Part shown: positions 1-64,000 of the stretch, one piece after another
Numbering within the stretch: position 1 is the first letter of the stretch
How the letters are laid out: the number at the start of each line of letters is the position of its first letter
Assembly (NCBI RefSeq): GCF_003058465.1
Contig: NZ_CP028901.1
Coordinates: forward strand, 2,108,001-2,172,000
DNA from: Orrella marina
Lineage (GTDB): Bacteria > Pseudomonadota > Gammaproteobacteria > Burkholderiales > Burkholderiaceae_B
Reading direction: 5' to 3'
DNA: 64,000 nt
The notes under the pieces: generated by a model
What the model was told of the DNA's origin: nothing
What the model saw: only the letters and a program-made list of their open reading frames with translations
Database searches by the model: none
Translations under genes and position numbers: made by a program

Positions 1-43
1 CGCAGTCGGTCATGAAAAAGTACTTCACCGGGAGTGACCAGAC

Positions 44-994
44 ATGATGAAGCGGCCCTTCGGAATTGCAGTTGCCCAGCTCGGGCCGATCCAGCCATCG
101 GACTCTCGTGCCAGCGCTGTTGCTCGCCTGGTCGAGATGATGCGTGAAGCCGCATCACTTGGCGCGCGCATGGTGGTATTTCCTGAACTGGCTCTCACAA
201 CGTTCTTCCCTCGATACTGGATGAGCGACGAGGACGCAATCGAGCGTTACTTCGAAAAGTCGATGCCATCGGCGCAAACGCAGATACTGTTTGATACCAG
301 CAAGAACCTGGGGATCGGGTTCTACCTGGGGTACGCTGAACTGACGACTGACGGGCACCGTTTCAACACGTCCATTCTGGTCGATCAGACGGGCAAGATC
401 GTCGGCCGGTATCGCAAAATCCATTTGCCAGGTCATGCTGATCACAAAGTCGGAAAGCCGTTTCAGCATCTGGAAAAGAAATACTTTGAAGTTGGCAATG
501 AAGGCTTCCACGTCTGGCAGACCATGGATGCACGCATTGGCATGTGTCTGTGCAATGACCGCCGCTGGACTGAGACCTGGCGGGTCCTGGCCCTGCAGGG
601 CGCCGATATTGTGGCTGTTGGCTACAACACCCCATCGGTCAACATTCACTGGCCCGAACCACCGCATCTCAGAATGCATTCACACCTGATTTCGCTTCAG
701 GCGGCAGCCTACCAGAACACCACCTGGATCGCTGCAGCAGGCAAGGCTGGTCTTGAGGATGGGTGTCACCTGTTTGCAGGGTCGGTCATCGTTTCGCCAG
801 CCGGCGAAATCCTGGCCCAGACCCAGTCTGAAGACGACGAAGTGATCTATTGCAAAGCCGACCTTGCACTCGCAGACACATTCAGACAACACATCTTCAA
901 CTATGGGGCACACCGACGCCCGGAACATTACCGACTGATCACCGAACGCACTGGCGTTGGTGATCCGCTCGGCAAAGAGCCTGACCCATCATAA
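44..994 (+). CDS. N-carbamoyl-D-amino-acid hydrolase (nitrilase superfamily)
   Basis: The predicted 316-residue cytoplasmic enzyme hydrolyses N-carbamoyl-D-amino acids to the free D-amino acid, CO2 and ammonia, the second step of hydantoin-type degradation. The nitrilase triad is visible: Glu48 in VVFPELAL, Lys125 in RYRKIHLPG and Cys170 in MCLCNDRRWTETWR. The CNDRRW motif is the hallmark of D-carbamoylases rather than of plant-type beta-ureidopropionases, and the length matches the family. It lies 60 bp upstream of an amino-acid ABC importer on the same strand, which suggests uptake and use of carbamoylated or ureido compounds. The exact substrate is inferred. Confidence 0.85.
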   Translation: MMKRPFGIAVAQLGPIQPSDSRASAVARLVEMMREAASLGARMVVFPELALTTFFPRYWMSDEDAIERYFEKSMPSAQTQILFDTSKNLGIGFYLGYAELTTDGHRFNTSILVDQTGKIVGRYRKIHLPGHADHKVGKPFQHLEKKYFEVGNEGFHVWQTMDARIGMCLCNDRRWTETWRVLALQGADIVAVGYNTPSVNIHWPEPPHLRMHSHLISLQAAAYQNTTWIAAAGKAGLEDGCHLFAGSVIVSPAGEILAQTQSEDDEVIYCKADLALADTFRQHIFNYGAHRRPEHYRLITERTGVGDPLGKEPDPS

Positions 995-1056
995 CGAACA
1001 CCCAACAACGCCTACTTTCTTTAACCCTTACGCCCCTCTCCAACCACAAAGGAAAG

Positions 1057-1920
1057 ATGATGACACAACGCTACTCCATGATTGCCAGAGCAAGTCGTCT
1101 CGCTGGTGCCCTTCTGCTTGGTGCCACCCTGTCTAGTGCAGCGCTGGCGAGCAAACCACTTGTCACCGGGGTGGATGCCACATTCGCCCCCCATGCCATG
1201 CCCAAGCTAGGTGGCGGCATTCAGGGCTTCAACGTGGATCTCGGACATGCACTTGCACGTCAGCTTGGCACAACCATCGAGATCGAAGGCACCGAGTTCT
1301 CGGGACTCATCCCAGGCATGAACGCGGGAAAGTATGACTTCGTCTTGGCACCAACTACGGTCACTGAAGAGCGCGCCAAGAACATGTGGTTCTCAGAAGG
1401 CTATCTGAACACGGACTACTCGTTTGTGGTGGCTGCCAGCACACCATCGTTCGATTCGCTGGACGCACTCAAGGGCAAGACAATCGCCTTGAACAAGGGG
1501 TCCGTCTACGAGGCCTGGGCGCGGGAGAATGCCTCGAAATATGGCTTCAAGTATGACGTCTACGCCACCAATGCGGATGCACTACAAGCCGTTCAGTCAG
1601 GACGTGCATTCGCCAACATGGCAGGCAACACCGTTTCAGCATGGGCAGTCAAACAGAACCCGAAAGTCAAGGTCGCCTTTACCTTGTCGACCGGGCGCGT
1701 TTGGGCACTTGCCTTCCGGTTTGGCGACAAAGAAACCCGCGACAAGGTCTCCATGGCGCTGAAATGCCTGAAGCAGGACGGAACCATCGCCAGGCTGTCC
1801 GAGAAATGGTTTGGCGTCACACCTGAGAAAGGTTCGGTTCCTGTCACTGTAGGCGTAGGACATGGTGTACCAGGCATCGAAGGCTACGACCCCACTCCGG
1901 TCGAACTCAAATGCGACTGA
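1057..1920 (+). CDS. ABC transporter substrate-binding protein (polar amino acid type)
   Basis: This is the periplasmic solute-binding protein of a PAAT-family importer. A signal peptide covers about residues 1-31 (basic start, hydrophobic LAGALLLGATLSSAALA, cleavage after ALA). The family-3 fold follows, with GFNVDLGHALA, a DFVLAPTTVTEERAKNMWFSEGY block typical of amino-acid binding proteins, and ALKGKTIALNKGS. Two consecutive ATGs are possible starts. It is the first of four transporter genes in a row and probably shares a transcript with the upstream carbamoylase. Its ligand is unknown; a ureido or amino acid is inferred from the neighbour. Confidence 0.85.
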   Translation: MMTQRYSMIARASRLAGALLLGATLSSAALASKPLVTGVDATFAPHAMPKLGGGIQGFNVDLGHALARQLGTTIEIEGTEFSGLIPGMNAGKYDFVLAPTTVTEERAKNMWFSEGYLNTDYSFVVAASTPSFDSLDALKGKTIALNKGSVYEAWARENASKYGFKYDVYATNADALQAVQSGRAFANMAGNTVSAWAVKQNPKVKVAFTLSTGRVWALAFRFGDKETRDKVSMALKCLKQDGTIARLSEKWFGVTPEKGSVPVTVGVGHGVPGIEGYDPTPVELKCD

Positions 1921-1968
1921 CCCGAGTAAACCCGGATTCCTGACAATCAAAGACAGCAGGTTGCAAGC

Positions 1969-2709
1969 ATGAAGAATAGACCGATTCTGGAAATCATAGG
2001 CCTCAGAAAGGCATACGCTGACAACGAAGTGCTAAAGGGCATTGATCTGGAGATCAACCCCGGACAGCTCGTATTTGTCATCGGGCCATCTGGCTCCGGA
2101 AAGAGCAGTCTGCTCAGGTGCTGCAACCGGCTGGAAGAATCCAGTGGCGGACAGATTTTGATTGATGGCGATGACATCACGGCCTCAAACGCGAATCTGA
2201 ACCGGATTCGACAAAAGATCGGGATGGTATTCCAGCACTTCAATCTGTATCGCCACCTGACTACCCTGGACAACGTCACACTCGCCTTGCGCAAGGTTCA
2301 GAAACTGTCGAATGAGAAGGCAGAGAAAATCGGACTTGACGCCCTTGCCAGGGTCGGTTTGCAGGACAAGGCGAAGTCATTTCCCGATCAGCTATCTGGT
2401 GGACAACAACAGCGGGTAGGTATCGCCCGTTCGATTGCACTGGCACCGAAAGTAGTGCTGTTTGACGAACCAACCAGCGCGCTCGACCCGGAGCTGGTTG
2501 GCGAAGTACTCAAGGTCATGCAGGAACTCAAGAACGACGGCATGACCATGATGGTTGTCAGCCATGAGATGGGATTTGCACGCGCGGCGGCTGATCATGT
2601 GGTGTTCATGGATCAAGGTGTGATCGTTGAACAAGGCAAACCGGAGGATGTATTCGGGGCGCCAAGTCAGCCTCGTACACAGGCGTTTCTGGCGCGGATT
2701 TCACACTGA
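1969..2709 (+). CDS. Amino acid ABC transporter ATP-binding protein
   Basis: This is the ATPase of the PAAT importer (GlnQ/HisP type, 246 aa). The Walker A motif is GPSGSGKSS, the Q-loop region is [12 protein letters not shown], the signature is LSGGQQQR, Walker B is [12 protein letters not shown], and the switch His is in VVSHEMGF. It energises the two permeases encoded just downstream, 18 and about 730 bp away. The spacing and shared orientation with the binding protein and permeases indicate one operon. Confidence 0.93.
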
Positions 2710-2727
2710 CGACAACGGAAGCCGGCC

Positions 2728-3405
2728 ATGGATTTTGAAGCACTTGCCTTTACCTTCTTCAACCTGAATGTCATCAAGACATATTTCCCCGATATCCTGG
2801 CTGGCATGCTGGTCACCATAGAGCTTGGACTTGTCGTGTCGGTGACAGGTATCGTACTGGGCCTGGGTCTGGCGATGCTCAGAGCACTGCAGTGGCGATT
2901 CCTGAACTTTTTTATCATCTGTTTCGCGGACATACTTCGCGCCATTCCACCACTAGTGGTCATCATGGTGCTGTTCTTCGCCTTCCCTTATCTGAACCTG
3001 TCGATGTCCGCCTTCACAGCGACCTGGCTTTCGCTGTCCCTGGTGCTGGCCGCATTTGCAGAGGAGATTTGCTGGGCAGGCATCGTATCGGTGCCTAAGG
3101 GACAGGCAGAAGCGGCCCGGTCGACCGGACTGTCCTGGTGGCAGAGCATGGTTTATGTGGTCGTCCCGCAGGCGCTACGACTCACAGTCGCACCGCTAAC
3201 CAACCGGGTGATCGCCATCACCAAGAGTACTGCGCTGGGGAGTGTTGTCGGTCTGAGTGAAGTTCTGAACAACTCCCAGTCAGCCATGAGTGCTTCGGGC
3301 AGTGCAACACCACTGATGATGGGTGCCCTGGGATGCCTGGTGATATTCATACCCGTGGTGCTGCTTGGTCGATGGACTGAGACACGGTTCGCGTGGAAAC
3401 AATAA
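2728..3405 (+). CDS. Amino acid ABC transporter permease 1
   Basis: Inner-membrane permease of the HisM/GlnP type, 225 aa, with several hydrophobic helices. The ATPase-coupling EAA loop reads GQAEAARSTGLSWWQSM. It begins 18 bp after the ATPase gene and probably forms a heterodimer with the next permease. Length is normal for the family. Confidence 0.9.
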   Translation: MDFEALAFTFFNLNVIKTYFPDILAGMLVTIELGLVVSVTGIVLGLGLAMLRALQWRFLNFFIICFADILRAIPPLVVIMVLFFAFPYLNLSMSAFTATWLSLSLVLAAFAEEICWAGIVSVPKGQAEAARSTGLSWWQSMVYVVVPQALRLTVAPLTNRVIAITKSTALGSVVGLSEVLNNSQSAMSASGSATPLMMGALGCLVIFIPVVLLGRWTETRFAWKQ

Positions 3406-3438
3406 CTTCCGGAACCAGCCGGATCGTTAACAGCAAGG

Positions 3439-4125
3439 GTGAGCAGCGTGCAAGAGATCTACTACAACTTCTTCAACTTCGAGATCTACAAGGAAGTGTT
3501 TCCGTACTTGCTTGATGGACTCTGGATGACTTTGCTGCTATCCGCACTGGTCATTCCTGTTGGTGTGATATCTGGCCTGGGAATTGGCATCTTGTCCATC
3601 ACGCTCACGTCACGCTGGAGCAGAACCCTGCTGGCCATCTACATTGACGTTTTCCGGGCGCTGCCACCACTCTACCTGCTGATCTTCATCTATTTCGCAA
3701 CGCCGTTTCTAGGCATTGATCTCCCCAAGATGCTGGCTGTCGTGCTGGGCTTCATGCTCAACAACTCTTCTTACTACGGGGAGATTTTCAGGGCTGGATT
3801 GCAAAGCGTGCCACATGGTCAGGTTGAGGCGGCCAGATCAACGGGTCTAAGTGCCATGCAGACGCTCTGGCATGTCCAGATCCCGCAAGCCACGCGCAAC
3901 GTGATGCCAGACCTGATCAGTAACACCCTGGAGGTGGTGAAGATGACCACACTCGCCAGCGCCGTCGCAATGCCTGAACTGTTGAGAGTCGCACGCGATG
4001 CACAATCGCTGGTTTACAACCCGTCACCTATCGTCCTGGCGGCACTCATCTACCTGGCCCTGCTCTGGCCGATCGTCCGGTTACTCAGCCGTCTCGAGCA
4101 TCGCAAGCTAGGCGGCGGACACTGA
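3439..4125 (+). CDS. Amino acid ABC transporter permease 2
   Basis: This is the second HisM/GlnP-type permease (228 aa), with the EAA loop GQVEAARSTGLSAMQTL and the N-terminal segment LDGLWMTLLLSALVIPVG typical of the family. The start chosen is GTG at 3439, since it opens the reading frame just after the previous gene. It ends the importer operon. The 200 bp that follow, up to the convergent deacetylase gene, hold no recognisable gene. Confidence 0.9.
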   Translation: MSSVQEIYYNFFNFEIYKEVFPYLLDGLWMTLLLSALVIPVGVISGLGIGILSITLTSRWSRTLLAIYIDVFRALPPLYLLIFIYFATPFLGIDLPKMLAVVLGFMLNNSSYYGEIFRAGLQSVPHGQVEAARSTGLSAMQTLWHVQIPQATRNVMPDLISNTLEVVKMTTLASAVAMPELLRVARDAQSLVYNPSPIVLAALIYLALLWPIVRLLSRLEHRKLGGGH

Positions 4126-4329
4126 CCCGCAACGGCCCTATCCGTTCAGGTTTAATCTGGCGCGATGCCTAAGCCTCGCCTCAGCCCTGAATTCCTGGTG
4201 ACCGTTCCGCACACTGTCAGTTTGGGCATTCCTGTTTGAGCGCTTCAAGTATGGCATGAGACAAAGGCTCCTGAACAATCAAAACCCTTTATCCAGGTGG
4301 TTTGTGATCAGAAGTCTTTCTCTTCGCGA

Positions 4330-5226
4330 TCAGTCAGTAGGCGATGGAACGACACCTGCTGGCAGGCTTTCAACATGGGAGCAGATCTGTCCCGGTGTTG
4401 TGAGCCAGACCTGATCCCGTTTGGCCATGATGTGTTCGATCACGCGACGGAACTGGCGAAGTCGATACGGCTGCCCAAGAATAAAACTGTGCAACACAAT
4501 ACTCATGACGAGCGGACGCTTGCTGGACTCTTCAAGCATCTCGTCAAACTGGTCAATAAGATTGTCACAAAACACCTGGGATGGCGTGCGTCTGGAGACA
4601 CACTCGATTGAGTCATTGAGATCATGAGAATACGGAATGGCCAGGATCGGTCCATTTTCGGTCCGGAACCAGACCGGCTGGTCATCAAGTGGCCAGTCCA
4701 TCATGTATCGGTAACCGGCTTCTTTCAGGAGATCCAGCGAGTGGTGCGTCTGCGAAATATAAGGTGCAAGCCAGCCTGAAGGCGCCTTGCCTTCATGTTC
4801 GAGGATGGTCCGAGTGGCCTCCTGAATGCATGTGCGCTCCTCGTCAAACGGCATATCGACTTGCCGCTCTGCGTTGGTGCGCCCATGTGCAACGATTTCA
4901 TCCCCTCTTTCACTGAACGCTCGAATCATCTCGGGACAGTAATCATATAGTTCGGTGTTGACGAGCAACGCGTAAGGAAAGTCATATTGCTCGGCCAATT
5001 CCAGCAGACGCCATGCACCCACCCGATTACCGTAATCACGCCAGGCAAAGCTGCGGGAGTTGGGCTGAGGATGCGGTGTCGCATAGTCGTTACCCAAGCC
5101 TTCCCCAAATGCGAAATGCTCTACGTTCAGGCTGAAATGAATCGCCAGTCGCTTGCCATCAGGCCAGCAATAGTCTTCTCGATGTGGGATTGCACTGTAG
5201 TTGTAACGACCGTGGGACTTGAGCAT
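4330..5226 (-). CDS. Polysaccharide deacetylase family protein (PuuE/allantoinase-like)
   Basis: The protein belongs to the NodB-fold carbohydrate esterase 4 superfamily, in the branch that includes PuuE-type allantoinases. Supporting segments are RLAIHFSLNVEHFAFGEG near the N-terminus, DEIVAHGRTNAE, GWLAPYISQT and a C-terminal VMSIVLHSF. I place the start at the ATG giving MLKSHGRYNYS (5226) because the upstream extension in the same frame is unconserved-looking; an ATG at 5265 is possible. The gene is convergent with the carbamoylase/ABC operon, and a role in the same ureide or hydantoin pathway is plausible but inferred. It could also act on an N-acetyl group. Confidence 0.75.
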   Translation of the reverse strand: MLKSHGRYNYSAIPHREDYCWPDGKRLAIHFSLNVEHFAFGEGLGNDYATPHPQPNSRSFAWRDYGNRVGAWRLLELAEQYDFPYALLVNTELYDYCPEMIRAFSERGDEIVAHGRTNAERQVDMPFDEERTCIQEATRTILEHEGKAPSGWLAPYISQTHHSLDLLKEAGYRYMMDWPLDDQPVWFRTENGPILAIPYSHDLNDSIECVSRRTPSQVFCDNLIDQFDEMLEESSKRPLVMSIVLHSFILGQPYRLRQFRRVIEHIMAKRDQVWLTTPGQICSHVESLPAGVVPSPTD

Positions 5227-5492
5227 GGCGCCTCCGCAATATCGTGGGGAAATGGCTGATTTCAAAGCGATCAGCCAACGCCTTTAAAGGTACAGGTCTG
5301 CGCTCATGATGGCAAGAAAGCGTATTGCCATTAAGCACTGGGAAACCCGAAAGTTTCAGGCTGAAACCTCTGTCACAGTATCGTAGTCAGGAAACTGCAC
5401 CCCGGAATGACGCGAAACCACCCGGTCAGCCACTGCCGGCGACGGGCTAACTACTGTTTATAGGTTTACCCACTGCCTGATGTTATCGGTAA

Positions 5493-5515
5493 CAAAAAGC
5501 CACCCGCAGGTGGCT
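5493..5515 (-). terminator. Rho-independent terminator downstream of the DUF4325 remnant
   Basis: On the minus strand a 7-bp GC-rich stem (AGCCACC / GGTGGCT) with a 4-nt loop is followed by a run of T residues. It lies about 115 bp after the stop codon of the truncated DUF4325 gene and would have ended that transcript. The rest of the 5227-5629 gap shows no gene. Confidence 0.75.
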
Positions 5516-5629
5516 GGAAGATCCGTCATCAAAGCACTGAATATTTTTGGCTTACGACTACTGATAGCTGCAAGATGTCGATACCCCCACTGAAAACGGG
5601 AAGACTACTTGATACGCACTTGAGCCGCC

Positions 5630-5777
5630 TTACTTTTGAGCCAGAGCCCTTTTAATCATAAAGTCCACATCTGGATTAGTGTTTTGAGCGCTAATCGAAA
5701 CTTCTGGATGCTCATTCTGAAAAACACGAAATATTTCATCAGCAAAGGCTTGGCCGATCGACTCTACTCCATCAAAG
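5630..5777 (-). pseudogene. STAS-like DUF4325 protein, C-terminal fragment
   Basis: Only the last 49 or so codons remain. The reading frame gives FDGVESIGQAFADEIFRVF and ends NPDVDFMIKRALAQK before TAA at 5630-5632. The pattern G(I)GQ-FADE-FRVF followed by N-x-N-x-x-V-x-x-MI is characteristic of the DUF4325 STAS-like family, whose members often accompany ATP-binding regulatory or defence proteins. The gene is cut exactly where the IS66-type terminal repeat starts at 5778, so most of it was lost with the transposon-mediated rearrangement. Function is unknown. Confidence 0.65.
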
Positions 5778-6053
5778 GTATCCAGTCCATTGACCCCATG
5801 ATTGCGGGTTGATCGTGCCTGGTGGGATCATGTAGCTGACATTTTTCAGCATCAGACACATGACACACCACGATCCGACCGGATGGCTCTACCTGCAACT
5901 CATCAAAGAAGAAGCGATCCGCACCAGGGTCTGTGCGCAGCGTGCAGGTGTGAGTCTTCAGGTGTTTACACGGGCGCAGCAGATGCACAGCCCGTTCGAA
6001 GAAGTCAAACGACGTCCGGACTCGTTGCTGACTGTTTGTCAACGCACTGTCTG

Positions 6054-6288
6054 TTATGCCGATGATTCCCGTGCAACCAGATTCATGGCGAGATCCTCGT
6101 CATGAATATTCCACGGCAACAACGCTTCGTAGTCATCGGCGTTCTGAGCCAGAGGCAATCGCTCGAGCACGTAGCACAACCATGCGTAAGGCTCTTTGCC
6201 ATGGGCTTTGGCCGACTCAACGAGCGAATAAAGCAACGCACTGGCTTTGGCACCGGCTGGCGTGTTCGAGAAGAGCCAGGCTTTGCGG
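6054..6288 (-). pseudogene. IS66 tnpC 3' fragment (type of 45592-47322)
   Basis: It encodes the last 77 or so residues of an IS66 TnpC transposase, ending LAMNLVARESSA, closely matching the C-terminus of the complete TnpC at 45592-47322. It breaks at the Arg-Lys codons before the AWLF motif, where the second IS66 fragment is fused in opposite orientation. Confidence 0.85.
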
Positions 6289-6310
6289 TAATGAGCAAAT
6301 TCCCATTACC

Positions 6311-6528
6311 GCAAGGGCTGGTTGTTCAGTGACACACCGGCTGGCGCACATGCCAGTGCAGTCATCTACTCCCTGGTCGAGACGGCCAAGGGCTTCGGGT
6401 TCGAACCCTACCTGCGGTTGCGCCACGTCCTGCGTCGTCTGCCATTGGCGCAGACTGTCGAGGACTATGAGGCCTTGATGCCGTGGAATCTTCATCCACA
6501 GGATTTAATCACTCAGCGCGAAATCTGA
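6311..6528 (+). pseudogene. IS66 tnpC 3' fragment (type of 58270-59922)
   Basis: The last 72 or so codons of an IS66 TnpC, from RKGWLF to HPQDLITQREI, almost identical to the end of the intact gene at 58270-59922 (one visible difference is CGG for TGG in the YLWLRH segment). The break is at the same conserved Arg-Lys codons as in the adjoining opposite-strand fragment. Confidence 0.88.
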
Positions 6529-6567
6529 ACATCCTGTTATTGCTGGATCGCGTACCCTTGATAATAC

Positions 6568-6612
6568 TGGCGCGCCCGGCAGGATTCGAACCCACTACCC
6601 CTTGGTTCGTAG
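6568..6612 (-). tRNA. 3' half of tRNA-Arg(ACG); putative integrase attachment site
   Basis: On the minus strand the sequence runs from the anticodon loop CTACGAA (anticodon ACG) through the T-loop TTCGAAT to the acceptor 3' strand CGGGCGC, discriminator G and CCA. Immediately upstream of the anticodon loop the sequence no longer pairs with the CCAAG stem, so the 5' half is absent. A duplicated tRNA 3' end next to an integrase (6728) is the classic signature of an att site. The complete tRNA would be regenerated at the far island end, which is not in this window. Confidence 0.8.
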
Positions 6613-6727
6613 GTAATTAGATAGTAGATCCATGGAAACGGGTGGAGACAACAATTATCTTTAAATTACCTTTATAAATTAGTTGCTTAGTGTAATATGG
6701 CGTTTCCACCCGTATACAACCATACTC

Positions 6728-8170
6728 ATGAAGCGAGTGAATTTCATGGGGCAAAACATGGGGCAAAAATCAACAAGGGATGAAATGGCGCAAATTACAA
6801 AAGTTGAACTAGACCGGCTCAAACCAACAGATGATGGGAAGACCTTGCGAGGCGACGGTGGCCTTGTTGGTAAGGTTCGCGCTGGCGTTCGCGGAATTAC
6901 AGTTCAGTTTAGATACGAGTTTTGGCTGGATGGAAAGAAGCACGATTACCGACTCGGATCATGGCCCAAGAAAACACTGGCAACAATCAGGGCCGAGCGT
7001 GATGCGGTCAAACCGGGAATCAAACTCGGCATTAACCCGCTGCAAGCGAAAAAAGCGGAACGGATCAAAACCCAGCGCGCAATTGCAGAGACTATCCGCG
7101 AGGCTGAGCAGGAGCAAATTAACAGCAGCACCGTGTCAGACCTGTTTGACGCGTGGATCATTGATGGCGTGGCGCGCAAAGATGGAAATGCAGAACTGAA
7201 ACGCTTGTTCGCAAAGGACGTATTGCCCATCATTGGTAAAAAAGCAGTTCGCGAACTTTCGGAAGGTGATATTCGCGCGATGCTACGCAAGCAGATGAAG
7301 CGTGGCGTCACGCGGCTGATGGTGACCACTTTTAAAGAAGTGAACCAAATGTTGAACTGGGCAGAAAAGCGCCAGCCCTGGCGTCAACTGCTGATTGATG
7401 GCAACCCCTGCGCGTTGGTAGACGTCGGAAAACTGCTACCTGCAGACTACGAGGAAGAGCGTGACCGAGTTCTGTCACCATCAGAAATTCGGGAACTCAA
7501 CCAGATCTTTCTCAGGATGGAGGAAGACTGGCGGAACGCCCCCGACAGAAGATCAACTTGCCGTCCCATTACAAAAACAACCCAGGTTGCGCTCTGGCTT
7601 TGCCTGAGCACGCTATGTCGAATCGGTGAGCTTCTGATGACTAGATGGGAGCACGTGAACCTTGACGAAGGGACGTGGTTCATCCCGCGCCAAAACGTCA
7701 AAGGACACCGCGGCAAGAAACAGGAACAGACCGTATACCTGTCAGACTTTGCTAAACGTCAGTTCCTGACCTTGCACGAATTGACAGGACATAGCGAATG
7801 GTGCTTCCCAGCAAAGAACAAACGTGGGGCGGCAAGTACACATGTTTGTTTGAAAACGATCAGTAAACAGGTGGGGGATCGGCAGATTCAGTTTAAGAAC
7901 CGCTCCAAACCACCATTGGGGCGCGCATTTGACAACAGCCTCGTGTTGTCTAGTGGTGCTAACGGGGAGTGGACACCTCATGACTTGCGGCGGACAGGCG
8001 CGACGACGATGCAAGAACTGGGGGTATCCCTTGATGTGATCGACCGCTGTCAGAATCACGTCTTGGCTGGCTCGCGTGTGAGGCGGCACTACCTACACCA
8101 TGATTACAAAATAGAAAAGACGGAAGCTTGGGCAAGACTTGGTAAAAGGTTGGAAGCGTTGCTCGCTTAG
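6728..8170 (+). CDS. Tyrosine recombinase / site-specific integrase
   Basis: Integrase of the phage P4/DUF4102-like branch, about 480 aa. The catalytic residues are visible: Arg in TLCRIGELL, His-x-x-Arg in TPHDLRRTGATTM, a later His in CQNHV, and the Tyr nucleophile in the RRHYLHHDY region. The N-terminal arm-type domain includes GSWPKKTLATIRAERD. I chose the ATG giving MKRVNFMGQ at 6728, though ATGs at 6746, 6758 and 6785 are also possible. It starts about 115 bp from the tRNA-Arg 3' fragment, so it probably integrates the island there. Confidence 0.9.
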   Translation: MKRVNFMGQNMGQKSTRDEMAQITKVELDRLKPTDDGKTLRGDGGLVGKVRAGVRGITVQFRYEFWLDGKKHDYRLGSWPKKTLATIRAERDAVKPGIKLGINPLQAKKAERIKTQRAIAETIREAEQEQINSSTVSDLFDAWIIDGVARKDGNAELKRLFAKDVLPIIGKKAVRELSEGDIRAMLRKQMKRGVTRLMVTTFKEVNQMLNWAEKRQPWRQLLIDGNPCALVDVGKLLPADYEEERDRVLSPSEIRELNQIFLRMEEDWRNAPDRRSTCRPITKTTQVALWLCLSTLCRIGELLMTRWEHVNLDEGTWFIPRQNVKGHRGKKQEQTVYLSDFAKRQFLTLHELTGHSEWCFPAKNKRGAASTHVCLKTISKQVGDRQIQFKNRSKPPLGRAFDNSLVLSSGANGEWTPHDLRRTGATTMQELGVSLDVIDRCQNHVLAGSRVRRHYLHHDYKIEKTEAWARLGKRLEALLA

Positions 8171-8291
8171 AACGCTATGCTTACATCCAACGTTTAACAG
8201 CCTAAGCCAGCGCCTACCCTGACGGGAAAAAGCGGGATAGTCCGCCAGCCTGACGCTGGCCCTGATAAAAACCGAACCATACGAGGACAGC

Positions 8292-9253
8292 ATGAACGAC
8301 AGGAGTCTACGTTACATTACACAGAGCCTTACCGCACAAGAGGGGGCAGATCTATTGACCAAAGTACGCGGAGAGCCGATTTCTGTCAGTGACATTCTCA
8401 GCGCGAACCTTAAGGGGAACTGGATTTGGAGTTTCAGCCGCATGATGAGCGATGGATACAGCCAGTCCGACCGTTTAACTTTCTAGATGATGATAGCAGG
8501 AGGTCATTTCCTGAGGTCTCATACCTGCTCGACAAGAACTCACCAATCAGGATCGCTGAGGGCCGATTTAAAGTCGTTTCCACAATTTTTAGAACATCAA
8601 CAGACTTAGAAGCTCTCAGCGAGCTTAAGATCCGAGACCTGTGCACGCTTACCGGTTTTGTGTTTGGTTCTGTGTTTGATCCTGAGTTTCAACCTAGCAT
8701 AGCAGGTGCAGGACTGATAGTTTATGATGATAGCGGGATCTGCTATCGCGTTTTACAAGCTGCTCCCAGGCCGGGATACACAGATTACTTTGAGCCGTAT
8801 TGCCCACCGCTTGATAGTCCTGATATCCGTCTGTCAGGCAAACCGATCCGCGAACTGATCGAATCAATGAAATTGGCGAAGCCAGCGCCACCGACTATGG
8901 GTGGTGTCAGTCCGATCGATGAGTCAGCCAGCCCGATTGCTGAAAATGCGCAGCCGCAGAAAGAAAGCGATGCTTTGAAAGGCCAGTTGAACGCACAAGA
9001 TGGTGAAGGTCGCCTGGAGGCAAGGCCGCTAGTGGGTTCGGGCTTGGCATTTCGCTATGAAACAGACTTGTTGCAACTGGTGGCGAAAGTACAAGAAAGA
9101 TACCTAGGGGACAATTTCGACCCAAGCGATCCCGATACAAGGCCACCTCAAGCCCATGTAATTGAGTGGCTTAGAGAAAGTGACCCAACGCTTTCAGAAG
9201 CTGATGCGAAGGCAGTAGACCGCATTGCGATGCCGTTTAAGCGTGGTAAGTAG
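8292..9253 (+). pseudogene. Unrecognised island gene with a frameshift
   Basis: An ATG at 8292, preceded by GAGGACAG, opens a frame (MNDRSLRYITQSL...) that stops at 8486. A second frame from about 8426 continues to 9253. Switching frames near 8430 gives a seamless NWIWSF-QPHDERWIQPVRPF, so this is most likely one gene of about 320 codons with a single-base frameshift, or a sequencing error. The C-terminal third is rich in Pro/Ser/Glu and then returns to a folded-looking region (LLQLVAKVQERYLGDNF). I do not recognise the family. It sits directly downstream of the integrase. Confidence 0.5.
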
Positions 9254-9767
9254 GCGAGGATGGGTACCAACCAGAGCAATAAGGGGGGAGTTGTGTGAGA
9301 GCAAAAGAAAGAAGACTTCATCGCTGAAGGAACGCTGCGGACAGACTGCCTGGATGTGTACAGAGAAGAATGAACCTACCAACGAGTCGACAGCAAGACT
9401 CGCCAATGGTACGCAAAATTTTGAGGGGCCCGCAGTTGCCCAGATTGCAGTCCCAATCATTTTATCTGGCGGTGAGTTTGGTTATCGCAGGACTGACTGA
9501 TATTCACCTATGAACTTAACTCATACCTGGTGTGCCGTCGATGGTTCCGAGGTCGGTAATCCTGTGTGCTGAAGTATCTCGGCATACACAAGAGAGCTGT
9601 TTAGTCGACTGGAATTCGAATGCTGGATCAGGTTATTCAGACTTTATTTTCGATCCATGCAAATAGCTACTCGGATGCTCTGGCCGTACACTCAATAAAG
9701 CCGCTCAAACAAGGCCTCTCGAGCCGGCAGACGACTTGGAAGATGATAACGCGCGCGCCTGGTTGCG
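9254..9767. other. Stretch without a convincing gene
   Basis: About 500 bp between the frameshifted gene and the group II intron. The only item noted is a 47-codon frame at 9370-9513 (+) with one hydrophobic segment near its end (FYLAVSLVIAGL). It has no recognisable family and may be a remnant. No RNA gene is seen. Confidence 0.3.
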
Positions 9768-11590
9768 GTAGGGACATCGGTTTCCCGATGCCCCCCGCAC
9801 AGATCCGTACGTGCGGAACTACCGCATACGGCTCCTACCTCGGGTATGACGCATAGAAGCGCTCTTCAGGATAAGGGTGCAATTTGCGCGGGCCAGGGAG
9901 GTACCGAGCAACCAGGCGGAGGAACCGATCCCACGGCAGCCGATGACGTTGGCTTCTTCGTTTGAGGGCGTGCCGCCAGGCGCGGCAGACCTCGGAACGG
10001 AAGCTACCCAAACGGTACAGGTTTGTGGGAACCGCATAGTAAGCAAAGTAGCCTTGCACAACCGTGCGTAGCCACTTTCCGACAACAGGCACTGGATGGT
10101 GCCTGCGACGCATCAGCTCCAGCCTAATGGCCTCAAGCGTCGCTCGCATGCGCTTTTTGACAGTCAAGCGGATCACATTAAATTGCCCGCCTCGACCTAC
10201 GCCGCAACAGTGCGTGAATCCCAGAAAGTCAAACGTTTCAGGCTTACCAGCCCCGCGCCGCCTCCGATTCGAAGCAGCAAAGCGCCCAAACTCGATCAAC
10301 CTCGTTTTAGAAGTATTCAAGGTCAGTCCAAATTTGTGCATTCTCGCCTGCATATCCTCGAGGAAGCGCTGAGCATCCTGTTCTTTCTGGAATCCAAACA
10401 CGCTGTCATCAGCGTAGCGTACGACAATCATCGCGCCACGGGCATGCCGCTGCCGCCATTGCCGAGTCCATAGATCGAGAACGTAATGCAAGTAAATGTT
10501 AGCAAGCAACGGTGATATGACAGCCCCCTGAGGGGTGCCCTTGTGTGCCGCCATCCTGCACCCATCCTCAATCACACCCGCTTTGAGCCATTTGCAGATC
10601 AAACGTAACAGCCGTTTGTCGGCAATTCGGTGTTTCAGAAACTTGAGCATCCAGTCGTGATCGATCTCGTCGAAGAAAGACTGTATGTCTGCATCCAGTA
10701 TCCAATTCACATGTCGGCTCTTGATCCCGACTGTGAGAGCATCGAGCGCATCGTGCTGACCCCGTCCCAGTCGAAACCCATACGAGAATCCGAGAAAGTC
10801 CTCTTCGTAGATCATGCTCAGTACGGTCGAAACCGCCTGTTGCACAATCTTGTCCTCCAGAGAGGCAATCCCGAGTGGACGTTGCCTTCCATCGGCTTTG
10901 GGTATGTAAACCCGCCGTGATGGACGGCAGCGGTATGCACCCGTGTTTACAGCCCGGTGCAACCGATTCAACCGCTCGGTCAGGTCTTGCTCGTAGTCTC
11001 GCCACGTCACGCCATCCACGCCCACCGCCGCATCACGGCGAAGAGCGTAAAAGCTCTCTCGCAGCAATTGCGGGGTCACATGATGTAGCAGTGCCGTGAA
11101 CTGCACGTTCTTATCCTTACGTGCCAACTTGCGTATACCTTCAAGCGCCATCGACGCGTCATAGTCCCGGCTCTGTGTCCGGCACGCGGGGTGCTTGTCG
11201 GCATTTCCCTTGGTTACGCCCCTTCCCTCCATCCGCTCCGCAGAGCAGCCCATGGGCCGATCCTTGTTCGCGAGTTTCCTCGGTACTATGGACGTATCCG
11301 ACTTCTCGTCTGCGTTAATAACAGGGTTATGACTCATGGTCTTTCCTGTTCTGCCAAGTCAAGCCAGGCACAGACGAGACCTCCCAGTTTCCGTGCATGG
11401 AACTTCCCAGCGTGCGCAGGGTCTCCGACCGCGCGGGGTCAGGCCATGACAGGCGACATACGCCATAGCCCGTATTGCCTTCTGCTTCGCTTAACAGCAT
11501 CGGCCCCCCGGAATCCTGATTTCGCGGCTCAATGGCTGGCCCGCTGGTTTCCCCTGTCAACGCTTCGCGCGACACCTCGCGATACCGCAC
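9768..11590 (-). mobile_element. Group II intron 1, with reverse transcriptase
   Basis: On the minus strand the proposed 5' end is GTGCGG at 11590 (GUGYG consensus) and the 3' end is about CCCTAC at 9768. A domain V-like helix is visible just after the maturase stop (GAGCCGTATGCGG ... CCGCACGTACGG, about 9790-9835). A domain VI-like hairpin follows (GGGCATCGG gaaa CCGATGTCCC). Length is about 1.8 kb. The maturase gene occupies domain IV. The ends are inferred from consensus and could be off by a few bases. It lies 84 bp from an IS66. Confidence 0.75.
9835..11337 (-). CDS. ltrA: Group II intron reverse transcriptase/maturase
   Basis: The RT has the blocks VYIPKADGRQRPLGI, LDADIQSFFDEIDHDWML, HKGTPQGAVISPLLANIYLH and the catalytic YADD in VVRYADDSVFGF. 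These are followed by a group II intron maturase (X) region with LRTVVQGYFAYYAVP. No HNH endonuclease motif is evident. The 500-aa length is at the long end because of an about 60-residue N-terminal extension, so a downstream start is possible. It would assist splicing and retrohoming of the surrounding intron. Confidence 0.92.
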   Translation of the reverse strand: MSHNPVINADEKSDTSIVPRKLANKDRPMGCSAERMEGRGVTKGNADKHPACRTQSRDYDASMALEGIRKLARKDKNVQFTALLHHVTPQLLRESFYALRRDAAVGVDGVTWRDYEQDLTERLNRLHRAVNTGAYRCRPSRRVYIPKADGRQRPLGIASLEDKIVQQAVSTVLSMIYEEDFLGFSYGFRLGRGQHDALDALTVGIKSRHVNWILDADIQSFFDEIDHDWMLKFLKHRIADKRLLRLICKWLKAGVIEDGCRMAAHKGTPQGAVISPLLANIYLHYVLDLWTRQWRQRHARGAMIVVRYADDSVFGFQKEQDAQRFLEDMQARMHKFGLTLNTSKTRLIEFGRFAASNRRRRGAGKPETFDFLGFTHCCGVGRGGQFNVIRLTVKKRMRATLEAIRLELMRRRHHPVPVVGKWLRTVVQGYFAYYAVPTNLYRLGSFRSEVCRAWRHALKRRSQRHRLPWDRFLRLVARYLPGPRKLHPYPEERFYASYPR

Positions 11591-11711
11591 GCATGACTCG
11601 GGGTCTGATTGATTCGCCATTTCTTATCAGTATCAAACTTTCATTGACTATTCCATGCCAGCAATACTGGCGCACTAAGCGGGTGGCAAACCCCATATTG
11701 AACTCATTTGA

Positions 11712-13283
11712 TCAGGATTGTGCTTGCGGTTTCCAGTTCTGAGGCAATAGCTCCTGGATCCGCTTGTTCGGATGAGTCGGTAGTCGTGTCAGCACATCGA
11801 TCATATAGGCGTACGGATCAAGGCCATTGAGTTTGGCCGACTGGACCAGACTCATGATCGCGGCGGCACGCTTGCCGGCCCGGGTTGATCCCATAAACAT
11901 CCAGTTCGATCGGCCAGTTGCAACCGGCCTAATTCTGGTCTCGAGATGGTTGTTATCAATCGGCAGACGACCGTCGTCTACATAGCGTGTGAGCGCATCC
12001 CAACGCTTGATGCTGTAGTCCAGTGCGCGTGCGAGTGCCGTACCATGGGTCGCTTTGATGCGTTGCAATGCCAGCCAGGCGCGCATCTTTCGAAGAATGG
12101 GTTTGACTTTCTGCTGGCGTATTCGCCACCGATCCTCGGGTGTCATGTCCCGGGCTTCATACTCCACATCATAGAGAAACCCGATCATCACGAGTGCCTG
12201 ATGGGCGATTTCACTCTTGTTCGCCTCGTACAGATCGTTAAAGCGGCGTCGAGCATGGGCAAGGCAACCAATTTCGATGATCGCTTTATCATCACCGAAC
12301 AGGTTCTGATACCCGCTGTAGTAATCGCACACCAGGCGACCCTTCCAGTCTTTGAGAAATGTCTTCGCGTTCTCGCCAGAGCGATTCTCCGAGAACTCGT
12401 AAATCACCGCCTGCATGGGCTCGAAGCGACCACTGGCGTAGGCTCACATATAGGCTTTGTGAGCCTTGCCCAAACCGGGTTTGAGCAACTTCACCGGTGT
12501 CTCATCGGCGTGTAGCACATCCTGGGCCAGAACCGCCTGCCTGAGCGCATCGACCAGCGGTTGCAGTCGCACACCGCAAATCCCCACCCACTCGGACAGT
12601 GTCGAGCGAGGGATCGCCAGACCCGCTCGGCCGTAGATCTGCTCCAGGCGATACAGCGGCAGATGATCCGCAAACTTGGAGATCAGCAGATGCGCCAGCA
12701 GTGAAGGCGTGGCATAGCCTTTGTCGATGACCTGCGCCGGAACGGGCTCCTGGGTGATTGACTCGCAATGGGCACAGGCCCATTTGCCACGAATGTGACG
12801 TTCCACTGTGAACACACCCGGCGAGTAGTGCAGCTTCTCGCTGACGTCCTGGCCGATGCGCTTCAAGGCGCAGCCACAGCCGCACATTGCATTCTCAGGC
12901 TCATGAAAGATGTCGGTGCGCGGCAGCTCCGGCGGCAAGGGGTTGCGTTTGGGTTGCGAGCGCATCTTGTCCGAGTCCTTGTCCTCTGGCTTGACCAGCT
13001 CCTCGAGCTCGGTCTGCATGGCCGCCAGATCGGCATCGAGCGTTTCTTCAAACAGCGAACCTTGCACACCCTTGAGTTGCTCGCTGCGCTTGTCAAAGCG
13101 CCAACGTCGGTGCAAGGCAATCTCGTGTGTGAGCTGTGCGATCTTGAGCTCTTTGTCCTTGATCTCGCGCTCACGCTCGTCAAGTGTCTTGCTTTGCGCG
13201 CCCACTGTCTGCAGAAGCTGACGCGCCAGGCTTCGCAAAGCCTGGGCATCCATGTTCTCGAGAGCGGTCGTGTCGATGATCAT
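11712..13283 (-). pseudogene. tnpC: IS66 transposase TnpC with internal stop
   Basis: The DDE-type transposase of IS66 element A is split by an in-frame TGA at 12444-12446. The frame reads KAHKAYM-stop-AYASGRFEP, where family members have Trp (YMWAYASG), so a TGG to TGA change explains it. The N-terminal part holds a leucine-rich coiled region and the zinc-binding CGCGCALKRIGQ motif. The C-terminal part holds DYYSGYQNL, CLAHARRRF and DNNHLETRIRP. Without readthrough the element cannot transpose by itself. Confidence 0.88.
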
Positions 13284-13381
13284 GAAAGGCAGTATGACAT
13301 GCTCTCAAGTCGACCGGAATTGGAGCATTTACCAATTGATTTATATAGAGAAATTGGATCAGAATGTGACCCGTAATCTCC

Positions 13382-13717
13382 TCATGCAGCGGCCACCATC
13401 GTCCGTCTTGAAACCCGTTGCCAGGGCAGCCCAAGCACCAGCGCTTCGAACTGACTTTCGGTCATTTCCAGCCGAGTTCCCGACCCATTTGTCTGCCAGC
13501 GAAAGGCCCCTTCATAGAGCTGACGGGTCATCAGCCACAGCCCGAACTCGTCACTGACGAGCACCTTGATCCGCGTGCCGCGTCGATTGGTAAAAAGGTA
13601 AGCGTGGTTGGCCTGGGCAGAACCGAACACGGACACCACCTTGCCCAGCATGGTCTGCATGCCTGCACGCATGTCAATCGGTTCGGTCGCAAGCCAGTAC
13701 TGTTCGATTGGAATCAT
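13382..13717 (-). CDS. tnpB: IS66 accessory protein TnpB
   Basis: IS66 Orf2-like protein of about 111 aa beginning MIPIEQYWLATEPIDMRAGM and containing the family core GSAQANHAYLFTNRRGTRIKVL. The start at 13717 overlaps the tnpA stop, the usual translationally coupled arrangement in IS66. It is required for transposition in the family, though its biochemical role is not established. Confidence 0.88.
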   Translation of the reverse strand: MIPIEQYWLATEPIDMRAGMQTMLGKVVSVFGSAQANHAYLFTNRRGTRIKVLVSDEFGLWLMTRQLYEGAFRWQTNGSGTRLEMTESQFEALVLGLPWQRVSRRTMVAAA

Positions 13718-14106
13718 TGCAGCCACTCCCGCAGAAAGCGTGCACACTGATCCGCGGCGCTCATGGGCCACTCCACACAGATATCACGATCGCCGCGCGA
13801 GCAGGTGATGCGGAAATGTTCTGATGCGCCGGATCGGGCAGGCGAACTTGCAGGGCGCCGCTCTGGCGCGGGTGCCCAGGCGACAAACTTCGGTTCATCA
13901 GGTTGCGGGTGCCGACGGTGTCCGAGTAACCATCGACCCACCAGATCCCGTCGCAGTCCATAGCGCTGAGCCACGTCTCGCGTGGTCGCACCCGGCGCCA
14001 GGCAGGCCTGGATGACTTCGGACTTGAACTGAGCACTGTATCGACGTCGGGAACGCGGGACGGCTGCCTTGTGTGGGGTGGATTCTGGGGTGTCAATCAT
14101 TTGCAT
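13714..14106 (-). CDS. tnpA: IS66 accessory protein TnpA (HTH)
   Basis: A 130-aa protein with an N-terminal helix-turn-helix of the IS66 Orf1/IS3 OrfA type (RRRYSAQFKSEVIQACL ... TTRDVAQRYGLRRDLVGRWL). It is the first gene of IS66 element A and is coupled to tnpB by overlap. Confidence 0.85.
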   Translation of the reverse strand: MQMIDTPESTPHKAAVPRSRRRYSAQFKSEVIQACLAPGATTRDVAQRYGLRRDLVGRWLLGHRRHPQPDEPKFVAWAPAPERRPASSPARSGASEHFRITCSRGDRDICVEWPMSAADQCARFLREWLQ

Positions 14107-14183
14107 GTCCTCGAAAGAAAATCATGCGGACATGATCGTCAATCCGGATCACACGCTCAAGATGGGGTTCGGCAGTCGCTTAC

Positions 14184-14622
14184 TTTCTTCCGAGTACCCA
14201 AGCTCAACCAAAGCACGCCGTTGGCCCTCTGAATCTCCCTTATGCTTACGGATCATCTGGTTGATCTTCTTCATATGCTCCTGATGCGCTGTGAGTTGCT
14301 CTACCTGGCGCATGAGTTTTGCTATTGCATCCGGGTCATCGCTGGATACTCCCCCATCGCCTACAGCAGCCGCCTTCTTCACATAATGGTCAGCCTTCTT
14401 TTGCAGATCAAAGGCTTTGCCGTACGTGTTATGGATCCGCTGCCGGTAATTGCGGTCTCGGCCTTCGCTATGGTGGCCAACTAGGATCGGCTGTCCGAAC
14501 GGAATCGCTTCACCCATTTGCTTTGCGCGGTCATAGGTGGTTGCCGCCTGTGCCTCGGCCTGCACTGCCCTGGCCTCTAGCCTGGCCTTACGATCTGCCT
14601 GCTTTGCTTCGTAGTGGTTCAT
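14184..14622 (-). pseudogene. DUF3560 domain protein, C-terminally truncated by IS66
   Basis: The frame starts MNHYEAKQADRKARL (GGAAAGCG ribosome site 8 nt upstream). It carries the DUF3560 core IPFGQPILVGHHSEGRDRNY and the later VSSDDPDAIAKL. DUF3560 proteins are common in ICEs and plasmids and have no firm function. After about 146 residues the frame runs into the IS66 end at 14183, which supplies a foreign tail and stop. It shares its leader with the RadC gene upstream. Confidence 0.8.
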
Positions 14623-14644
14623 GTCGCTTTCCTTCAAAAAGTGC

Positions 14645-15003
14645 GCAGTGGCGCGGTTGTGATGTCATTGCTGACCGGGCCTGAAGATTCTTGAGCCCGT
14701 TTGTAGGTTTTTGCTGCCTGGTTGTGTGTTGGTTCCATCGCGTTTTGCCGCCAGTCCTGTGAGTTCCATCGCCCTTGCCGTGCTGAATCAGGCAGTGACT
14801 AGCGGAAAGGGGGAAGATTTGTAAAAGTCGCGTAGCGGGTTTTATGAACACCCCCTTGAAGCGCCGGAACGTAGTGATACAGTCGGCGTTTTAGGGCGAT
14901 GGAACCCTCAGGACCAGGCTTGCGGTGTCACCACACACAACCCGGCAGCAGCCCGCGCGGTGAGCGCCACCATCACCGAGGCGGTGATCTAAATTGAAGG
15001 CAG
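14645..15003 (-). ncRNA. Duplicated structured leader, copy 1 (candidate radC RNA motif)
   Basis: The region upstream of the DUF3560 gene shares many blocks, in order, with 15725-16112 upstream of RadC. On the minus strand these include TTCAGCACGGCAAGG, GAACTCAC, AAAACCTAC, GAATCTTC, GGCCCGGTCAGCA and CTTTTGAAGGAA. More distal blocks around CAGTCGGCG and CCCGCGCGG also match. Both copies stand directly before an ICE-type gene. A conserved 5' UTR RNA called the radC motif is known upstream of such genes, and this is a candidate by position and repetition only; the structure was not computed. Confidence 0.5.
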
Positions 15004-15042
15004 TTACGCAGCTGTATCCAGCTTGCGCCAGCAAGCCGCTAC

Positions 15043-15076
15043 GCCCATCCCGGTACACAGGGATGGGCTGCTTTTG
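15043..15076 (+). terminator. Strong hairpin between RadC and DUF3560 genes
   Basis: A perfect 9-bp stem GCCCATCCC / GGGATGGGC has an 8-nt loop, followed on the plus strand by TGCTTTTG. It fits a weak intrinsic terminator on the plus strand. On the minus strand, where both flanking genes lie, no T-run follows, so there it may act as a processing or attenuation site. Apart from this the 15004-15187 gap shows nothing. Confidence 0.45.
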
Positions 15077-15187
15077 TTGAGAAGGAAGAAAGAGGAAAAC
15101 TACTTGGGCGACAGCACAAGTCCAATCTGCGCCGCAGCACGCGGCGTCTACCTGTACAGGCGGGCTCACACCCGCCCTGCTCCAGGC

Positions 15188-15721
15188 TTACACCTGACCT
15201 CGTTCCGCTAACGAAGTGGTGTTCTGCCCGGTCACGATGATGTGATCCAACAAACGAACATCAACCAGCGCCAAAGCATGTTTTAAGTGCCGCGTCAGTG
15301 CCAGATCGGCCTCGCTGGGCTCAGGTATGCCGCTCGGGTGGTTATGCGACATGATGATTGCAGCCGCATCCAGGCGAAGCGCCGTTTTCACGATCTCACG
15401 AGGGTATACGCTGGCCTGCGTCAACGTTCCGTGACTCATTTCCATGTAACGGATCACCTTAAACTGGCTGTTCAGATACAGCACAGCGGCAACTTCATGC
15501 CCCATGCCCGACAATTTGGCCTGAAAATACCGTTTGACGGCATTAGGGTTCCCCATGTCAGCCCGATCACCGATCAAGCTTTCGGCTGCAATCCGCGCGG
15601 CAGCCAGCACGTGCGAATCGGTCGCGGCATGATATCGGCCTGACGGGCTACGCACATAAAGCGTCTGCCCTGCGTTCATGTTATCATAGCCCAAAGCCGC
15701 ATTGAGGTTAACGTGTTCCAT
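15188..15721 (-). CDS. RadC/JAB-domain protein (mobile-element type)
   Basis: A 177-aa protein with the JAMM/MPN+ metal site: MSHNHPSGIPEPSEADLALT (HxH...S...D) followed by LLDHIIVTG. The upstream AAVLYLNSQFKVIRY segment supplies the conserved Glu-containing region. Family members occur widely in ICEs, plasmids and prophages. The DNA-repair name is historical and the true role is unclear, possibly a deubiquitinase-like peptidase fold acting in element biology. It lacks the N-terminal HhH region of chromosomal RadC. Confidence 0.85.
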   Translation of the reverse strand: MEHVNLNAALGYDNMNAGQTLYVRSPSGRYHAATDSHVLAAARIAAESLIGDRADMGNPNAVKRYFQAKLSGMGHEVAAVLYLNSQFKVIRYMEMSHGTLTQASVYPREIVKTALRLDAAAIIMSHNHPSGIPEPSEADLALTRHLKHALALVDVRLLDHIIVTGQNTTSLAERGQV

Positions 15722-15724
15722 TTT

Positions 15725-16112
15725 CCTGTTCCTTCAAAAGCCGGTTGGTTTTCCTGCTGACCGGGGCCGAAGATTCCGAGCCTGATCGTAGGTTTTCGGC
15801 GTTCGCAGTAATACGGTTCCTGCGGGGTTGCCGCCGTTGCCGTGAGTTCGTCGCCTTGCCGTGCTGAACTGCTGGCCGGGGCTGATGAACAGGACCGTGG
15901 AATATATGGAGGGGACCCGCCTTGCGGGGAGGAAGCCGTTTATGCCGCGAAAGCCAGGGCAGCGGAAACGGATGGCGGTACAGTCGGCGTTTTGGGCGGC
16001 GCACTCATGGCGACGGGAATGACGGCCCGATATGCACTAATTGCAAATGCTGGCCCGCGCGGCGAGCGCAATCATCGCCCAATGGGCGATCTAATCGAAA
16101 TTGGTTTTAATG
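15725..16112 (-). ncRNA. Duplicated structured leader, copy 2 (candidate radC RNA motif)
   Basis: This is the partner of the copy at 14645-15003, placed directly upstream of the RadC start with the same blocks in the same order and similar spacing. The best-conserved part is the 170 bp nearest the gene, then a second patch around 15980-16090. It contains no convincing gene in any frame. Function as a cis-regulatory RNA is inferred. Confidence 0.5.
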
Positions 16113-16158
16113 GCTAGGTCCGTTAGCATGAACACGAAAGCTTTGGTCCCATAGCCGT

Positions 16159-16187
16159 TTGCGAGACCTATGCCAACCCGGTACAAT
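16159..16187 (+). promoter_or_regulatory. Sigma-70-type promoter
   Basis: TTGCGA at 16159-16164 and TACAAT at 16182-16187 are separated by exactly 17 bp. It would start transcription about 7 nt later, at or just before the GTG start of the small exported protein. It may also feed the ccm operon. Confidence 0.5.
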
Positions 16188-16194
16188 ATCGAGC

Positions 16195-16554
16195 GTGTTG
16201 AATAGACTTATCCTCATCGTGATGCTTGCTCTTGTCCCGCTCCAGGCGTCCTGGGCGGTTGTGAGCATGTATTGTGGGCCAGAACAGGTGGGCTGCATTG
16301 ACCCCTGTTATCCCACCAATCCGGAGCAACAAGTCTATTCAACCGATGTGGCGAAGCAATCAGCCCCAACATCCGGCATGCTGGATCACTATGAGCATTC
16401 ATGCCATGCTTCTCCTGCGTTCCTCATTTCCTCTTCACACGAAACTCCTCCCCCGCACGTTTCCAACTTGGCTGCCCCGTTTCCAGAGGCAACGCTAAGT
16501 TTGGGTATGCTCGCAGAGCGGCCCGATCGGCCCCAGTGGCTTTCTCTTGCCTAA
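16195..16554 (+). CDS. Small exported protein, CzcI-like
   Basis: About 119 aa. It begins with a hydrophobic signal sequence (LNRLILIVMLALVPLQASWAVV) followed by a Cys/His-containing stretch with CGPEQVGC, CYP and HYEHSCHAS. The signal sequence ending in PLQASWA and the YC...H pattern resemble the small periplasmic CzcI-like proteins found with metal-efflux genes. The frame is also open upstream to 16159, so the start is uncertain; GTG 16195 fits the signal peptide. It sits ahead of the ccm operon, and a metal-related role is inferred. Confidence 0.5.
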   Translation: MLNRLILIVMLALVPLQASWAVVSMYCGPEQVGCIDPCYPTNPEQQVYSTDVAKQSAPTSGMLDHYEHSCHASPAFLISSSHETPPPHVSNLAAPFPEATLSLGMLAERPDRPQWLSLA

Positions 16555-16603
16555 GCTGGCACGCCGCTAACTCAACTCATTTGCTTGATTGATCCCGCGT
16601 TCG

Positions 16604-16645
16604 GGGCGTGAAAGCGCACGCAGTTCACTGTGCGCGCCCTCTTCC
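16604..16645 (+). terminator. Possible terminator hairpin before ccmA
   Basis: A two-part stem, GGGCG / CGCCC outside and CGCAC / GTGCG inside, is followed by TCTTCC. It lies 50 bp after the CzcI-like stop and 110 bp before ccmA. The T-tract is poor, so it could attenuate rather than end transcription. Confidence 0.35.
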
Positions 16646-16757
16646 AGCCATCTCAAAATCGCCTAGCGCCAAATGTACTGGACTACCGGTCTTCTAGCGC
16701 CAGGCCTTCACCGACGTTGCCCAACATTTAAAGCTATTGCTGGAGCTGGGACCGATA

Positions 16758-17372
16758 GTGCTTGAAGCCATCAATCTCGACTGCGTGCGCGGAAAACGCC
16801 GCTTATTTCATAGCCTGAGCTTTGAGCTCGAAGCTGGCGCGAGCCTGTTCGTGCGAGGTCAGAACGGAAGCGGAAAAACAAGCCTGCTGCGTATATTGGC
16901 AGGACTCACCCCGCCTAGTGCTGGAACTGTCCGCTGGAAGGGTAATTCCCTTCAAAAGCAGACAGATGAGTGGCGACGTGACCTCTGTTATTACGGACAC
17001 CTCCTGGGCCTCAAAGATGACCTGACGGCAGCGGAGAATTTGGTTTACGCAACGGCGCTGGCTAACAAACCTATTAGCCATGCAGCGGTGCTGGAGGCCT
17101 TACATCAGAGTGGTTTGCAAGGTAGAGAACATCTGCCGGTGCGGACGCTGTCGCAAGGTCAGAAGCGTCGCGCAAGTCTGGCGAGACTGCTGTTACATCG
17201 GCGGCCTCTTTGGATACTCGATGAGCCTTTGACGGCACTGGACGACGAAGCTACCCAATGGGTACTCCGAATGATTTCGGATCACCTCAGAGACGGCGGC
17301 ATCGTGGTTTGGACCAGTCACCTGGACATGCCCTTGTCCGGCGCCACGCGTACCTTACGGATAAACCTATGA
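16758..17372 (+). CDS. ccmA: Haem exporter ATPase CcmA
   Basis: This is the ATP-binding subunit of the CcmABCD complex, which drives release of holo-CcmE during cytochrome c maturation. Walker A is RGQNGSGKTS, the signature is LSQGQKRRASLARL, and Walker B is LWILDEPLTALDDE, all typical of CcmA. A GTG start at 16758 is preferred, with TGGAG upstream; a TTG at 16737 is possible. It overlaps ccmB by 4 bp. It is the first gene of a gap-free ccm operon. Confidence 0.93.
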   Translation: MLEAINLDCVRGKRRLFHSLSFELEAGASLFVRGQNGSGKTSLLRILAGLTPPSAGTVRWKGNSLQKQTDEWRRDLCYYGHLLGLKDDLTAAENLVYATALANKPISHAAVLEALHQSGLQGREHLPVRTLSQGQKRRASLARLLLHRRPLWILDEPLTALDDEATQWVLRMISDHLRDGGIVVWTSHLDMPLSGATRTLRINL

Positions 17373-18052
17373 CCGACACATTCGGGTTGACTGCGCTTTC
17401 TGCAGTGATACGTCGGGACGTGCGCCTTGCCATGCGCCGTAAGGCCGATGCCTTAACGCCGCTTTTTTTCTTCGCCATCGTAGTGAGCTTGTTTCCCTTA
17501 GGCATCGGGCCAGAGCGCGACACGCTGCGCCAAATCGCCCCGGGGGTTCTGTGGGTCGCGGCGTTATTGGCAAGCATGCTTTCACTTAATCGCCTGTTCG
17601 AACAGGACTACGCCGATGGCACGCTAGAACAACTCGTACTCGCGGCGGCGCCACTTGGCCTTCTAGCGGTCGGTAAAGTGACTGCACACTGGTTGCTCTC
17701 TGGACTGCCCCTGGTGCTACTCGCGCCGCTATTGGCGTTGCAGTTCGATCTGCCGCTCACGTCGTTACTCACTTTGGCGGCGTCTCTGGCGATCGGTACC
17801 CCGGTACTCAGTCTAATCGGTGCGATTGGAGCAAGCCTAACTGTCGGCTTGCGCGGCGGCGGCGTCCTCGTGGCGCTATTAGTCCTACCGCTTTATGTGC
17901 CCGTGCTTATCTTCGGCGCGGGCGCAGTGGCCTCGGTGGCGGCGGGGTTGGGTGGCGAGTCGCATCTCTCATTATTGGCAGCGGGCCTGGTGCTCGCCGG
18001 TTTTTTTGCGCCGTGGGCCACTACCGTGGCACTGCGGATCGCGTTGGAATAG
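17369..18052 (+). CDS. ccmB: Haem exporter permease CcmB
   Basis: Integral membrane subunit of the CcmABCD complex, 227 aa, with about six hydrophobic helices. The N-terminal signature RRDVRLAMRRKADALTPLFF and the segment LFEQDYADGTLEQL are characteristic of CcmB. The ATG at 17369 overlaps the ccmA stop (ATGA), which fixes the start. Confidence 0.93.
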   Translation: MTDTFGLTALSAVIRRDVRLAMRRKADALTPLFFFAIVVSLFPLGIGPERDTLRQIAPGVLWVAALLASMLSLNRLFEQDYADGTLEQLVLAAAPLGLLAVGKVTAHWLLSGLPLVLLAPLLALQFDLPLTSLLTLAASLAIGTPVLSLIGAIGASLTVGLRGGGVLVALLVLPLYVPVLIFGAGAVASVAAGLGGESHLSLLAAGLVLAGFFAPWATTVALRIALE

Positions 18053-18058
18053 GCAGAA

Positions 18059-18796
18059 ATGATCAACTGGTTTAAGTATTCAACGCCAAGGACGTTTTAT
18101 CCTCTCGCGGGAAGTATGGTTCCGTGGTTCACGGTGGGAGCCGTACTGACGGCAATCGCAGGGCTTTATGTGGGGTTCTTCTTGGCTCCTACCGATGCCC
18201 AACAAGGCGAAGGCTACCGAATAATTTTTGTGCATGTGCCAGTTTCATGGATGTCCATGTTCATCTACGTGGTCATGGCGTTCTGGGCTGCCGTGGGTCT
18301 CGCGTTCAATAGTCGGCTCTCGGCCATGATGGCCAGCGCACTGGCGCCGACTGGCGCAATGTTCACCTTTCTGTCGCTTTGGACTGGCGCCCTATGGGGT
18401 AAGCCGATGTGGGGGACGTGGTGGGTATGGGATGCCCGATTGACCTCTGAACTGATTTTGCTGTTTCTATACATCGCATTCATGGCGCTGCAGTCGTCTA
18501 TTGATGATCCTCGGCGCGCCGATAAAGCAGGCGCCGTGCTTGCGCTTGTCGGTGTCGTGAATATTCCCATTATTTATTTTTCGGTTCAATGGTGGAACAC
18601 CCTGCACCAAGGTGCATCGGTATCACTGACCCGAGCTCCTTCCATGGCCACGATCATGCTGGTCGGAATGCTGCTTATGGCTTTGGCTGCCTGGATGTAC
18701 ACAGTGGCTGTCGCCCTGATGCGCGTGCGCTGCATCATTTTGGAGCGTGAAGGGCATGCCGAATGGGTTGGGCAACTGAACGAGGTGAAACGATGA
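18059..18796 (+). CDS. ccmC: Haem exporter protein CcmC
   Basis: The inner-membrane haem-handling protein that loads haem on CcmE. The tryptophan-rich WWD motif is present (WGTWWVWDARLTSELIL), with flanking periplasmic His (FVHVPVSW and LHQGASV). Length, 245 aa, is normal. It is followed by ccmD with an ATGA overlap. Confidence 0.95.
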   Translation: MINWFKYSTPRTFYPLAGSMVPWFTVGAVLTAIAGLYVGFFLAPTDAQQGEGYRIIFVHVPVSWMSMFIYVVMAFWAAVGLAFNSRLSAMMASALAPTGAMFTFLSLWTGALWGKPMWGTWWVWDARLTSELILLFLYIAFMALQSSIDDPRRADKAGAVLALVGVVNIPIIYFSVQWWNTLHQGASVSLTRAPSMATIMLVGMLLMALAAWMYTVAVALMRVRCIILEREGHAEWVGQLNEVKR

Positions 18797-18987
18797 CCTG
18801 GAATAGTGTCGCTGAGTTTTTCGCAATGGGCGGCTATGCGCAATACGTATGGGGTTCGGTCGGCGTCAGTGCTATCGCGCTGGCTGTGGAATTGTTCCTG
18901 CTTCGACAACGCCGACAAGGCGCTTTGTTGCAATCAAAACATGAATTAACTTTGGAAAGGAAAGGCCTCAATGAAAGCTCGACATAA
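18793..18987 (+). CDS. ccmD: Haem exporter protein CcmD
   Basis: Small (64 aa) single-pass membrane protein that stabilises CcmABC and releases holo-CcmE. It begins [20 protein letters not shown], matching the FFxMGGYAxYVW pattern of CcmD, then a transmembrane helix and a basic tail. The start is set by the 4-bp overlap with ccmC. Its end overlaps ccmE by 17 bp. Confidence 0.92.
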
Positions 18988-19420
18988 AAGGATGGCACTC
19001 ATTGGCGGTGGCTTGGCCGCGCTAGGGATCGCCAGTGCATTGGTGCTTAACGCTTTCCAAGACAATCTGGTGTTTTTCTTTACGCCCACACAAGTCAGTG
19101 CTGGAGAGGCGCCCGAGAATCGCACCTTTCGCATTGGTGGCATGGTCCAAACCGCCAGCGTGCAACGCGATGGCCTGACGGTCCGGTTTGTTGTTACAGA
19201 CTCGGCCAAGACCATACCAGTTCGCTATACCGGGATACTGCCTGACCTGTTTAGCGAAGGTAAGGGTGTGGTGGCCCAAGGCAAGCTGGAGAGCAACGGT
19301 TGGTTTCGTGCCGACGAAGTTCTGGCCAAGCACGATGAAAACTATATGCCGCCCGAAGCCCAACATGCCTTGGATCAGGCAGCGATGAACACCGAATCTG
19401 CGAGGCCGGAACAAAAATGA
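18971..19420 (+). CDS. ccmE: Cytochrome c haem chaperone CcmE
   Basis: Periplasmic OB-fold haem chaperone anchored by an N-terminal helix ([20 protein letters not shown]). The haem-attaching histidine is in [13 protein letters not shown], the invariant CcmE motif, and [14 protein letters not shown] marks the barrel. A ribosome site (GGAAAGGAAAGG) precedes ATG 18971. It overlaps ccmF by 4 bp. Confidence 0.95.
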
Positions 19421-21378
19421 TCGCTGAATTTGGCCACTTTTCTCTTATCCTGACGCTGCTCGTCGCGCTTGCTCAAGGCGCTTTGACCCTGCCGGGCGCG
19501 GCGCGCGGTAACGCAGCATGGATCGCTTTGGCGCGACCCGCCGCAGGTACGCAGTTCTTCTTGACCGTTATTGCGTTCTTAAGTCTGACGTGGGCCTTTA
19601 TCACCAAGGACTTTTCGGTTGCTTATGTTGCGCAAAACGCCAATTCGCAATTACCCCTAGTTTACCGTATCGCCGCGGTGTGGGGTGGACATGAAGGGTC
19701 GCTTCTGCTATGGCTGCTCATGCAAACGGGTTGGGCATATGCCGTCAGTATGTTTTCTCGACAATTACCCGACGCAATGGTGGCGCGTGTGCTCGGCGTT
19801 CTGGGTTTGGTTACAGCCGGCTTCTTGCTCTTTGTCTTGCTCACATCAAACCCTTTTGAGCGTCTTTCGCCCGCTCCGATGGAAGGACTCGATTTGAATC
19901 CATTGCTGCAGGACGTCGGGCTGATTTTTCACCCTCCGCTGCTGTACATGGGCTATGTCGGGTTTTCGGTGGTATTTGCCTTCGCAATTGCTGCCCTTCT
20001 TGCCGGCCAGTTGGATGCGACCTGGGCGCGGTGGTCCAGGCCTTGGGCTACGGCTGCGTGGCTCTTCCTTACCCTTGGCATAGCATTGGGTAGCTGGTGG
20101 GCCTATTACGAGCTGGGCTGGGGTGGCTGGTGGTTTTGGGATCCGGTGGAAAACTCGTCGTTTATTCCCTGGCTGGTGGGCACCGCCCTCATTCACTCAT
20201 TAGCCGTCACCGAAAAGCGCAACAGCTTCAAAAGCTGGACGGTGCTGCTTGCCATTAGTACCTTCTCGCTCTCATTGCTCGGTGCATTTCTCGTTCGCTC
20301 GGGCGTGCTGACCTCCGTACATGCCTTTGCCACGGATCCACGTAGAGGCGTATTCATCTTGCTGCTGTTTACGGTGGTAGTGGGAACCTCGTTATTCCTG
20401 TATGCGCTGCGGGCGCCTAAAATCGGATTAGGCGGTCGGTTCGATCTCATCTCTCGCGAATCCCTCTTGCTTACCAATAATGTCTTGATGGCGGTAGCCG
20501 CCGGATCCGTGATCCTGGGCACCTTGTATCCATTATTTATCGATGCGCTGGGGTTGGGCAAGCTGTCTGTGGGGCCCCCCTACTTTAACGCCGTCTTTGT
20601 GCCGCTTATGGTGCCTGCCTTGTTGCTCATGGCCGTGGGTCCGGTTGCTAACTGGAAGTCGGCCAAACTGCCGGCCATGATGAAACGATTGTATGTGCCA
20701 GCAGTCTTGGCTGTTGCCACTGGTATTGGCGTGCCGTTTGTCCTAGGACGCTGGTCGTTAATGGTAGCTTTAGGCGTAGCGCTGGCTACGTGGATCGCTA
20801 CTGCCGTAATCCTGGGTATCTATGAGCGCATGCGGGCCACCCGTAGCGGTTTACTCGCACAGCCACGCAGTTGGCTTGGTATGCATGTGGCCCATCTCGG
20901 AATTGCCGTGTTCGTTGTCGGCGTAACCCTCGTGATGGGCTACGAGACCGAACAAGATGTGAGCATGGCGCCCGGTCAAACCGCGAGCGCGGGTGGTTAC
21001 GAATTGAAATTCCTTGGGGTGCGAAAGGCTCGCGGGCCGAACTATGTCGCCGAAGTGGGCGACATCGAGATGTCGCGCGATGGGAAGGCCTTACGCCTGC
21101 TGCATCCCGAGAAGCGGACCTATGCATCGTCCGCTATGCCGATGACCGAAGCGGCGATCGATGCCAATGGCCTTCGCCATGTGTACGTGGCGTTGGGCGA
21201 ACCGCTCGCCGACGGCGCTTGGAGCATTCGTGTCTATTACAAGCCTTTCGTCGACTGGATCTGGGGGGGCTGTATTTTGATGGCGCTAGGGGGACTGCTA
21301 GCCATTAGCGATAGGCGCTACCGCCTGAAGCGAAAGCAGCATAGCGCCTCTACGGCATTGAAAGGGGCAACATCGTGA
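19417..21378 (+). CDS. ccmF: Cytochrome c haem lyase subunit CcmF
   Basis: Large polytopic membrane protein (653 aa) that transfers haem from CcmE to apocytochrome. Visible motifs are [12 protein letters not shown] near the N-terminus and the WWD domain [19 protein letters not shown]. Multiple helices and a C-terminal periplasmic domain followed by a last helix ([20 protein letters not shown]) complete it. Full length for the family. Confidence 0.96.
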
Positions 21379-21899
21379 ATCGTTTCTTTTGGCCCTTGGC
21401 CGGCTTTATCGTGTTGGTGGGTTTTCTTGCGATAGGTCTCACATTAAAACCGAGCGAACTGCCGTCACCATTGATCAGTAAGCCAGCACCAAGCTTTTCC
21501 CTGCCCCACTTAGCGGCGCCCGAGAAGGCCTTTACGCCAGAAGAGATGAAGGGCCAGGTGTGGCTATTAAACGTATGGGCGTCATGGTGCGTTGCATGCC
21601 TTGATGAGCATCCTGTCATCACGGAACTGGCTAAATCGGGCATCGTGCCCATCGTAGGGCTCAATTACAAGGATGTGCGAAACGAAGCACTCGCGTGGCT
21701 CGCACGGAACGGCGATGCTTATACGCTGTCAGTTTCCGATACGCAGGGGCGCGTGGGCATCGACTACGGCGTCTATGGCGTGCCTGAAACATTTGTGATC
21801 GATAAGCAAGGCGTTATTCGCTACAAACACATAGGGCCAGTGACGCAAAGCGCTGTGCGCGACACACTCTTGCCACTGATAAGGGAGTTGCAGCAATGA
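21375..21899 (+). CDS. ccmG: Periplasmic thiol-disulfide oxidoreductase CcmG/DsbE
   Basis: Membrane-anchored thioredoxin-fold protein that keeps apocytochrome CXXCH thiols reduced. It has an N-terminal anchor (PLAGFIVLVGFLAIGLTL), active site WASWCVACLDEHP, and the cis-Pro segment GVYGVPETFVIDKQG typical of CcmG. The GTG start at 21375 overlaps ccmF by 4 bp. It presumably receives electrons from the CcdA encoded downstream. Confidence 0.94.
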   Translation: MNRFFWPLAGFIVLVGFLAIGLTLKPSELPSPLISKPAPSFSLPHLAAPEKAFTPEEMKGQVWLLNVWASWCVACLDEHPVITELAKSGIVPIVGLNYKDVRNEALAWLARNGDAYTLSVSDTQGRVGIDYGVYGVPETFVIDKQGVIRYKHIGPVTQSAVRDTLLPLIRELQQ

Positions 21900-22348
21900 A
21901 ATATTGGTGGCTGGCGGTGTTTTGCCTACTAAATGCAATGCCCTCTTTGGCGACGAGCGCCGAGCTTGAGAAACGTATGCTGGGCATCGCAGCGGAGCTG
22001 CGCTGCCTAGTATGCCAGAACGAATCCATTGCGGCGTCACGGGCCGATCTGGCGGTCGATTTACGTCAGCAAATCCGAGAGCAGATCCAGGCCGGCCAGA
22101 CTGACGACGAGATCCGAACCTATATGGTCGAACGGTACGGTGATTTCGTGCTCTATCGCCCGCCGTTCAAAGCCACCACTTTCTTGCTCTGGTTCGGACC
22201 GATGCTGCTCTTTTTCTTTGGCCTCACGATACTAATGGTGTCGCTGCGTCGACGCAAGGCTCGAATTGTCAACTCGTCGTTGAGCGACGAAGACCGCAGA
22301 CGAGCTAACGCGTTGTTGGCTCAAGCTGCCGACACTGGGAAACGCTGA
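21896..22348 (+). CDS. ccmH: Cytochrome c maturation protein CcmH
   Basis: Short CcmH (150 aa) with a signal peptide, the redox motif LRCLVCQNESIAASRADLA, and a C-terminal membrane helix (FLLWFGPMLLFFFGLTILMV). It is part of the CcmFHI haem ligation complex. Because CcmI is encoded separately, this is the split arrangement rather than the fused one of E. coli. Confidence 0.95.
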   Translation: MKYWWLAVFCLLNAMPSLATSAELEKRMLGIAAELRCLVCQNESIAASRADLAVDLRQQIREQIQAGQTDDEIRTYMVERYGDFVLYRPPFKATTFLLWFGPMLLFFFGLTILMVSLRRRKARIVNSSLSDEDRRRANALLAQAADTGKR

Positions 22349-23226
22349 TGAATATAATTTTTATTGTACTTGCCGCGCTGCTGGTTTCAGCAGTCGCGCT
22401 GCGCCTCGGGCTCGTGCTATGGCGGGGGCCACGCACAGACGGGGGTGTAGAGCACCACGTGGTTAATGCGTCTGTACTGCGTGACCAATTCGCTGAACTG
22501 GACCGTGACCGCAGGAGCGGCACCTTATCCGAGCAAGACCACGCAGAAGCTGTTCAAGACCTACAACGCCGCGTCCTCGAGGAGGCAAAGCCGCCAACAA
22601 CGATCGTCAGCCGCCGGCCAAGCAGCAAGTATGCAGCGCTAGGGCTGGCCATCGTACTCCCCTTAGCATCCACGTTGATTTACCTTCGTTTGGGAAATCC
22701 TGCGGCAATTAGCCCAGTACCCGTGCAAAGCGTCCCAAACGTCACGCAGGCCGATGTGCAAGCCATGGTAGATTCGCTCGCTGCCCGCCTTGCGCTCAAC
22801 CCCGATGATCCGGCAGGCTGGCTGATGCTGGCGCGTTCGTATCGCTATTTCGACAGGTATGAAGACGCCGCTAATGCTTTTGCGAAAGCGGGCGGCGCGA
22901 TCAAGTCAGACCCACTCGCTTTGACCGAATATGCCGAGGCACTTGTACGAAGCAGCTCGAATGGATTCGTGGGCGAGCCTACCGCGCTACTTGGGCGAGC
23001 GCTCGCTCTTAATCCTAAAGAACCCTTTGCTCTGACCCTGGCGGGGGCTGCAGCGCTCGAACGCCGCGATTACGATCAGGCAATCAATTATTGGCAACAG
23101 TTGCGCGAACTGCTTCCCCCTGATTCAGACGCCGCGCGCGCTGTCAACGACAGCATCGAGCGCGCGCGCGGGCAGCGGGATCAAAACACACCTTCCGATA
23201 AGTTAGGGATTGAGCAACCATCATGA
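22348..23226 (+). CDS. ccmI: Cytochrome c biogenesis protein CcmI (TPR)
   Basis: Apocytochrome c chaperone of 292 aa. Two membrane helices flank a basic cytoplasmic segment with LRDQFAELDRDRRSGTLSEQ, which is typical of CcmI. A TPR domain of about 150 residues follows (LALNPDDPAGWLMLARSYRY repeats). It starts at the ccmH stop codon. Full length. Confidence 0.92.
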   Translation: MNIIFIVLAALLVSAVALRLGLVLWRGPRTDGGVEHHVVNASVLRDQFAELDRDRRSGTLSEQDHAEAVQDLQRRVLEEAKPPTTIVSRRPSSKYAALGLAIVLPLASTLIYLRLGNPAAISPVPVQSVPNVTQADVQAMVDSLAARLALNPDDPAGWLMLARSYRYFDRYEDAANAFAKAGGAIKSDPLALTEYAEALVRSSSNGFVGEPTALLGRALALNPKEPFALTLAGAAALERRDYDQAINYWQQLRELLPPDSDAARAVNDSIERARGQRDQNTPSDKLGIEQPS

Positions 23227-23837
23227 AGAGCCCATTTAAGATATTCGCCTGGTCGGCGCTAGCCCTTATCGCCGTCATTGCCATCGCGACCGCTTTGTAT
23301 TTTTATCAACGTGGCAATGCGTCGAAGAATCCCCTCGCCGGCATGCTCAATGTTGCAGTTGATATTGGGGACCAACGCTTTATGCGCTGGCATACGCCGC
23401 GCGACCTGCCCGCCTTCACTTTTCAGGACGAAGCCGGCAAGGAGATGAGCCTGACGGACTTCCGTGGAAAGGTCGTGTTGCTCAACATTTGGGCCACCTG
23501 GTGTCCACCTTGCCGAGAAGAAATGCCCTCGCTTGATCGGTTGAACGACAAACGTGGCGGCGAGAACTTTGAAGTGGTGGCCTTGTCGATTGATCGTGAC
23601 ACCGCCTTGGTCAAGCCGTTCTATGAAGAGTTCGGGATACAGGCTTTGCGCGGCTACTTCGATCCGTCGGCACAGATTCCAAATGCGCTTCGCGCCCCAG
23701 GCGTTCCAACGACTCTGCTGATTGATCGGGACGGACGTGAAATTGGTCGCGCAATGGGGCCTGCCGCTTGGGATAGTACTCAAGTAGAAGCCTTGATCGA
23801 TGCCGCATTGGCGCGCTCGCCGGGTGAAGGCCAATGA
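23223..23837 (+). CDS. TlpA/ResA-like membrane-anchored thioredoxin
   Basis: A 204-aa protein with one N-terminal helix (IFAWSALALIAVIAIATAL), then a thioredoxin domain with WATWCPPCREEMPSL and cis-Pro GVPTTLLIDRDG. It overlaps ccmI by 4 bp, so it belongs to the ccm operon and gives a second reductant next to CcmG. The CPPC active site suggests a ResA/TlpA-type disulfide reductase for apocytochromes or for copper-site proteins. The precise partner is not known. Confidence 0.88.
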   Translation: MKSPFKIFAWSALALIAVIAIATALYFYQRGNASKNPLAGMLNVAVDIGDQRFMRWHTPRDLPAFTFQDEAGKEMSLTDFRGKVVLLNIWATWCPPCREEMPSLDRLNDKRGGENFEVVALSIDRDTALVKPFYEEFGIQALRGYFDPSAQIPNALRAPGVPTTLLIDRDGREIGRAMGPAAWDSTQVEALIDAALARSPGEGQ

Positions 23838-23883
23838 CAATGGGAAGCTTCAATGTTAAGAAACAACCGTTTGAGGCTATGCG

Positions 23884-24630
23884 ATGCTTGAGTTGAGTAC
23901 CGTTGGATTGCTAACAGCGTTTGTCGCCGGCATCGCGTCATTCTTGTCGCCGTGTGTGTTACCGCTCGTACCAGGCTATCTCTCTTTTGTTGCGGGTGGC
24001 GCGGTTGCGCCAACGGCATCCCCAATGGAGGTGCGCCTTAGGCGCTGGAGAACCCTTGGACTAAGCGCATGCTTTGTGCTGGGATTTTCGTCGGTGTTTC
24101 TGATTCTGGGCGCCAGCATTACGGCAATCGGACGCCTGTTCTTAAGCTATCGCTACGAACTCAATATTGCGGCAGGCGTCATTATCGCGCTTGCGGGCCT
24201 CATGATCATGGGCGTCGTTCGTACGCCGCTATGGGCTCAACGCTACTATCGCTTCGAGTCCAGCGTGAAGGGTGGTAACCCTTGGTCGGCAACATTGCTT
24301 GGCGTGGCCTTTGGTTTTGGTTGGACGCCATGCATTGGACCGGTGCTTGGCAGCATCCTTGTGCTGAGCGCCACCTCTGAGAGTGTTGGGCATGGAACAG
24401 TGCTGTTAGGTGTGTATGCCTTGGGGCTGGGGGTACCGTTCCTCCTTTCCGCATTCTTCATGACGCCTTTTATGCACCGTCTGAGCGCTTTGCGCCGTAC
24501 GGGTCGTTACCTGCAGCTCGTAACCGGTGCGATCCTCGTCTTGATGGGTATCGCCGTAGCGAGCGGGCAATTGGTGCGTTTTGCGATTTGGTTGCTAAGG
24601 ACATTCCCGGCCCTTGGCAGTATAGGTTAA
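23884..24630 (+). CDS. ccdA: CcdA-type thiol:disulfide interchange membrane protein
   Basis: A 248-aa, six-helix protein of the CcdA/DsbD-beta family that carries electrons from cytoplasmic thioredoxin across the membrane to CcmG or TlpA-like proteins. The two conserved redox cysteines lie in ASFLSPCVLPLVPGYLSF and FGWTPCIGPVLGS. It follows the thioredoxin gene by 46 bp. Confidence 0.92.
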   Translation: MLELSTVGLLTAFVAGIASFLSPCVLPLVPGYLSFVAGGAVAPTASPMEVRLRRWRTLGLSACFVLGFSSVFLILGASITAIGRLFLSYRYELNIAAGVIIALAGLMIMGVVRTPLWAQRYYRFESSVKGGNPWSATLLGVAFGFGWTPCIGPVLGSILVLSATSESVGHGTVLLGVYALGLGVPFLLSAFFMTPFMHRLSALRRTGRYLQLVTGAILVLMGIAVASGQLVRFAIWLLRTFPALGSIG

Positions 24631-24659
24631 CGGACACAGGCCATGTGATCCAAGCCGAT

Positions 24660-24727
24660 GCCGACGCTATATGGTCGCGAGCGCCATGGCGCTCGCCTCG
24701 TCCATTATGAGGTCGGCCTATTTTTTT
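24660..24727 (+). terminator. Branched hairpin with T-tract between ccdA and dsbB
   Basis: An outer stem GCCGAC / GTCGGC (24660-24665 and 24712-24717) encloses a perfect 20-bp palindrome, GCGAGCGCCATGGCGCTCGC (24677-24696). It is followed by a run of seven T. This looks like a terminator or attenuator that separates the ccm/ccdA unit from dsbB-dsbA. Confidence 0.55.
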
Positions 24728-24755
24728 GGAGTCGTCCATTGAGGACTGAAGTTTT

Positions 24756-25190
24756 ATGACTATCGCAACGCATCTTTCTGAACCACGTTGGTATCGCCTC
24801 TTTGCTGCATGGATTATTGCACTTGTCGCAACGCTGGGGGCCTTATTTCTCAGTGAAATCATGGGCCTGGACCCTTGCGAGCTTTGTTGGTACCAGCGCA
24901 TTTTCATGTTTCCGCTCGTTTTCGTTCTAGCAGTTGGCCTGGCCACTTCGGACACACAAGTCTTCAGGTATGCATTGCCGCTCGTCGCCGCTGGATGGCT
25001 TGTCGCCGCGTACCATAATCTTTTGTATGTCGGTGTTATTCCGGAAGCGCTCCAGCCCTGTGGCGCAGGCCCTTCCTGTGCGAAAGCCGATCTGAACCTG
25101 TTCGGTTTTATTTCGATTCCCCTCCTGTCGTTAGTCGCATTCACCACGCTCGCTGTTCTTCTTATCGTAAAAAAAGGTCCTCAAAAGTGA
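24756..25190 (+). CDS. DsbB/BdbC-like disulfide oxidoreductase
   Basis: A 144-aa, four-helix membrane protein. The first redox pair is in LDPCELCWYQRIFMFPL and the second in LQPCGAGPSCAKADL, the pattern of the short BdbC-type DsbB. It should reoxidise the DsbA-like partner, whose gene overlaps it by 4 bp, passing electrons to quinone. Confidence 0.9.
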   Translation: MTIATHLSEPRWYRLFAAWIIALVATLGALFLSEIMGLDPCELCWYQRIFMFPLVFVLAVGLATSDTQVFRYALPLVAAGWLVAAYHNLLYVGVIPEALQPCGAGPSCAKADLNLFGFISIPLLSLVAFTTLAVLLIVKKGPQK

Positions 25191-25837
25191 AAAAACGAAC
25201 TCTTCTTACTCTTACCAGCATCGTCGCGGTCATGGCTTTTGCCCTGAGCGCTTTCGTATATGAACAGAGCCAGCTTCGCAAGAATAAGACGGCAGACACC
25301 CCGGCGAGCGAGCTCGTTCGAATGCATTCGCCTGTTTTCGGCGCGGCGAGCGCCAAGGTCACGATCGTTGAATTTTTCGATCCATCCTGCGAAACATGCC
25401 GGGCTTTCTACCCCGGCGTCAAAGATCTCGTCAACGCCCATGATGGAAAAGTCAAACTCGTCATTCGCTATGCCCCTTTTCACGAGGGCTCCGAGGACAT
25501 GATTAAGATTCTTGAGGCGTCCAGAATGCAAGATAAGTATTGGCCGACTTTGGAAACGGTCCTACGTATGCAGCCCCAATGGGCCTCGCATGACAATCCA
25601 CAGCCAGATCTAATTTGGGGCTTTCTCGAGGAAAGCGGTTTGGACGTTGAAAAGGCGCGTAAAGACGCGGGTAAGGAAACCGTTGCGACCGTTATTGAAC
25701 AAGACAAGACAGATCTTCGTACCTTGAATATAAAGCAGACGCCCGCCTTTTTTGTCAATGGCCAGCCTTTGCCTAAATTTGGCTATGAGCAGCTTAAGGC
25801 GTTAGTTGAGCAAGAGGTCAAGGCGGCCTATCCCTAA
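25187..25837 (+). CDS. DsbA-like thiol:disulfide oxidoreductase
   Basis: A periplasmic thioredoxin-fold protein (216 aa) with an N-terminal anchor or signal helix (LTSIVAVMAFALSAFVY). The active site CETC is in VEFFDPSCETCRAFYP, and a cis-Pro is in IKQTPAFFVNGQPLP. The DsbA_2/BdbD-type architecture and the 4-bp overlap with the DsbB gene identify an oxidising pair. Together with CcdA/CcmG/TlpA, the island carries both oxidising and reducing periplasmic thiol routes. Confidence 0.88.
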   Translation: MKKRTLLTLTSIVAVMAFALSAFVYEQSQLRKNKTADTPASELVRMHSPVFGAASAKVTIVEFFDPSCETCRAFYPGVKDLVNAHDGKVKLVIRYAPFHEGSEDMIKILEASRMQDKYWPTLETVLRMQPQWASHDNPQPDLIWGFLEESGLDVEKARKDAGKETVATVIEQDKTDLRTLNIKQTPAFFVNGQPLPKFGYEQLKALVEQEVKAAYP

Positions 25838-25885
25838 AGCCCGCGCTTTCCATCCCACACCCCAGAACGGAATAACGGCTGACGT

Positions 25886-25984
25886 ATTGATCAGATTGAC
25901 GTTAGACGAGCATATCCATGAGGCGGAGGGGCGTGTCAAAGAATTGATGCAGTTCAAGAGGCATCTGATTCAAGTTGGAGTGTG
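25886..25984 (+). pseudogene. PbrR/CadR-type MerR regulator fragment
   Basis: A short stretch reads LTLDEHIHEAEGRVKELMQF then KRHLIQ. It aligns with the dimerisation helix of the intact PbrR-like protein at 34581-35003 (LLDEHIHAVEVRVDELMQLK). No start, DNA-binding domain or C-terminal metal site is present. It is a relic of a second metal regulator, presumably of the metal genes that once adjoined the dsb pair. Confidence 0.6.
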
Positions 25985-26084
25985 GCGTGGTGGGTGGAAA
26001 TCGCATGGCGAGAATCGACACAGAATCGCGCTAGAATTCTTGAACTATGTCTTGCGGTGCCGTAGCGCCGCTGCGGAGTGATAA

Positions 26085-26288
26085 ATGATCAGTTTGGCCA
26101 GTGGCATTATACTGGTTGTCGCATTTGCGATAGCCTTTGCTATTTCCCGGCTTGTTGTAAAGCGCCGTGCGGCAAGCGCAGCTACACAGGAGCGATTGCG
26201 TGGTGAGCAGCTTCGACAAAACTCGCTGCCGCCTGTGCTATCGAAGAATAAAAGTAAAAGGCGGCGCCAAGAGCGTGCGCAACGCTGA
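26085..26288 (+). CDS. Small membrane protein of unknown function
   Basis: 67 codons: an N-terminal transmembrane helix (SGIILVVAFAIAFAISRLVV) followed by a strongly basic tail ending SKNKSKRRRQERAQR. Composition suggests a real single-pass protein with a cytoplasmic tail, but no family is recognised. The 245 bp that follow, up to the CDF-like gene, show no gene. Confidence 0.4.
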   Translation: MISLASGIILVVAFAIAFAISRLVVKRRAASAATQERLRGEQLRQNSLPPVLSKNKSKRRRQERAQR

Positions 26289-26532
26289 TGTCTGTTTTTG
26301 AGAGCGCCCCTTGTCAAGGCTTCTGTAGTGGTTTAGTGGCGTCATTTGTTGCAGGGCATAACAGGTGCATAAGGGTAAAGGAAAGTGTCCGTAGTTCGAC
26401 GTTGTTGAGCGAACCAGCGCCACAATAATCATTGTCGAACCTATCGGCTCGTCGGCGAGGTAGAAGGGCAGAGCGACTTCAACCAACAACGCCTACGGCA
26501 CGCGCCGTCATAAATGGGCCGCAGATAGGCGA

Positions 26533-27180
26533 TTATCGTTGCTTTTCGGGTGCGGCAGGTGCCCCTTCGCGGCGCGCCTGGCGTGCTTGCTCTAGGATCT
26601 CCCATCCGCCCTTAAGCGCGATGCCGGCCACCACCAGCCCGATCAGCAAGTCCGGCAGTGGCGATTTGAAGAAAATGATCGCGACCCCAGAAACGGCAAT
26701 GCCGGCATTAGCGATCATGTCGTTGGTGGTGAAAATCCACGAGGCATGCAGATTAACCGCCTCTTTCCGATGCGCCCGCAATAGGCGCAGGCAGACCAGA
26801 TTGGCGGCTGCGTTTGCGATCGCCGCGACGATCATCACCATGCCGACCGGCTCTCCGCCCGCCGCAAAACGCCGCAGGACTTCGACGAGCAGCCCCACGG
26901 CAAGCGCGATCAAGAAAAATCCGGACAAGCGCGCGGCTCGCGCCTTGGCGACAACAGAGTGACCGACGGCGTACAGGCTCACCGCATACACCAAGCCGTC
27001 GGCAAGATTGTCCAGGGCCGCGCCCATCAGACCAGTGGAGTCGGCAGCCACGCCGACGACGCCAATTACCAACGCTTGCGCCAGATTGATGGCAAGTACC
27101 CAAACCAGCGTGCGCCGCTGGGTAGCATCGCGCACATCAAGTTCGCTCTCGCCGCCATCGGCGTCGCATTCATTGCTCAT
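26533..27180 (-). CDS. CDF-like cation transporter
   Basis: A 215-aa membrane protein of the cation diffusion facilitator type. The metal site of helix 2 is seen in MGAALDNLADGLVYAVSLY (DxxxD), and that of helix 5 in LHASWIFTTNDMIANAGIA (H...D). It lacks a long cytoplasmic C-terminal domain, so it is a compact version. The start MSNECDADG at 27180 lies 11 bp after the P450 stop. It is the last gene of the seven-gene operon led by the P-type ATPase, so efflux of Pb/Zn/Cd is inferred. Confidence 0.75.
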   Translation of the reverse strand: MSNECDADGGESELDVRDATQRRTLVWVLAINLAQALVIGVVGVAADSTGLMGAALDNLADGLVYAVSLYAVGHSVVAKARAARLSGFFLIALAVGLLVEVLRRFAAGGEPVGMVMIVAAIANAAANLVCLRLLRAHRKEAVNLHASWIFTTNDMIANAGIAVSGVAIIFFKSPLPDLLIGLVVAGIALKGGWEILEQARQARREGAPAAPEKQR

Positions 27181-27190
27181 GCCCAACCTC

Positions 27191-28438
27191 CTAGATCTGC
27201 CGCACATTCCTAATCAAAAATCGGCTGTTCGGCAATGCCGGGATGCGCGACAGACTGATCCGCAAATCCTGCTGCGGGACCTCGTATTGAATGCGCGCGC
27301 TCAGGAACTCCGCAGCTACTTTCATCAGTTCGATGGTAATCCACTCACCAGGGCAGCGATGGCCGTTGCGGTGGCTGCCTCCTCCCTGTGGGATGAAATT
27401 GAAGGCGCTCCCGTCCCAGTGTCGGAAACGCTCCGGTACAAATGCGTCTGGCCTATCCCAGAGTCGGGTATCGTGGTCCGTGCCGTATAAATCGAGGAGC
27501 ACCCTTGTTCGCCCGGGCAATCGATAGCCCTTCCATTCGAACTCGTGGCGTGTGCGCGCGGCGACTACTGGGAAAAAAGGATAGAACCTGCGAACCTCCT
27601 GCACGAAACATTCCAGATAGCCCTCCTGCGCGGCCGCAATCCGTTGTCGACATTCAGGATATTGGTGCAACGCCAGGGCCGCGAACGTCACATACCAAGC
27701 TACGGCAACGGTCGGGCGCAGCACGTTGATGAGCTCCACCGCCGCGATCCGTTCATTCAGCAACTGCCCCTGCCTATCACGGTGAAATGCGATCATATGC
27801 AGCGCGCTGCCTTCATCCGGTGCTAGCCGGTGGTTACGTACATCCTCCACGATGCCGCCGATCCACTTTTCCGCCCGATTGCGCGCCCATCTTCCACGCC
27901 AGTGCCGCAGGCCGATCGCCGCCCCTGCGTCGATCATCGCGGCGAAGTCCCGAGCTCTTTTCGTTACCTCCAATTCTGCGAGCGGCACCCCAGCCCACTC
28001 GCATACGGCACGGCACAGGATTTCGCATGCTTCGTCCAGCAGCACAATCTGCTCCTGCTCTTCCCACTTTGCCGCATAGGCGCGCCACTGCATCGCGCTC
28101 AGCTCGCCCAAACGCGAGATGGCTTGCGCGCTCATCAGCGACAGAAACATCTCTTTGCGCCAACGGTGGGCCGCGCCGTCCGATCCCTGCACTCCGCCCC
28201 GGCCGAACAAGGTTTCCTGAACCCTGACCGGGGCGACGCCGGAGCGTTCGAACCGGCCTTCGTCGTAAAACAACCGCGCTGCGTCTTCGCCGCGCATGCA
28301 GATGCTTTTGCGTAGCAGGAGCCGCGTCTGAAACAGATCTGTTCGGTACCGATCGCAACGTTTCGTGACGAACAGGTAACCATCCCGTGCAAACGGAAGC
28401 GTGCTGTCCAATGTTTTGTCGCTTGGAGTCTTCAGCAT
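27191..28438 (-). CDS. CYP152-type cytochrome P450 (fatty-acid peroxygenase)
   Basis: A 415-aa P450 with the CYP152 hallmarks. The haem ligand Cys362 is in GHRCPGEWITIE, and Arg241-Pro242 in NVLRPTVAV is the carboxylate-binding pair that replaces the usual acid-alcohol. Gln84 sits where the peroxygenase P450-BSbeta has Gln and the decarboxylase OleT has His, which favours alpha/beta-hydroxylation of fatty acids with H2O2. No redox partner is needed. It sits between Lnt and a CDF-like transporter in a metal operon, an unexpected place; a link to lipid repair under oxidative metal stress is my inference. Confidence 0.88.
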   Translation of the reverse strand: MLKTPSDKTLDSTLPFARDGYLFVTKRCDRYRTDLFQTRLLLRKSICMRGEDAARLFYDEGRFERSGVAPVRVQETLFGRGGVQGSDGAAHRWRKEMFLSLMSAQAISRLGELSAMQWRAYAAKWEEQEQIVLLDEACEILCRAVCEWAGVPLAELEVTKRARDFAAMIDAGAAIGLRHWRGRWARNRAEKWIGGIVEDVRNHRLAPDEGSALHMIAFHRDRQGQLLNERIAAVELINVLRPTVAVAWYVTFAALALHQYPECRQRIAAAQEGYLECFVQEVRRFYPFFPVVAARTRHEFEWKGYRLPGRTRVLLDLYGTDHDTRLWDRPDAFVPERFRHWDGSAFNFIPQGGGSHRNGHRCPGEWITIELMKVAAEFLSARIQYEVPQQDLRISLSRIPALPNSRFLIRNVRQI

Positions 28439-28508
28439 AAAAATGTTCTCTCCATTGCAGGGCGATCGCCGTGCCAGCTTCCAGTACCATTTTAATAAGC
28501 TGCCTAGA

Positions 28509-30053
28509 CTAACTCAGCAAGAATCTTGCCCGGTAGTTTCGCACCGCCGCGCACAGCACGAGCAGCACACCGGCTCCGCAGAGTAACAGAGTCGGCAGAT
28601 TGCCCATCTGTACATAGGGCGTAGCCCCAGTAAAACCTTGTGCCATATCTAACAGCCCCACCGTCCTGTGCATTGGTGCCAATTGCACGATACGTCCGCG
28701 TTCATTAATGATGCCCGTGGCACCGGTATTCGTTGCGCGCAACATGTACCGGCCGGTTTCCAGAGCCCGCACTTGAGCGATCTGCAGATGCTGCGGCAAC
28801 GCCAACGTGTCGCCGAACCAAGCCAGATTGCTGAGATTTACCAAGACTGTCGCCTCCGGCAAAGTCCGGATGATCTCCTCGCCGAACACGTCCTCGAAAC
28901 AGATATTGATCGCCACTCTTTGGCCAGCCAGGCGTAGCGGCGGCTGCGCAGCGGCGCCAGACGATAAGTCGGCTAGCGGAATATGCAGGATATCGAGCAC
29001 CCAGCCCAGCAACGGTTTGGCTGGGATGAATTCGCCAAATGGAACGAGATGTTGCTTGCGATACGTTTGTCCAGCCGACGTTCCCATGGTAACCGCGCTG
29101 TTGTAGTAACGCGTCTCGTTTTGTTCAACCACGCGCTCCGGTACGCCGATGATCAGATCGGCCTGGGCCGACCGCGTCCACCTGCTCAGTTCGTCAACAT
29201 ACCCCAACGGAAGCTCGTCAACGAACAACGGCAACGCAGTTTCCGGCATAACGACAAGCTTCGCCTTGCCTTGCTGCTGCAGCAATGAACGGTAAGTGTC
29301 TAGCGTTGATGCGACCTCGTCAGTACGCCATTTTCGGTCTTGCGGAATATTTCCCTGCAACAGCGCAACGAGAAATGACGGCCCGACGGGCGATGTCCAA
29401 TGCACCTGCTGCAGCCCCGCGCCGACGGCCCACATGCCGAACAGCAGTGCGATACTCCATCGTTTTCGGCCCTTTCGATGCGTCAGAAAGTCATGCAACA
29501 GTGCTGCGCTTACTGCCACGACAAGGGAAACGCCATATACACCCAGCACCGGCACATAACCGGCTAACGGACTGGGAAATGTCTGCGAATAGCCGACAGC
29601 CAGCCATGGGAAACCGGTGAATATGACGCCGCGCATCCATTCTGTCGCCACCCAGCACGCGGGTAGCGCAACGATACACAACAGCCGGCCGTTATCGCGG
29701 GCATACCAAGCGCCGGCGCCAAACAAAGCGGAAAACAGCGCCAAAAAGCTGCAAAACCCGATGGTCGCGATGATCGCTAGCATCACCGACATACCGCCGT
29801 ACACGTGCAAGCTGACGTAGATCCAGCTCACACCCGCGCCGAACAAGCCCAGCCCGAAAAAAAATGCCACCAGCGCAGCGTGCCTGGCGGTGGACTGTCG
29901 CAGCACGAGGCCAAACAGTGTGGCCAGCGAAAGCACCGGCACCGCGAAGAGTGCAAACGGCGCGTACCCGAGCACCGTTAACGCGCCCACTGTCAGGGCA
30001 ACGGCACAGGAAAAGGCTGGCACGCCGACGATGACAGCGATTAATCGACGCAA
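28509..30053 (-). CDS. lnt: Apolipoprotein N-acyltransferase Lnt
   Basis: A 514-aa integral membrane enzyme that adds the third acyl chain to lipoproteins. Several N-terminal helices precede a periplasmic nitrilase domain with the Glu-Lys-Cys triad: VVMPETALP, YRKQHLVPFGEFIP and AINICFEDVFGEE. It is complete. Presence inside a metal-resistance operon next to lspA indicates an accessory copy rather than the housekeeping gene. Confidence 0.92.
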   Translation of the reverse strand: MRRLIAVIVGVPAFSCAVALTVGALTVLGYAPFALFAVPVLSLATLFGLVLRQSTARHAALVAFFFGLGLFGAGVSWIYVSLHVYGGMSVMLAIIATIGFCSFLALFSALFGAGAWYARDNGRLLCIVALPACWVATEWMRGVIFTGFPWLAVGYSQTFPSPLAGYVPVLGVYGVSLVVAVSAALLHDFLTHRKGRKRWSIALLFGMWAVGAGLQQVHWTSPVGPSFLVALLQGNIPQDRKWRTDEVASTLDTYRSLLQQQGKAKLVVMPETALPLFVDELPLGYVDELSRWTRSAQADLIIGVPERVVEQNETRYYNSAVTMGTSAGQTYRKQHLVPFGEFIPAKPLLGWVLDILHIPLADLSSGAAAQPPLRLAGQRVAINICFEDVFGEEIIRTLPEATVLVNLSNLAWFGDTLALPQHLQIAQVRALETGRYMLRATNTGATGIINERGRIVQLAPMHRTVGLLDMAQGFTGATPYVQMGNLPTLLLCGAGVLLVLCAAVRNYRARFLLS

Positions 30054-30130
30054 CCCCGCCTCCAGTCACCGTTCGAATGCCCTGCTAAGCTCTCGCCGCT
30101 CGGACGATATCGGTTAATCATCGCTTGATA

Positions 30131-30622
30131 CTAAAGCTTACGTAGGTACGTGATGATTTTCCAGATTTCTGTTTCTTGGAAGACGCCATCAAATGGAGGC
30201 ATTGCTGTTCCAAGCGGTACCCCGCCTTTCGCGATCGTCCAGTACAAATAGCCGTCCGTCGCCATCGGCATTTTGCTAAATACTGCAATGTTTGACGGGC
30301 GCGGGTTTAAAATCTTCCCCGCCTCGCCGTTACCCAGTCCTGTCGCTCCATGACAGGAAGCACAGTTTTGCTCATATAGTTTTTTCCCGCTCGCGATGAT
30401 TTGTGAGTCAGGAGAAAGTGGATTGTTTTTGTTAGTGTATCTTTCATCAATGCCGTTCATCATGGCGAATCGATGACGCTTCATCGACATATTCATTTGT
30501 CCACAATCTTGCATCGGGCGCAAATCCATATGTCCGTCTCTCATCATTCCCATCTGACCATATCCCGATACTGGCAAAAGGACTACAGCGGACACGGCAA
30601 TACTGGTAAACAGTTTTCTCAT
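30131..30622 (-). CDS. Exported class I cytochrome c
   Basis: A 163-aa protein with a signal peptide (ending near VSGYGQ), then a Met/His-rich linker (MGMMRDGHMDLRPM, MNMSMKRHRFAMM). One cytochrome c domain follows, with haem motif CASCHG and distal Met in AMPPFDGVF. The Met/His-rich linker could bind soft metals. It would depend on the Ccm system encoded 6 kb away and is co-directional with lnt and lspA. Confidence 0.85.
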   Translation of the reverse strand: MRKLFTSIAVSAVVLLPVSGYGQMGMMRDGHMDLRPMQDCGQMNMSMKRHRFAMMNGIDERYTNKNNPLSPDSQIIASGKKLYEQNCASCHGATGLGNGEAGKILNPRPSNIAVFSKMPMATDGYLYWTIAKGGVPLGTAMPPFDGVFQETEIWKIITYLRKL

Positions 30623-30685
30623 TTCACATCCTAGTCTCGCTTACGTTGAACAAGTTGCCAGTTGTCGCCGCAACGGAACTCCGGG

Positions 30686-31216
30686 CTATTCATTCGTTTT
30701 CTCCTTCGATACATCGTTTGCTTGACGCAGGCTTGAAAAGACCATCAGCGCGGCGCCGCAGACGATGGCGATATCCGCCACGTTGAATGCAGGCCAATGC
30801 CAGCCGCCCAGATGAAAATCGAGGTAATCGACGACGTGTCCGCGCAGCAGGCGATCGAACGCGTTCCCAAGCGCGCCACCTAAGATTAAGCTATAAGCTA
30901 ATGCCTGCGACGCTGGCAACGGCTTGCGTAGCTCAAGAGCTATCCAGACCGAGACGGCGAAGGCGATCACGATGAAGAAATATCGCTGCCATCCCCCGCC
31001 GTCGGCCAAGAAACTGAACGCAGCGCCGGTATTCCAAGTATGCACAAGATTGAAAAAGCCGGTCATCGGAACCGATTGCCCATACGGCATTAGCGCCGAC
31101 ACGCCAGCTTTGGTGATGATATCCAGCACCAGCGCCGCGAACGCGATCATCAACCAGCGCCGTTGATACGCACGCACCTGATTAGGCACACTCGGTTGCA
31201 AGAGTTTATCGGTCAT
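30686..31216 (-). CDS. lspA: Lipoprotein signal peptidase LspA (PbrC-like)
   Basis: The 176-aa prolipoprotein signal peptidase II has four helices and the catalytic aspartates in GGALGNAFDRLLRGHVVDYL and AFNVADIAIV, plus VHTWNTGAAFSFL. In lead-resistance operons an LspA homologue (PbrC) accompanies PbrA, and this gene holds that position. It is probably a metal-regulated accessory copy. Confidence 0.92.
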   Translation of the reverse strand: MTDKLLQPSVPNQVRAYQRRWLMIAFAALVLDIITKAGVSALMPYGQSVPMTGFFNLVHTWNTGAAFSFLADGGGWQRYFFIVIAFAVSVWIALELRKPLPASQALAYSLILGGALGNAFDRLLRGHVVDYLDFHLGGWHWPAFNVADIAIVCGAALMVFSSLRQANDVSKEKTNE

Positions 31217-31378
31217 ATTGCATCTCCAAATCTTCCTTGTGCCAGATCGGCATCAACATCGGCCGGAATGCGCGCGCATGCAAATCGGTTGCTTCGCCTA
31301 AGCGAAATGTGAAGCGGCCCATGGTCCGGTCATGCTCGCCTGTTCGGACCAGCGCAGAACTTGTCGCCATAATATGTA

Positions 31379-31903
31379 CTACTTCGAGAGAGCGTTGGCA
31401 GGCTTAACTTCGCACAGCGCCTTAGCTGTTTCCCCTGACTGAAACGCGAAATCGGCTTCGACTTCCTTACCAACGGCAAGCGCTTGAGTAGGCTTCTCAA
31501 GCATCGCATGGTAGCTGCCCGGCTTAAACTCCAGTTCGCCACCGGCAGGGATCGAAACAGCGTCAGCCACGGCCATTCTGCTTTTCCCGTCCTGATCGAT
31601 CGTTTGATGTAAGGACACCTGGTCGAAAGCGGCAATAGACATGGAGGCGAGCTTTGCTTCACTATTGCCGGCGTTCTTTATCACAAAGTAGCCCGCAGAA
31701 GGAGTCGGCCTTGGCAAGGAGCGAATCCAGCAATCCGAAACCGTCAGTGTTTTAGACAGCTCGGCGCCGCCATCGGCGCCTTTGCTGACGTGTTGTGCGG
31801 TTTGCGCATGAGCTGCGACGGGTACGTGTGCATCGTGTGGACCTGCAGCATAGACAATGGAACCCGTACACAGGACAAAAGCGCCAACAATCACTCTTTT
31901 CAT
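31379..31903 (-). CDS. Periplasmic PCu(A)C copper chaperone-like protein
   Basis: 174 aa, with signal peptide (VIVGAFVLCTGSIVYA) and a His-rich mature start. The PCu(A)C fold is marked by SAGYFVIKNAGNSEAKL and the metal ligands in VSLHQTIDQDGKSRM and PGSYHAMLEKP (H-x-M spacing). Such proteins bring Cu(I) to cytochrome oxidase or bind it in the periplasm. It lies between the P1B-2 ATPase and LspA. About 160 bp separate it from lspA with no further gene. Confidence 0.85.
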   Translation of the reverse strand: MKRVIVGAFVLCTGSIVYAAGPHDAHVPVAAHAQTAQHVSKGADGGAELSKTLTVSDCWIRSLPRPTPSAGYFVIKNAGNSEAKLASMSIAAFDQVSLHQTIDQDGKSRMAVADAVSIPAGGELEFKPGSYHAMLEKPTQALAVGKEVEADFAFQSGETAKALCEVKPANALSK

Positions 31904-32001
31904 ACGGTTACCTCAGAAAAACGAAAACTTTCATAAACGCTCGGATGTCATTCCTGTCCGGACAGGATCAATATGAACCAAAACATCGCCTTCACGTTTG
32001 C

Positions 32002-34431
32002 TCACGATGCCCTTGCCGGCTGTAAGGGCAATTGATGATGCTTTGTCGGCGCCGCTCCCTTGAAACGCAGCAGACGTAACGCATTGAGCGTGACAATTGC
32101 CGTCGCGCCCGTATCGGCCATGACGGCAACCCACAAGCCCGTGACGCCCAGCACAGTGGTAATCAGGAATACGGCCTTCAAACCGAGCGCAAAAATCACG
32201 TTCTGATGGATATTTGCCATCGTTGCACGTGAAAGCGCGACTAGGTGGGCTACATCCGTAACGCGGCTTTTCAGCAGAGCCGCGTCGGCCGTTTCGATCG
32301 CCACGTCGGTGCCACCGCCCATCGCGATGCCGACATCGGCCGTTGCCAGCGCTGGTGCATCGTTGATGCCATCGCCCACCATGGCGACCTTGGCGCTGCG
32401 CTTCATTTCATCGATCAGGCGCAGCTTATCCTGGGGCAGAAGCTCGGCTTCCCATTCCATGCCCAAATGGCCGGCGATGGCTTGGGCGGTCAGGCGGTTA
32501 TCGCCGGTGAGCATGACTGAGCGCACGCCCATCGCTTTGAGTTCGGCCACACCTTCTTGTGCGTCCTGCCTTGGCTCATCGCGTAGCGCCACCAGTCCAA
32601 GCACTTCACGGGTCTGTTCGTCCAGTAGAACGGAAACGGTTTTTCCGTCATGTTGCAGCGCTTCGATGCGTGCGCGTTGTCCTTCTGTCAGGGTTGCTGC
32701 TTGCGCGGTGTAAATCGGCGACCCAATGGCCAACTGGCGGCCAGCTACGCTTGCATGTACGGCTTTACCTGCGGTGGCGTAGGCATGCGAGGCAGCGGGG
32801 ATAAGGCTGTTAGCGGCCTCGGCATGGCTCACAATGGCTTTGGCTAGCGGGTGATTCGAACCGGATTCTACGCTTGCGGCGAGCGCTAAAATCTCGTCCT
32901 CGCGCCCTGATGTAAAGGCAACCACGTCAGTGACGCGGGGCTTGCCCTCGGTCAAGGTGCCTGTCTTGTCAAACGCGATCGTACTCACCCGACCAATGGT
33001 TTCTAAGGCATTGCCGCCCTTGATGAGTAGCCCGCGGCGCGTCCCGACAGCCAAGCCTGAGGCAATAGCCGCCGGCGTAGACAGCACGAGTGCGCAGGGG
33101 CAGGCGATCAGCAACAGCGCCAGACCACGATAAAGCCACGTTTCCCAGTCAGCCCCCATCGCCAGCGGCGGAACAAGCACGATCAGCGCGGCAATAGCCA
33201 TCACGGCCGGCGTGTAGTAACGACTGAACTGCTCAATGAAACGGGCGGTGGGTGCCTTAGAGGCCTGTGCCTGTTCAACCAGATGGATAATGCGCGAAAT
33301 CGTGTTGTCGGCGGCGGCCTTTTCCACGCGAATCTGGAGCACTCCATCAATGTTGATGGAGCCAGCGAATACATTATCGCCTGCCGTCTTCGCAAGAGGT
33401 ATGGACTCGCCTGTGATGGGCGACTCGTCAAGGCTGGACGCGCCTTGGATAATCACGCCATCGGCGGACACCCGGTCCCCGGGGCGCACGAGCACATGGT
33501 CGTTCACGTCCAACGAGGCCGCGAGGACCTCGCGTTGCCCACCTTGTGGATCGATTAAAACCGCCGTTTTCGGAACCAGTGATGCCAAGGCCCTGATGCC
33601 AGCGCGAGCATGGCCGGCAGCGACGCTCTCCAGCAACTCACCGACCGAAAATAAAAATACGACGGCCGCTGCCTCTTCGGCCTCGCCAATGACCAGGGCG
33701 CCAAGCGCGGCCACGGACATTAGCGTTTCGATCGAAAAGGGCGAGCCAGACTTGGCCAGCGCGAGCGCTTTGCGGGCAAAGGGAAAGACGCCGACAATCA
33801 CGGCTGCAGCAAACACCCAGGCTCCGTAATTCGGGAAAAATTGCGCGATAGCGTAGGCGGTGGCCATCAGAATGCCAAGGCCCACGACCTGCTTGCCCTT
33901 TCTAGTTTGCCACCAACGCAGCTGGGGTGCGGCGGCTTGATCGTCCGTGCCGATGCCTGGCGTAGCGCTTTGGTCGGTACTGGCGGATACGCCAAAGCCC
34001 AAGCTCTTAATGGTTTTTTTGATGTCACCAAGCTGGGTGGGCGATTCGGGCGCCAGCGTCAGTTCGAGCCTCTCTGTGGCGAAGTTCAGCCGGATATCAG
34101 AAACGCCGGGCATGCGTGCCAGCGCCGTTTCAATCTTGCCGACGCAGCTTGCGCAGTCCATTCCCTCTACTTGCATGGAGACGCCTGGAGGCACTTCCTG
34201 GGCGGGAGCGGAAGCCGCGCTTTTAGCGACTGGGGCATCGCTGCCGCGGGGTGGGTAACCCGCCTGGCACAAGGCGGTTTCAAGCTGCATTCTTGTCGCT
34301 GACGAGGTGACTTGCACGCTGCGCGTGGGCGGATCGGTGGCGACCTCCGCCTTCGGATCGACTGAGTGGATGGCTTTGACGACATTGCCGGCGCAACCGC
34401 CACATGTCATGGCTTCGATATGAAACTGCAT
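32002..34431 (-). CDS. P1B-2-type Pb/Cd/Zn-translocating ATPase (PbrA/CadA-like)
   Basis: An 809-aa heavy-metal efflux pump. Two N-terminal HMA domains carry MTCGGC and MDCASC. The ion-site motif is CPCALVLSTP, the phosphorylation loop DKTGTLTEG and the hinge [17 protein letters not shown] followed by MADTGATAIV (Lys in helix 7, D-x-G in helix 8) is the signature of the Zn/Cd/Pb subgroup. The start chosen, 34431, has GGAGAAATTCTC just upstream. It heads the minus-strand operon opposite the PbrR-like gene. Confidence 0.93.
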   Translation of the reverse strand: MQFHIEAMTCGGCAGNVVKAIHSVDPKAEVATDPPTRSVQVTSSATRMQLETALCQAGYPPRGSDAPVAKSAASAPAQEVPPGVSMQVEGMDCASCVGKIETALARMPGVSDIRLNFATERLELTLAPESPTQLGDIKKTIKSLGFGVSASTDQSATPGIGTDDQAAAPQLRWWQTRKGKQVVGLGILMATAYAIAQFFPNYGAWVFAAAVIVGVFPFARKALALAKSGSPFSIETLMSVAALGALVIGEAEEAAAVVFLFSVGELLESVAAGHARAGIRALASLVPKTAVLIDPQGGQREVLAASLDVNDHVLVRPGDRVSADGVIIQGASSLDESPITGESIPLAKTAGDNVFAGSINIDGVLQIRVEKAAADNTISRIIHLVEQAQASKAPTARFIEQFSRYYTPAVMAIAALIVLVPPLAMGADWETWLYRGLALLLIACPCALVLSTPAAIASGLAVGTRRGLLIKGGNALETIGRVSTIAFDKTGTLTEGKPRVTDVVAFTSGREDEILALAASVESGSNHPLAKAIVSHAEAANSLIPAASHAYATAGKAVHASVAGRQLAIGSPIYTAQAATLTEGQRARIEALQHDGKTVSVLLDEQTREVLGLVALRDEPRQDAQEGVAELKAMGVRSVMLTGDNRLTAQAIAGHLGMEWEAELLPQDKLRLIDEMKRSAKVAMVGDGINDAPALATADVGIAMGGGTDVAIETADAALLKSRVTDVAHLVALSRATMANIHQNVIFALGLKAVFLITTVLGVTGLWVAVMADTGATAIVTLNALRLLRFKGAAPTKHHQLPLQPARAS

Positions 34432-34455
34432 GAGAATTTCTCCTTTGAATGCAGG

Positions 34456-34487
34456 TATTAGAAAGCCTCTAGCGGCTTCAGAGTCAA
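34456..34487 (-). promoter_or_regulatory. PbrR/CadR-type operator-promoter of the ATPase operon
   Basis: On the minus strand TTGACTC (-35) is followed by an overlong 20-21 bp spacer with the dyad AAGCC-GCTAGA-GGCTT and then a CTAATAC -10 region. The long spacer and TTGACTCTnnAG...CTAGAGG pattern are typical of MerR-family lead/cadmium promoters. The regulator is encoded divergently, 94 bp away. Confidence 0.8.
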
Positions 34488-34580
34488 GCGCTTTGATTTC
34501 ACCCCGCAACAGGTCAGATCTTGATTTCTTGATCGCACAAGCCTATAGTCACTCGAGTGTTATAAACAATAGAGGCCGTC

Positions 34581-35003
34581 ATGCCAATGAAGATCGGTGA
34601 GCTTGCCAAACGTACAGAATCAACGGTTGAAACCATCCGGTACTACGAAAAGGAGGGCTTGCTGCCCGAGCCTTCTCGAAGCGATGGCAATTATCGTTTG
34701 TATGGCGAGGAACACATTGAACGCTTACGATTCATCCGGCACTGCCGTACGCTCGACATGGCGTTGGACGAAGTTCGAACTTTGCTTCGGTACCGCGATA
34801 CGCCTACTGAGGATTGTGGCGACGTGAATGCCTTGCTTGATGAGCACATCCACGCGGTGGAGGTGCGCGTCGACGAGTTGATGCAATTAAAGGGGCATCT
34901 GGTGGTTTTGCGCCAAAAATGCGCGAGCACGGCACCGACCAGTTCATGCGGGATATTGCGTGCCCTTTCCGATCGATCTTGCCATGCGGAGAAGCTGCCC
35001 TAG
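34581..35003 (+). CDS. MerR-family metal regulator, PbrR-like
   Basis: A 140-aa activator with N-terminal HTH (MKIGELAKRTESTVETIRYYE), a dimerisation helix and a C-terminal metal loop. Cysteines are at 79, 114, 123 and 134. The Cys114-x8-Cys123 spacing matches PbrR (lead) rather than CadR, while the Cys14 of plasmid PbrR is Ser here. It is divergent from the P1B-2 ATPase operon and is expected to activate it in response to Pb(II) or related ions. Confidence 0.88.
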   Translation: MPMKIGELAKRTESTVETIRYYEKEGLLPEPSRSDGNYRLYGEEHIERLRFIRHCRTLDMALDEVRTLLRYRDTPTEDCGDVNALLDEHIHAVEVRVDELMQLKGHLVVLRQKCASTAPTSSCGILRALSDRSCHAEKLP

Positions 35004-35178
35004 TGAGGTGACGAACCAGAAAACACGCGGATTACTTTATTGTCATATTTCCGAAATGATAGTCGGGTATACGAAGCCATGCGGTAGCGGCGCAGCAAGG
35101 ACGCACAGCGGTGTGAGCGCTCCTTGCTTTGTTGACCTAAAGCTTTAATAAAGTAGGTAAGCGTGCAGGGCCTCTTGT

Positions 35179-36183
35179 TTACTTGGAGGCTTGCGGCGCA
35201 GTACGAACGGTGCCGCCGAGCTTTGCAATCAAACGTACGTAGACCAGTTCACTAATTAACTCGACCAAGGTTTGCGTGACGATGATTGCCGGCAGGACGG
35301 GGATGGCCCCAGGCACAGCGAGGGCAAGCGGCAACACGACCAGAGAATTACGCGTTCCGGCACTGAAAGCGACGGCCCGTCCGGCGGCGGGATCAAGGCG
35401 AAATAACCGGCCGACACTCCATCCGATGAATGGAGCAATCATGGCAAAGAGGATATAAAACGGGATCACGCCCAAGGCCGCATCGGTGGCTGGCCCGAGC
35501 TGCGCCAGGACAGCCAACACGACAATGAACAAGACGACGGCGGTCGCTGGTACGGGCAAAAACCCAAGTGCCGCGGATGCTCTTTTACCACTGTGGCTTC
35601 GAGCTGCCCACAGCTGCATGGCGCCGGCCAGGGCGAGCGGAGCAGCAATTAACCAGACAAAGGCATGGACGAAGGGGCCGGGCTGGACAAGGGTTGCTGC
35701 ATCATTCCCGAGGAACAGTCCCAGATAGACTGGTAGCAACAACATCTGCACAACCAAGAGCGTGGGAGTTGCCGCCAATAGCAGGCGAGCATCAGCTCGC
35801 CCCAAGTGCGAGAACGTTACTACGTAGTCGATGCACGGCGTCAGCAACACCAACAGAACCCCTAATCGCACCAGAGGGTCGGGCGGCAGGAGTTGCACGA
35901 CTACAGCAATCAAAAGCGGAATAGCCACAAAGTTCGTGGTGAGTAATGCAGCGAGAAACCGACCACGACCGAATGCTCGCCCAAGATCGGCTAATGGCAC
36001 TTGCAGGAATGTTACAAACAACATAACAGCGAGCGCGGGATTGATGCCATATCCGAGTGCCGTGGTGCCAGGCACTAATGAAACCACTAAAACAGCTAAG
36101 ACAACCGAGCCCAAATAGATGCCGACTTGGTGCTTTTCGACTAACTCTCTCTTGATTTGCATACCTCTGTTTAGCTCCGCCAT
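35179..36183 (-). CDS. Arsenic resistance transporter, ACR3/bile-acid symporter family
   Basis: A 334-aa, ten-helix membrane protein of the BART superfamily. The LLTPCIDYVVTFSHLGR segment with its Cys in helix 4 is typical of arsenite-efflux-related members, and SAGTRNSLVVLPLALAVPG is the second conserved repeat. Linked to arsH and arsC in the same direction. It differs from the ArsB at 39211, so the cluster has two unrelated efflux proteins. Arsenite versus methylated arsenical preference cannot be told. Confidence 0.78.
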   Translation of the reverse strand: MAELNRGMQIKRELVEKHQVGIYLGSVVLAVLVVSLVPGTTALGYGINPALAVMLFVTFLQVPLADLGRAFGRGRFLAALLTTNFVAIPLLIAVVVQLLPPDPLVRLGVLLVLLTPCIDYVVTFSHLGRADARLLLAATPTLLVVQMLLLPVYLGLFLGNDAATLVQPGPFVHAFVWLIAAPLALAGAMQLWAARSHSGKRASAALGFLPVPATAVVLFIVVLAVLAQLGPATDAALGVIPFYILFAMIAPFIGWSVGRLFRLDPAAGRAVAFSAGTRNSLVVLPLALAVPGAIPVLPAIIVTQTLVELISELVYVRLIAKLGGTVRTAPQASK

Positions 36184-36344
36184 ACTAAATTACGTGCATA
36201 TTATGCGGATGACCGAACGTCAACACGAAGCCCCGTAATAGCGTTGCTCTGAAATTCCGGGCAGATACAAGCATCAAACCATGGCCTACTCGCACCATAC
36301 GTCAATATCCAAAGCACGGTCCGAAGACCGTGCTCCGTTGCCGT

Positions 36345-37115
36345 TTAGCTTCCTGTGCTTTCTGCCTCGTGCTCCATGGCGCGCTCCGCCAAGCGGGCGA
36401 CCTCGGCCGCCACTCCCTTTCGCTCGCTGTAGCGGTCTGTCAAGTAATCGCTGCGATCCCGGACCAGCAAGGTGAATTTAACAAGTTCTTCCATCACGTC
36501 GACGACACGGTCGTAGTAGGCCGAAGGTTTCATCCGTCCGTCCTCGTCGAACTCCTGGTAGGCCTTCGCCACCGATGACTGGTTAGGGATGGTCACCATG
36601 CGCATCCAACGGCCAAGTACGCGCAGCGCGTTGACCGCGTTAAAGGATTGGGAGCCGCCGCTGACCTGCATGACAGCGAGGGTACGGCCTTGCGTCGGTC
36701 GCACGCTTCCCACCTCCAGAGGCAGCCAATCGATTTGGCTCTTGAACACCCCTGTTAAGGTGCCATGTCGTTCGGGGCTACACCAGACCTGCCCTTCGGA
36801 CCAATTCGATAGTTCCCGCAACTCAATGACTTTAGGATGATCGGCAGGAACGCTATCGGGCAGCGGAAGACCCTGTGGATTAAAAATTCTTGTTTCGGCG
36901 CCCAAGCGCGTCAGGATGCGCGCCGCTTCTTCGGTAAGGAGGCGGCTGTATGAGCGCTCACGTAGCGAACCGTACAGTAGAAGAATACGGGGCGGATGCG
37001 TTGCCCCAACCGACAAGGAAAGTTTGTCATGAGTGGGTGTATCCAATAGGGTCTCGTCGACTATTGGCAAGGTCAAATCGGCGGGTGAAGAATAGCTGGT
37101 CATCAATATTCTCAA
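36345..37115 (-). CDS. arsH: Organoarsenical oxidase ArsH
   Basis: The 256-aa NADPH-dependent FMN reductase-fold enzyme has the flavodoxin-like start [18 protein letters not shown]. The ArsH-specific segments are [23 protein letters not shown] (split here for length: [16 protein letters not shown]) and [16 protein letters not shown]. ArsH oxidises trivalent methyl and aromatic arsenicals. It lies downstream of arsC on the minus strand. Confidence 0.93.
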
Positions 37116-37162
37116 ACTAACAAAAAAAGACGCGCTGAGTCGCGTTGGAGGGCGGAGTATCG

Positions 37163-37588
37163 TTAACGCACGCGTTGGCCGCGCTCATCGATGACAACTT
37201 CCCCGTCCTCTTTGGTAAAGGGCCCCTGCTGGGCTTGAGGAAGAATATCGAGAACCATCTCCGAAGGCCGGCACAGGCGTACCCCTAAGGGTGTAACAAC
37301 GAAAGGTCGGTTCATCAAAATGGGATGCTCTTGCATCGCCTCGAGCAACTGGGCATCCGTGAGTGCCGTATTATCCAGGCCCAGTTCCATAAATGGAGTG
37401 CCTTTTTCACGTAGCGCCTGGCGCACCGTTAACCCGGCACGTTGAATTAGATCGGCGAGCGCCTCACGGGAGGGTGGCGTTTTCAAGTACTCAATTACGG
37501 TGAGCTCTATACCGGCATTGCGGATCAAGTCCAGCGTGTTGCGCGAGGTGCCGCAGTCGGGATTGTGGTAGATCGTGATATCGCTCAT
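37163..37588 (-). CDS. arsC: Glutaredoxin-dependent arsenate reductase ArsC
   Basis: 141 aa, with catalytic Cys in [13 protein letters not shown] and the arginine-bearing [15 protein letters not shown] segment of E. coli-type ArsC. It reduces arsenate to arsenite using glutathione/glutaredoxin. It is divergent from arsR with only 40 bp between, so that AT-rich gap should hold the ArsR operator. Confidence 0.94.
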
Positions 37589-37628
37589 AGTGATTCCATT
37601 ATTTTAACGTTTCTAGTATTATTGATCA

Positions 37629-37970
37629 ATGGAAACGAAAAGTATAGTCCGCGCACTGGCCGCCATCGCCCACGAGTCCCGCCTGGAAGCCTATCGCTAC
37701 TTGGTGCAAGCCGGCCCAGCCGGCCTACCGGCCGGGCAGCTGTCAGAATTGGTAGGGATTGCGCCCTCCTCGCTTTCTTTTCACCTAAAAGAACTGGTGA
37801 ACGCGGGGCTGTTGTCGTCGCGACAAGAAGGACGTTTTGTATTTTATTCAGCCGAATACGAAGCCATGAATTCTCTTCTGACCTATCTCACCGAAAACTG
37901 CTGTGGCGGAAACCCGTGCTCGCCCGTAAGTCTCGATGCCTGTGCCGTGACCCAGAAAACGCGCGCTTGA
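37629..37970 (+). CDS. arsR: ArsR-family transcriptional repressor
   Basis: A 113-aa winged-helix repressor with LSELVGIAPSSLSFHLKEL as recognition region and GRFVFYSAEYE as wing. The arsenite-binding cysteines are probably the C-terminal ENCCGG..PC group, the position used by one ArsR subtype, rather than an alpha-3 CVCDL box. It is the first gene of the plus-strand ars unit. Confidence 0.92.
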   Translation: METKSIVRALAAIAHESRLEAYRYLVQAGPAGLPAGQLSELVGIAPSSLSFHLKELVNAGLLSSRQEGRFVFYSAEYEAMNSLLTYLTENCCGGNPCSPVSLDACAVTQKTRA

Positions 37971-38027
37971 CCACTCTCATGGACTGGCCATTGAACCAGC
38001 AACACACAACAGAGGACATTTTGCACT

Positions 38028-38549
38028 ATGTCAGATAAAGTTTATAACACCCTGTTTCTTTGTACAGGGAATTCAGCGCGCAGCATCATGGCCGAAGTGC
38101 TACTCAATTCTTTCGGCCATGATCGTTTTAAGGCATTCAGCGCCGGAAGCCGCCCCGGCCCGCACGTGAATCCGATTGCTCTCGACATTCTTCAAGCAAC
38201 GCGTCTGTCGGTCGATGGCTTGCGCAGCAAAAGCTGGGATGAGTTCGCCCGACCAGGAGCCCCACAAATGGACTTTGTGGTCACCCTCTGCGATAGCGCA
38301 GCGGGTGAAGAATGTCCATTGTGGCCTGGCCAACCGATCACCGCACACTGGGGCTTTGAAGATCCATCGGCCAGTACGGGAACCGCTGAAGAACAGCGAG
38401 GGAAGTTTGATAAGGTTTTTCGCCAGATCGCAACCCGCATCAAGATTTTCAATAGCCTGCCATTGGCCACGCTGGACAAAGCGGCAATCAAACGCGAACT
38501 CGACACACTGGGCGATCGCGCAACACTAGCGAGCACCACAGCTTCTTAA
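38028..38549 (+). CDS. Low-molecular-weight phosphatase-type arsenate reductase 1
   Basis: A 173-aa LMW-PTP fold protein with P-loop CTGNSARSIM at the N-terminus, and a conserved redox Cys in VTLCDSAAGEECP followed by THWGFEDPS-like AHWGFEDPS. This branch occurs in ars operons downstream of arsR. It belongs to a different family from the ArsC at 37163. Confidence 0.88.
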   Translation: MSDKVYNTLFLCTGNSARSIMAEVLLNSFGHDRFKAFSAGSRPGPHVNPIALDILQATRLSVDGLRSKSWDEFARPGAPQMDFVVTLCDSAAGEECPLWPGQPITAHWGFEDPSASTGTAEEQRGKFDKVFRQIATRIKIFNSLPLATLDKAAIKRELDTLGDRATLASTTAS

Positions 38550-38642
38550 CCAATATGCGCTCGGACAGGTTCGGCGCGAGCCCTTTTGCGGATCTGAATC
38601 TGTTGCCAGGATCGCCCTTCCCATCTCTTGTGTATCGCATAT

Positions 38643-39122
38643 ATGAACGTCCTTTTCCTGTGCACGGGTAACTCGTGCCGCTCTATCCTGGCTGAAGCCA
38701 CTTTCAATCACCTTGCGCCTACAGGCTGGGAGGCCATGAGCGCCGGCAGCCATCCTACGGGCCAGGTTCACCCCAGGTCATTGGCGCTGCTCGCGCGTGA
38801 AGGCATTTCAGTTGATGGTTACTTCAGTAAAGCCTGGGATAACCTGCCGCACACGCCCGATGTGGTCGTTACCGTTTGTGCCAGCGCCGCAGGCGAAACC
38901 TGCCCCGCGTACCTGGGGCCAGCCATACGCACACATTGGGGCGTTGAGGATCCTGCCCACGCCACGGGCACCGACGACGAAATTGACGCGGCGTTCGATG
39001 CTGCATACCGCATTTTACGAACGCGCATTGAGGCATTCTTGGCGTTGCCGCTCACTGATTTGAAGAATGACCCGACCCGCCTGAAAGCCGAACTCGATCG
39101 TATTGGCGATCTTTTCCCTTGA
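38643..39122 (+). CDS. Low-molecular-weight phosphatase-type arsenate reductase 2
   Basis: A 159-aa paralogue of the previous gene with P-loop CTGNSCRSIL, VTVCASAAGETCP and THWGVEDPAH. The start at ATG 38643 (MNVLFLCTGN) fits the fold; an upstream start at 38628 is less likely. Two tandem LMW ArsC genes plus one glutaredoxin-type ArsC make three arsenate reductases in 2 kb. Confidence 0.88.
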   Translation: MNVLFLCTGNSCRSILAEATFNHLAPTGWEAMSAGSHPTGQVHPRSLALLAREGISVDGYFSKAWDNLPHTPDVVVTVCASAAGETCPAYLGPAIRTHWGVEDPAHATGTDDEIDAAFDAAYRILRTRIEAFLALPLTDLKNDPTRLKAELDRIGDLFP

Positions 39123-39210
39123 TGCATCATTGCGTTTTTGAATTGACGTTCTCATCTCCAATGCCCTTTGCCGAGGGCGCCTTCCCGTTTGTCGTAAAGA
39201 GAGATACAAC

Positions 39211-40497
39211 GTGCTTGCTGCACTATTAATTTTTATTGTCACCATTGTCCTGGTTATTTGGCAGCCGCGCGGCTTGAACATTGGTTGGAGCGCTTTGATC
39301 GGCGCAGCACTTGCGCTGGCTTTCGGCGTAGTGAGCTTCAGCGACATACCCGTGGTCTGGCAGATTGTCTGGAACGCGACCGGCACGTTCGTGGCAATCA
39401 TCATTATCAGTCTGTTATTGGACGAAGCGGGCTTTTTTGAATGGACAGCACTGCATGTCGCCAGGTGGGGCGGTGGGCATGGCCGGCGATTATTCGCACT
39501 GATCGTGTTGCTTGGGGCTGCGGTATCTGCGTTCTTCGCCAATGACGGCGCCGCCTTGATTTTGACACCCATCGTCATGGCCATGCTGTTGGCGTTAGGA
39601 TTTAGCCCTGCAGCCACACTGGCTTTTGTCATGGCGGCGGGCTTTATTGCCGACACGGCCAGTCTGCCACTCATCGTGTCCAACCTGGTCAATATTGTTT
39701 CCGCTGATTTTTTCGATATTAGTTTTGCGCGATATGCCGCGGTCATGGTGCCCGTCAACGTTGTGTCCGTTGCCGCCACCCTGCTGGTTCTGTTGCTGTA
39801 TTTCTACCGCAGTATTCCGGTTCGCTACGACGACAGCCAGCTCAAAGAACCGAAAACGGCGATTCGCGATCTGGCGACATTTCGCGCCGGCTGGATCGTA
39901 CTAGGGTTGTTGTTGATCAGTTTTTTCACCCTTGAAGAATTTGGCGTGCCAGTCAGTGCCATTGCAGCTTTGGGTGCAATCACGCTGCTTATCGTCGCGG
40001 GACGCGGGCACAAAATCAGCACACGCAAAGTCGTGCGCGAAGCGCCTTGGCCTATCGTAATATTCTCTCTGGGCATGTATTTGGTCGTCTATGGGCTGCG
40101 CAATGCGGGGCTGACGGAAATGATCGCTAATCTGCTCGACTATCTGGCCAGCCACGGTTTATGGGCTGCCACCTTGGGCACCGGCGTGCTCACCGCCCTA
40201 CTCTCGTCCATTATGAATAACATGCCTACCGTTCTGGTCGGGGCGCTTTCGATTGACGCCAGTCAGGCAACGGGCGTGGTTAAAGAAGCCATGATCTATG
40301 CCAATATCATTGGCAGCGACCTGGGCCCCAAGATCACGCCTATCGGCAGCTTGGCTACGCTCCTGTGGCTGCATGTCCTGGCACGCAAGGGGATGACCAT
40401 TACGTGGGGATATTACTTCCGAGTAGGCATCGTGCTCACTTTGCCCGTATTGCTTATTACCCTCGCGGCGCTCGCGCTGCGATTAGGTGTTACATGA
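39211..40497 (+). CDS. arsB: Arsenite efflux pump ArsB
   Basis: A 428-aa antiporter with about 12 helices. Family segments include [48 protein letters not shown] and [24 protein letters not shown] start at 39211 follows AAAGAGAGAT. It completes the arsR-arsC-arsC-arsB unit. The 150 bp after it, up to the Cu-ATPase, contain no gene. Confidence 0.94.
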
Positions 40498-40649
40498 CAA
40501 AAATGTAATGCGCCAAGCCCCGAATTAACGTCTGATCACGTGTTGGTATGTGGCATGATGGAATTTGACCCCAATTTCCCTGGCGCTAAAAGCATCTGGC
40601 CGTACACGGGCTGAACTTGCGCTCACACTCTTGGAAGGTTTTTATCGCC

Positions 40650-42983
40650 ATGGCGCACAACAAGTCTGAACCTCACAACCACAACGTGACGCAGCCCGCC
40701 TCCAGCTTGCAACTAACCGATCCTGTGTGCGGTATGCCAGTGACGAAAGACTCCGTAAATCAGGTTCAGCATGAAGGCAAGCGTTTCTATTTTTGTAGCA
40801 CCAAGTGCTCGGAAACGTTCAAGCGTGATCCCAAAAAATTCACCGGTCAGAAAAACAAGAACGAAGCAGCTTTCGAGCAGGTAGCTCCTGGCACAATTTA
40901 TACCTGTCCGATGCACCCTGAGATTCGACAGGATCGTCCAGGAAACTGTCCGAAGTGTGGCATGGCGCTCGAGCCACTGATGCCCAGCCTGGAAGACGAC
41001 AATCCTGAACTGAAAGATTTCTCTCGGCGATTCTGGTGGACGCTGCCCTTTACGGTCATTGTGACCGTGCTGGCCATGTTCGGCCCGCAGCTTGGCTGGT
41101 TCAGCATGAGCGCCCAGACATGGATCGAACTCGTGTTATCTATACCCGTGGTGCTATGGGCCGGCCAGCCCTTCTTCGTACGCGGCTGGCAATCCGTTAT
41201 CAACAGTAGCCCCAATATGTGGACGCTCATTGGCCTGGGTACAGGCGCCGCGTTTGTCTACAGCGTAGTGGCGACAATCGTACCGGACGTTTTTCCCGAA
41301 ACGTTCATGTCCATGGGGCGTGTGGCTGTTTACTTTGAAGCCGCAGTGGTCATCATTTCCTTGACTCTGTTTGGCCAGATCCTGGAACTGCGGGCGCGTT
41401 CGCAGACGTCAGCTGCCATCAAATCACTGCTGGGACTCGCACCCAAAACAGCCCGCCGGATCAACGCGGATGGATCAGAAGAAGATGTACCCCTGACGCA
41501 CGTGCATGAAGGCGATCGCTTGCGCGTGCGTCCCGGGGAGAAGGTCCCCGTTGATGGCGTCGTCGAAGATGGTGCGAGTTCGCTGGATGAATCCATGCTC
41601 ACGGGCGAACCTCTGCCGGTGAGCAAGCGCGCTGGTGACAAAGTGATTGGCGCGACGATGAACACATCCGGCTCGCTAATAATTAGAGCTGAAAAGGTCG
41701 GCTCAGCGACCGTGCTTTCGCAGATCGTGCAGCTCGTCGCACAAGCGCAGCGCTCCCGCGCACCGATGCAACGCATGGCAGATCAAGTGGCTGGTTATTT
41801 TGTGATGGCAGTCGTCGTCATCGCCATCATCACGTTTTTTGTTTGGGGTACTTTTGGGCCGCAACCGAGCTGGGTATATGGCCTGATTAACGCCGTAGCT
41901 GTACTGATCATCGCCTGCCCATGTGCCCTGGGCTTGGCCACGCCCATGTCCATTATGGTGGCAACCGGCCGTGGCGCCACCCAGGGCGTGCTGTTTCGCG
42001 ATGCAGCAGCCATCGAGAACCTACGTAAAGTCGATGTCCTTATCGTCGATAAGACCGGCACCTTGACGGAAGGCCGCCCTGCGTTCGAGCAGGCCATTCC
42101 GGCAGGCGACACAGAGGCTGCCGAAGTGCTGCGTCTGGCGGCTAGCCTTGATCAAGGCAGTGAACATCCGCTAGCAGACGCCATTGTTAGCGCAGCGCGT
42201 GAGCAAGGCTTAAGCCTCAGTGCCGTCAACGAGTTCGAATCGGGTAGCGGTATTGGGGTGCGGGGCCAGGTCGACGGTAAGCACCTCGCCCTCGGCAACA
42301 CCGCTCTCATGGACCAAGAAAACGTTAACGTTACGATCATGGCCAGTACCGCCGAATCGTTGCGCACCAAGGGTGCAAGCGTCATGTATTTGTCAACAGA
42401 CGGTCAATTAATAGGCTTGCTGGCCGTCTCTGATCCAATCAAGAAAAGCACACCGGAAGCCGTGAAGGATCTCAAGGCGGCTGGGATCCGCGTCATCATG
42501 GCAACAGGCGACGGCATTTCGACGGCTAAAGCTGTGGCACAGCAATTAGGAATTGACGAGGTTCACGGTGAAGTGAAGCCGGCCGACAAGCTGGATTTGG
42601 TCAGCAAACTTCAAGCAGAAGGCCGAGTTGTTGCGATGGCCGGCGACGGCATTAATGACGCACCTGCCCTAGCCAAAGCGGATGTCGGGATTGCGATGGG
42701 TACCGGAACCGACGTGGCGATGAACAGCGCGCAGGTCACGCTGGTCAAGGGAGACTTGCGCGGCATCTCGATTGCGCGCCACCTCTCGGACAAAACAATC
42801 GCCAATATGAAGCAAAATCTCGGCTTCGCATTCGTTTACAACGCTCTTGGGGTGCCCTTGGCCGCTGGGGTCTTGTACCCGTTTGTCGGGCTGTTGCTTT
42901 CACCCATGTTCGCGGCATTGGCGATGAGTCTGAGTTCAGCATCGGTCGTTTTCAATGCCCTTAGGCTTCGAAAGTCTACCTGA
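40650..42983 (+). CDS. copA: P1B-1-type Cu(I)/Ag(I) ATPase with YHS and HMBD domains
   Basis: A 777-aa efflux pump. Instead of HMA domains, the N-terminus has a YHS-type domain ([12 protein letters not shown] ... [12 protein letters not shown]) and a heavy-metal-binding motif ([20 protein letters not shown]), preceded by a His-rich start. The ion-site motif is [10 protein letters not shown], then DKTGTLTEG and [10 protein letters not shown]. The C-terminal helices carry [11 protein letters not shown] and MSLSSASV (Asn/Tyr and Met/Ser ligands of the Cu subgroup). Start 40650 has GGAAGG upstream. Confidence 0.92.
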
Positions 42984-43087
42984 AGTGCAACGCGTCGCGT
43001 GAGTCGGTGGCACTTGAACTTAGCAAGTAGCCAAAGCTGACGTGTTTGGAGAAATAGCAAATCTTTACGTAAAACAGGAGATCAGCC

Positions 43088-43534
43088 ATGCGCCAATACC
43101 TTCGGTTTGCCGCCATGGTCGCTACTTCAACGATCGTGATGTTCGGCCTTATGTATCTAAATACGTATGAGCTGGCCGACGTCTTTTTCAGTGAAACGCG
43201 CGTGTATATGGCATTCATGATGGGCGCCGCGATGGCAATCATCATGTTGGCCTTCATGCTCCATATGCACCGAAGTCGTCGCGTGAACAGTGCGATTTTT
43301 GTCGCCAGTGCAATAGTATTTGCGCTTGCACTCTGGCTTGTGCGAAGTCAGTCAACCATTGAGGATGTTTCCTGGATGAAGGCGATGATTCCGCATCACT
43401 CCATCGCGATCTTGACCAGCGAACGGGCGACCCTCTCTGATCCTCGCGTTCGTGAACTGGCCGGTCAAATCATCGAGTCACAGCGCAGGGAAATCGAAGA
43501 AATGAAAGCGCTTATCAAGGATCTCGAGAAATAA
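43088..43534 (+). CDS. DUF305-family membrane protein
   Basis: A 148-aa protein with three hydrophobic helices followed by a DUF305-like segment (VSWMKAMIPHHSIAILTSERA). Its MIPHHSxAI motif probably binds metal, and a charged C-terminal helix follows. A ribosome site (AGGAGA) precedes ATG 43088. Such proteins recur in copper clusters. The function is unknown, and copper or silver binding is inferred. Confidence 0.8.
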   Translation: MRQYLRFAAMVATSTIVMFGLMYLNTYELADVFFSETRVYMAFMMGAAMAIIMLAFMLHMHRSRRVNSAIFVASAIVFALALWLVRSQSTIEDVSWMKAMIPHHSIAILTSERATLSDPRVRELAGQIIESQRREIEEMKALIKDLEK

Positions 43535-43583
43535 ATCCGCATCTGAGCCGCAAGTGAGCCTGAACGAAGTCACAGGAAAGGTT

Positions 43584-43850
43584 CTAAGCAACAATACTCA
43601 TTGACTGCCTGGGTAACTGCACAGGATTGAATGCCGGAAACTCTGCATCAGCCGACGATGCGCTGACCCAGGTCTCCAGCGTCGTGCTGGCCTCAAGCGC
43701 TCTGGCAATCGCATTGGCGACTGTGATCACCCACTGCTCATCAATGCAAAGCGAAGTACGCAGGGTGCCGAAGGTAAATGGCTTGCTCAAGCGATCGCTC
43801 CATCGTTTCCAAGGACGATGCGGGAGGCGGTCTTCGGTTAGCGCCGGCAT
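43584..43850 (-). CDS. Short unrecognised frame
   Basis: An 88-codon frame (MPALTEDRLPHRPWKRWSDRL...) in the 400-bp gap between the DUF305 gene and the Met-rich gene. No family or ribosome site is recognised. An overlapping plus-strand frame of similar size also exists, so this may be chance or a remnant. Nothing else is seen in the gap. Confidence 0.2.
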   Translation of the reverse strand: MPALTEDRLPHRPWKRWSDRLSKPFTFGTLRTSLCIDEQWVITVANAIARALEASTTLETWVSASSADAEFPAFNPVQLPRQSMSIVA

Positions 43851-43942
43851 TTGGTAGCCGACGCCCCATGAACGGCTCGCAGCGCATCCAAAGCCATCGA
43901 AATAGCTTTCTTGACAGCTCTTTGGTTCGAACTCAGATCTCG

Positions 43943-44347
43943 TTATTGAGGCGAGGATGGCACTTCAAGTTTATCGGCATACTTAATCATGATGTCACCC
44001 ATGGCACGCATCATCTCGCCATGCATCTGCATCATCACTTTGCTATTGGCGCCGCCGGCGGCACCCATCATAGGGCAACTGCCCATCATCCCCATCATGC
44101 CGCCGCCCATCATGCCGCCGCCCATCATGCCGCCGCCCATCATGCCGTCGCCCATCATGCCGTGATCTTTCATCCTACCTGGCTTCATCTGGCCCATCTG
44201 GCTCGCGTCACCATTATGCATCATGCCTGGTTCAGCTTTCATGCCCGTGGATGTGCCATCGCCGCTGGGAGTCGCTGCTACTCCTGCACCGCTCACGCCC
44301 AACAAGAGCGCCGTAACGGGCGCAATAAATAGTGCTTTCATATTCAT
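43943..44347 (-). CDS. Methionine/glycine-rich periplasmic protein (copper-binding candidate)
   Basis: 134 aa, with signal peptide (ALFIAPVTALLLGVSGAGVAA). The mature part is full of Met, with four or five tandem GMMGGGMM-type units encoded by a 15-bp-period direct repeat around 44095-44160, then a short helix (MMQMHGEMMRAMGDIM). Low-complexity Met-rich periplasmic proteins sequester Cu(I)/Ag(I). GGAGAT lies upstream of the start. It is placed between CopA and DUF411 genes. Confidence 0.75.
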   Translation of the reverse strand: MNMKALFIAPVTALLLGVSGAGVAATPSGDGTSTGMKAEPGMMHNGDASQMGQMKPGRMKDHGMMGDGMMGGGMMGGGMMGGGMMGMMGSCPMMGAAGGANSKVMMQMHGEMMRAMGDIMIKYADKLEVPSSPQ

Positions 44348-44507
44348 TTTGATCTCCTAAATTCAGAAAATTGACTTTTCACGAACCGGCTTGAACTTGT
44401 GGCGCAAGAGAGATGTAGGTGTGGAGGTGTAGTGTCTTCCAGCGTCAGAGCAGCAAATGCGTACCAATCGTGGCGTACCCGGCTATATCGTTGCTCGTCT
44501 GTAGATT

Positions 44508-44924
44508 TTAGTCCTTAGAAAATGGTTTACCGTTAAAGTCGACAGTAACTAAATTGCCGTCCAGCTCCCCCATGCCCGGCGCATTCAACGGCATGCCAGG
44601 CGCCGACACGCCCTTCACCGACGAGTCAGCGAGCAACTTGTTGACTGCATTGGCGGGCACATGCCCTTCTATGATCTGGCCGGTGGCGTTTACCACGCCT
44701 GTATGGCACGATCCAAGCTTTGGTGGCACACCGAGTTTTTGCTTGACTGAAGCCATGTCGGCTGTTTTGATCGCCGTAACATCAAAGCCAGCATCCCGCA
44801 TATGCTCGACCCATCCGGTGCAGCAGCCGCAATTGGGGTCCTGATATACGGTAATGGCCGTGCCGGCAGCCTGTGCAAAGGATGACGCGACAGATAAGGC
44901 AGCCGCTGTTAGCCATAGTTTCAT
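44508..44924 (-). CDS. DUF411 periplasmic metal-binding protein
   Basis: 138 aa with signal peptide (WLTAAALSVASSFAQAAG) and the DUF411 core: YQDPNCGCCTGWVEHM, then LGSCHTGVV and IEGHVPANAVNKLL. The thioredoxin-like fold with a CGCC motif is associated with copper resistance. Co-directional with the Met-rich protein and the truncated cytochrome. Confidence 0.88.
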   Translation of the reverse strand: MKLWLTAAALSVASSFAQAAGTAITVYQDPNCGCCTGWVEHMRDAGFDVTAIKTADMASVKQKLGVPPKLGSCHTGVVNATGQIIEGHVPANAVNKLLADSSVKGVSAPGMPLNAPGMGELDGNLVTVDFNGKPFSKD

Positions 44925-44994
44925 GAAACCTGCTCCAGCAAAAATGTAGATCTTGAATGATTCATAGTATAGATAAAGACCACAACCAAGCAGC

Positions 44995-45352
44995 TTAGTT
45001 CTGCCGTTGCAAAGTAACTTCCTTCTGTGCCTCTAGAACTTTAGGAGGCCAAGTGCTTTTGATATAAGTCAGTACCGCAATGATCTGTTGGTCGCTGAGG
45101 ATGTCGCGATACGCGGGCATGTCGCTTACATAGCCTGGAGGTGCTGTCTTCCCAGGGACCAGACCGTTTTTCACCATATCGACCAACATCGCATCGGGAT
45201 TGTGCCAGGTATGGCCGCTCTTGTCATGCGGCGGTGCAGGCAGCCTGCCATTGGACATACGTTCACGCCAGTTCGGCTGGCCTTGCAGGGCCTCGCCATG
45301 GCAGGCTGCGCAATTGTTCGCATAGATCGCCTTGCCCTGCATCACAAGGGAT
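44995..45352 (-). pseudogene. c-type cytochrome truncated at its N-terminus by IS66
   Basis: About 118 codons remain: haem motif CAACHG in YANNCAACHGEALQG, a distal region with PGYVSDMPAYRDIL and the end VLTYIKSTWPP. The signal peptide and any first domain are missing because the frame runs into the IS66 end at 45353. It was probably the electron-transfer partner of the copper cluster. No other piece is found on the far side of the IS. Confidence 0.85.
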
Positions 45353-45433
45353 GTATGCAGTCCAACTAACCCATGATTGCGGGTTGATCGTGTCTGGTGG
45401 ATCATGGGGCTGACATTTTTCAGCATCAGACAC

Positions 45434-45542
45434 ATGACACAGCACGATCCGGCCTGGTGGCAAATCCACCTGCAACTCATCGAAGAAGAAGCGATCCGCA
45501 CCACGGAATGTGCGCAGCGAGCAGGCGTGGCTCTTCAGGTGT
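45434..45542 (+). pseudogene. IS66 tnpA 5' fragment at the wrong end of element B
   Basis: It starts MTQHDPAWWQIHLQLIEEEA and continues for about 36 codons, resembling the start of the complete TnpA at 48061 (SHWQFHLDQIDQEGISTKAY). It is in opposite orientation to the rest of the element and ends shortly before the tnpC stop region. A homologous, slightly longer fragment starts at 5860 in the chimeric remnant. Confidence 0.75.
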
Positions 45543-45591
45543 GCTCACTGGCTGCGGAGTTGTTGCTGACTGGTTGTCAACGCACAGTCTG

Positions 45592-47322
45592 TTATGCCGA
45601 TGATTCCCGTGCGACCAGATTCATGGCGAGATCCTCGTCATGAATATTCCACGGCAACAACGCTTCGTAGTCATCGGCGTTCTGAGCCAGGGGCAGGCGC
45701 TCGAGCACGTAGCACAACCATGCGTAAGGCTCTTTGCCATTGGCTTTGGCGCTTTCAACGAGCGAGTAAAGCAACGCACTGGCTTTGGCACCGGCTGGCG
45801 TGTTCGCGAAGAGCCAGGCTTTGCGAGCCACTGCGAACGGCCTGATCGTGGCTTCAATCGAATTGTTGTCTACTGGCAGATCGCCACGGTCGATGTATCG
45901 CACCATCCGGTCCCAGCAGTTGTCCAGATACGTCAGGGCTTTACCCAGCTGGCTCTTGGGTGTGACCAGCGGTCTCATCTGATCAAGCCAGGCTCGCAAC
46001 TCATCAAGTGTTCGTTTGCTCAGTCGCTGGCGAACCTGGTAACGGAAGCTATCGGGTGCATTGCGCACCCGTTTCTCGATACGGTACAGGCGGGCAAAGA
46101 ATCGGATGACCTGTTTGGCCGGTGTGTCCTTCTTGGAGGGGTTGGCGCGATCTGCTTTCACAAACTCGCGGCGGCAATGCGCCATGCATGCCATGCGGAT
46201 GACACCGGGTTGATGGCCCACGCCGTTGTAGCCCGAATAGCAGTCGGTCATCAAATGGCCACGCCAGCCCTCAAGCAAAAGCGCCGGTGTTTTGCCCGAG
46301 CGATTCTGTTCGTAATCAAACAGGACAACGGTCTTGCCCGGTGGACCGCCTCGCCGCACCCACATGTAGGATTTGGTGGTGGCCTTTCGTTCTGGCTCCT
46401 TGAGCACCTGCACGTGCGTCTCATCCATGTGAATGATGGAGCCGTCAAACAAGGTGTCCTGGAGCAGGTTGTACAGCGGCTGCAATGCCCGGGCGGTCTT
46501 GATGCAGTTGCGGGCCAGCGTCTGCGGTGGCAGATGAATGCCGCTGCGCGCCAGAACCTTGGTGGTGCGAAACAATGGCAGGCCGTCAACAAACTTGACT
46601 GCGATCACCATTGCCATGGCGCCCGCGCTCAGGATGCTGCGTGGCAGCAGGTTCGCAGGTGGCGCAGCGATCACGGGTTTGCCATCGCCTCGGGCCGGTG
46701 CGTACTTGGGGCGCACCGTGCGGATCACCCGCATCTTCATCGGGATGATGTCGAGCTGCTCGCTCACTTCCTCGCCAATGCGCACCATGGGTTGACCGTG
46801 GGTATCCGTGCGCTGGTCTTGCGGCACATCGATGAGCACCTCAACGCGGGGCAGCTCCGGTGGCAGCGCACCGCGATGACCGCGTGCCTTGGACTTCTTC
46901 TTGCGCGAGGGCGCATCCGGAGTGTTGTCGGCCTGTGCCTGTTCGGTGCACGACTCGTCGTCTTCGTCCTCGCTCTGGTCAGCGAGAACCTCGGCTTCAT
47001 TAAAGAGTGTGCCTTGATACGCTTCGCTGCTGGCACCAAACTGACGATGACGGGCCAGACGGTTCTGCTCGATGATCTCGAGCACCTTCTGGACGACCTC
47101 ATGGGCCACGCGCTGATCGAACTGCGCATCCTGACGGGCTTTCTCTTGCTGAATGAATTTGTCGAGCTCAGATTGAATGCGTTGCTCGACCTGCGCCTGA
47201 ATCATGGCCTCGATTGCAAGCTCGATCTTGTTTGCAGCAGACGGATTCAGACCCTCTGCCACCAGTGAAGACAGCAAGGAATCGGTTCCGGATGAGGGGG
47301 TGTTTGCAGCACGATCAGACAT
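45592..47322 (-). CDS. tnpC: IS66 transposase TnpC
   Basis: Complete 576-aa IS66 transposase: N-terminal coiled region, REFGASSE-like RQFGASSEAYQG, a catalytic core with GSIIHMDETHVQVL and DCYSGYNGVG, ACMAHCRREF, and DNNSIEATIRPFAVARKAW near the end. No internal stops, but its partner TnpB is interrupted. Confidence 0.95.
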   Translation of the reverse strand: MSDRAANTPSSGTDSLLSSLVAEGLNPSAANKIELAIEAMIQAQVEQRIQSELDKFIQQEKARQDAQFDQRVAHEVVQKVLEIIEQNRLARHRQFGASSEAYQGTLFNEAEVLADQSEDEDDESCTEQAQADNTPDAPSRKKKSKARGHRGALPPELPRVEVLIDVPQDQRTDTHGQPMVRIGEEVSEQLDIIPMKMRVIRTVRPKYAPARGDGKPVIAAPPANLLPRSILSAGAMAMVIAVKFVDGLPLFRTTKVLARSGIHLPPQTLARNCIKTARALQPLYNLLQDTLFDGSIIHMDETHVQVLKEPERKATTKSYMWVRRGGPPGKTVVLFDYEQNRSGKTPALLLEGWRGHLMTDCYSGYNGVGHQPGVIRMACMAHCRREFVKADRANPSKKDTPAKQVIRFFARLYRIEKRVRNAPDSFRYQVRQRLSKRTLDELRAWLDQMRPLVTPKSQLGKALTYLDNCWDRMVRYIDRGDLPVDNNSIEATIRPFAVARKAWLFANTPAGAKASALLYSLVESAKANGKEPYAWLCYVLERLPLAQNADDYEALLPWNIHDEDLAMNLVARESSA

Positions 47323-47345
47323 GCTGCATTATACCTCGAAATGGC

Positions 47346-47702
47346 TTAAATGTGTTTGTAATTCAAGACTTTATGCGAATTTTTGTGCCACGGATCCAGA
47401 CCTTCCAGCAACCACTGGAACTCACTGGCCGACACTGGGTGAGCCTGCTCAAACGACGCCCCTTTGGGCCAGGCAAAACGGTCGGTCTCAAGACGTTTTT
47501 GCCAGAGACAGAAACCGTTACGATGTCAATAGAGCACTTTCAGGCTGGTGCGCCCACGGTTGGTGAACACAAACACGGCATCCATGAATGGACTGAGCTC
47601 GAGCTCACCTTGCACCAGGGCCGCCAGCCCGTTGATCTGTTTTCTGAAGTCAATGGGATCGCGATGCAGATAGACCGATCCGATGGTGTAACCCGGGTGC
47701 AT
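47346..47702 (-). pseudogene. tnpB: IS66 TnpB with in-frame TGA
   Basis: Starts MHPGYTIGSVYLHRDPIDFR, overlapping the tnpA stop by one base. At 47526-47528 an in-frame TGA follows SLKVLY where the homologue at 57882 has YWDRNGFCLWYKRL. The frame then continues HRNGFCLWQKRLETDRFAW to TAA at 47346. A TGG to TGA change inactivates TnpB unless read through. Confidence 0.88.
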
Positions 47703-48061
47703 CAGCGTTGCCCTCCAGCCGGACCACCCAGTTCGTGCGCAAGGGCCGTGATCCAGCCAATGCTGGGTAGGTCCGACATCTCCAGGCGCACACCCGATGG
47801 CAGAACCAGGCTGCAACGCAAGGCTGACTGGCTCGACAGATCCGGAGCGACCACAGGCACCTGAACAAACTTCCCCGGGGACCGGGGCGTGATCGTCAGC
47901 GAGACCGGATCATCAGCACGTCGTCGCTTCAGCTCGTGTCGCCACTGATACAAACTCTGAAGACTCAGTCCCTCGCGTGCTGCGTAGGCCTTGGTGCTGA
48001 TGCCTTCCTGGTCAATCTGGTCGAGATGGAACTGCCAGTGTGAGATTTCCTTGCTGCTCAT
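47702..48061 (-). CDS. tnpA: IS66 accessory protein TnpA
   Basis: A 119-aa TnpA with the N-terminal HTH SHWQFHLDQIDQEGISTKAY and LSLQSLYQWRHELKRR, and the C-terminal CSLVLPSGVRLEMSDLPS. The first gene of element B, coupled to tnpB. Confidence 0.88.
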   Translation of the reverse strand: MSSKEISHWQFHLDQIDQEGISTKAYAAREGLSLQSLYQWRHELKRRRADDPVSLTITPRSPGKFVQVPVVAPDLSSQSALRCSLVLPSGVRLEMSDLPSIGWITALAHELGGPAGGQR

Positions 48062-48231
48062 TTGCCTTGCTCCGAAAAAACGTCAGGCAAATGATCCGCC
48101 AGGTGCGGTCACTAAACAATCATGGGGTGAATGGACTGGATACTTTAATGATGACCCCAAAGGTGAGCAGTCGCCGACAAACTCCAGGAGTGAGTGCGTT
48201 CCTCGCCCGGGGATTCACTTCCCACCAGCAT

Positions 48232-48372
48232 CCAAGACGAAGACCTCACTGAGTTGATTATTCATCCCAACGAACTGCGCTCGGTGATCATCACCAGCAA
48301 CATGGAGTTTGGCGAATGGGATCAGGCCTTTGCACGCGACAAATTTTTGGGAACTTCCACGCCGGATCGGTA
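48232..48372 (+). pseudogene. IstB (IS21) C-terminal fragment
   Basis: The frame ...LRSVIITSNMEFGEWDQAF then ARDKFLGTSTPDR ends in TAG at 48372. SVIITSN-x-EFGEW is the sensor region of IstB-type AAA helper ATPases of IS21 elements. Everything upstream is missing. The rest of 48144-48528 contains no gene. Confidence 0.7.
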
Positions 48373-48528
48373 GCTGCACAGCGCGTACCGACTGACTTCG
48401 CAGGGTAAAAGATACCGGCGACCCGAAGGGTTGAAACTGTGCGCAACCCTGAGGTCTTAGGGTGTTGCCTTGAGCCTACCTTGATATTTGAAAGTACGCA
48501 CCATGTTCAATCTCCATGGGAGCACAAT

Positions 48529-48819
48529 ATGGCGTACAAAGCGACTACAGCCGACAGTCGGCTACTTACCAAGCAACAAGTGCAAGCAGCGAAAGTCGGC
48601 GCATATTCAATGCTAGCCGATGACCGGCTAATCACAGACAAAGAAGTGGCCCATCTGCTGGGTGCTTCGCGTTCTTGGCCCTGGAAACTCGCCCAGGCTG
48701 GACGATTCCCCTCACCTATCAAGATCTCTCCTCGCTGCACTCGGTGGCGCCTGTCTGACGTGCGGGAATGGATGGCTGATCCACAGGGCTGGCAGACAGA
48801 GCAACAAAGGGGAGCCTGA
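48529..48819 (+). CDS. AlpA-family transcriptional regulator
   Basis: A 96-aa MerR-like winged-HTH protein (MLADDRLITDKEVAHLLGASRS ... FPSPIKISPRCTRWRLSDVREWM; segments split). This is the AlpA pattern found in P4-like satellites and islands, where it activates the integrase/excision genes. The start ATG 48529 is preferred over upstream frame extension. It opens a tightly packed module with primase and helicase genes. Confidence 0.88.
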   Translation: MAYKATTADSRLLTKQQVQAAKVGAYSMLADDRLITDKEVAHLLGASRSWPWKLAQAGRFPSPIKISPRCTRWRLSDVREWMADPQGWQTEQQRGA

Positions 48820-48821
48820 TT

Positions 48822-49280
48822 ATGAGTGAATTTGTATGGCACTACACCACAGGCGACCATCGGCTTAAGTCAATCACGGGCCTTGGGTTTCTTATTCCAA
48901 GCAACGTAGGAGCACCCAAAGAGAGGCCCTTGCTTTGGTTCTCTGCCAACCAAGAGTACGAACCAACCGCAATCAAGATGGTTGCGCGTGCTGACGGGTC
49001 GATTGAACAGCTGACCTTTGAGCAACAAAACGAGTTGGCAGGGTGTGTGCGGTTTGGTTTGCCAGCGGCAGATCGCAGGTTGATGTCATGGAAACGGGCA
49101 TGTTCGTTTGCTCGCACTCCGCGAGTTGTACGGACAGCCATGGAACAGACGGGCATTCAGTGCGGGGGCAATCCTGCTCACTGGTTTGCAGTGTCCGAGC
49201 TAATACCTGTCAATTCCACCAAAGCGCAGATTTGGGACGAAGCCAAGTGGCGTGCGTTGGAAGGGAGCGACCATGATTGA
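48822..49280 (+). CDS. Unrecognised island protein
   Basis: 152 aa, starting 2 bp after the alpA stop. It begins FVWHYTTGDHRLKSITGLGFLIPSN and has PLLWFSANQEYEPTAIKMV and a C-terminal GNPAHWFAVSELIPVNSTKAQ (given in pieces). The H-Y-T-T-G start and WFS segment are compact and well-ordered, suggesting an enzyme-like domain. I can name no family with confidence. It overlaps the primase start by 8 bp, so it is co-translated with the replication module. Confidence 0.6.
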   Translation: MSEFVWHYTTGDHRLKSITGLGFLIPSNVGAPKERPLLWFSANQEYEPTAIKMVARADGSIEQLTFEQQNELAGCVRFGLPAADRRLMSWKRACSFARTPRVVRTAMEQTGIQCGGNPAHWFAVSELIPVNSTKAQIWDEAKWRALEGSDHD

Positions 49281-50226
49281 CTACACAAAACTTCAGGCAG
49301 CGCTCACGGCTGGTGGCCTGATTCCGGGCAATATAAAGGCTGGCAGCCTTCAGCGTTGCAAGGTCACAGGAGACAAAGGTGGCAAGCGTAGCGGTGCATA
49401 TCGACTGTTTGATGACGCGGTGCCCGTGTGCCTGTGGTGGAACTGGAAAACCGCGATTTCGGGAAAGTGGATTTCAACTGACCGGACCTTGTCACCAAAG
49501 GAACAGAACAGGCACCGACTACTGATCGAGCAAGCCAGACGCGAGCGTGAGCAGGAACAGGCCGAGCAGTGGGAGCGTAACCGTCAGTCCCTCGTCAAGC
49601 TGTGGGAGGGTGCATACCCCCTCACCCAGACATGTGCGGCAGGTATCTACCTGGATCGGCGCGGGCTGTGTGTGCCCAACACCGACGCGCTCAGGTTTGT
49701 ACCGCGTCTGAACTACTGGCAAGACGGCGAGCGCGTGGGCACTTATCCGGCCATGCTGGCGGCGGTAACTGATCCGGCGGGCGAACTGGTGACGATCCAC
49801 AGAACCTACCTAACCACAGAAGGTGCAAAGGCCCCCGTTTCAACCGTCAAGAAGCTTTGTCCGGCTGCTGGTGTGATGCGGGGTTCCTCTATCAAGATTG
49901 GGCAGACATCACGGCGGCCAGATGGGCGGCTGGGCATTGGTGTGAGCGAGGGGATCGAGACAGGCATAGCGGCAACCATGCTCTCGGATGTATCCGTCTG
50001 GCCTTGTGTCTCAACAAGTGGCCTGATGGGGTTTGAGGTGCCTGAGGGCGTGGGCAACCTGTACATATTCGCAGACCACGACGAAAGCAACGCAGGTCAG
50101 GATGCAGCAACCAAGCTAGCCCAACGTACAGCAAAGGAAGGAGTGACCACGCGAATACTCACGCCCCCCAAGGTGGGCGACTGGAACGACGAACTGATAG
50201 CGTTGCAAAGGGGGGCAGCCGTATGA
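49273..50226 (+). CDS. Toprim-domain DNA primase-like protein
   Basis: A 317-aa protein. The N-terminal region resembles primase/helicase zinc-domain-like segments of satellites (CKVTGDKGGKRSGAYRLF, GKWISTD). A charged helix with REREQEQAEQWERNRQ follows. A Toprim fold has GIGVSEGIETGIAATML (conserved Glu), LYIFADHDESNAGQDAA (D-x-D) and a closing PKVGDWNDEL. It starts at ATG 49273 inside the previous gene and overlaps the DUF927 gene by 4 bp. Confidence 0.85.
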   Translation: MIDYTKLQAALTAGGLIPGNIKAGSLQRCKVTGDKGGKRSGAYRLFDDAVPVCLWWNWKTAISGKWISTDRTLSPKEQNRHRLLIEQARREREQEQAEQWERNRQSLVKLWEGAYPLTQTCAAGIYLDRRGLCVPNTDALRFVPRLNYWQDGERVGTYPAMLAAVTDPAGELVTIHRTYLTTEGAKAPVSTVKKLCPAAGVMRGSSIKIGQTSRRPDGRLGIGVSEGIETGIAATMLSDVSVWPCVSTSGLMGFEVPEGVGNLYIFADHDESNAGQDAATKLAQRTAKEGVTTRILTPPKVGDWNDELIALQRGAAV

Positions 50227-52013
50227 CCCAAAACCAGACGACTGTTGCTCCCGTGCTTGCGGTCGACGATGTGTCTGCCGTCGTCGATCCATTCCCGCCT
50301 GCCCGTGACCGCCCCTGCTGGCGATGTTACAACGAACTTGTAGTGCGTAGCGGCGAAACGATGAAAGCAGGAGTTTACTGGCACGCGGTCAAGCAGAACG
50401 GCGACGACCGTCCGACACTTACAGATGATTGGCTATGTGCCCCCTTGCAAGTGGTGGCTTTGACTGCCAGCCAGGAAGACGCGGAACACGGGCGATTGCT
50501 TCGCTACATCAGCGTGAACGGCATCTGGAAGCAATGGGCCATGCCTATGCAGATGCTGGCGGGCGATGGCGTGGACGTGCTCAGCGTGCTGCTGGGTGAG
50601 GGGCTGGAGCTGGATCGAAAGGCCAAGTCACGCATTCTGGATTACATCAATGCCCAGCATCCAAGTGAGAGGCTACGAGCAGCCAGTACAACCGGCTGGC
50701 ATGGCAACGTGTTTGTTCTGCCAGATTCGATTTTCGGGGGTGAGGACATTTGGTATCAAGCCACAGAGCGAACCGCCCCCTATGGCGTAGCAGGCACTCT
50801 GGAAGGCTGGCAGGCACAGGTTGCAGCTAAGGCGGTCGGCAATCCGATGCTCACCCTGGGCATATCTGCTGGGTTTGCCGGTGTTCTGCTGGAAAAATTG
50901 AACATTGACGGTGCGGGGTTGCATCTTTTTGGTGACTCAAGCGCAGGCAAGACAACCATCCTTCAGGCGGCGATATCCGTTTGGGGCGGCTCGATGTTTC
51001 GCCGGACGTGGCGCACCACATCAAATGGCTTGGAAGGTGCGGCCAAGATGCACACCGGCACCCTGCTGGCGCTGGATGAGGTGGGCGAGGTTAGCCCCAA
51101 AGACTTGTACGAAAGTGCCTACGCATTGGTCAACGGCCACGGCAAGACGAGAGCCAATATAAGGGGCGAAGCACGCCAGGTATCTAGGTGGCGCGTGTTT
51201 GTCCTCTCCACTGGCGAAGTCACGATTGCATCACGCATGAACGCAGGCGGCTATGAAGCCAAGGCAGGCCAGGCACTCAGGCTGCTGGACGTACCTATCA
51301 CCGGCACTCACGGGGCGTGGGATGACTTGCAAGGGTTTGCGTCTGGCGCTGCATTCTCGGATGCGCTAAGAGATGGTTCCACCCAAAACTACGGCCATGC
51401 AGGACGAGCCTTTGTGGCGGCCCTGGTGGATGCCTTCAATGAAGGGCTGGAACTATCCCCCATGCTGGAAGTTGCGCTAAAGCGGTTCAACGCGGCAGAC
51501 GGGCAGGAGACCCGAGCGGCGCGGGTGTTTGCCCTGTGCGGGCTGGCTGGTGAGATTGCCATAGGTGCGGGCGTGGTGCCCTGGAAGGTAGGCCAGGCAG
51601 ATGACGCGGCGCTGAGGGGTTTCAAGCTGTGGAAGGATCAGCGCGGCACAAGTGGGCGCAATGCTGAGGATGTCGCGATTCTGCGCGCAATCCGTGACTT
51701 TACCGACAAGCATGGCGAGAGCAGATTCTCGGATATCGCCAATGATGACTCTGTGCGGTCTGTCATAAACCGGGCGGGCTACCTGGACAAGTCAGGCGAG
51801 GCGATTCGTTACCTATTCACTGCTGGCGGCATGAAAGAGGCCACGCCAGGGTATGACATCAAACGGGTTGTCAGGGCGCTTGATGTCGCGGGCGTGTTTG
51901 CTAAAAAAGGAGCGAACGGGAGAACACAGGTCGCAACCAGAACAGCAAACGAGGGCGTCAAAAAGCTGTACCACATTGATGCCGAAAAACTGAGCGAGGC
52001 AGCCGATGCATAA
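50223..52013 (+). CDS. DUF927 helicase-like replication protein
   Basis: A 596-aa protein whose middle matches DUF927: RLRAASTTGWHGNVFVLP, IWYQATERTAPYGVAGTLEG and GISAGFAGVLLEKL. Walker A is LFGDSSAGKTTIL and Walker B LLALDEVGE. Such proteins partner with Toprim primases in integrative elements and probably act as the replicative helicase. The iteron-like repeats begin 67 bp after its stop. Confidence 0.88.
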   Translation: MTQNQTTVAPVLAVDDVSAVVDPFPPARDRPCWRCYNELVVRSGETMKAGVYWHAVKQNGDDRPTLTDDWLCAPLQVVALTASQEDAEHGRLLRYISVNGIWKQWAMPMQMLAGDGVDVLSVLLGEGLELDRKAKSRILDYINAQHPSERLRAASTTGWHGNVFVLPDSIFGGEDIWYQATERTAPYGVAGTLEGWQAQVAAKAVGNPMLTLGISAGFAGVLLEKLNIDGAGLHLFGDSSAGKTTILQAAISVWGGSMFRRTWRTTSNGLEGAAKMHTGTLLALDEVGEVSPKDLYESAYALVNGHGKTRANIRGEARQVSRWRVFVLSTGEVTIASRMNAGGYEAKAGQALRLLDVPITGTHGAWDDLQGFASGAAFSDALRDGSTQNYGHAGRAFVAALVDAFNEGLELSPMLEVALKRFNAADGQETRAARVFALCGLAGEIAIGAGVVPWKVGQADDAALRGFKLWKDQRGTSGRNAEDVAILRAIRDFTDKHGESRFSDIANDDSVRSVINRAGYLDKSGEAIRYLFTAGGMKEATPGYDIKRVVRALDVAGVFAKKGANGRTQVATRTANEGVKKLYHIDAEKLSEAADA

Positions 52014-52079
52014 GCAAATGATCGGGGATTGCGTGATCGGCACTGACGCAAGGTCGGTGTACTGCCCAGAAAAACGCGG

Positions 52080-52208
52080 GGTTACAAGGGTTACAGAATC
52101 GGTAAAAAGGGGTCAGGTTTGTAACCCACATAACCCCATGAGAGAGGAAATAGGTTACACGAAAACGCCCGTATTTGCTGGCTGCAACCCCTGTTACCTC
52201 TGTAACCC
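52080..52208. repeat. GGTTACA repeat cluster (candidate replication origin)
   Basis: Seven GGTTAC(A)/(T)GTAACC-like sites occur in 130 bp. Two are in tandem at 9-bp spacing (52080-52086 and 52089-52095), followed by 52120-52127, 52131-52137 and 52153-52159. A facing pair lies at 52193-52198 and 52201-52208. They sit just downstream of the primase/helicase genes. The same 9-bp tandem recurs at 60278-60348. A role as iterons is inferred. Confidence 0.55.
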
Positions 52209-52234
52209 TATCAAAAACAGGGTAAGGAGGAGAA

Positions 52235-52624
52235 ATGGGCACATCTGACCTGTTGAAGCATCTGCAATCACGATACGCCGACCCTTGTAACGATCTGAAA
52301 TCAGCACAAGTTGCAAAAGAGGCATTCAAAGGGGGTGCCGCGGCACACGCAGAAAACCCCTACCCGTCACCGATTGAAAATCTTAAAAGCCTTGACATGG
52401 ATTCCAGTGGATTGCCCACGGAAACAGTGGAGCAACCCATACAGACTGCGGTGATCTGTCACAACAGGTTAGGCGACTGGCAAAAACTGGCATCAGAGTA
52501 TCACGTCCATCACTTCTCGTGCAAATATTGCATTGCGGCCGGTCAGAACCCGAATCTTCAGCGATGCACGACCGGACTACCACTTTGGCAGGCCTATACG
52601 TCTGCCTGCGCACAATCCACCTAA
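52235..52624 (+). CDS. Hypothetical island protein with Cys/His motif
   Basis: A 129-aa protein with a ribosome site (AAGGAGGAG) before ATG 52235. Its C-terminal half has LGDWQKLASEYHVHHFSCKY, then CIAAGQNPNLQRCTTGLPLW. This Cys-x2-Cys ... Cys pattern with a G-x-x-LW end is typical of small conserved proteins after satellite replication genes. A zinc-binding role is likely; the function is unknown. Confidence 0.7.
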   Translation: MGTSDLLKHLQSRYADPCNDLKSAQVAKEAFKGGAAAHAENPYPSPIENLKSLDMDSSGLPTETVEQPIQTAVICHNRLGDWQKLASEYHVHHFSCKYCIAAGQNPNLQRCTTGLPLWQAYTSACAQST

Positions 52625-52954
52625 AGCACAAAAGGTGCACTCAAAGATGCGAACCAGCACCGCACCTTGATCCGACAGATGTGTTGGCGCATGAATACTC
52701 ACCATGTGGTGTTGGATCTTTCTGCTTATTTTTGAGCAGCAGTTTTGAGTTGATCACCATGAACGTGTTGGAGAAAGTCAGGTGGCATATGTATGCATGA
52801 AAAGTTATCGACCAGGGAGATCGCCAAGTGCAGCCGCACACAATCACGTGTTTGATGCCGAGTTTTGTAATCAGGGCACTGGCAGGCTTTGACCGAGACA
52901 GACACTTACTGATGGTGGAGATTTGAGAGCTGTGCCGGCATGGCTCTCAAGCGG
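52625..52954. other. Intergenic stretch, nothing recognised
   Basis: 330 bp between the last replication-module gene and the convergent DUF5131 gene. No frame with family features, no strong terminator and no repeats were noted. Confidence 0.5.
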
Positions 52955-53707
52955 CTACACCTCAGCGCCGACAGGAAAATCATCCCAGGTACGGCCATCG
53001 AGAACGCGGCCGGTCTTCTTTTTGTTGACACCGCCCCATTGCTTGAAATGGAAGGCTACCTCTGCATCAAAACATTGATCCCGAATGCTTCGTATCCAAT
53101 TCGGCTCGACAGGTCTGGCATTAGGTCCGCTTTCACCGCCCGCAATGACCCAATCGATACCGATGAAATCAAGATTGTTGAGCGGCCCTAGCAAGGGTTC
53201 GAGGCTCAGGAATTTGACCGCTGCTTGCGTGCGACGGAGGTGATCGATCCTGAACATGTAGCTTTCGTTCTCGACGCTCACGCCCATCCAAACGTTCTGG
53301 GGCCACACCAGCTTCGGCGATAGTTCTTCGAGGCGCTCGGCCCGCTTTGTCAAAATCTGATAGATGTGCTGCGGGGTTTCCCGCATCGTTGCGAACACCC
53401 GCTTTATGAACGCTAGTGGCACGTCTTCATGAAATAAGTCGGACATTGAGTTTACAAAGATCATCCAACCGACTTTCCACGTCATCGGAAGAGATAACGA
53501 ATCCTCGTCTATCCGCACAACGCCGTTCCATTTCGGGCGGCCGCCAGACATGCGTGTCGTGCCAGCGTACTTAGGCTGGCCCATCGCTTCCAACCGGCGC
53601 GCCATGCGCATCGCGTAGCAGTTCGTGCATCCCGGCGAAATGATCGTGCAACCGACAACAGGGTTCCACGTCGCTTCCGTCCATTCGATCGAAGAGTTAT
53701 TCGCCAT
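52955..53707 (-). CDS. DUF5131 (phage Gp37/Gp68) three-Cys-motif protein
   Basis: A 250-aa protein of the phage Gp37/Gp68 family, complete. The N-terminus SSIEWTEATWNPVVGCTIIS followed by PGCTNCYAMRMARRLE gives three Cys in a radical-SAM-like spacing. WMGVSVENESYMFRIDHLR and GGESGPNARPV, VAFHFKQWGG are family segments. Its known genomic partner is TcmP, and the fragment of such a gene overlaps its start by 11 bp. Biochemical function is not established; the pair may be part of a defence or modification system. Confidence 0.88.
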   Translation of the reverse strand: MANNSSIEWTEATWNPVVGCTIISPGCTNCYAMRMARRLEAMGQPKYAGTTRMSGGRPKWNGVVRIDEDSLSLPMTWKVGWMIFVNSMSDLFHEDVPLAFIKRVFATMRETPQHIYQILTKRAERLEELSPKLVWPQNVWMGVSVENESYMFRIDHLRRTQAAVKFLSLEPLLGPLNNLDFIGIDWVIAGGESGPNARPVEPNWIRSIRDQCFDAEVAFHFKQWGGVNKKKTGRVLDGRTWDDFPVGAEV

Positions 53708-54011
53708 TGATGTTACTCGCTGGAAACCTGACCATCAGGTGGTCAGCAAATGTTCCTTTCCGCCGGGTGCCCTTGAGGCTCCGAACGCCAATCTTCCCCT
53801 CCGTTTCAAGCTGCGTGGGGCTTTCCTTGTAATTCTTCATGACATACGGCGTGTCGACGCTGTGGCGCTCATAGATTTCGGCAACAGAAAGCTCCTGACC
53901 TGCAAAGTCCTTAAGCAGCGAGGCGCGAAGCTGATCAAGCGGTCGTTGCAGCGAGAACAGCAAGGGCATCGACCAAGCGGCTGGGGAATATGCCAGTGAC
54001 GGCCGGAGCGT
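53697..54011 (-). pseudogene. TcmP (three-Cys-motif partner), C-terminal fragment
   Basis: About 104 codons: LAYSPAAWSMPLLFSLQRPL then DQLRASLLKDFAGQELSVAE, and near the end GTRRKGTFADHLMVRFP. The LK-x-F-x-GQ ... KRRKGTFAD-x-x-VRFP pattern is that of TcmP C-termini. The N-terminal two-thirds are missing: the frame stops at the group II intron boundary, beyond which lies IS3 DNA, not tcmP. An internal ATG at 53969 could only make a short product. Confidence 0.75.
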
Positions 54012-55882
54012 GTCGAGTCAGCCCGGGGCACTTCCCCCGAGCTGCTCACAGAACCGTACGTGACACTCTCGCGTCATACGGCTCTTGTCATTGAACCTTT
54101 ACGACCTGTATACAGCAGACGCCAATGCGCAAAGAGATCGGGCATCCGCTGACGAAAGCTCAGGAGAATGTCCCAGGATTTCTTGCGATTTCGGCGAACA
54201 CTTTTGTATTTCCGTCGCATCCAGCGGGCAAGTCGCTCCTCAAGTCGTTTGAACAACAGACCCAGCTCGGCATGGTTGAATCGCCCGTAGTAGTCAATCC
54301 ATCCACGCAACACCGGATTGATCTCACGCGCCAATTCTTCCAGCGTGTGCTGAACCTTCCGGTGCAGTTTCCAGCTTCGAATCTGATCTCCCATGGCTTT
54401 GAGGGCTTTCCTGCTAACCGCCGGATTGAAACCCACAAACAGGGACCCATCGTAGGCCCGGGTCGGACGATTCCTGAAGGTATATCCCAGAAAGTCGAAC
54501 GAGCGGTTTGGATAAGGATCCGGTGGGTTGCCTTTACGACAGTCCACAATACGCGTCTTCTCTGGATGAAGCGTCAGTCCGCACTGTGCAAAGCGTTCCT
54601 CCAGACTTGCCTTCAATTGCTGTGCCTGTTCCAGACTGTCGCAGTGACACACCACGTCGTCCGCATAGCGGGCAAAGGGTGTATCAGGCCAGTTCCGGTC
54701 CATCCAGCAGTCAAAGACATAGTGCAGAAACAAGTTTGAAAGTATTGGACTGACCACACCGCCCTGGGGGGTGCCGAGAGTGCGCGTACGCCGTGTCCCA
54801 TCGCTCAGGATCAGGTCGGCTTTCAGCCACCGCTCGATGTACAGCAGTACCCAGCGTTCTTGCGTGTGACGACGAACTGCTTTCATCAGCAGTTCATGAT
54901 CGATCGTGTCAAAGAAACCCTTGATGTCGAGATCGACAACCCAGCCATAACGCCAGCAGCGTTTTCGCGTGATTGCCACGGCATCCAGTGCACTTTTACC
55001 CAGTCTGTACCCGTAGGAGTCAGCATGAAAGTGCCGTTCCAGCTCCGGTTCCAGATACCGTTTCACGACCATCTGCGCCACACGGTCCGAGACGGTCGGA
55101 ATGCCCAGCGGCCTGACACCACCCCCTGCCTTGGGTATTTCAACCAGCAACACAGGTGGCGGCATGTAACTGCCAGAACACATCCGGTTCCAGAGTTTGT
55201 AGAGGTTATTGCCAAGATTGGCTTCAAACGCCTCCAGACTCTGGCCGTCGTGACCCGGTCCGCCCTTGCGTGAGCGAACCTGCTTGAAAGCTTCCCAGAC
55301 CCACTGTTTGGGGATTTCGAAAGGTTTTGTCTTGCTCATCAGATCCTCCCGCCAGGCGGTTGTCGTAACGAACAAGACCCAATGACGTGACCCCTTGGCT
55401 CGACCGCCATTACAGCGGCTTCAACGCTACTACGGGTCACTCCGTCCCTGCGCTCTGCATCGGTACTCTTGATCTTGCGGGGAGCGCCCGCTTGATCGTC
55501 TCCCTTGCCATCAGAGCAACAGGTTCCCACGTTCCATACCCACGCCTGAAACAGCGTCACGCCGTCTATACACCGGATGCCGTCTGGCCAATCATCAGGC
55601 ACTCGCCAGACCTTGTCCCGGGTCTCTGACATGACCACGGTTTTGACATCATTTATAACTTTTCGATGCTTCATCAACGGTTCACTTGCGTTCGTCTCAA
55701 TGTTTCACACCTGACAGGTCTCGCCTGCCGTTTCCTCAACGCTCACGACCACGACTCTTGACCGCAGCCGCTTGAGGCGGTTTGACACCTCCACCTGAAT
55801 GGCGATGTCGAGGGACCTTCCCTCATCATGGGTACAGCATGCAGCCTGTATAAATCCTGCCACTGGCTGCTTCGTGGCACAC
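54012..55882 (-). mobile_element. Group II intron 2, inserted at the end of an IS3 remnant
   Basis: On the minus strand the proposed 5' end is GTGTGCC at 55882 (GUGYG). Domain V lies after the RT stop (GAGCCGTATGACGCGAGAG ... CACGTACGGTTC, about 54045-54090), and a domain VI-like hairpin (CTCGGGGGAAGTGCCCCGGG) leads to the 3' end near 54012. Length about 1.87 kb. The 5' exon (AACTAATTTGAC) belongs to the IS3 end. The 3' exon starts AC and continues in tcmP. Ends are consensus-based. Confidence 0.75.
54074..55339 (-). CDS. ltrA: Group II intron reverse transcriptase/maturase
   Basis: 421 aa from the ATG giving MSKTKPFEIPKQWVWEAF (a start at 55375 is possible). RT blocks: LVEIPKAGGGVRPLGIP, VDLDIKGFFDTIDHELLM, LGTPQGGVVSPILSNLFLH and YADD in FARYADDVVCH. 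The maturase region has LRGWIDYYGRFNHAELG. No HNH domain. The sequence is clearly different from intron 1's RT, so the two introns arrived independently. Confidence 0.93.
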   Translation of the reverse strand: MSKTKPFEIPKQWVWEAFKQVRSRKGGPGHDGQSLEAFEANLGNNLYKLWNRMCSGSYMPPPVLLVEIPKAGGGVRPLGIPTVSDRVAQMVVKRYLEPELERHFHADSYGYRLGKSALDAVAITRKRCWRYGWVVDLDIKGFFDTIDHELLMKAVRRHTQERWVLLYIERWLKADLILSDGTRRTRTLGTPQGGVVSPILSNLFLHYVFDCWMDRNWPDTPFARYADDVVCHCDSLEQAQQLKASLEERFAQCGLTLHPEKTRIVDCRKGNPPDPYPNRSFDFLGYTFRNRPTRAYDGSLFVGFNPAVSRKALKAMGDQIRSWKLHRKVQHTLEELAREINPVLRGWIDYYGRFNHAELGLLFKRLEERLARWMRRKYKSVRRNRKKSWDILLSFRQRMPDLFAHWRLLYTGRKGSMTRAV

Positions 55883-55904
55883 GTCAAATTAGTTGTCGCC
55901 TGAG

Positions 55905-56275
55905 TCATGCAACAAATCCCTTTTTATCTTTGATCTGAATCTCGGCTTTCACCGCAGCCTCTTGTTCCGGGTTGAGGGTGACTGCACCGACCGGCGACCA
56001 GTTCCTGGTTTGTCCTGACCAACGGGCCGGATTCTTCCGTTTCTGTTGTTGGTACAGCGCATGGCGGGCATCCAGAATCTTGATGTCTTCACCACGATGG
56101 CGTTGATCTGGCGTGACGTGCTGGATGCCACTGTGGCGGTGCTCATGGTTGTACCAGCGTACGAATGCTGCGCTCCACTGTTGAGCGGTCTCCAATGTGT
56201 CGAATCCCCGCGCAGGAAACTCGGGCCGGTACTTTGCCGTCTTGATCAGCGATTCGACGTATGGGTTGTCGCTAG
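55905..56275 (-). pseudogene. IS3-family transposase OrfB, C-terminal fragment
   Basis: About 122 codons of a DDE integrase-type transposase: SDNPYVESLIKTAKYRPEFP with the catalytic Glu, FVRWYNHEHRHSGIQHVTP and the end EIQIKDKKGFVA. The N-terminal two-thirds and OrfA are missing, the frame breaking near 56275. The 22 bp after its stop look like the IS end, into which the group II intron has inserted. Confidence 0.85.
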
Positions 56276-56428
56276 GCGATCATCTAACGGGTGTAGGGCG
56301 ACCTTTCCGCCGATAGCGCATAAAGTGAAACATTGAGCAGTGAGCGTGTTTTCCTGCTGGTGGAGTGACGTTCGAGATCATCGGCCCGATAGCGCTCATG
56401 GTCCCCGTGATGGAGGCAGCGCCAGCCG

Positions 56429-56717
56429 ATGCAAGTGAGACCCGAACTCGACCCCGATGTGGACGACGAAGCACCGACGCTCGACCTCATCACGCCCTAT
56501 GACGAGCAGCATCATGTAACCTACATGCGCTTGCTTGACGCCGAGGCGGACGGCGCTGACTGGACCGAGGTGGCGCGGATCGTGCCGCATCGCGATCCCG
56601 TGACGGACGCGGCGTTGCTGGGAAAGCCACCTTGCCCGTGCTCGCTGGATGACGAAAGCCGGCTACCGGCGGATACTGGAACAGGCCGTTGAGAACGAGC
56701 GTACCCGCTTGCATTGA
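56429..56717 (+). pseudogene. DUF2285 (RovC-like) protein, frameshifted
   Basis: The frame begins MQVRPELDPDVDDEAPTLDL and has VTYMRLLDAEADGADWTEVA, the DUF2285 DNA-binding pattern. Near 56625 a one-base shift is needed to continue with SHLARARWMTKAGYRRILEQ and the stop at 56715-56717. DUF2285 proteins regulate integrative and conjugative elements, so this is an ICE relic. 56276-56428 upstream shows nothing. Confidence 0.7.
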
Positions 56718-56746
56718 GCGGGAGACTTGCAAGCTGTCAGCGGCAA

Positions 56747-57076
56747 TGCTGCACCGTGCCGCGCGAGGCGCTGAAAACCCGTGTGTTGACCGGCCTGCGG
56801 AACCAGATGATGACCCCGGCAATGGCGGCAGAAGCCATGCGGGCCTATGCGGAGGAAACCAACCGCCTCAACCGCGAGCGTCGTGCCACGGCTGAAACCA
56901 CCCGGAGCGAGCTTGCCGACACCGCCAAGGCCATTGCCGAAACCTACCGGCGTGAATGGGTGGGCAAGCGCGTCAGCACACCTCTTTATTCCACACACAT
57001 TGCTATAGCAGCAAGCGATCAGATCCTGGCTCGTATTGACCAGTTAGCCGACAGGGATCAAACCGCCTACGAATGA
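56747..57076 (+). pseudogene. Large serine recombinase, C-terminal-region fragment
   Basis: The frame has CCTVPREALKTRVLTGLRNQ, then AYAEETNRLNRERRATAETT and an Ala/Glu-rich helix, the coiled-coil region after the zinc ribbon of large serine recombinases. The catalytic N-terminal domain is absent, and the last 30 residues (YSTHIAIAASDQ...) look foreign. With the DUF2285 relic it marks a decayed ICE. Confidence 0.65.
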
Positions 57077-57086
57077 CAGCACTAGA

Positions 57087-57461
57087 TTGATCCGGTTCAG
57101 CGCAAGCCCGGGACGCTGCTTAGCGGCGCTCCTTTTCTGGACATGCCTGAACCCTTGCGGCGACTGTGATTGGCACTGATGCGCCATGCGGGAGGTGACC
57201 GCACCATGGCTGATTTCTTGGCCTGTGTGCCTCAGGCAGGTCTGAAAGCCGTGCTCATGGCCGTATCGATGGCGTTCGAAGAAATCATATCAAAGGGCCA
57301 AGTCAGCATTGAGCATCTCACGAACATTCTGACCAGACTCAACAACCCATCTACCCCCCCGATCCGGTGAGGACCACACTGTTCGTCAAAGACGCCCCTG
57401 TTGCTGACGCAGCCCGTTACGACAGCTTTCGCCTGTCGTTCAGGGACACAAGGGGTGAAAT
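57087..57461 (+). pseudogene. IstA (IS21) C-terminal fragment, multiply broken
   Basis: The frame DPVQRKPGTLLSGAPFLDMP stops at a TGA at 57168-57170, then resumes ALMRHAGGDRTMADFLACVP to VSIEHLTNILTRLNNPSTPP. An eight-C run near 57353-57361 marks a frameshift, after which APVADAARYDSFRLSFRDTR is the usual IstA tail. IS66 element C splits the last codons, and the final residues GEMCVLVMA plus stop are at 59950-59979. Confidence 0.72.
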
Positions 57462-57543
57462 GTATGCGCTCCATTATGACGGGGCTGTTCGTTATTTTCC
57501 GAGCATGCGATTCTCTCGTTGTCTTGCAACTGGAGATTCCAAC

Positions 57544-57882
57544 ATGTCAGAGACTGAACAATTCTGGCGAAAGCACCTGGATGCCATCGACGCTTCAGGA
57601 TTGACCACCAAAGTCTATGCCGAGCAGAACCAGCTCAAAGCGATCGAGCTTTACAAGTGGCGCAATCATTTCCGGCGACAGGCTGAGCGTTCGCGCAAGC
57701 AGCAGTCAGGCTTCATGCGCGTGAATCTGGAGTCTGTCCAGTCGCGACCAGCACCGCTAGCTACCTCACGACCCGGCACCGCCTGCACGATCACCCTGGA
57801 CGATATGCGCATTGAGCTGGCGACGTTGCCACCCGCCAATTGGCTCCGTAGTCTGTGTCTGACCGCTCGGGGAGATCAGTGA
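57544..57882 (+). CDS. tnpA: IS66 accessory protein TnpA
   Basis: 112 aa starting MSETEQFWRKHLDAIDASGL, with TTKVYAEQNQLKAIELYKWR as the HTH region and IELATLPPANWL near the end. The longer frame upstream begins in IstA and is not used. The stop overlaps the tnpB start by one base. Confidence 0.9.
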   Translation: MSETEQFWRKHLDAIDASGLTTKVYAEQNQLKAIELYKWRNHFRRQAERSRKQQSGFMRVNLESVQSRPAPLATSRPGTACTITLDDMRIELATLPPANWLRSLCLTARGDQ

Positions 57883-58238
57883 TGCATCCTGGATACGCGA
57901 TTGATCAGGTCTATCTGAGTTGCCACCCCGTGGACTTTCGCAAGTCCATTGCGGGCTTGAGCGCTCTGGTCGAGCAAGAGCTCGGGTTGAGTCCGTTTGG
58001 CACCGCGTTGTTTGTGTTCATTAACCGTCACCGTAACCGGATAAAAATTTTGTATTGGGATCGAAACGGATTTTGTCTTTGGTATAAACGTCTTGAGACC
58101 GATCGTTTCGCTTGGCCCAAGGGTGAGGCAGGGTCAACAGTTAATCTCTCGCCACAGGCCCTGCAGTGGCTTCTGGAGGGGTTTGATATCTGGGCGCACG
58201 GTCCACATAAAGCGCTTAATTATCAATGTGTTACATAG
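57882..58238 (+). CDS. tnpB: IS66 accessory protein TnpB
   Basis: 118 aa starting MHPGYAIDQVYLSCHPVDFR, with ALFVFINRHRNRIKILYWDR and FCLWYKRLETDRFAWPKG. It is the uninterrupted counterpart of the broken tnpB at 47346-47702 and keeps the Trp at the site where that copy has TGA. Confidence 0.93.
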   Translation: MHPGYAIDQVYLSCHPVDFRKSIAGLSALVEQELGLSPFGTALFVFINRHRNRIKILYWDRNGFCLWYKRLETDRFAWPKGEAGSTVNLSPQALQWLLEGFDIWAHGPHKALNYQCVT

Positions 58239-58269
58239 ATTTTTGGGGCAGACTATGCTACAATGACGC

Positions 58270-59922
58270 ATGTCTGCACCATCAAGTAAACCTCCCATCG
58301 AGATGCCTGAGATCGATCCCGAACAGTTCGGGATCAGCGCCTCGGCGCTCGAGCAATTAACGCAGACCTTGCACGAACAGCTCAGTGCGCAGTACGCCGC
58401 CCACTATGAAGCGCATTACTCGGCACACTACGAGCGTGAGTTTCAGCAGCGCATGCAAAAGCTCTACGAAGACCTCATCCTGGCCCGACGCCGAATGTTT
58501 GGCCGCAGCAGCGAAGCGCATCCGGCCCAGGGTCGTCTGTTTGATGAAGCTGATGCCATTGCGCCCGAGACCACCGAGGCCGATGACCAGGCGGTGATTG
58601 CGCCGGCCAGCTCCGAGTCTTCCAAAACGCCCAGAACACCCAAAGCGCGCGGTAAACGTGGGCCACTGCCCAGTGATCTGCCTCGCGTGGATATCGTGCA
58701 CGACGTGCCCGAGAGCGAGCGGCTCTGTGCTTGCGGCACACCGATGGTGGAGATCGGCGAGGAAGTCTCCGAGCAACTTGACATCGTGCCCATGCAGATC
58801 CGGGTGCTGCGCCATATCCGCAAGCGCTACGGCTGCCCGGACAAGAGCCAGAATCCGGTGATTGCCCCTGTGCCCAAGCAGGTGCTGCCACGCAGCAACG
58901 CCAGCCCCGATTTGCTGGCGATGTTGCTCACGGTCAAGTATGTCGATGGTCTGCCGCTGGCTCGTTTCAGTCACGTGCTCGAACGCTCGGGTGCGCGTGT
59001 CACCCGCCAGACGCTGGCCCGATGGGTGATCGGCACCTCGCAGGCGCTGCAACCCCTGCACAACCTGTTGCGAGATTCGCTGCTCGACAGCCCAGTGCTT
59101 GTGATGGACGAGACGATTGTGCAGGTGCTCAAGGAGCCTGACCGAGATCCGACGGCCCAAAGCTACATGTGGGTGCAGGTAGCAGGCCCGCCTGGCAAGA
59201 AGATGGTGCTCTATGACTACGATCCAAGTCGCTCCGGCACGGTCCCCGTGCGACTGCTCGAGGGGTGGACGGGATACCTCATGACCGATGGATACAGCGG
59301 CTACTCGGCCGTGGCCCGAACACCTGGTGTGGAACATCTCTCGTGCTGGGCGCATGCGCGTCGCCCCTTTGTCGAAGCCCAGGCCGTGCACAAAGGCAAA
59401 GTCGGCAAGGCCGACCAGGCGCTGGCCATGATCGCTCGACTCTACAAAATAGAGAAAGACGTGCGTCAGGCCAGCGATGCAGACCGATACCTGGCTCGCC
59501 AGCGGCGCAGCCTGCCCATTCTGAACGAGATTCGACAGTGGGTCGATCAAAATCTGCCACTGGTGCCGCCGAGCACCAAACTGGGTGCAGCGCTGGCTTA
59601 TCTGGACAAGTTCTGGGGCCGGTTGGTGCGATACACCGAACGCGGCGATCTGCCCATTGACGGCAACCCAGTCGAGAATGCCATTCGCCCGTTCGTGGTG
59701 GGCCGCAAGGGCTGGTTGTTCAGTGACACACCGGCTGGCGCACATGCCAGTGCAGTCATCTACTCCCTGGTCGAGACGGCCAAGGGCTTCGGGTTCGAAC
59801 CCTACCTGTGGTTGCGCCACGTCCTGCGTCGTCTGCCATTGGCGCAGACTGTCGAGGACTATGAGGCCTTGATGCCGTGGAATCTTCATCCACAGGATTT
59901 AATCACTCAGCGCGAAATCTGA
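58270..59922 (+). CDS. tnpC: IS66 transposase TnpC
   Basis: Complete 550-aa transposase: a leucine/His-containing coiled start, RRRMFGRSSEAHPAQGRLFD, PSDLPRVDIVHDVPESERLC with the CACG zinc motif, VLVMDETIVQVL, TDGYSGYSAVA, CWAHARRPF and DGNPVENAIRPFVVGRKGW. It is apparently functional and is a possible source of TnpABC for the defective copies. Confidence 0.96.
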   Translation: MSAPSSKPPIEMPEIDPEQFGISASALEQLTQTLHEQLSAQYAAHYEAHYSAHYEREFQQRMQKLYEDLILARRRMFGRSSEAHPAQGRLFDEADAIAPETTEADDQAVIAPASSESSKTPRTPKARGKRGPLPSDLPRVDIVHDVPESERLCACGTPMVEIGEEVSEQLDIVPMQIRVLRHIRKRYGCPDKSQNPVIAPVPKQVLPRSNASPDLLAMLLTVKYVDGLPLARFSHVLERSGARVTRQTLARWVIGTSQALQPLHNLLRDSLLDSPVLVMDETIVQVLKEPDRDPTAQSYMWVQVAGPPGKKMVLYDYDPSRSGTVPVRLLEGWTGYLMTDGYSGYSAVARTPGVEHLSCWAHARRPFVEAQAVHKGKVGKADQALAMIARLYKIEKDVRQASDADRYLARQRRSLPILNEIRQWVDQNLPLVPPSTKLGAALAYLDKFWGRLVRYTERGDLPIDGNPVENAIRPFVVGRKGWLFSDTPAGAHASAVIYSLVETAKGFGFEPYLWLRHVLRRLPLAQTVEDYEALMPWNLHPQDLITQREI

Positions 59923-60059
59923 ACATCCTGTTATTGCTGGATCGCGTACGGGGTGAAATGTGCGTCCTTGTAATGGCCTAGCGGAATCTACACAATTCAC
60001 GCGGCTAAAGTGATTGCTTCATCCAGGGTTTTCATACTCACTCAGTGTCTTGCGCGGAC

Positions 60060-60183
60060 GCTGGTGGCTGCTCGAGCATCTGCTGCAGACCGAAAAAGCC
60101 GACCGTGGTGTGTGCTCGATTGCCCATCAGATAAAGTTGGCCAAGTTTCCTGCCCACCAGGATCTGGCGGGTTTAACTTCGCG
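60060..60183 (+). pseudogene. IstB (IS21) N-terminal-region fragment
   Basis: The frame WWLLEHLLQTEKADRGVCSI continues AHQIKLAKFPAHQDLAGLTS. It resembles the early LL-x-AE-x-x-R ... Q-x-x-x-AKFP-x-x-x-DLAGF part of IstB helper ATPases. The start codon region and the whole ATPase core are missing. It lies just after the istA end, so it belongs to the same decayed IS21. Otherwise 59980-60277 is empty. Confidence 0.6.
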
Positions 60184-60277
60184 GCATCTCATATGTCTAC
60201 ATCAATGGATGGGCAACCACGCACCAAAATGTAGAAACAAAGCTGAGTGATTTTTACCGGAGTTATGCGGGTTGCTC

Positions 60278-60348
60278 GGGTTACAGCGAGTCTTAATGCG
60301 GCCTACAGCGTAACCTCAAGTGGTTCTCATGGGGTTACGGAGGTTACA
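60278..60348. repeat. GGTTACA repeat cluster 2
   Basis: Four sites like those at 52080-52208: GGGTTACA at 60278-60285, CGTAACC at 60309-60315, and a 9-bp-spaced tandem GGTTACGGA-GGTTACAAA at 60333-60350. The last pair overlaps the end of the DUF262 remnant. Common spacing suggests the same origin or binding protein. Confidence 0.45.
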
Positions 60349-60722
60349 AAAAAGGGCCAGTAGTAGTGGCCTCGAATTGGCTTGCCCTTCTCAGTGCGGG
60401 TCTTCACCCCGTCCTTCGTGGTCAAGACTTGCGTCAGCGTGGTGAGTCGCTGTTGCCTCTCGAGAATCAGAAGCTCCGCATCCGAGGCGCCTGATGAAAG
60501 CGCCCCCTCCACTGGCCGTACCTGGAACCTAGCCTCGTCACCTGTCTCCAGAAGCATAACCGCCCCAACCGGAAATGACCTGGCGATGCTCACCAGCAAA
60601 CTGCGAATGTGCTGATCAACCCAAACCTAACCACGCTGAAAGTCCGGCAATTGAATCTTTCCCTTGACGATTTCAGTAAGGATATCGGGCAATAACCGCT
60701 TGGTGCTGTCGAAAGTGCTCAT
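60327..60722 (-). pseudogene. DUF262 (GmrSD-type/ParB-like nuclease) gene, broken
   Basis: Read from ATG 60722: MSTFDSTKRLLPDILTEIVK, then GKIQLPDFQRG, an in-frame TAG at 60627-60629 (where the family has Tyr-x-Trp), then VWVDQHIRSLLVSIARSFPV, FQVRPVEGAL and LLILERQQRLTTLTQVL. Family members read LxLDGQQRLTTL, so the DG of the active motif has become ER as well. The frame ends after about 130 codons instead of 500-700. It is a relic of a DUF262 restriction-type protein, 16 bp downstream of res. Confidence 0.8.
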
Positions 60723-60738
60723 TGTCTCGCCTTGATTT

Positions 60739-63700
60739 TTACTTCACCACTTCCATCAACTTCCCGAAGCTGTCCACCACGTCGTACTTGACGTTCTCCA
60801 AGGCGAAGCGGCGGTTCATCTCATCGAAGAACTTACGGGCGCATTTGATCTTGGTTCTCTCGATTTCGCGCAGATCCATCGACGACATCGATCCTTTGGT
60901 TTCCGCCACGAAGTAGATGTGTTTCACCGCGCCTTCCTTGAAGGAGATAGCCCAATCGGGGTTGTAGTCGCCGACCGGTGTCGGGATCAAGAAACCGCGC
61001 GGCAACTTAGCGTACACGACGACTTCAGCACTGGACTCCAACGCCACAGCAAAATCCCGCTCTGGCTTTGAGCCGGAGTCCGGCAGAACGAAGTCGTAGA
61101 TGTGGTGCTTGGGTGTCTTGACCGCGTTGCTGAAATCCTGCTTGCTTTGCCCGGCAGTAAAGATGTCGAGATCGAACTTGTCCTCGACCGGATCGTAGGC
61201 CAGGTGCTCGATGATGACCGTGGCCTTCTGTTCGTTGATCAGGCGAATCGCCTCGGCAATGAAGCTCTCCGGATTGGTCTTGAACTGCGCGAATACGACG
61301 GCGTTAATTCCCTTCAGAATGTCGGTCACCGTGCGTCTTGTCAGCTGGGTGCCTTCTGCAAGCTTGCCGATCAGGTCGTACTTGACCGCCGAATGGATCG
61401 AGGCTCGGTTGGCTTCCGTCTCTGTTACCTTCAACTCGAACGCATTACCCGCCTTGATGCCGTCATAGGTCACGGTATCTGCCTGTTCACCGCGCTGGAT
61501 GGTGTACTGAAGCGGAGTGACGCGCAGGCTGGTATCCAACTCCTTGACCGCCTTCCGCACCAGTTCGTCGGAGTCGAAGTCGACACTGTATGCAGCCTTA
61601 CGGTTGATCCGATTCCAGAGTTCCTTGAACTCCTGCTTATCAAAGTTGGCGTTGAGCGGATTCTTTTTGGGCTTGCGGTCGTCGCCAATTTCTGGCAACT
61701 GGCTCTCGCTGAAGACACTGTCAATCAGCTTGAACACCTGTTCGGCATGTGGTGCCAACTCGGGTGGTAGCGTAGCCAGTTCACCGTCTTTCTTAGCCTC
61801 GTGGTACGCCTCGGTGATGTGATCCGCGCTGTCGGTGTAATCGTGCTTGAGCAGGTACTTGTAGATCTGTTTGGCAAGCTGCGGCGTGACTTCGATATCG
61901 CCAGTTTCCGTCTTCAGCACCTTTCCGGTGAAATATGTTTCGTCTGCCACACGTGGGCGTGCTGACAGCGACTCACTGATGTCCTTCTGCAGCGCGGCAA
62001 CAAAATCCTTGTAGCTCTCGCTGGCTACCACAGTCAGCACATTCACATCGTGTACCGTGGCAGGGTGATCCATCCTGTCACCGCTCTGATTGACGGACAG
62101 CCGCAAGCCACGTCCCACCTCCTGACGACGGGAAATCGTGTTGTCACTGTGCTTGAGAGCGCAGATCACGAACACGTTCGGATTGTCCCAGCCTTCGCGT
62201 AAAGCGCTATGCGAGAAGATGAAGCGCACGGGTTCGGATAATGAAAGCAAACGTTCTTTGTCCTTCAGAATCAGATCATAGGCATCTACATCATCGGACA
62301 AACCGGCATTCTCGCCGCGCGCTGCAACCTTTGGGTCGGCCAGCCGCTTGCTTTTCTTGTCAATGGAAAAATAGCCGCTGTGAGTCTTGTCGGCAGAAAT
62401 ACCCTTTAGGTACTTGATGTACGGCGTCTCATCCTGATCCAGCACCTCGTTAAGATACAGCAGGTATTCTTCCTCGAAAACACGGGCGTACTCACCTTTT
62501 TCGTCAGCCGAGGCGTAGTCACGGTACTTGGCTACCTCGTCGATGAAAAAGAGAGTGAGCACTTTCACGCCTTGCTGGAATAGCACCTGTTCCTTGTCGA
62601 AGTGCGCCTTTATGGCTTCGCGGATCTGGATGCGGCGCAGCACGGCCTCTGTTACGTCCCCTGTTGCATCTCCGACATTAAGCTCGACCCCGTTGGTGAA
62701 GCTCAGGGTATCTGTATTCGCGTTGATATCGGCAACGACGAAGCCATCGCGGTACTGATCCAGCTCGTTAGACAGCTCGAACAGGTTGTCACCTTTGCCC
62801 AGCTTGCGAACAACGCGTTTGATACTTCCGCCTGCCAGCTTCTGCTCGAACTCCACCCGCGCCTCGGGCGGTTTCTTGCTGAAAATCTCGATGGATTGCA
62901 GGTACAGATAACCTGCCGTGCCTGTCAACCCTTTCACTGAAATACCGCGAACAGCGATTTTTTTCACCAGCTTCTGATTGTAGGCGTCCAGCGCGTCGAG
63001 GCGGTGAATCTTGTTGTGCGTGGTCTTGTGGGTGGCCGAGTAGCGCAGCACCATCAGTGCCTTGAATTCCTCCAAGGACTTTAGGGTAGCGGCACCCTCC
63101 ATCTTCTGCGGCTCATCCAAAATCAATATCGGCCGGTTGGCGCTGATCACATCAATCGGACGGCGAGACTGGAAGTCATCCAGCACATCATAAATGCGGC
63201 GGTTGTCCTTCCCTGTGGCGTTGAATGCTTGCACATTAATCACCATCACGTTGATGCCTGCGTCGGACGAAAAACTCTCCAGGTGGTGGAGCTCCTTTGA
63301 GTTGTATATGAAAAAACGGACCCTCTTGTGGTAGCTCTCCAGAAAGTGGTCAGCGGTGATCTGCAACGACTTGGCCACACCCTCGCGGATGGCGATGCTG
63401 GGCACTACGATGATGAACTTGCTCCAGCCGTACAGCTTGTTCAGCTCGAAAATGGTCTTGATATAGCAGTAGGTCTTACCCGTACCGGTTTCCATCTCCA
63501 CGTCCAGATTCACGCGAGCGATTTTGGTCTTGGCCAATGCATCGGAAACGGTCAGGTTCTGTTGGCGTTGTACCTGCTGGATGTTGTCGAGCAGGGTGGA
63601 ATCTGACAGTAATAGGTCGGCGTTTTTGAAACCCGCGTCGGAAAACAGACTATCTGTCTGCGCTTTGGATTGACCGGGATCGATGCGGTAACTGATGGCT

Positions 63701-63792
63701 TCGCTGGATGCCGGCGGTTGCCCCTTGAAGCAGTCGACCACCGCTTGTATGGCGGCGGTTTGGTAGGCTTGGGTTTTGAACTTCAGTTTCAT
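60739..63792 (-). CDS. res: Type III restriction-modification system, Res subunit
   Basis: A 1017-aa protein with DEAD/SF2 helicase motifs: [20 protein letters not shown] (Walker A), [12 protein letters not shown] (DExx), RYSATHKT, and [20 protein letters not shown] with [10 protein letters not shown] (motifs V/VI). A C-terminal PD-(D/E)xK nuclease follows: [11 protein letters not shown] then FVAETKGSM. It cuts DNA after ATP-dependent movement when the asymmetric site is unmodified. Complete. The Mod partner must lie to the right, outside the window. Confidence 0.95.
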
Positions 63793-63806
63793 CGCAACAC
63801 CTGCCT

Positions 63807-63847
63807 TTCTTTCTGCATCCTTTCTGCAACCCCAGGCTGCAGAAAGG
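63807..63847 (-). promoter_or_regulatory. Inverted repeat upstream of res
   Basis: CCTTTCTGCA (63819-63828) and TGCAGAAAGG (63838-63847) form a 10-bp stem with a 9-nt loop. A further direct copy CTTTCTGCA is immediately to the left. It lies 15-55 bp upstream of the res start, so it may be an operator or a transcript-stabilising hairpin. Confidence 0.4.
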
Positions 63848-63895
63848 AGTAAGCCATTGATTTACATGAATATGAATCAAAAAACCTTACTACAT

Positions 63896-64000
63896 TCATT
63901 CTGCAAGCCTCCACAGTGGCTGCCCCCGGCTACCAGTGTTGGTAATCCGTCCAGCGCGTCGCAACTTGGTCAGCAGGTTGCCTATTTTTTTCTCTTTCTG
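63896..64000 (-). CDS. C-terminal end of a winged-helix protein (partial)
   Basis: The window cuts this gene. The visible frame reads KIGNLLTKLRRAGRITNTGS then RGQPLWRLAE and stop at 63896-63898, a typical winged-helix recognition/wing pattern (LxxLxxxGxIxxxGxxxxPxW). It is co-directional with res. In type III loci an ATP-binding protein with such a C-terminal domain often lies between mod and res, which fits, but the rest cannot be seen. Confidence 0.6.
   Translation of the reverse strand, partial: QKEKKIGNLLTKLRRAGRITNTGSRGQPLWRLAE

Follow-up and report, generated by a model that had tools for sequence, protein, structure and literature searches.

The window, by which we mean the whole 64-kb stretch of Orrella marina DNA that was analyzed, contains what is probably, to judge by its genes and operator, a pbr/cad-type heavy-metal resistance operon under the control of a CadR/PbrR-type regulator and extended by a lipid/lipoprotein arm. 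Gene content, operator, intact catalytic residues and a recurrent, phylogenetically repeated linkage of the genes were observed directly. One regulator gene faces seven co-directional genes (Table 1). The preliminary description of this DNA had named a regulator, a P1B ATPase, a PCu(A)C protein, LspA, a cytochrome c, Lnt, a CYP152 P450 and a CDF transporter, and each of the eight genes indeed lies at the position and on the strand given, with a product that matches the family named.

Table 1. Features of the cluster and of the neighboring divergent block, with positions in the window
Feature	Position	Strand	Basis
CadR/PbrR-family MerR regulator, 140 aa	34581..35003	+	TIGR02047, residues
CadR-type promoter/operator TTGACT-19-TCTAAT, 5' of the ATPase gene	34457..34487	-	pattern match
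P1B heavy-metal ATPase, cadmium type	32002..34431	-	profiles; start by ATG and RBS
PCu(A)C copper chaperone	31379..31903	-	PF04314, motif
LspA (signal peptidase II)	30686..31216	-	TIGR00077, aspartates
Small Met-rich cytochrome c, one CxxCH	30131..30622	-	PF13442
Lnt (apolipoprotein N-acyltransferase)	28509..30053	-	TIGR00546, motifs
CYP152 fatty-acid peroxygenase (predicted)	27191..28438	-	NF053744, residues
215-aa CDF, PbtF/CdfX-like	26533..27180	-	PF01545, pA81 comparison
Divergent block: DsbE/TlpA-like, CcdA-like (named by eye), DsbB, thioredoxin-4/DsbA-like	23223..25837	+	

With the RBSs read by eye, the most likely starts are, for the ATPase, the ATG at 34431 instead of the TTG at 34509 and, for the CDF, position 27180. 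The gaps from the ATPase to the CDF gene measure 98, 162, 63, 77, 70 and 10 bp. A consensus scan of the coding strand of the cluster found no sigma-70-type promoter, and terminator-like sites on both strands between 26000 and 35200 were not above chance (12 vs 9.7 ± 3.3 in shuffles). As a caveat to a single unit, separate signals could lie within the two longest gaps (98 and 162 bp).

The regulator belongs to the CadR/PbrR family (183.7 bits against TIGR02047, cut-off 151.45). The cysteines reported earlier at positions 79, 114, 123 and 134 are present in the translation, together with Cys55; Cys14 and Cys132 are absent. According to the accessible part of the source on PbrR, its Pb response needs Cys14, Cys79 and Cys134, and a CXC motif lies at 132/134 (PMC3431237). 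Since Cys132 is absent, our regulator lacks this motif and is, by these residues, not a Pb-specific PbrR in the strict sense. The earlier idea that lead is the inducer thus finds no support. The MerR-type long-spacer promoter proposed earlier was recovered on the minus strand; it has the 19-bp spacer and, in imperfect form, the dyad of CadR/PbrR promoters. It resembles TTGACTCTGTAGCTACTACAGGGTTTTAAAT, which adjoins a further cadR/ATPase pair in this genome, and the pattern occurs twice in the window, here and at 55758 (+).

The ATPase scored well above the cut-offs of the heavy-metal ATPase profile TIGR01525 (602.8 bits, cut-off 346.25) and the cadmium-family profile TIGR01512 (534.4 bits, cut-off 313.5), and it carries two N-terminal Cys metal-binding motifs as well as CPC and DKTGT. 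The PCu(A)C protein (PF04314, 93.2 bits, cut-off 29.4) contains an intact HX10MX21HXM stretch (computed match), which we take to be the PCu(A)C motif. The cytochrome c (PF13442, 54.0 bits, cut-off 27) had been called Met/His-rich: it is rich in Met (14 of 163 residues), but with three His not in His. The CDF protein matches PF01545 with 45.7 bits (cut-off 26.6) over profile positions 4–192 of 198. Canonical CDF proteins have a His/Asp metal site in TM5 that reads HxxxD; this protein reads FTTND instead and lacks the C-terminal domain. The Phe of FTTND is also found in its close relatives and in two other loci, L119 and L176. With 215 residues, a transmembrane part only and 57% identity to the short CDF encoded on plasmid pA81, presumably PbtF, it corresponds to the PbtF/CdfX type (about 211 aa). 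As far as the available text of the source goes, pbtF is induced by Pb, Cd and Zn, Pb efflux is measurable, and pbtF in E. coli GG48 conferred no added tolerance (PMC6210171).

LspA (TIGR00077, 135.9 bits, cut-off 73.95) is one of three LspA proteins encoded in the genome, and its FDR and VAD motifs retain both aspartates, which we assume to be the catalytic ones. Lnt (TIGR00546, 331.5 bits, cut-off 132.9) is one of two copies above the cut-off in the genome, which share 34–39% identity; its motifs PETAL, RKQHLVPFGEF and NICFED are intact and contain the presumed catalytic Glu, Lys and Cys. Lnt enzymes transfer acyl chains from phospholipids to lipoproteins by means of a catalytic cysteine. 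A simple lipobox pattern of uncalibrated sensitivity revealed no lipoprotein substrate in the window. The P450, the sole P450 match in the genome, scored 606.8 bits against the CYP152 CypC profile NF053744, barely above the curated cut-off of 600. The residues Gln84, Arg241 and Cys362 were confirmed, so that the substrate-binding Arg and the heme Cys of CYP152 are in place, and the best solved relatives are fatty-acid peroxygenases. By family, the enzyme would hydroxylate fatty acids with H2O2.

The closest classic system is the pbr operon of Cupriavidus metallidurans pMOL30 (PbrTRABCD), which, in the accessible parts of its descriptions, shares the regulator family, the 19-bp spacer, the P1B ATPase and LspA/PbrC (PMC1526738, PMC3431237, PMC2864759). 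Gene content and operator would thus place a PbrA-type ATPase and a PbrC-type LspA under the regulator. In contrast to pbr, the cluster adds PCu(A)C, cytochrome c, Lnt, CYP152 and CDF, and its regulator differs in the cysteines discussed above. The phosphatase PbrB, the permease PbrT and PbrD were absent among the eight cluster proteins (profiles; rest of the window by eye). It is therefore very unlikely that LspA acts like PbrC by aiding PbrB, a periplasmic phosphatase, in precipitating lead as phosphate: although PAP2 or UppP phosphatase genes adjoin LspA in four other loci (L255, L264, L109, L006), the operon itself encodes no phosphatase, and several related loci have LspA and no annotated phosphatase (e.g., L110, L257, L260).

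Other known systems come close in different respects. The locus on pA81 (L255), which we take to be the pbtTFYRABC cluster of Achromobacter xylosoxidans A8, shares CadR, the P1B ATPase, LspA and the homologous small CDF next to a fatty-acid hydroxylase. It differs in that this hydroxylase belongs to PF04116, that a PAP2 phosphatase and an FTR1/cytochrome permease are present, and that no Lnt is annotated. Tn6018 (cadR-cadA-lspA-tnpA) likewise combines CadR, a cation efflux gene and lspA in a mobile unit, but the ATPase, Lnt and P450 are not reported for it in the available parts of two sources (PMC5561048, PMC6863613). A cadR-CDF-LspA set (L119) also lies elsewhere in the same genome. In Halomonas HAL1 (L173), Stutzerimonas (L108), Pseudomonas (L172) and Vibrio (L176), a MerR-family regulator (annotated cadR in the last three), an ATPase or CDF, LspA and Lnt form one run that differs from ours in having no annotated CYP152. 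On seven alphaproteobacterial plasmids (L102–L104, L110, L257, L260, L261) LspA adjoins CYP152 together with a metal exporter. Unlike our cluster, six of these seven CDF-LspA-CYP152 clusters have a regulator of the ArsR/SmtB family (the L102 stretch showed none); the CDF is longer, some clusters include a CcdA/DsbD-type gene, and no adjoining Lnt is annotated. The earlier statement that Lnt and the hydroxylase lie outside the classic set stands for Lnt and CYP152 by name; however, pA81 has a hydroxylase of another family, and cadR-cadA-lspA is known as Tn6018 from the accessible text of PMC5561048. As a weak indication, neither CYP152 nor Lnt in a metal-resistance operon was found in titles and abstract beginnings of open-licence PMC papers among the matches listed.

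The neighborhoods of CYP152 genes were compared in 79 loci, grouped by phylum from their record titles. Metal-island genes were found within 6 kb of CYP152 in 25 of 29 proteobacterial loci (several of which are near-copies), with LspA in 18, CDF in 23 and CcdA in 16. Two of the 25 (L024, L066) have CDF only, with or without a MerR match. Within the same distance, none of the 50 loci of other phyla had metal-island genes, LspA, CDF or CcdA, a comparison in which detection is less sensitive for the other phyla because proteobacterial loci supplied the tblastn seeds. LspA and CDF were also absent near CYP152 in all 16 control loci from genome surveys (6 full-length matches among 80 matching genomes and 10 from 18, both including our own). 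Any listed gene was seen there only in L165 (a partial ATPase match, whose "metal" label was removed by hand) and L158 (an Lnt match; named too, but Lnt is outside the label set). At least one flank fell short of 6 kb in 8/29 proteobacterial, 11/50 other and 4/16 survey loci. Among the "spread" CYP152 rows, the top six of 14 (about 45% identity or more) comprise five metal loci and one without (L259); the remaining plasmid loci were chosen from the top of the match lists.

In a tree of 68 CYP152 loci plus the window, taken from 103 loci (7 short or stop-containing ones left out, 28 actinobacterial rows thinned), the metal label needs five changes, with starred branches forcing at least four, compared with 23.1 expected by shuffling. 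Because the root is unknown, gains and losses of the label are indistinguishable in this count. A single origin of metal-linked CYP152 is weakened or rejected by the five changes. Close DNA relatives on plasmids were likewise not borne out, as only two short ATPase pieces matched.

These data bear on the possibility that CYP152 and Lnt are passenger cargo of mobile elements and that metal resistance depends on the ATPase, CDF and LspA alone. The window does hold a tyrosine integrase (weak family match) and group II intron- and IS66-like protein genes (judged by eye), gene order around CYP152 is not conserved among the loci, four of the 29 proteobacterial loci (L009, L057, L064, L068) have no metal genes, nor do the plasmid loci L259 and L267, and several small-CDF/LspA loci are without a lipid hydroxylase. 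However, the metal-linked label changes repeatedly on the tree, and on several plasmids CYP152 and lspA overlap or directly adjoin: the two genes overlap by 4 bp in L102, and in L110, L260 and L261 a 4-bp CDF/lspA overlap is followed by the P450 gene after 3 bp. CYP152 also lies within metal clusters of a Paenibacillus and of a planctomycete plasmid, and in pA81 a CDF of this type has an unrelated fatty-acid hydroxylase as its neighbor. We therefore regard mere cargo as unlikely. The exact order lspA-cytc-lnt-CYP152-CDF, for which a survey of other genomes had been proposed, was seen in none of the loci examined, and the full seven-gene order had no second instance among them.

Pairs of LspA and Lnt recur adjoining MerR-family regulators. 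At least 15 of 369 genomes (own included) have two or more Lnt matches, a count that may miss copies because at most four candidates per genome were scored. Among 28 Lnt copies from 12 of the 14 other multi-Lnt genomes (split copies of G828 and G933 left out), four, from three genomes, lie beside LspA, a MerR-family regulator and a CDF or ATPase; of the eight plasmid loci with an Lnt relative that were examined, seven lie in metal clusters. A distant Lnt (L229), left out of the count, has a CzcA match about 3 kb away. Since many bacteria thus have CYP152-LspA-CDF or LspA-Lnt combinations in metal clusters, neither the P450 nor Lnt is a chance neighbor confined to this genome, a possibility left open at the outset, and this recurrence makes a lipid/lipoprotein arm of metal resistance a fair inference.

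The small CDF adjoins a PF04116 hydroxylase, of a family different from CYP152, in Cupriavidus plasmids as it does in pA81. Strict mutual exclusion of the two families was dropped, as L017 has a PF04116-like stretch near CYP152. Members of PF04116 hydroxylate lipid chains, and the known ones use O2, not H2O2. This alternative partner therefore points to lipid rather than peroxide and argues against the rather improbable reading that the P450 is mainly a cytosolic H2O2 sink, with fatty acids a mere co-substrate and the lipoprotein enzymes linked for a different reason. In favor of such a sink, a peroxiredoxin gene (L170) and a thioredoxin gene (L256) occur near CYP152, and CYP152 enzymes use H2O2 according to the accessible part of PMC7438502.

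It is similarly doubtful that the envelope is truly remodeled, as suggested earlier, i.e., that hydroxylated fatty acids enter lipoproteins or membrane lipids via Lnt and housekeeping enzymes and reduce metal entry. The acyl transfer by Lnt and the lipid hydroxylation by PF04116 members would fit, the P450 gene lies directly 3' of Lnt both in our cluster and in L006, and the Jiella/Aurantimonas CYP152 loci include Lgt. Nevertheless, nothing in the sequence speaks for incorporation, Lnt lies near CYP152 in only two of the 29 proteobacterial loci, one as a short fragment (L017), and L258 is from a Gram-positive organism.

For the preferred reading, a metal-resistance operon with a lipid/lipoprotein arm, we predict co-transcription, inducer and purpose as follows. 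The MerR-type sensor would, by family and operator, bind a thiophilic divalent metal (Cd, Pb or Zn) and activate the 19-bp-spacer promoter, and transcription would run through to the CDF gene, as suggested by common direction, RBSs and the absence of other signals. Judging from their families, the ATPase and the small PbtF-like CDF would export the metal, and PCu(A)C and the cytochrome may serve periplasmic copper or electron transfer. LspA and Lnt may form an inducible second lipoprotein-maturation set, which most likely sustains maturation when metals hit the periplasm. CYP152 would use its family chemistry to clear the free fatty acids and peroxide arising upon envelope damage. The earlier proposal that the peroxide is derived from the metals found no support. 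In the accessible part of a published RNA-seq study, Zn induced signal peptidase II, CcdA and CadA in two Mesorhizobium strains, with the locus tag of the peptidase near those of CcdA and CadA; with Cd, the peptidase did not rise significantly (log2 0.65, FDR 0.3, and 0.69, FDR 0.14) (PMC3668242).

As a broader and tentative interpretation, which we consider possible though short of probable, fatty-acid hydroxylation may be a working and repeatedly recruited part of resistance to thiophilic metals, its products protecting or rebuilding the metal-poisoned envelope (lipoprotein acylation, thiol chemistry). CYP152 and PF04116 enzymes would then have been taken up beside a PbtF-type exporter and LspA/Lnt in Pseudomonadota, and CYP152 also on plasmids of Bacillota and Planctomycetota. 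That parts of the combination recur in mobile DNA of unrelated bacteria suggests that envelope care has been overlooked as a component of metal resistance. PbrC-type LspA likewise seems to be more than the helper of one phosphatase: together with Lnt, sometimes Lgt, Dsb/Ccd and lipid hydroxylases, it may belong to a broader set of envelope-maintenance proteins whose genes move along with those of metal exporters. CYP152 enzymes are popular biocatalysts whose cellular role is, to our knowledge, poorly understood; their place in metal islands beside lipoprotein-maturation genes, on several branches of the tree, offers a testable one. According to the available text of PMC7438502, a physiological function is known for few P450s of Firmicutes.

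The island around the cluster carries integrase, arsenic and copper genes, and further cytochrome-maturation, Ccd and Dsb genes lie elsewhere on it. In other loci, too, genes like those of the divergent DsbE/Ccd/Dsb block lie with CYP152, LspA or the small CDF (cf. L258, L261, L265).

Curated family models confirmed all eight genes that the preliminary description had named in the cluster: a CadR/PbrR-family regulator facing genes for a P1B ATPase, a PCu(A)C protein, signal peptidase II (LspA), a cytochrome c, apolipoprotein N-acyltransferase (Lnt), a fatty-acid peroxygenase P450 (CYP152) and a small CDF metal transporter. The residues cited for the regulator and the P450 were correct in the translated proteins. 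As far as the available text on PbrR goes, the two regulators have Cys79 and Cys134 in common, whereas Cys14 and Cys132 are absent from the window's protein. CadR, P1B ATPase and LspA together represent the already known pbr/cad kind of operon; what is new relative to it is the lipid arm. We somewhat favor, as the best explanation, a pbr/cad-type operon with a lipid and lipoprotein arm. No description of CYP152 or Lnt as a metal-resistance part was among the literature matches listed, which cover open-licence texts partially.

Upstream of the ATPase gene lies a CadR-type promoter like that of another cadR/ATPase pair in the Orrella marina genome, and its pattern has only one further match in the 64-kb window. 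The gaps within the minus-strand run are 98, 162, 63, 77, 70 and 10 bp. Because the coding strand of the cluster yielded no sigma-70-like promoter, and terminator-like sites in this region occur at chance frequency, the sequence makes a single transcript for the seven genes likely.

Positions of the cluster and neighboring features (window numbering, except for the last line)
Feature	Position	Strand	Remark
Integrase	6683-8170		left of cluster; weak family match
Cytochrome c maturation run (by eye), then DsbE, CcdA, DsbB, thioredoxin-like genes	16737-25837		inside island
DsbE/CcdA/DsbB/thioredoxin block	23223-25837		between left-hand genes and cluster
Frame resembling a regulator tail (by eye)	25806-26081	+	middle LDEHIHEAEGRVKELMQFKRHL
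Gene cluster	26533-35003	regulator +, seven genes -	families by curated models
CDF start	27180		most plausible
ATPase start	34431		most plausible
Sodium/bile-acid-symporter-family protein (PF01758)	35179-36183	-	adjoins regulator
His-rich open frame	43778-44332	+	near copper-type ATPase
Further CadR-promoter match	55758	opposite
Second metal set cadR-CDF-LspA (L112, L119)	G000:C1:2231138-2232978		~60 kb beyond window

The idea that the P450 and lnt neighbors occur only here by chance found no support in a survey of 79 CYP152 loci from named genomes, in which neighbors were mapped with tblastn seeds from proteobacterial loci. At least one metal-island gene lay within 6 kb in 25 of 29 proteobacterial loci (the exceptions being L009, L057, L064 and L068), compared to 0 of 50 loci from other phyla (37 Actinomycetota, 8 Bacilli, 5 other), where two Bacilli showed a MerR-type match alone; flanks were short in 8 and 11 loci, respectively. 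The Fisher value of 1e-10 is too strong, as several of the 29 are near-copies. CDF (23), LspA (18), CcdA (16) and P1B ATPase (12) were the usual proteobacterial neighbors, and Lnt was found twice. Control CYP152s came from searches of 398 genomes at phylum level and 200 at family level; the 16 whose flanks were fetched have 40-51% identity to the window's P450, compared to 50-69% for the 29 loci. None of these 16 flanks (four of them short) contained LspA or CDF, indicating that metal linkage marks a subset of the phylum's CYP152s and not the ordinary ones; one partial ATPase match and one Lnt match were seen. The Lnt match is that of L158, a stretch without metal neighbors, and its proximity to CYP152 could be chance, Lnt being a housekeeping gene. 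The conserved order lspA-cytc-lnt-CYP152-CDF, proposed for a search of other genomes, did not emerge: the exact seven-gene order was present in no other locus examined, and our claim therefore rests on recurrent pairs and triplets rather than on a conserved operon.

In a CYP152 tree of 69 rows, the metal label (33 rows with a metal-island gene nearby) required 5 changes versus 23.1 for shuffled labels, and at least 4 of the 5 are forced by starred branches. The window's P450 groups with that of Massilia agri (L002; support 100/99), whose near neighbors are LspA, a 204-aa CDF (48%), merA, an ATPase and a protein that includes a cytochrome c portion. The same large group also contains, at other positions, Azospirillum L006 (ATPase, UppP, LspA, Lnt, CYP152) and Vreelandella L017, which has Lnt and CDF as short fragments. 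Of the remaining 29 metal-linked rows, 22 fall into two alphaproteobacterial groups. Such repeated joining of the same partners, in a tree that is unrooted, is better evidence for a common function than inheritance of a single linkage would be.

CYP152 relatives were also present in 140 plasmid records, of which we opened 15 loci (9 from the list top, 5 from an even spread, 1 via the CDF search). Thirteen contained metal genes (L102-L106, L110, L170, L171, L256-L258, L260, L261), with CDF the only one in L171 and with L104 from the same record as locus L015; Streptomyces L259 and Paenibacillus cellulositrophicus L267 had none. The genes can be tightly packed: in L102 the lspA and P450 frames share 4 bp, and in L110, L260 and L261 the CDF and lspA frames do so, the P450 following after 3 bp. 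The Gram-positive Paenibacillus lautus (L258) combines ArsR, ATPase, LspA, CYP152, a cadmium transporter, CcdA, thioredoxin and DsbB, and a planctomycete (L256) CzcA, CadA, thioredoxin, a small CDF, CYP152 and a second CDF.

Linkage of Lnt to metal genes is infrequent yet recurs, as seven of eight opened plasmid loci with a Lnt relative were metal clusters (L106, L107, L108, L172, L173, L174, L176; LspA is absent from the L174 annotation), as were 4 of 28 genome copies. The eighth plasmid locus, L175, is a chromosomal-type block. The 28 copies came from 12 of the other multi-Lnt genomes, at least 15 of 369 genomes of the class, Orrella marina included, having two or more matches. The four, in G245, G756 and G860, are each accompanied by LspA, a regulator of the MerR family (under every specific cut-off) and either a CDF or an ATPase.

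The window's CDF is 69-71% identical to CDFs directly adjoining CYP152 in L005, L024, L066 and L170. It also resembles PbtF/CdfX, small CDFs lacking the C-terminal domain, and shares 57% identity with the pA81 plasmid protein. On pA81 (L255) the small CDF adjoins a PF04116 fatty-acid hydroxylase (92.8 bits, cut-off 31), and Cupriavidus plasmids (L266) carry the same pair; both hydroxylase kinds occur together in one locus, L017. The lipid hydroxylase is optional beside small CDF and LspA, since tblastn found neither kind within 6 kb in such loci of Bosea, Shinella, Comamonas and Martelella. According to the available passage, Pb, Cd and Zn all induce pbtF, which gives measurable Pb efflux but does not make E. 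coli GG48 more tolerant (PMC6210171).

The whole scheme would probably work as follows. A divalent thiophilic metal would bind the CadR-type sensor and open the promoter; the exporters would reduce cytosolic metal, next exposing the envelope to it. A second LspA and Lnt would sustain lipoprotein maturation, the neighboring block would maintain thiols through its Ccd, Dsb and thioredoxin proteins, and PCu(A)C and the cytochrome would aid copper handling or respiration. CYP152 would use peroxide to hydroxylate fatty acids released by damage. By analogy, RNA-seq of two Mesorhizobium strains supports inducibility of this kind of gene: in the available passages, Zn raised signal peptidase II (log2 1.64 and 1.85), CcdA (3.04 and 4.07) and CadA (3.07 and 5.32); Cd raised CcdA and CadA, and signal peptidase II not significantly; no P450 appears in that text (PMC3668242). 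This Cd result and seeds favoring proteobacteria slightly lower our confidence in the best explanation.

The surroundings of the cluster, in a 4.23-Mb single-contig genome of which the window covers positions 2108001-2172000, are a metal island. Besides the integrase, group II intron-like and IS66-like protein genes lie to the left (by eye), and ArsH, ArsC, a regulator of the ArsR family and an ATPase of the copper type to the right. Over the cut-offs, the genome has three copies of LspA, two of Lnt and three of CadR; it also has one P450 match. Over the matched stretch, the LspA of the second metal set shares 57% identity with that of the window. Among the eight congeners searched, Lnt gave a distant match only (34-55% identity over the matched stretch) and the P450 none. 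Their genomes measure 2.1-2.8 Mb (some incomplete) versus 4.2 Mb, which suggests much acquired DNA in Orrella marina.

Locus L170 likewise has CcmF and DsbE close to its CYP152, and Ccd/Dsb/Trx genes occur in L258, L261 and L265. The annotations of L170 and L172 show PF01758-like genes close to CYP152 or cadR, and one was seen by eye in L002. The tail-like frame, an apparent remnant of a second CadR/MerR regulator, adjoins a DsbA-like gene (by eye). The His-rich frame, with long His and Ala-His repeat runs, may encode a metal-binding protein or be open by chance.
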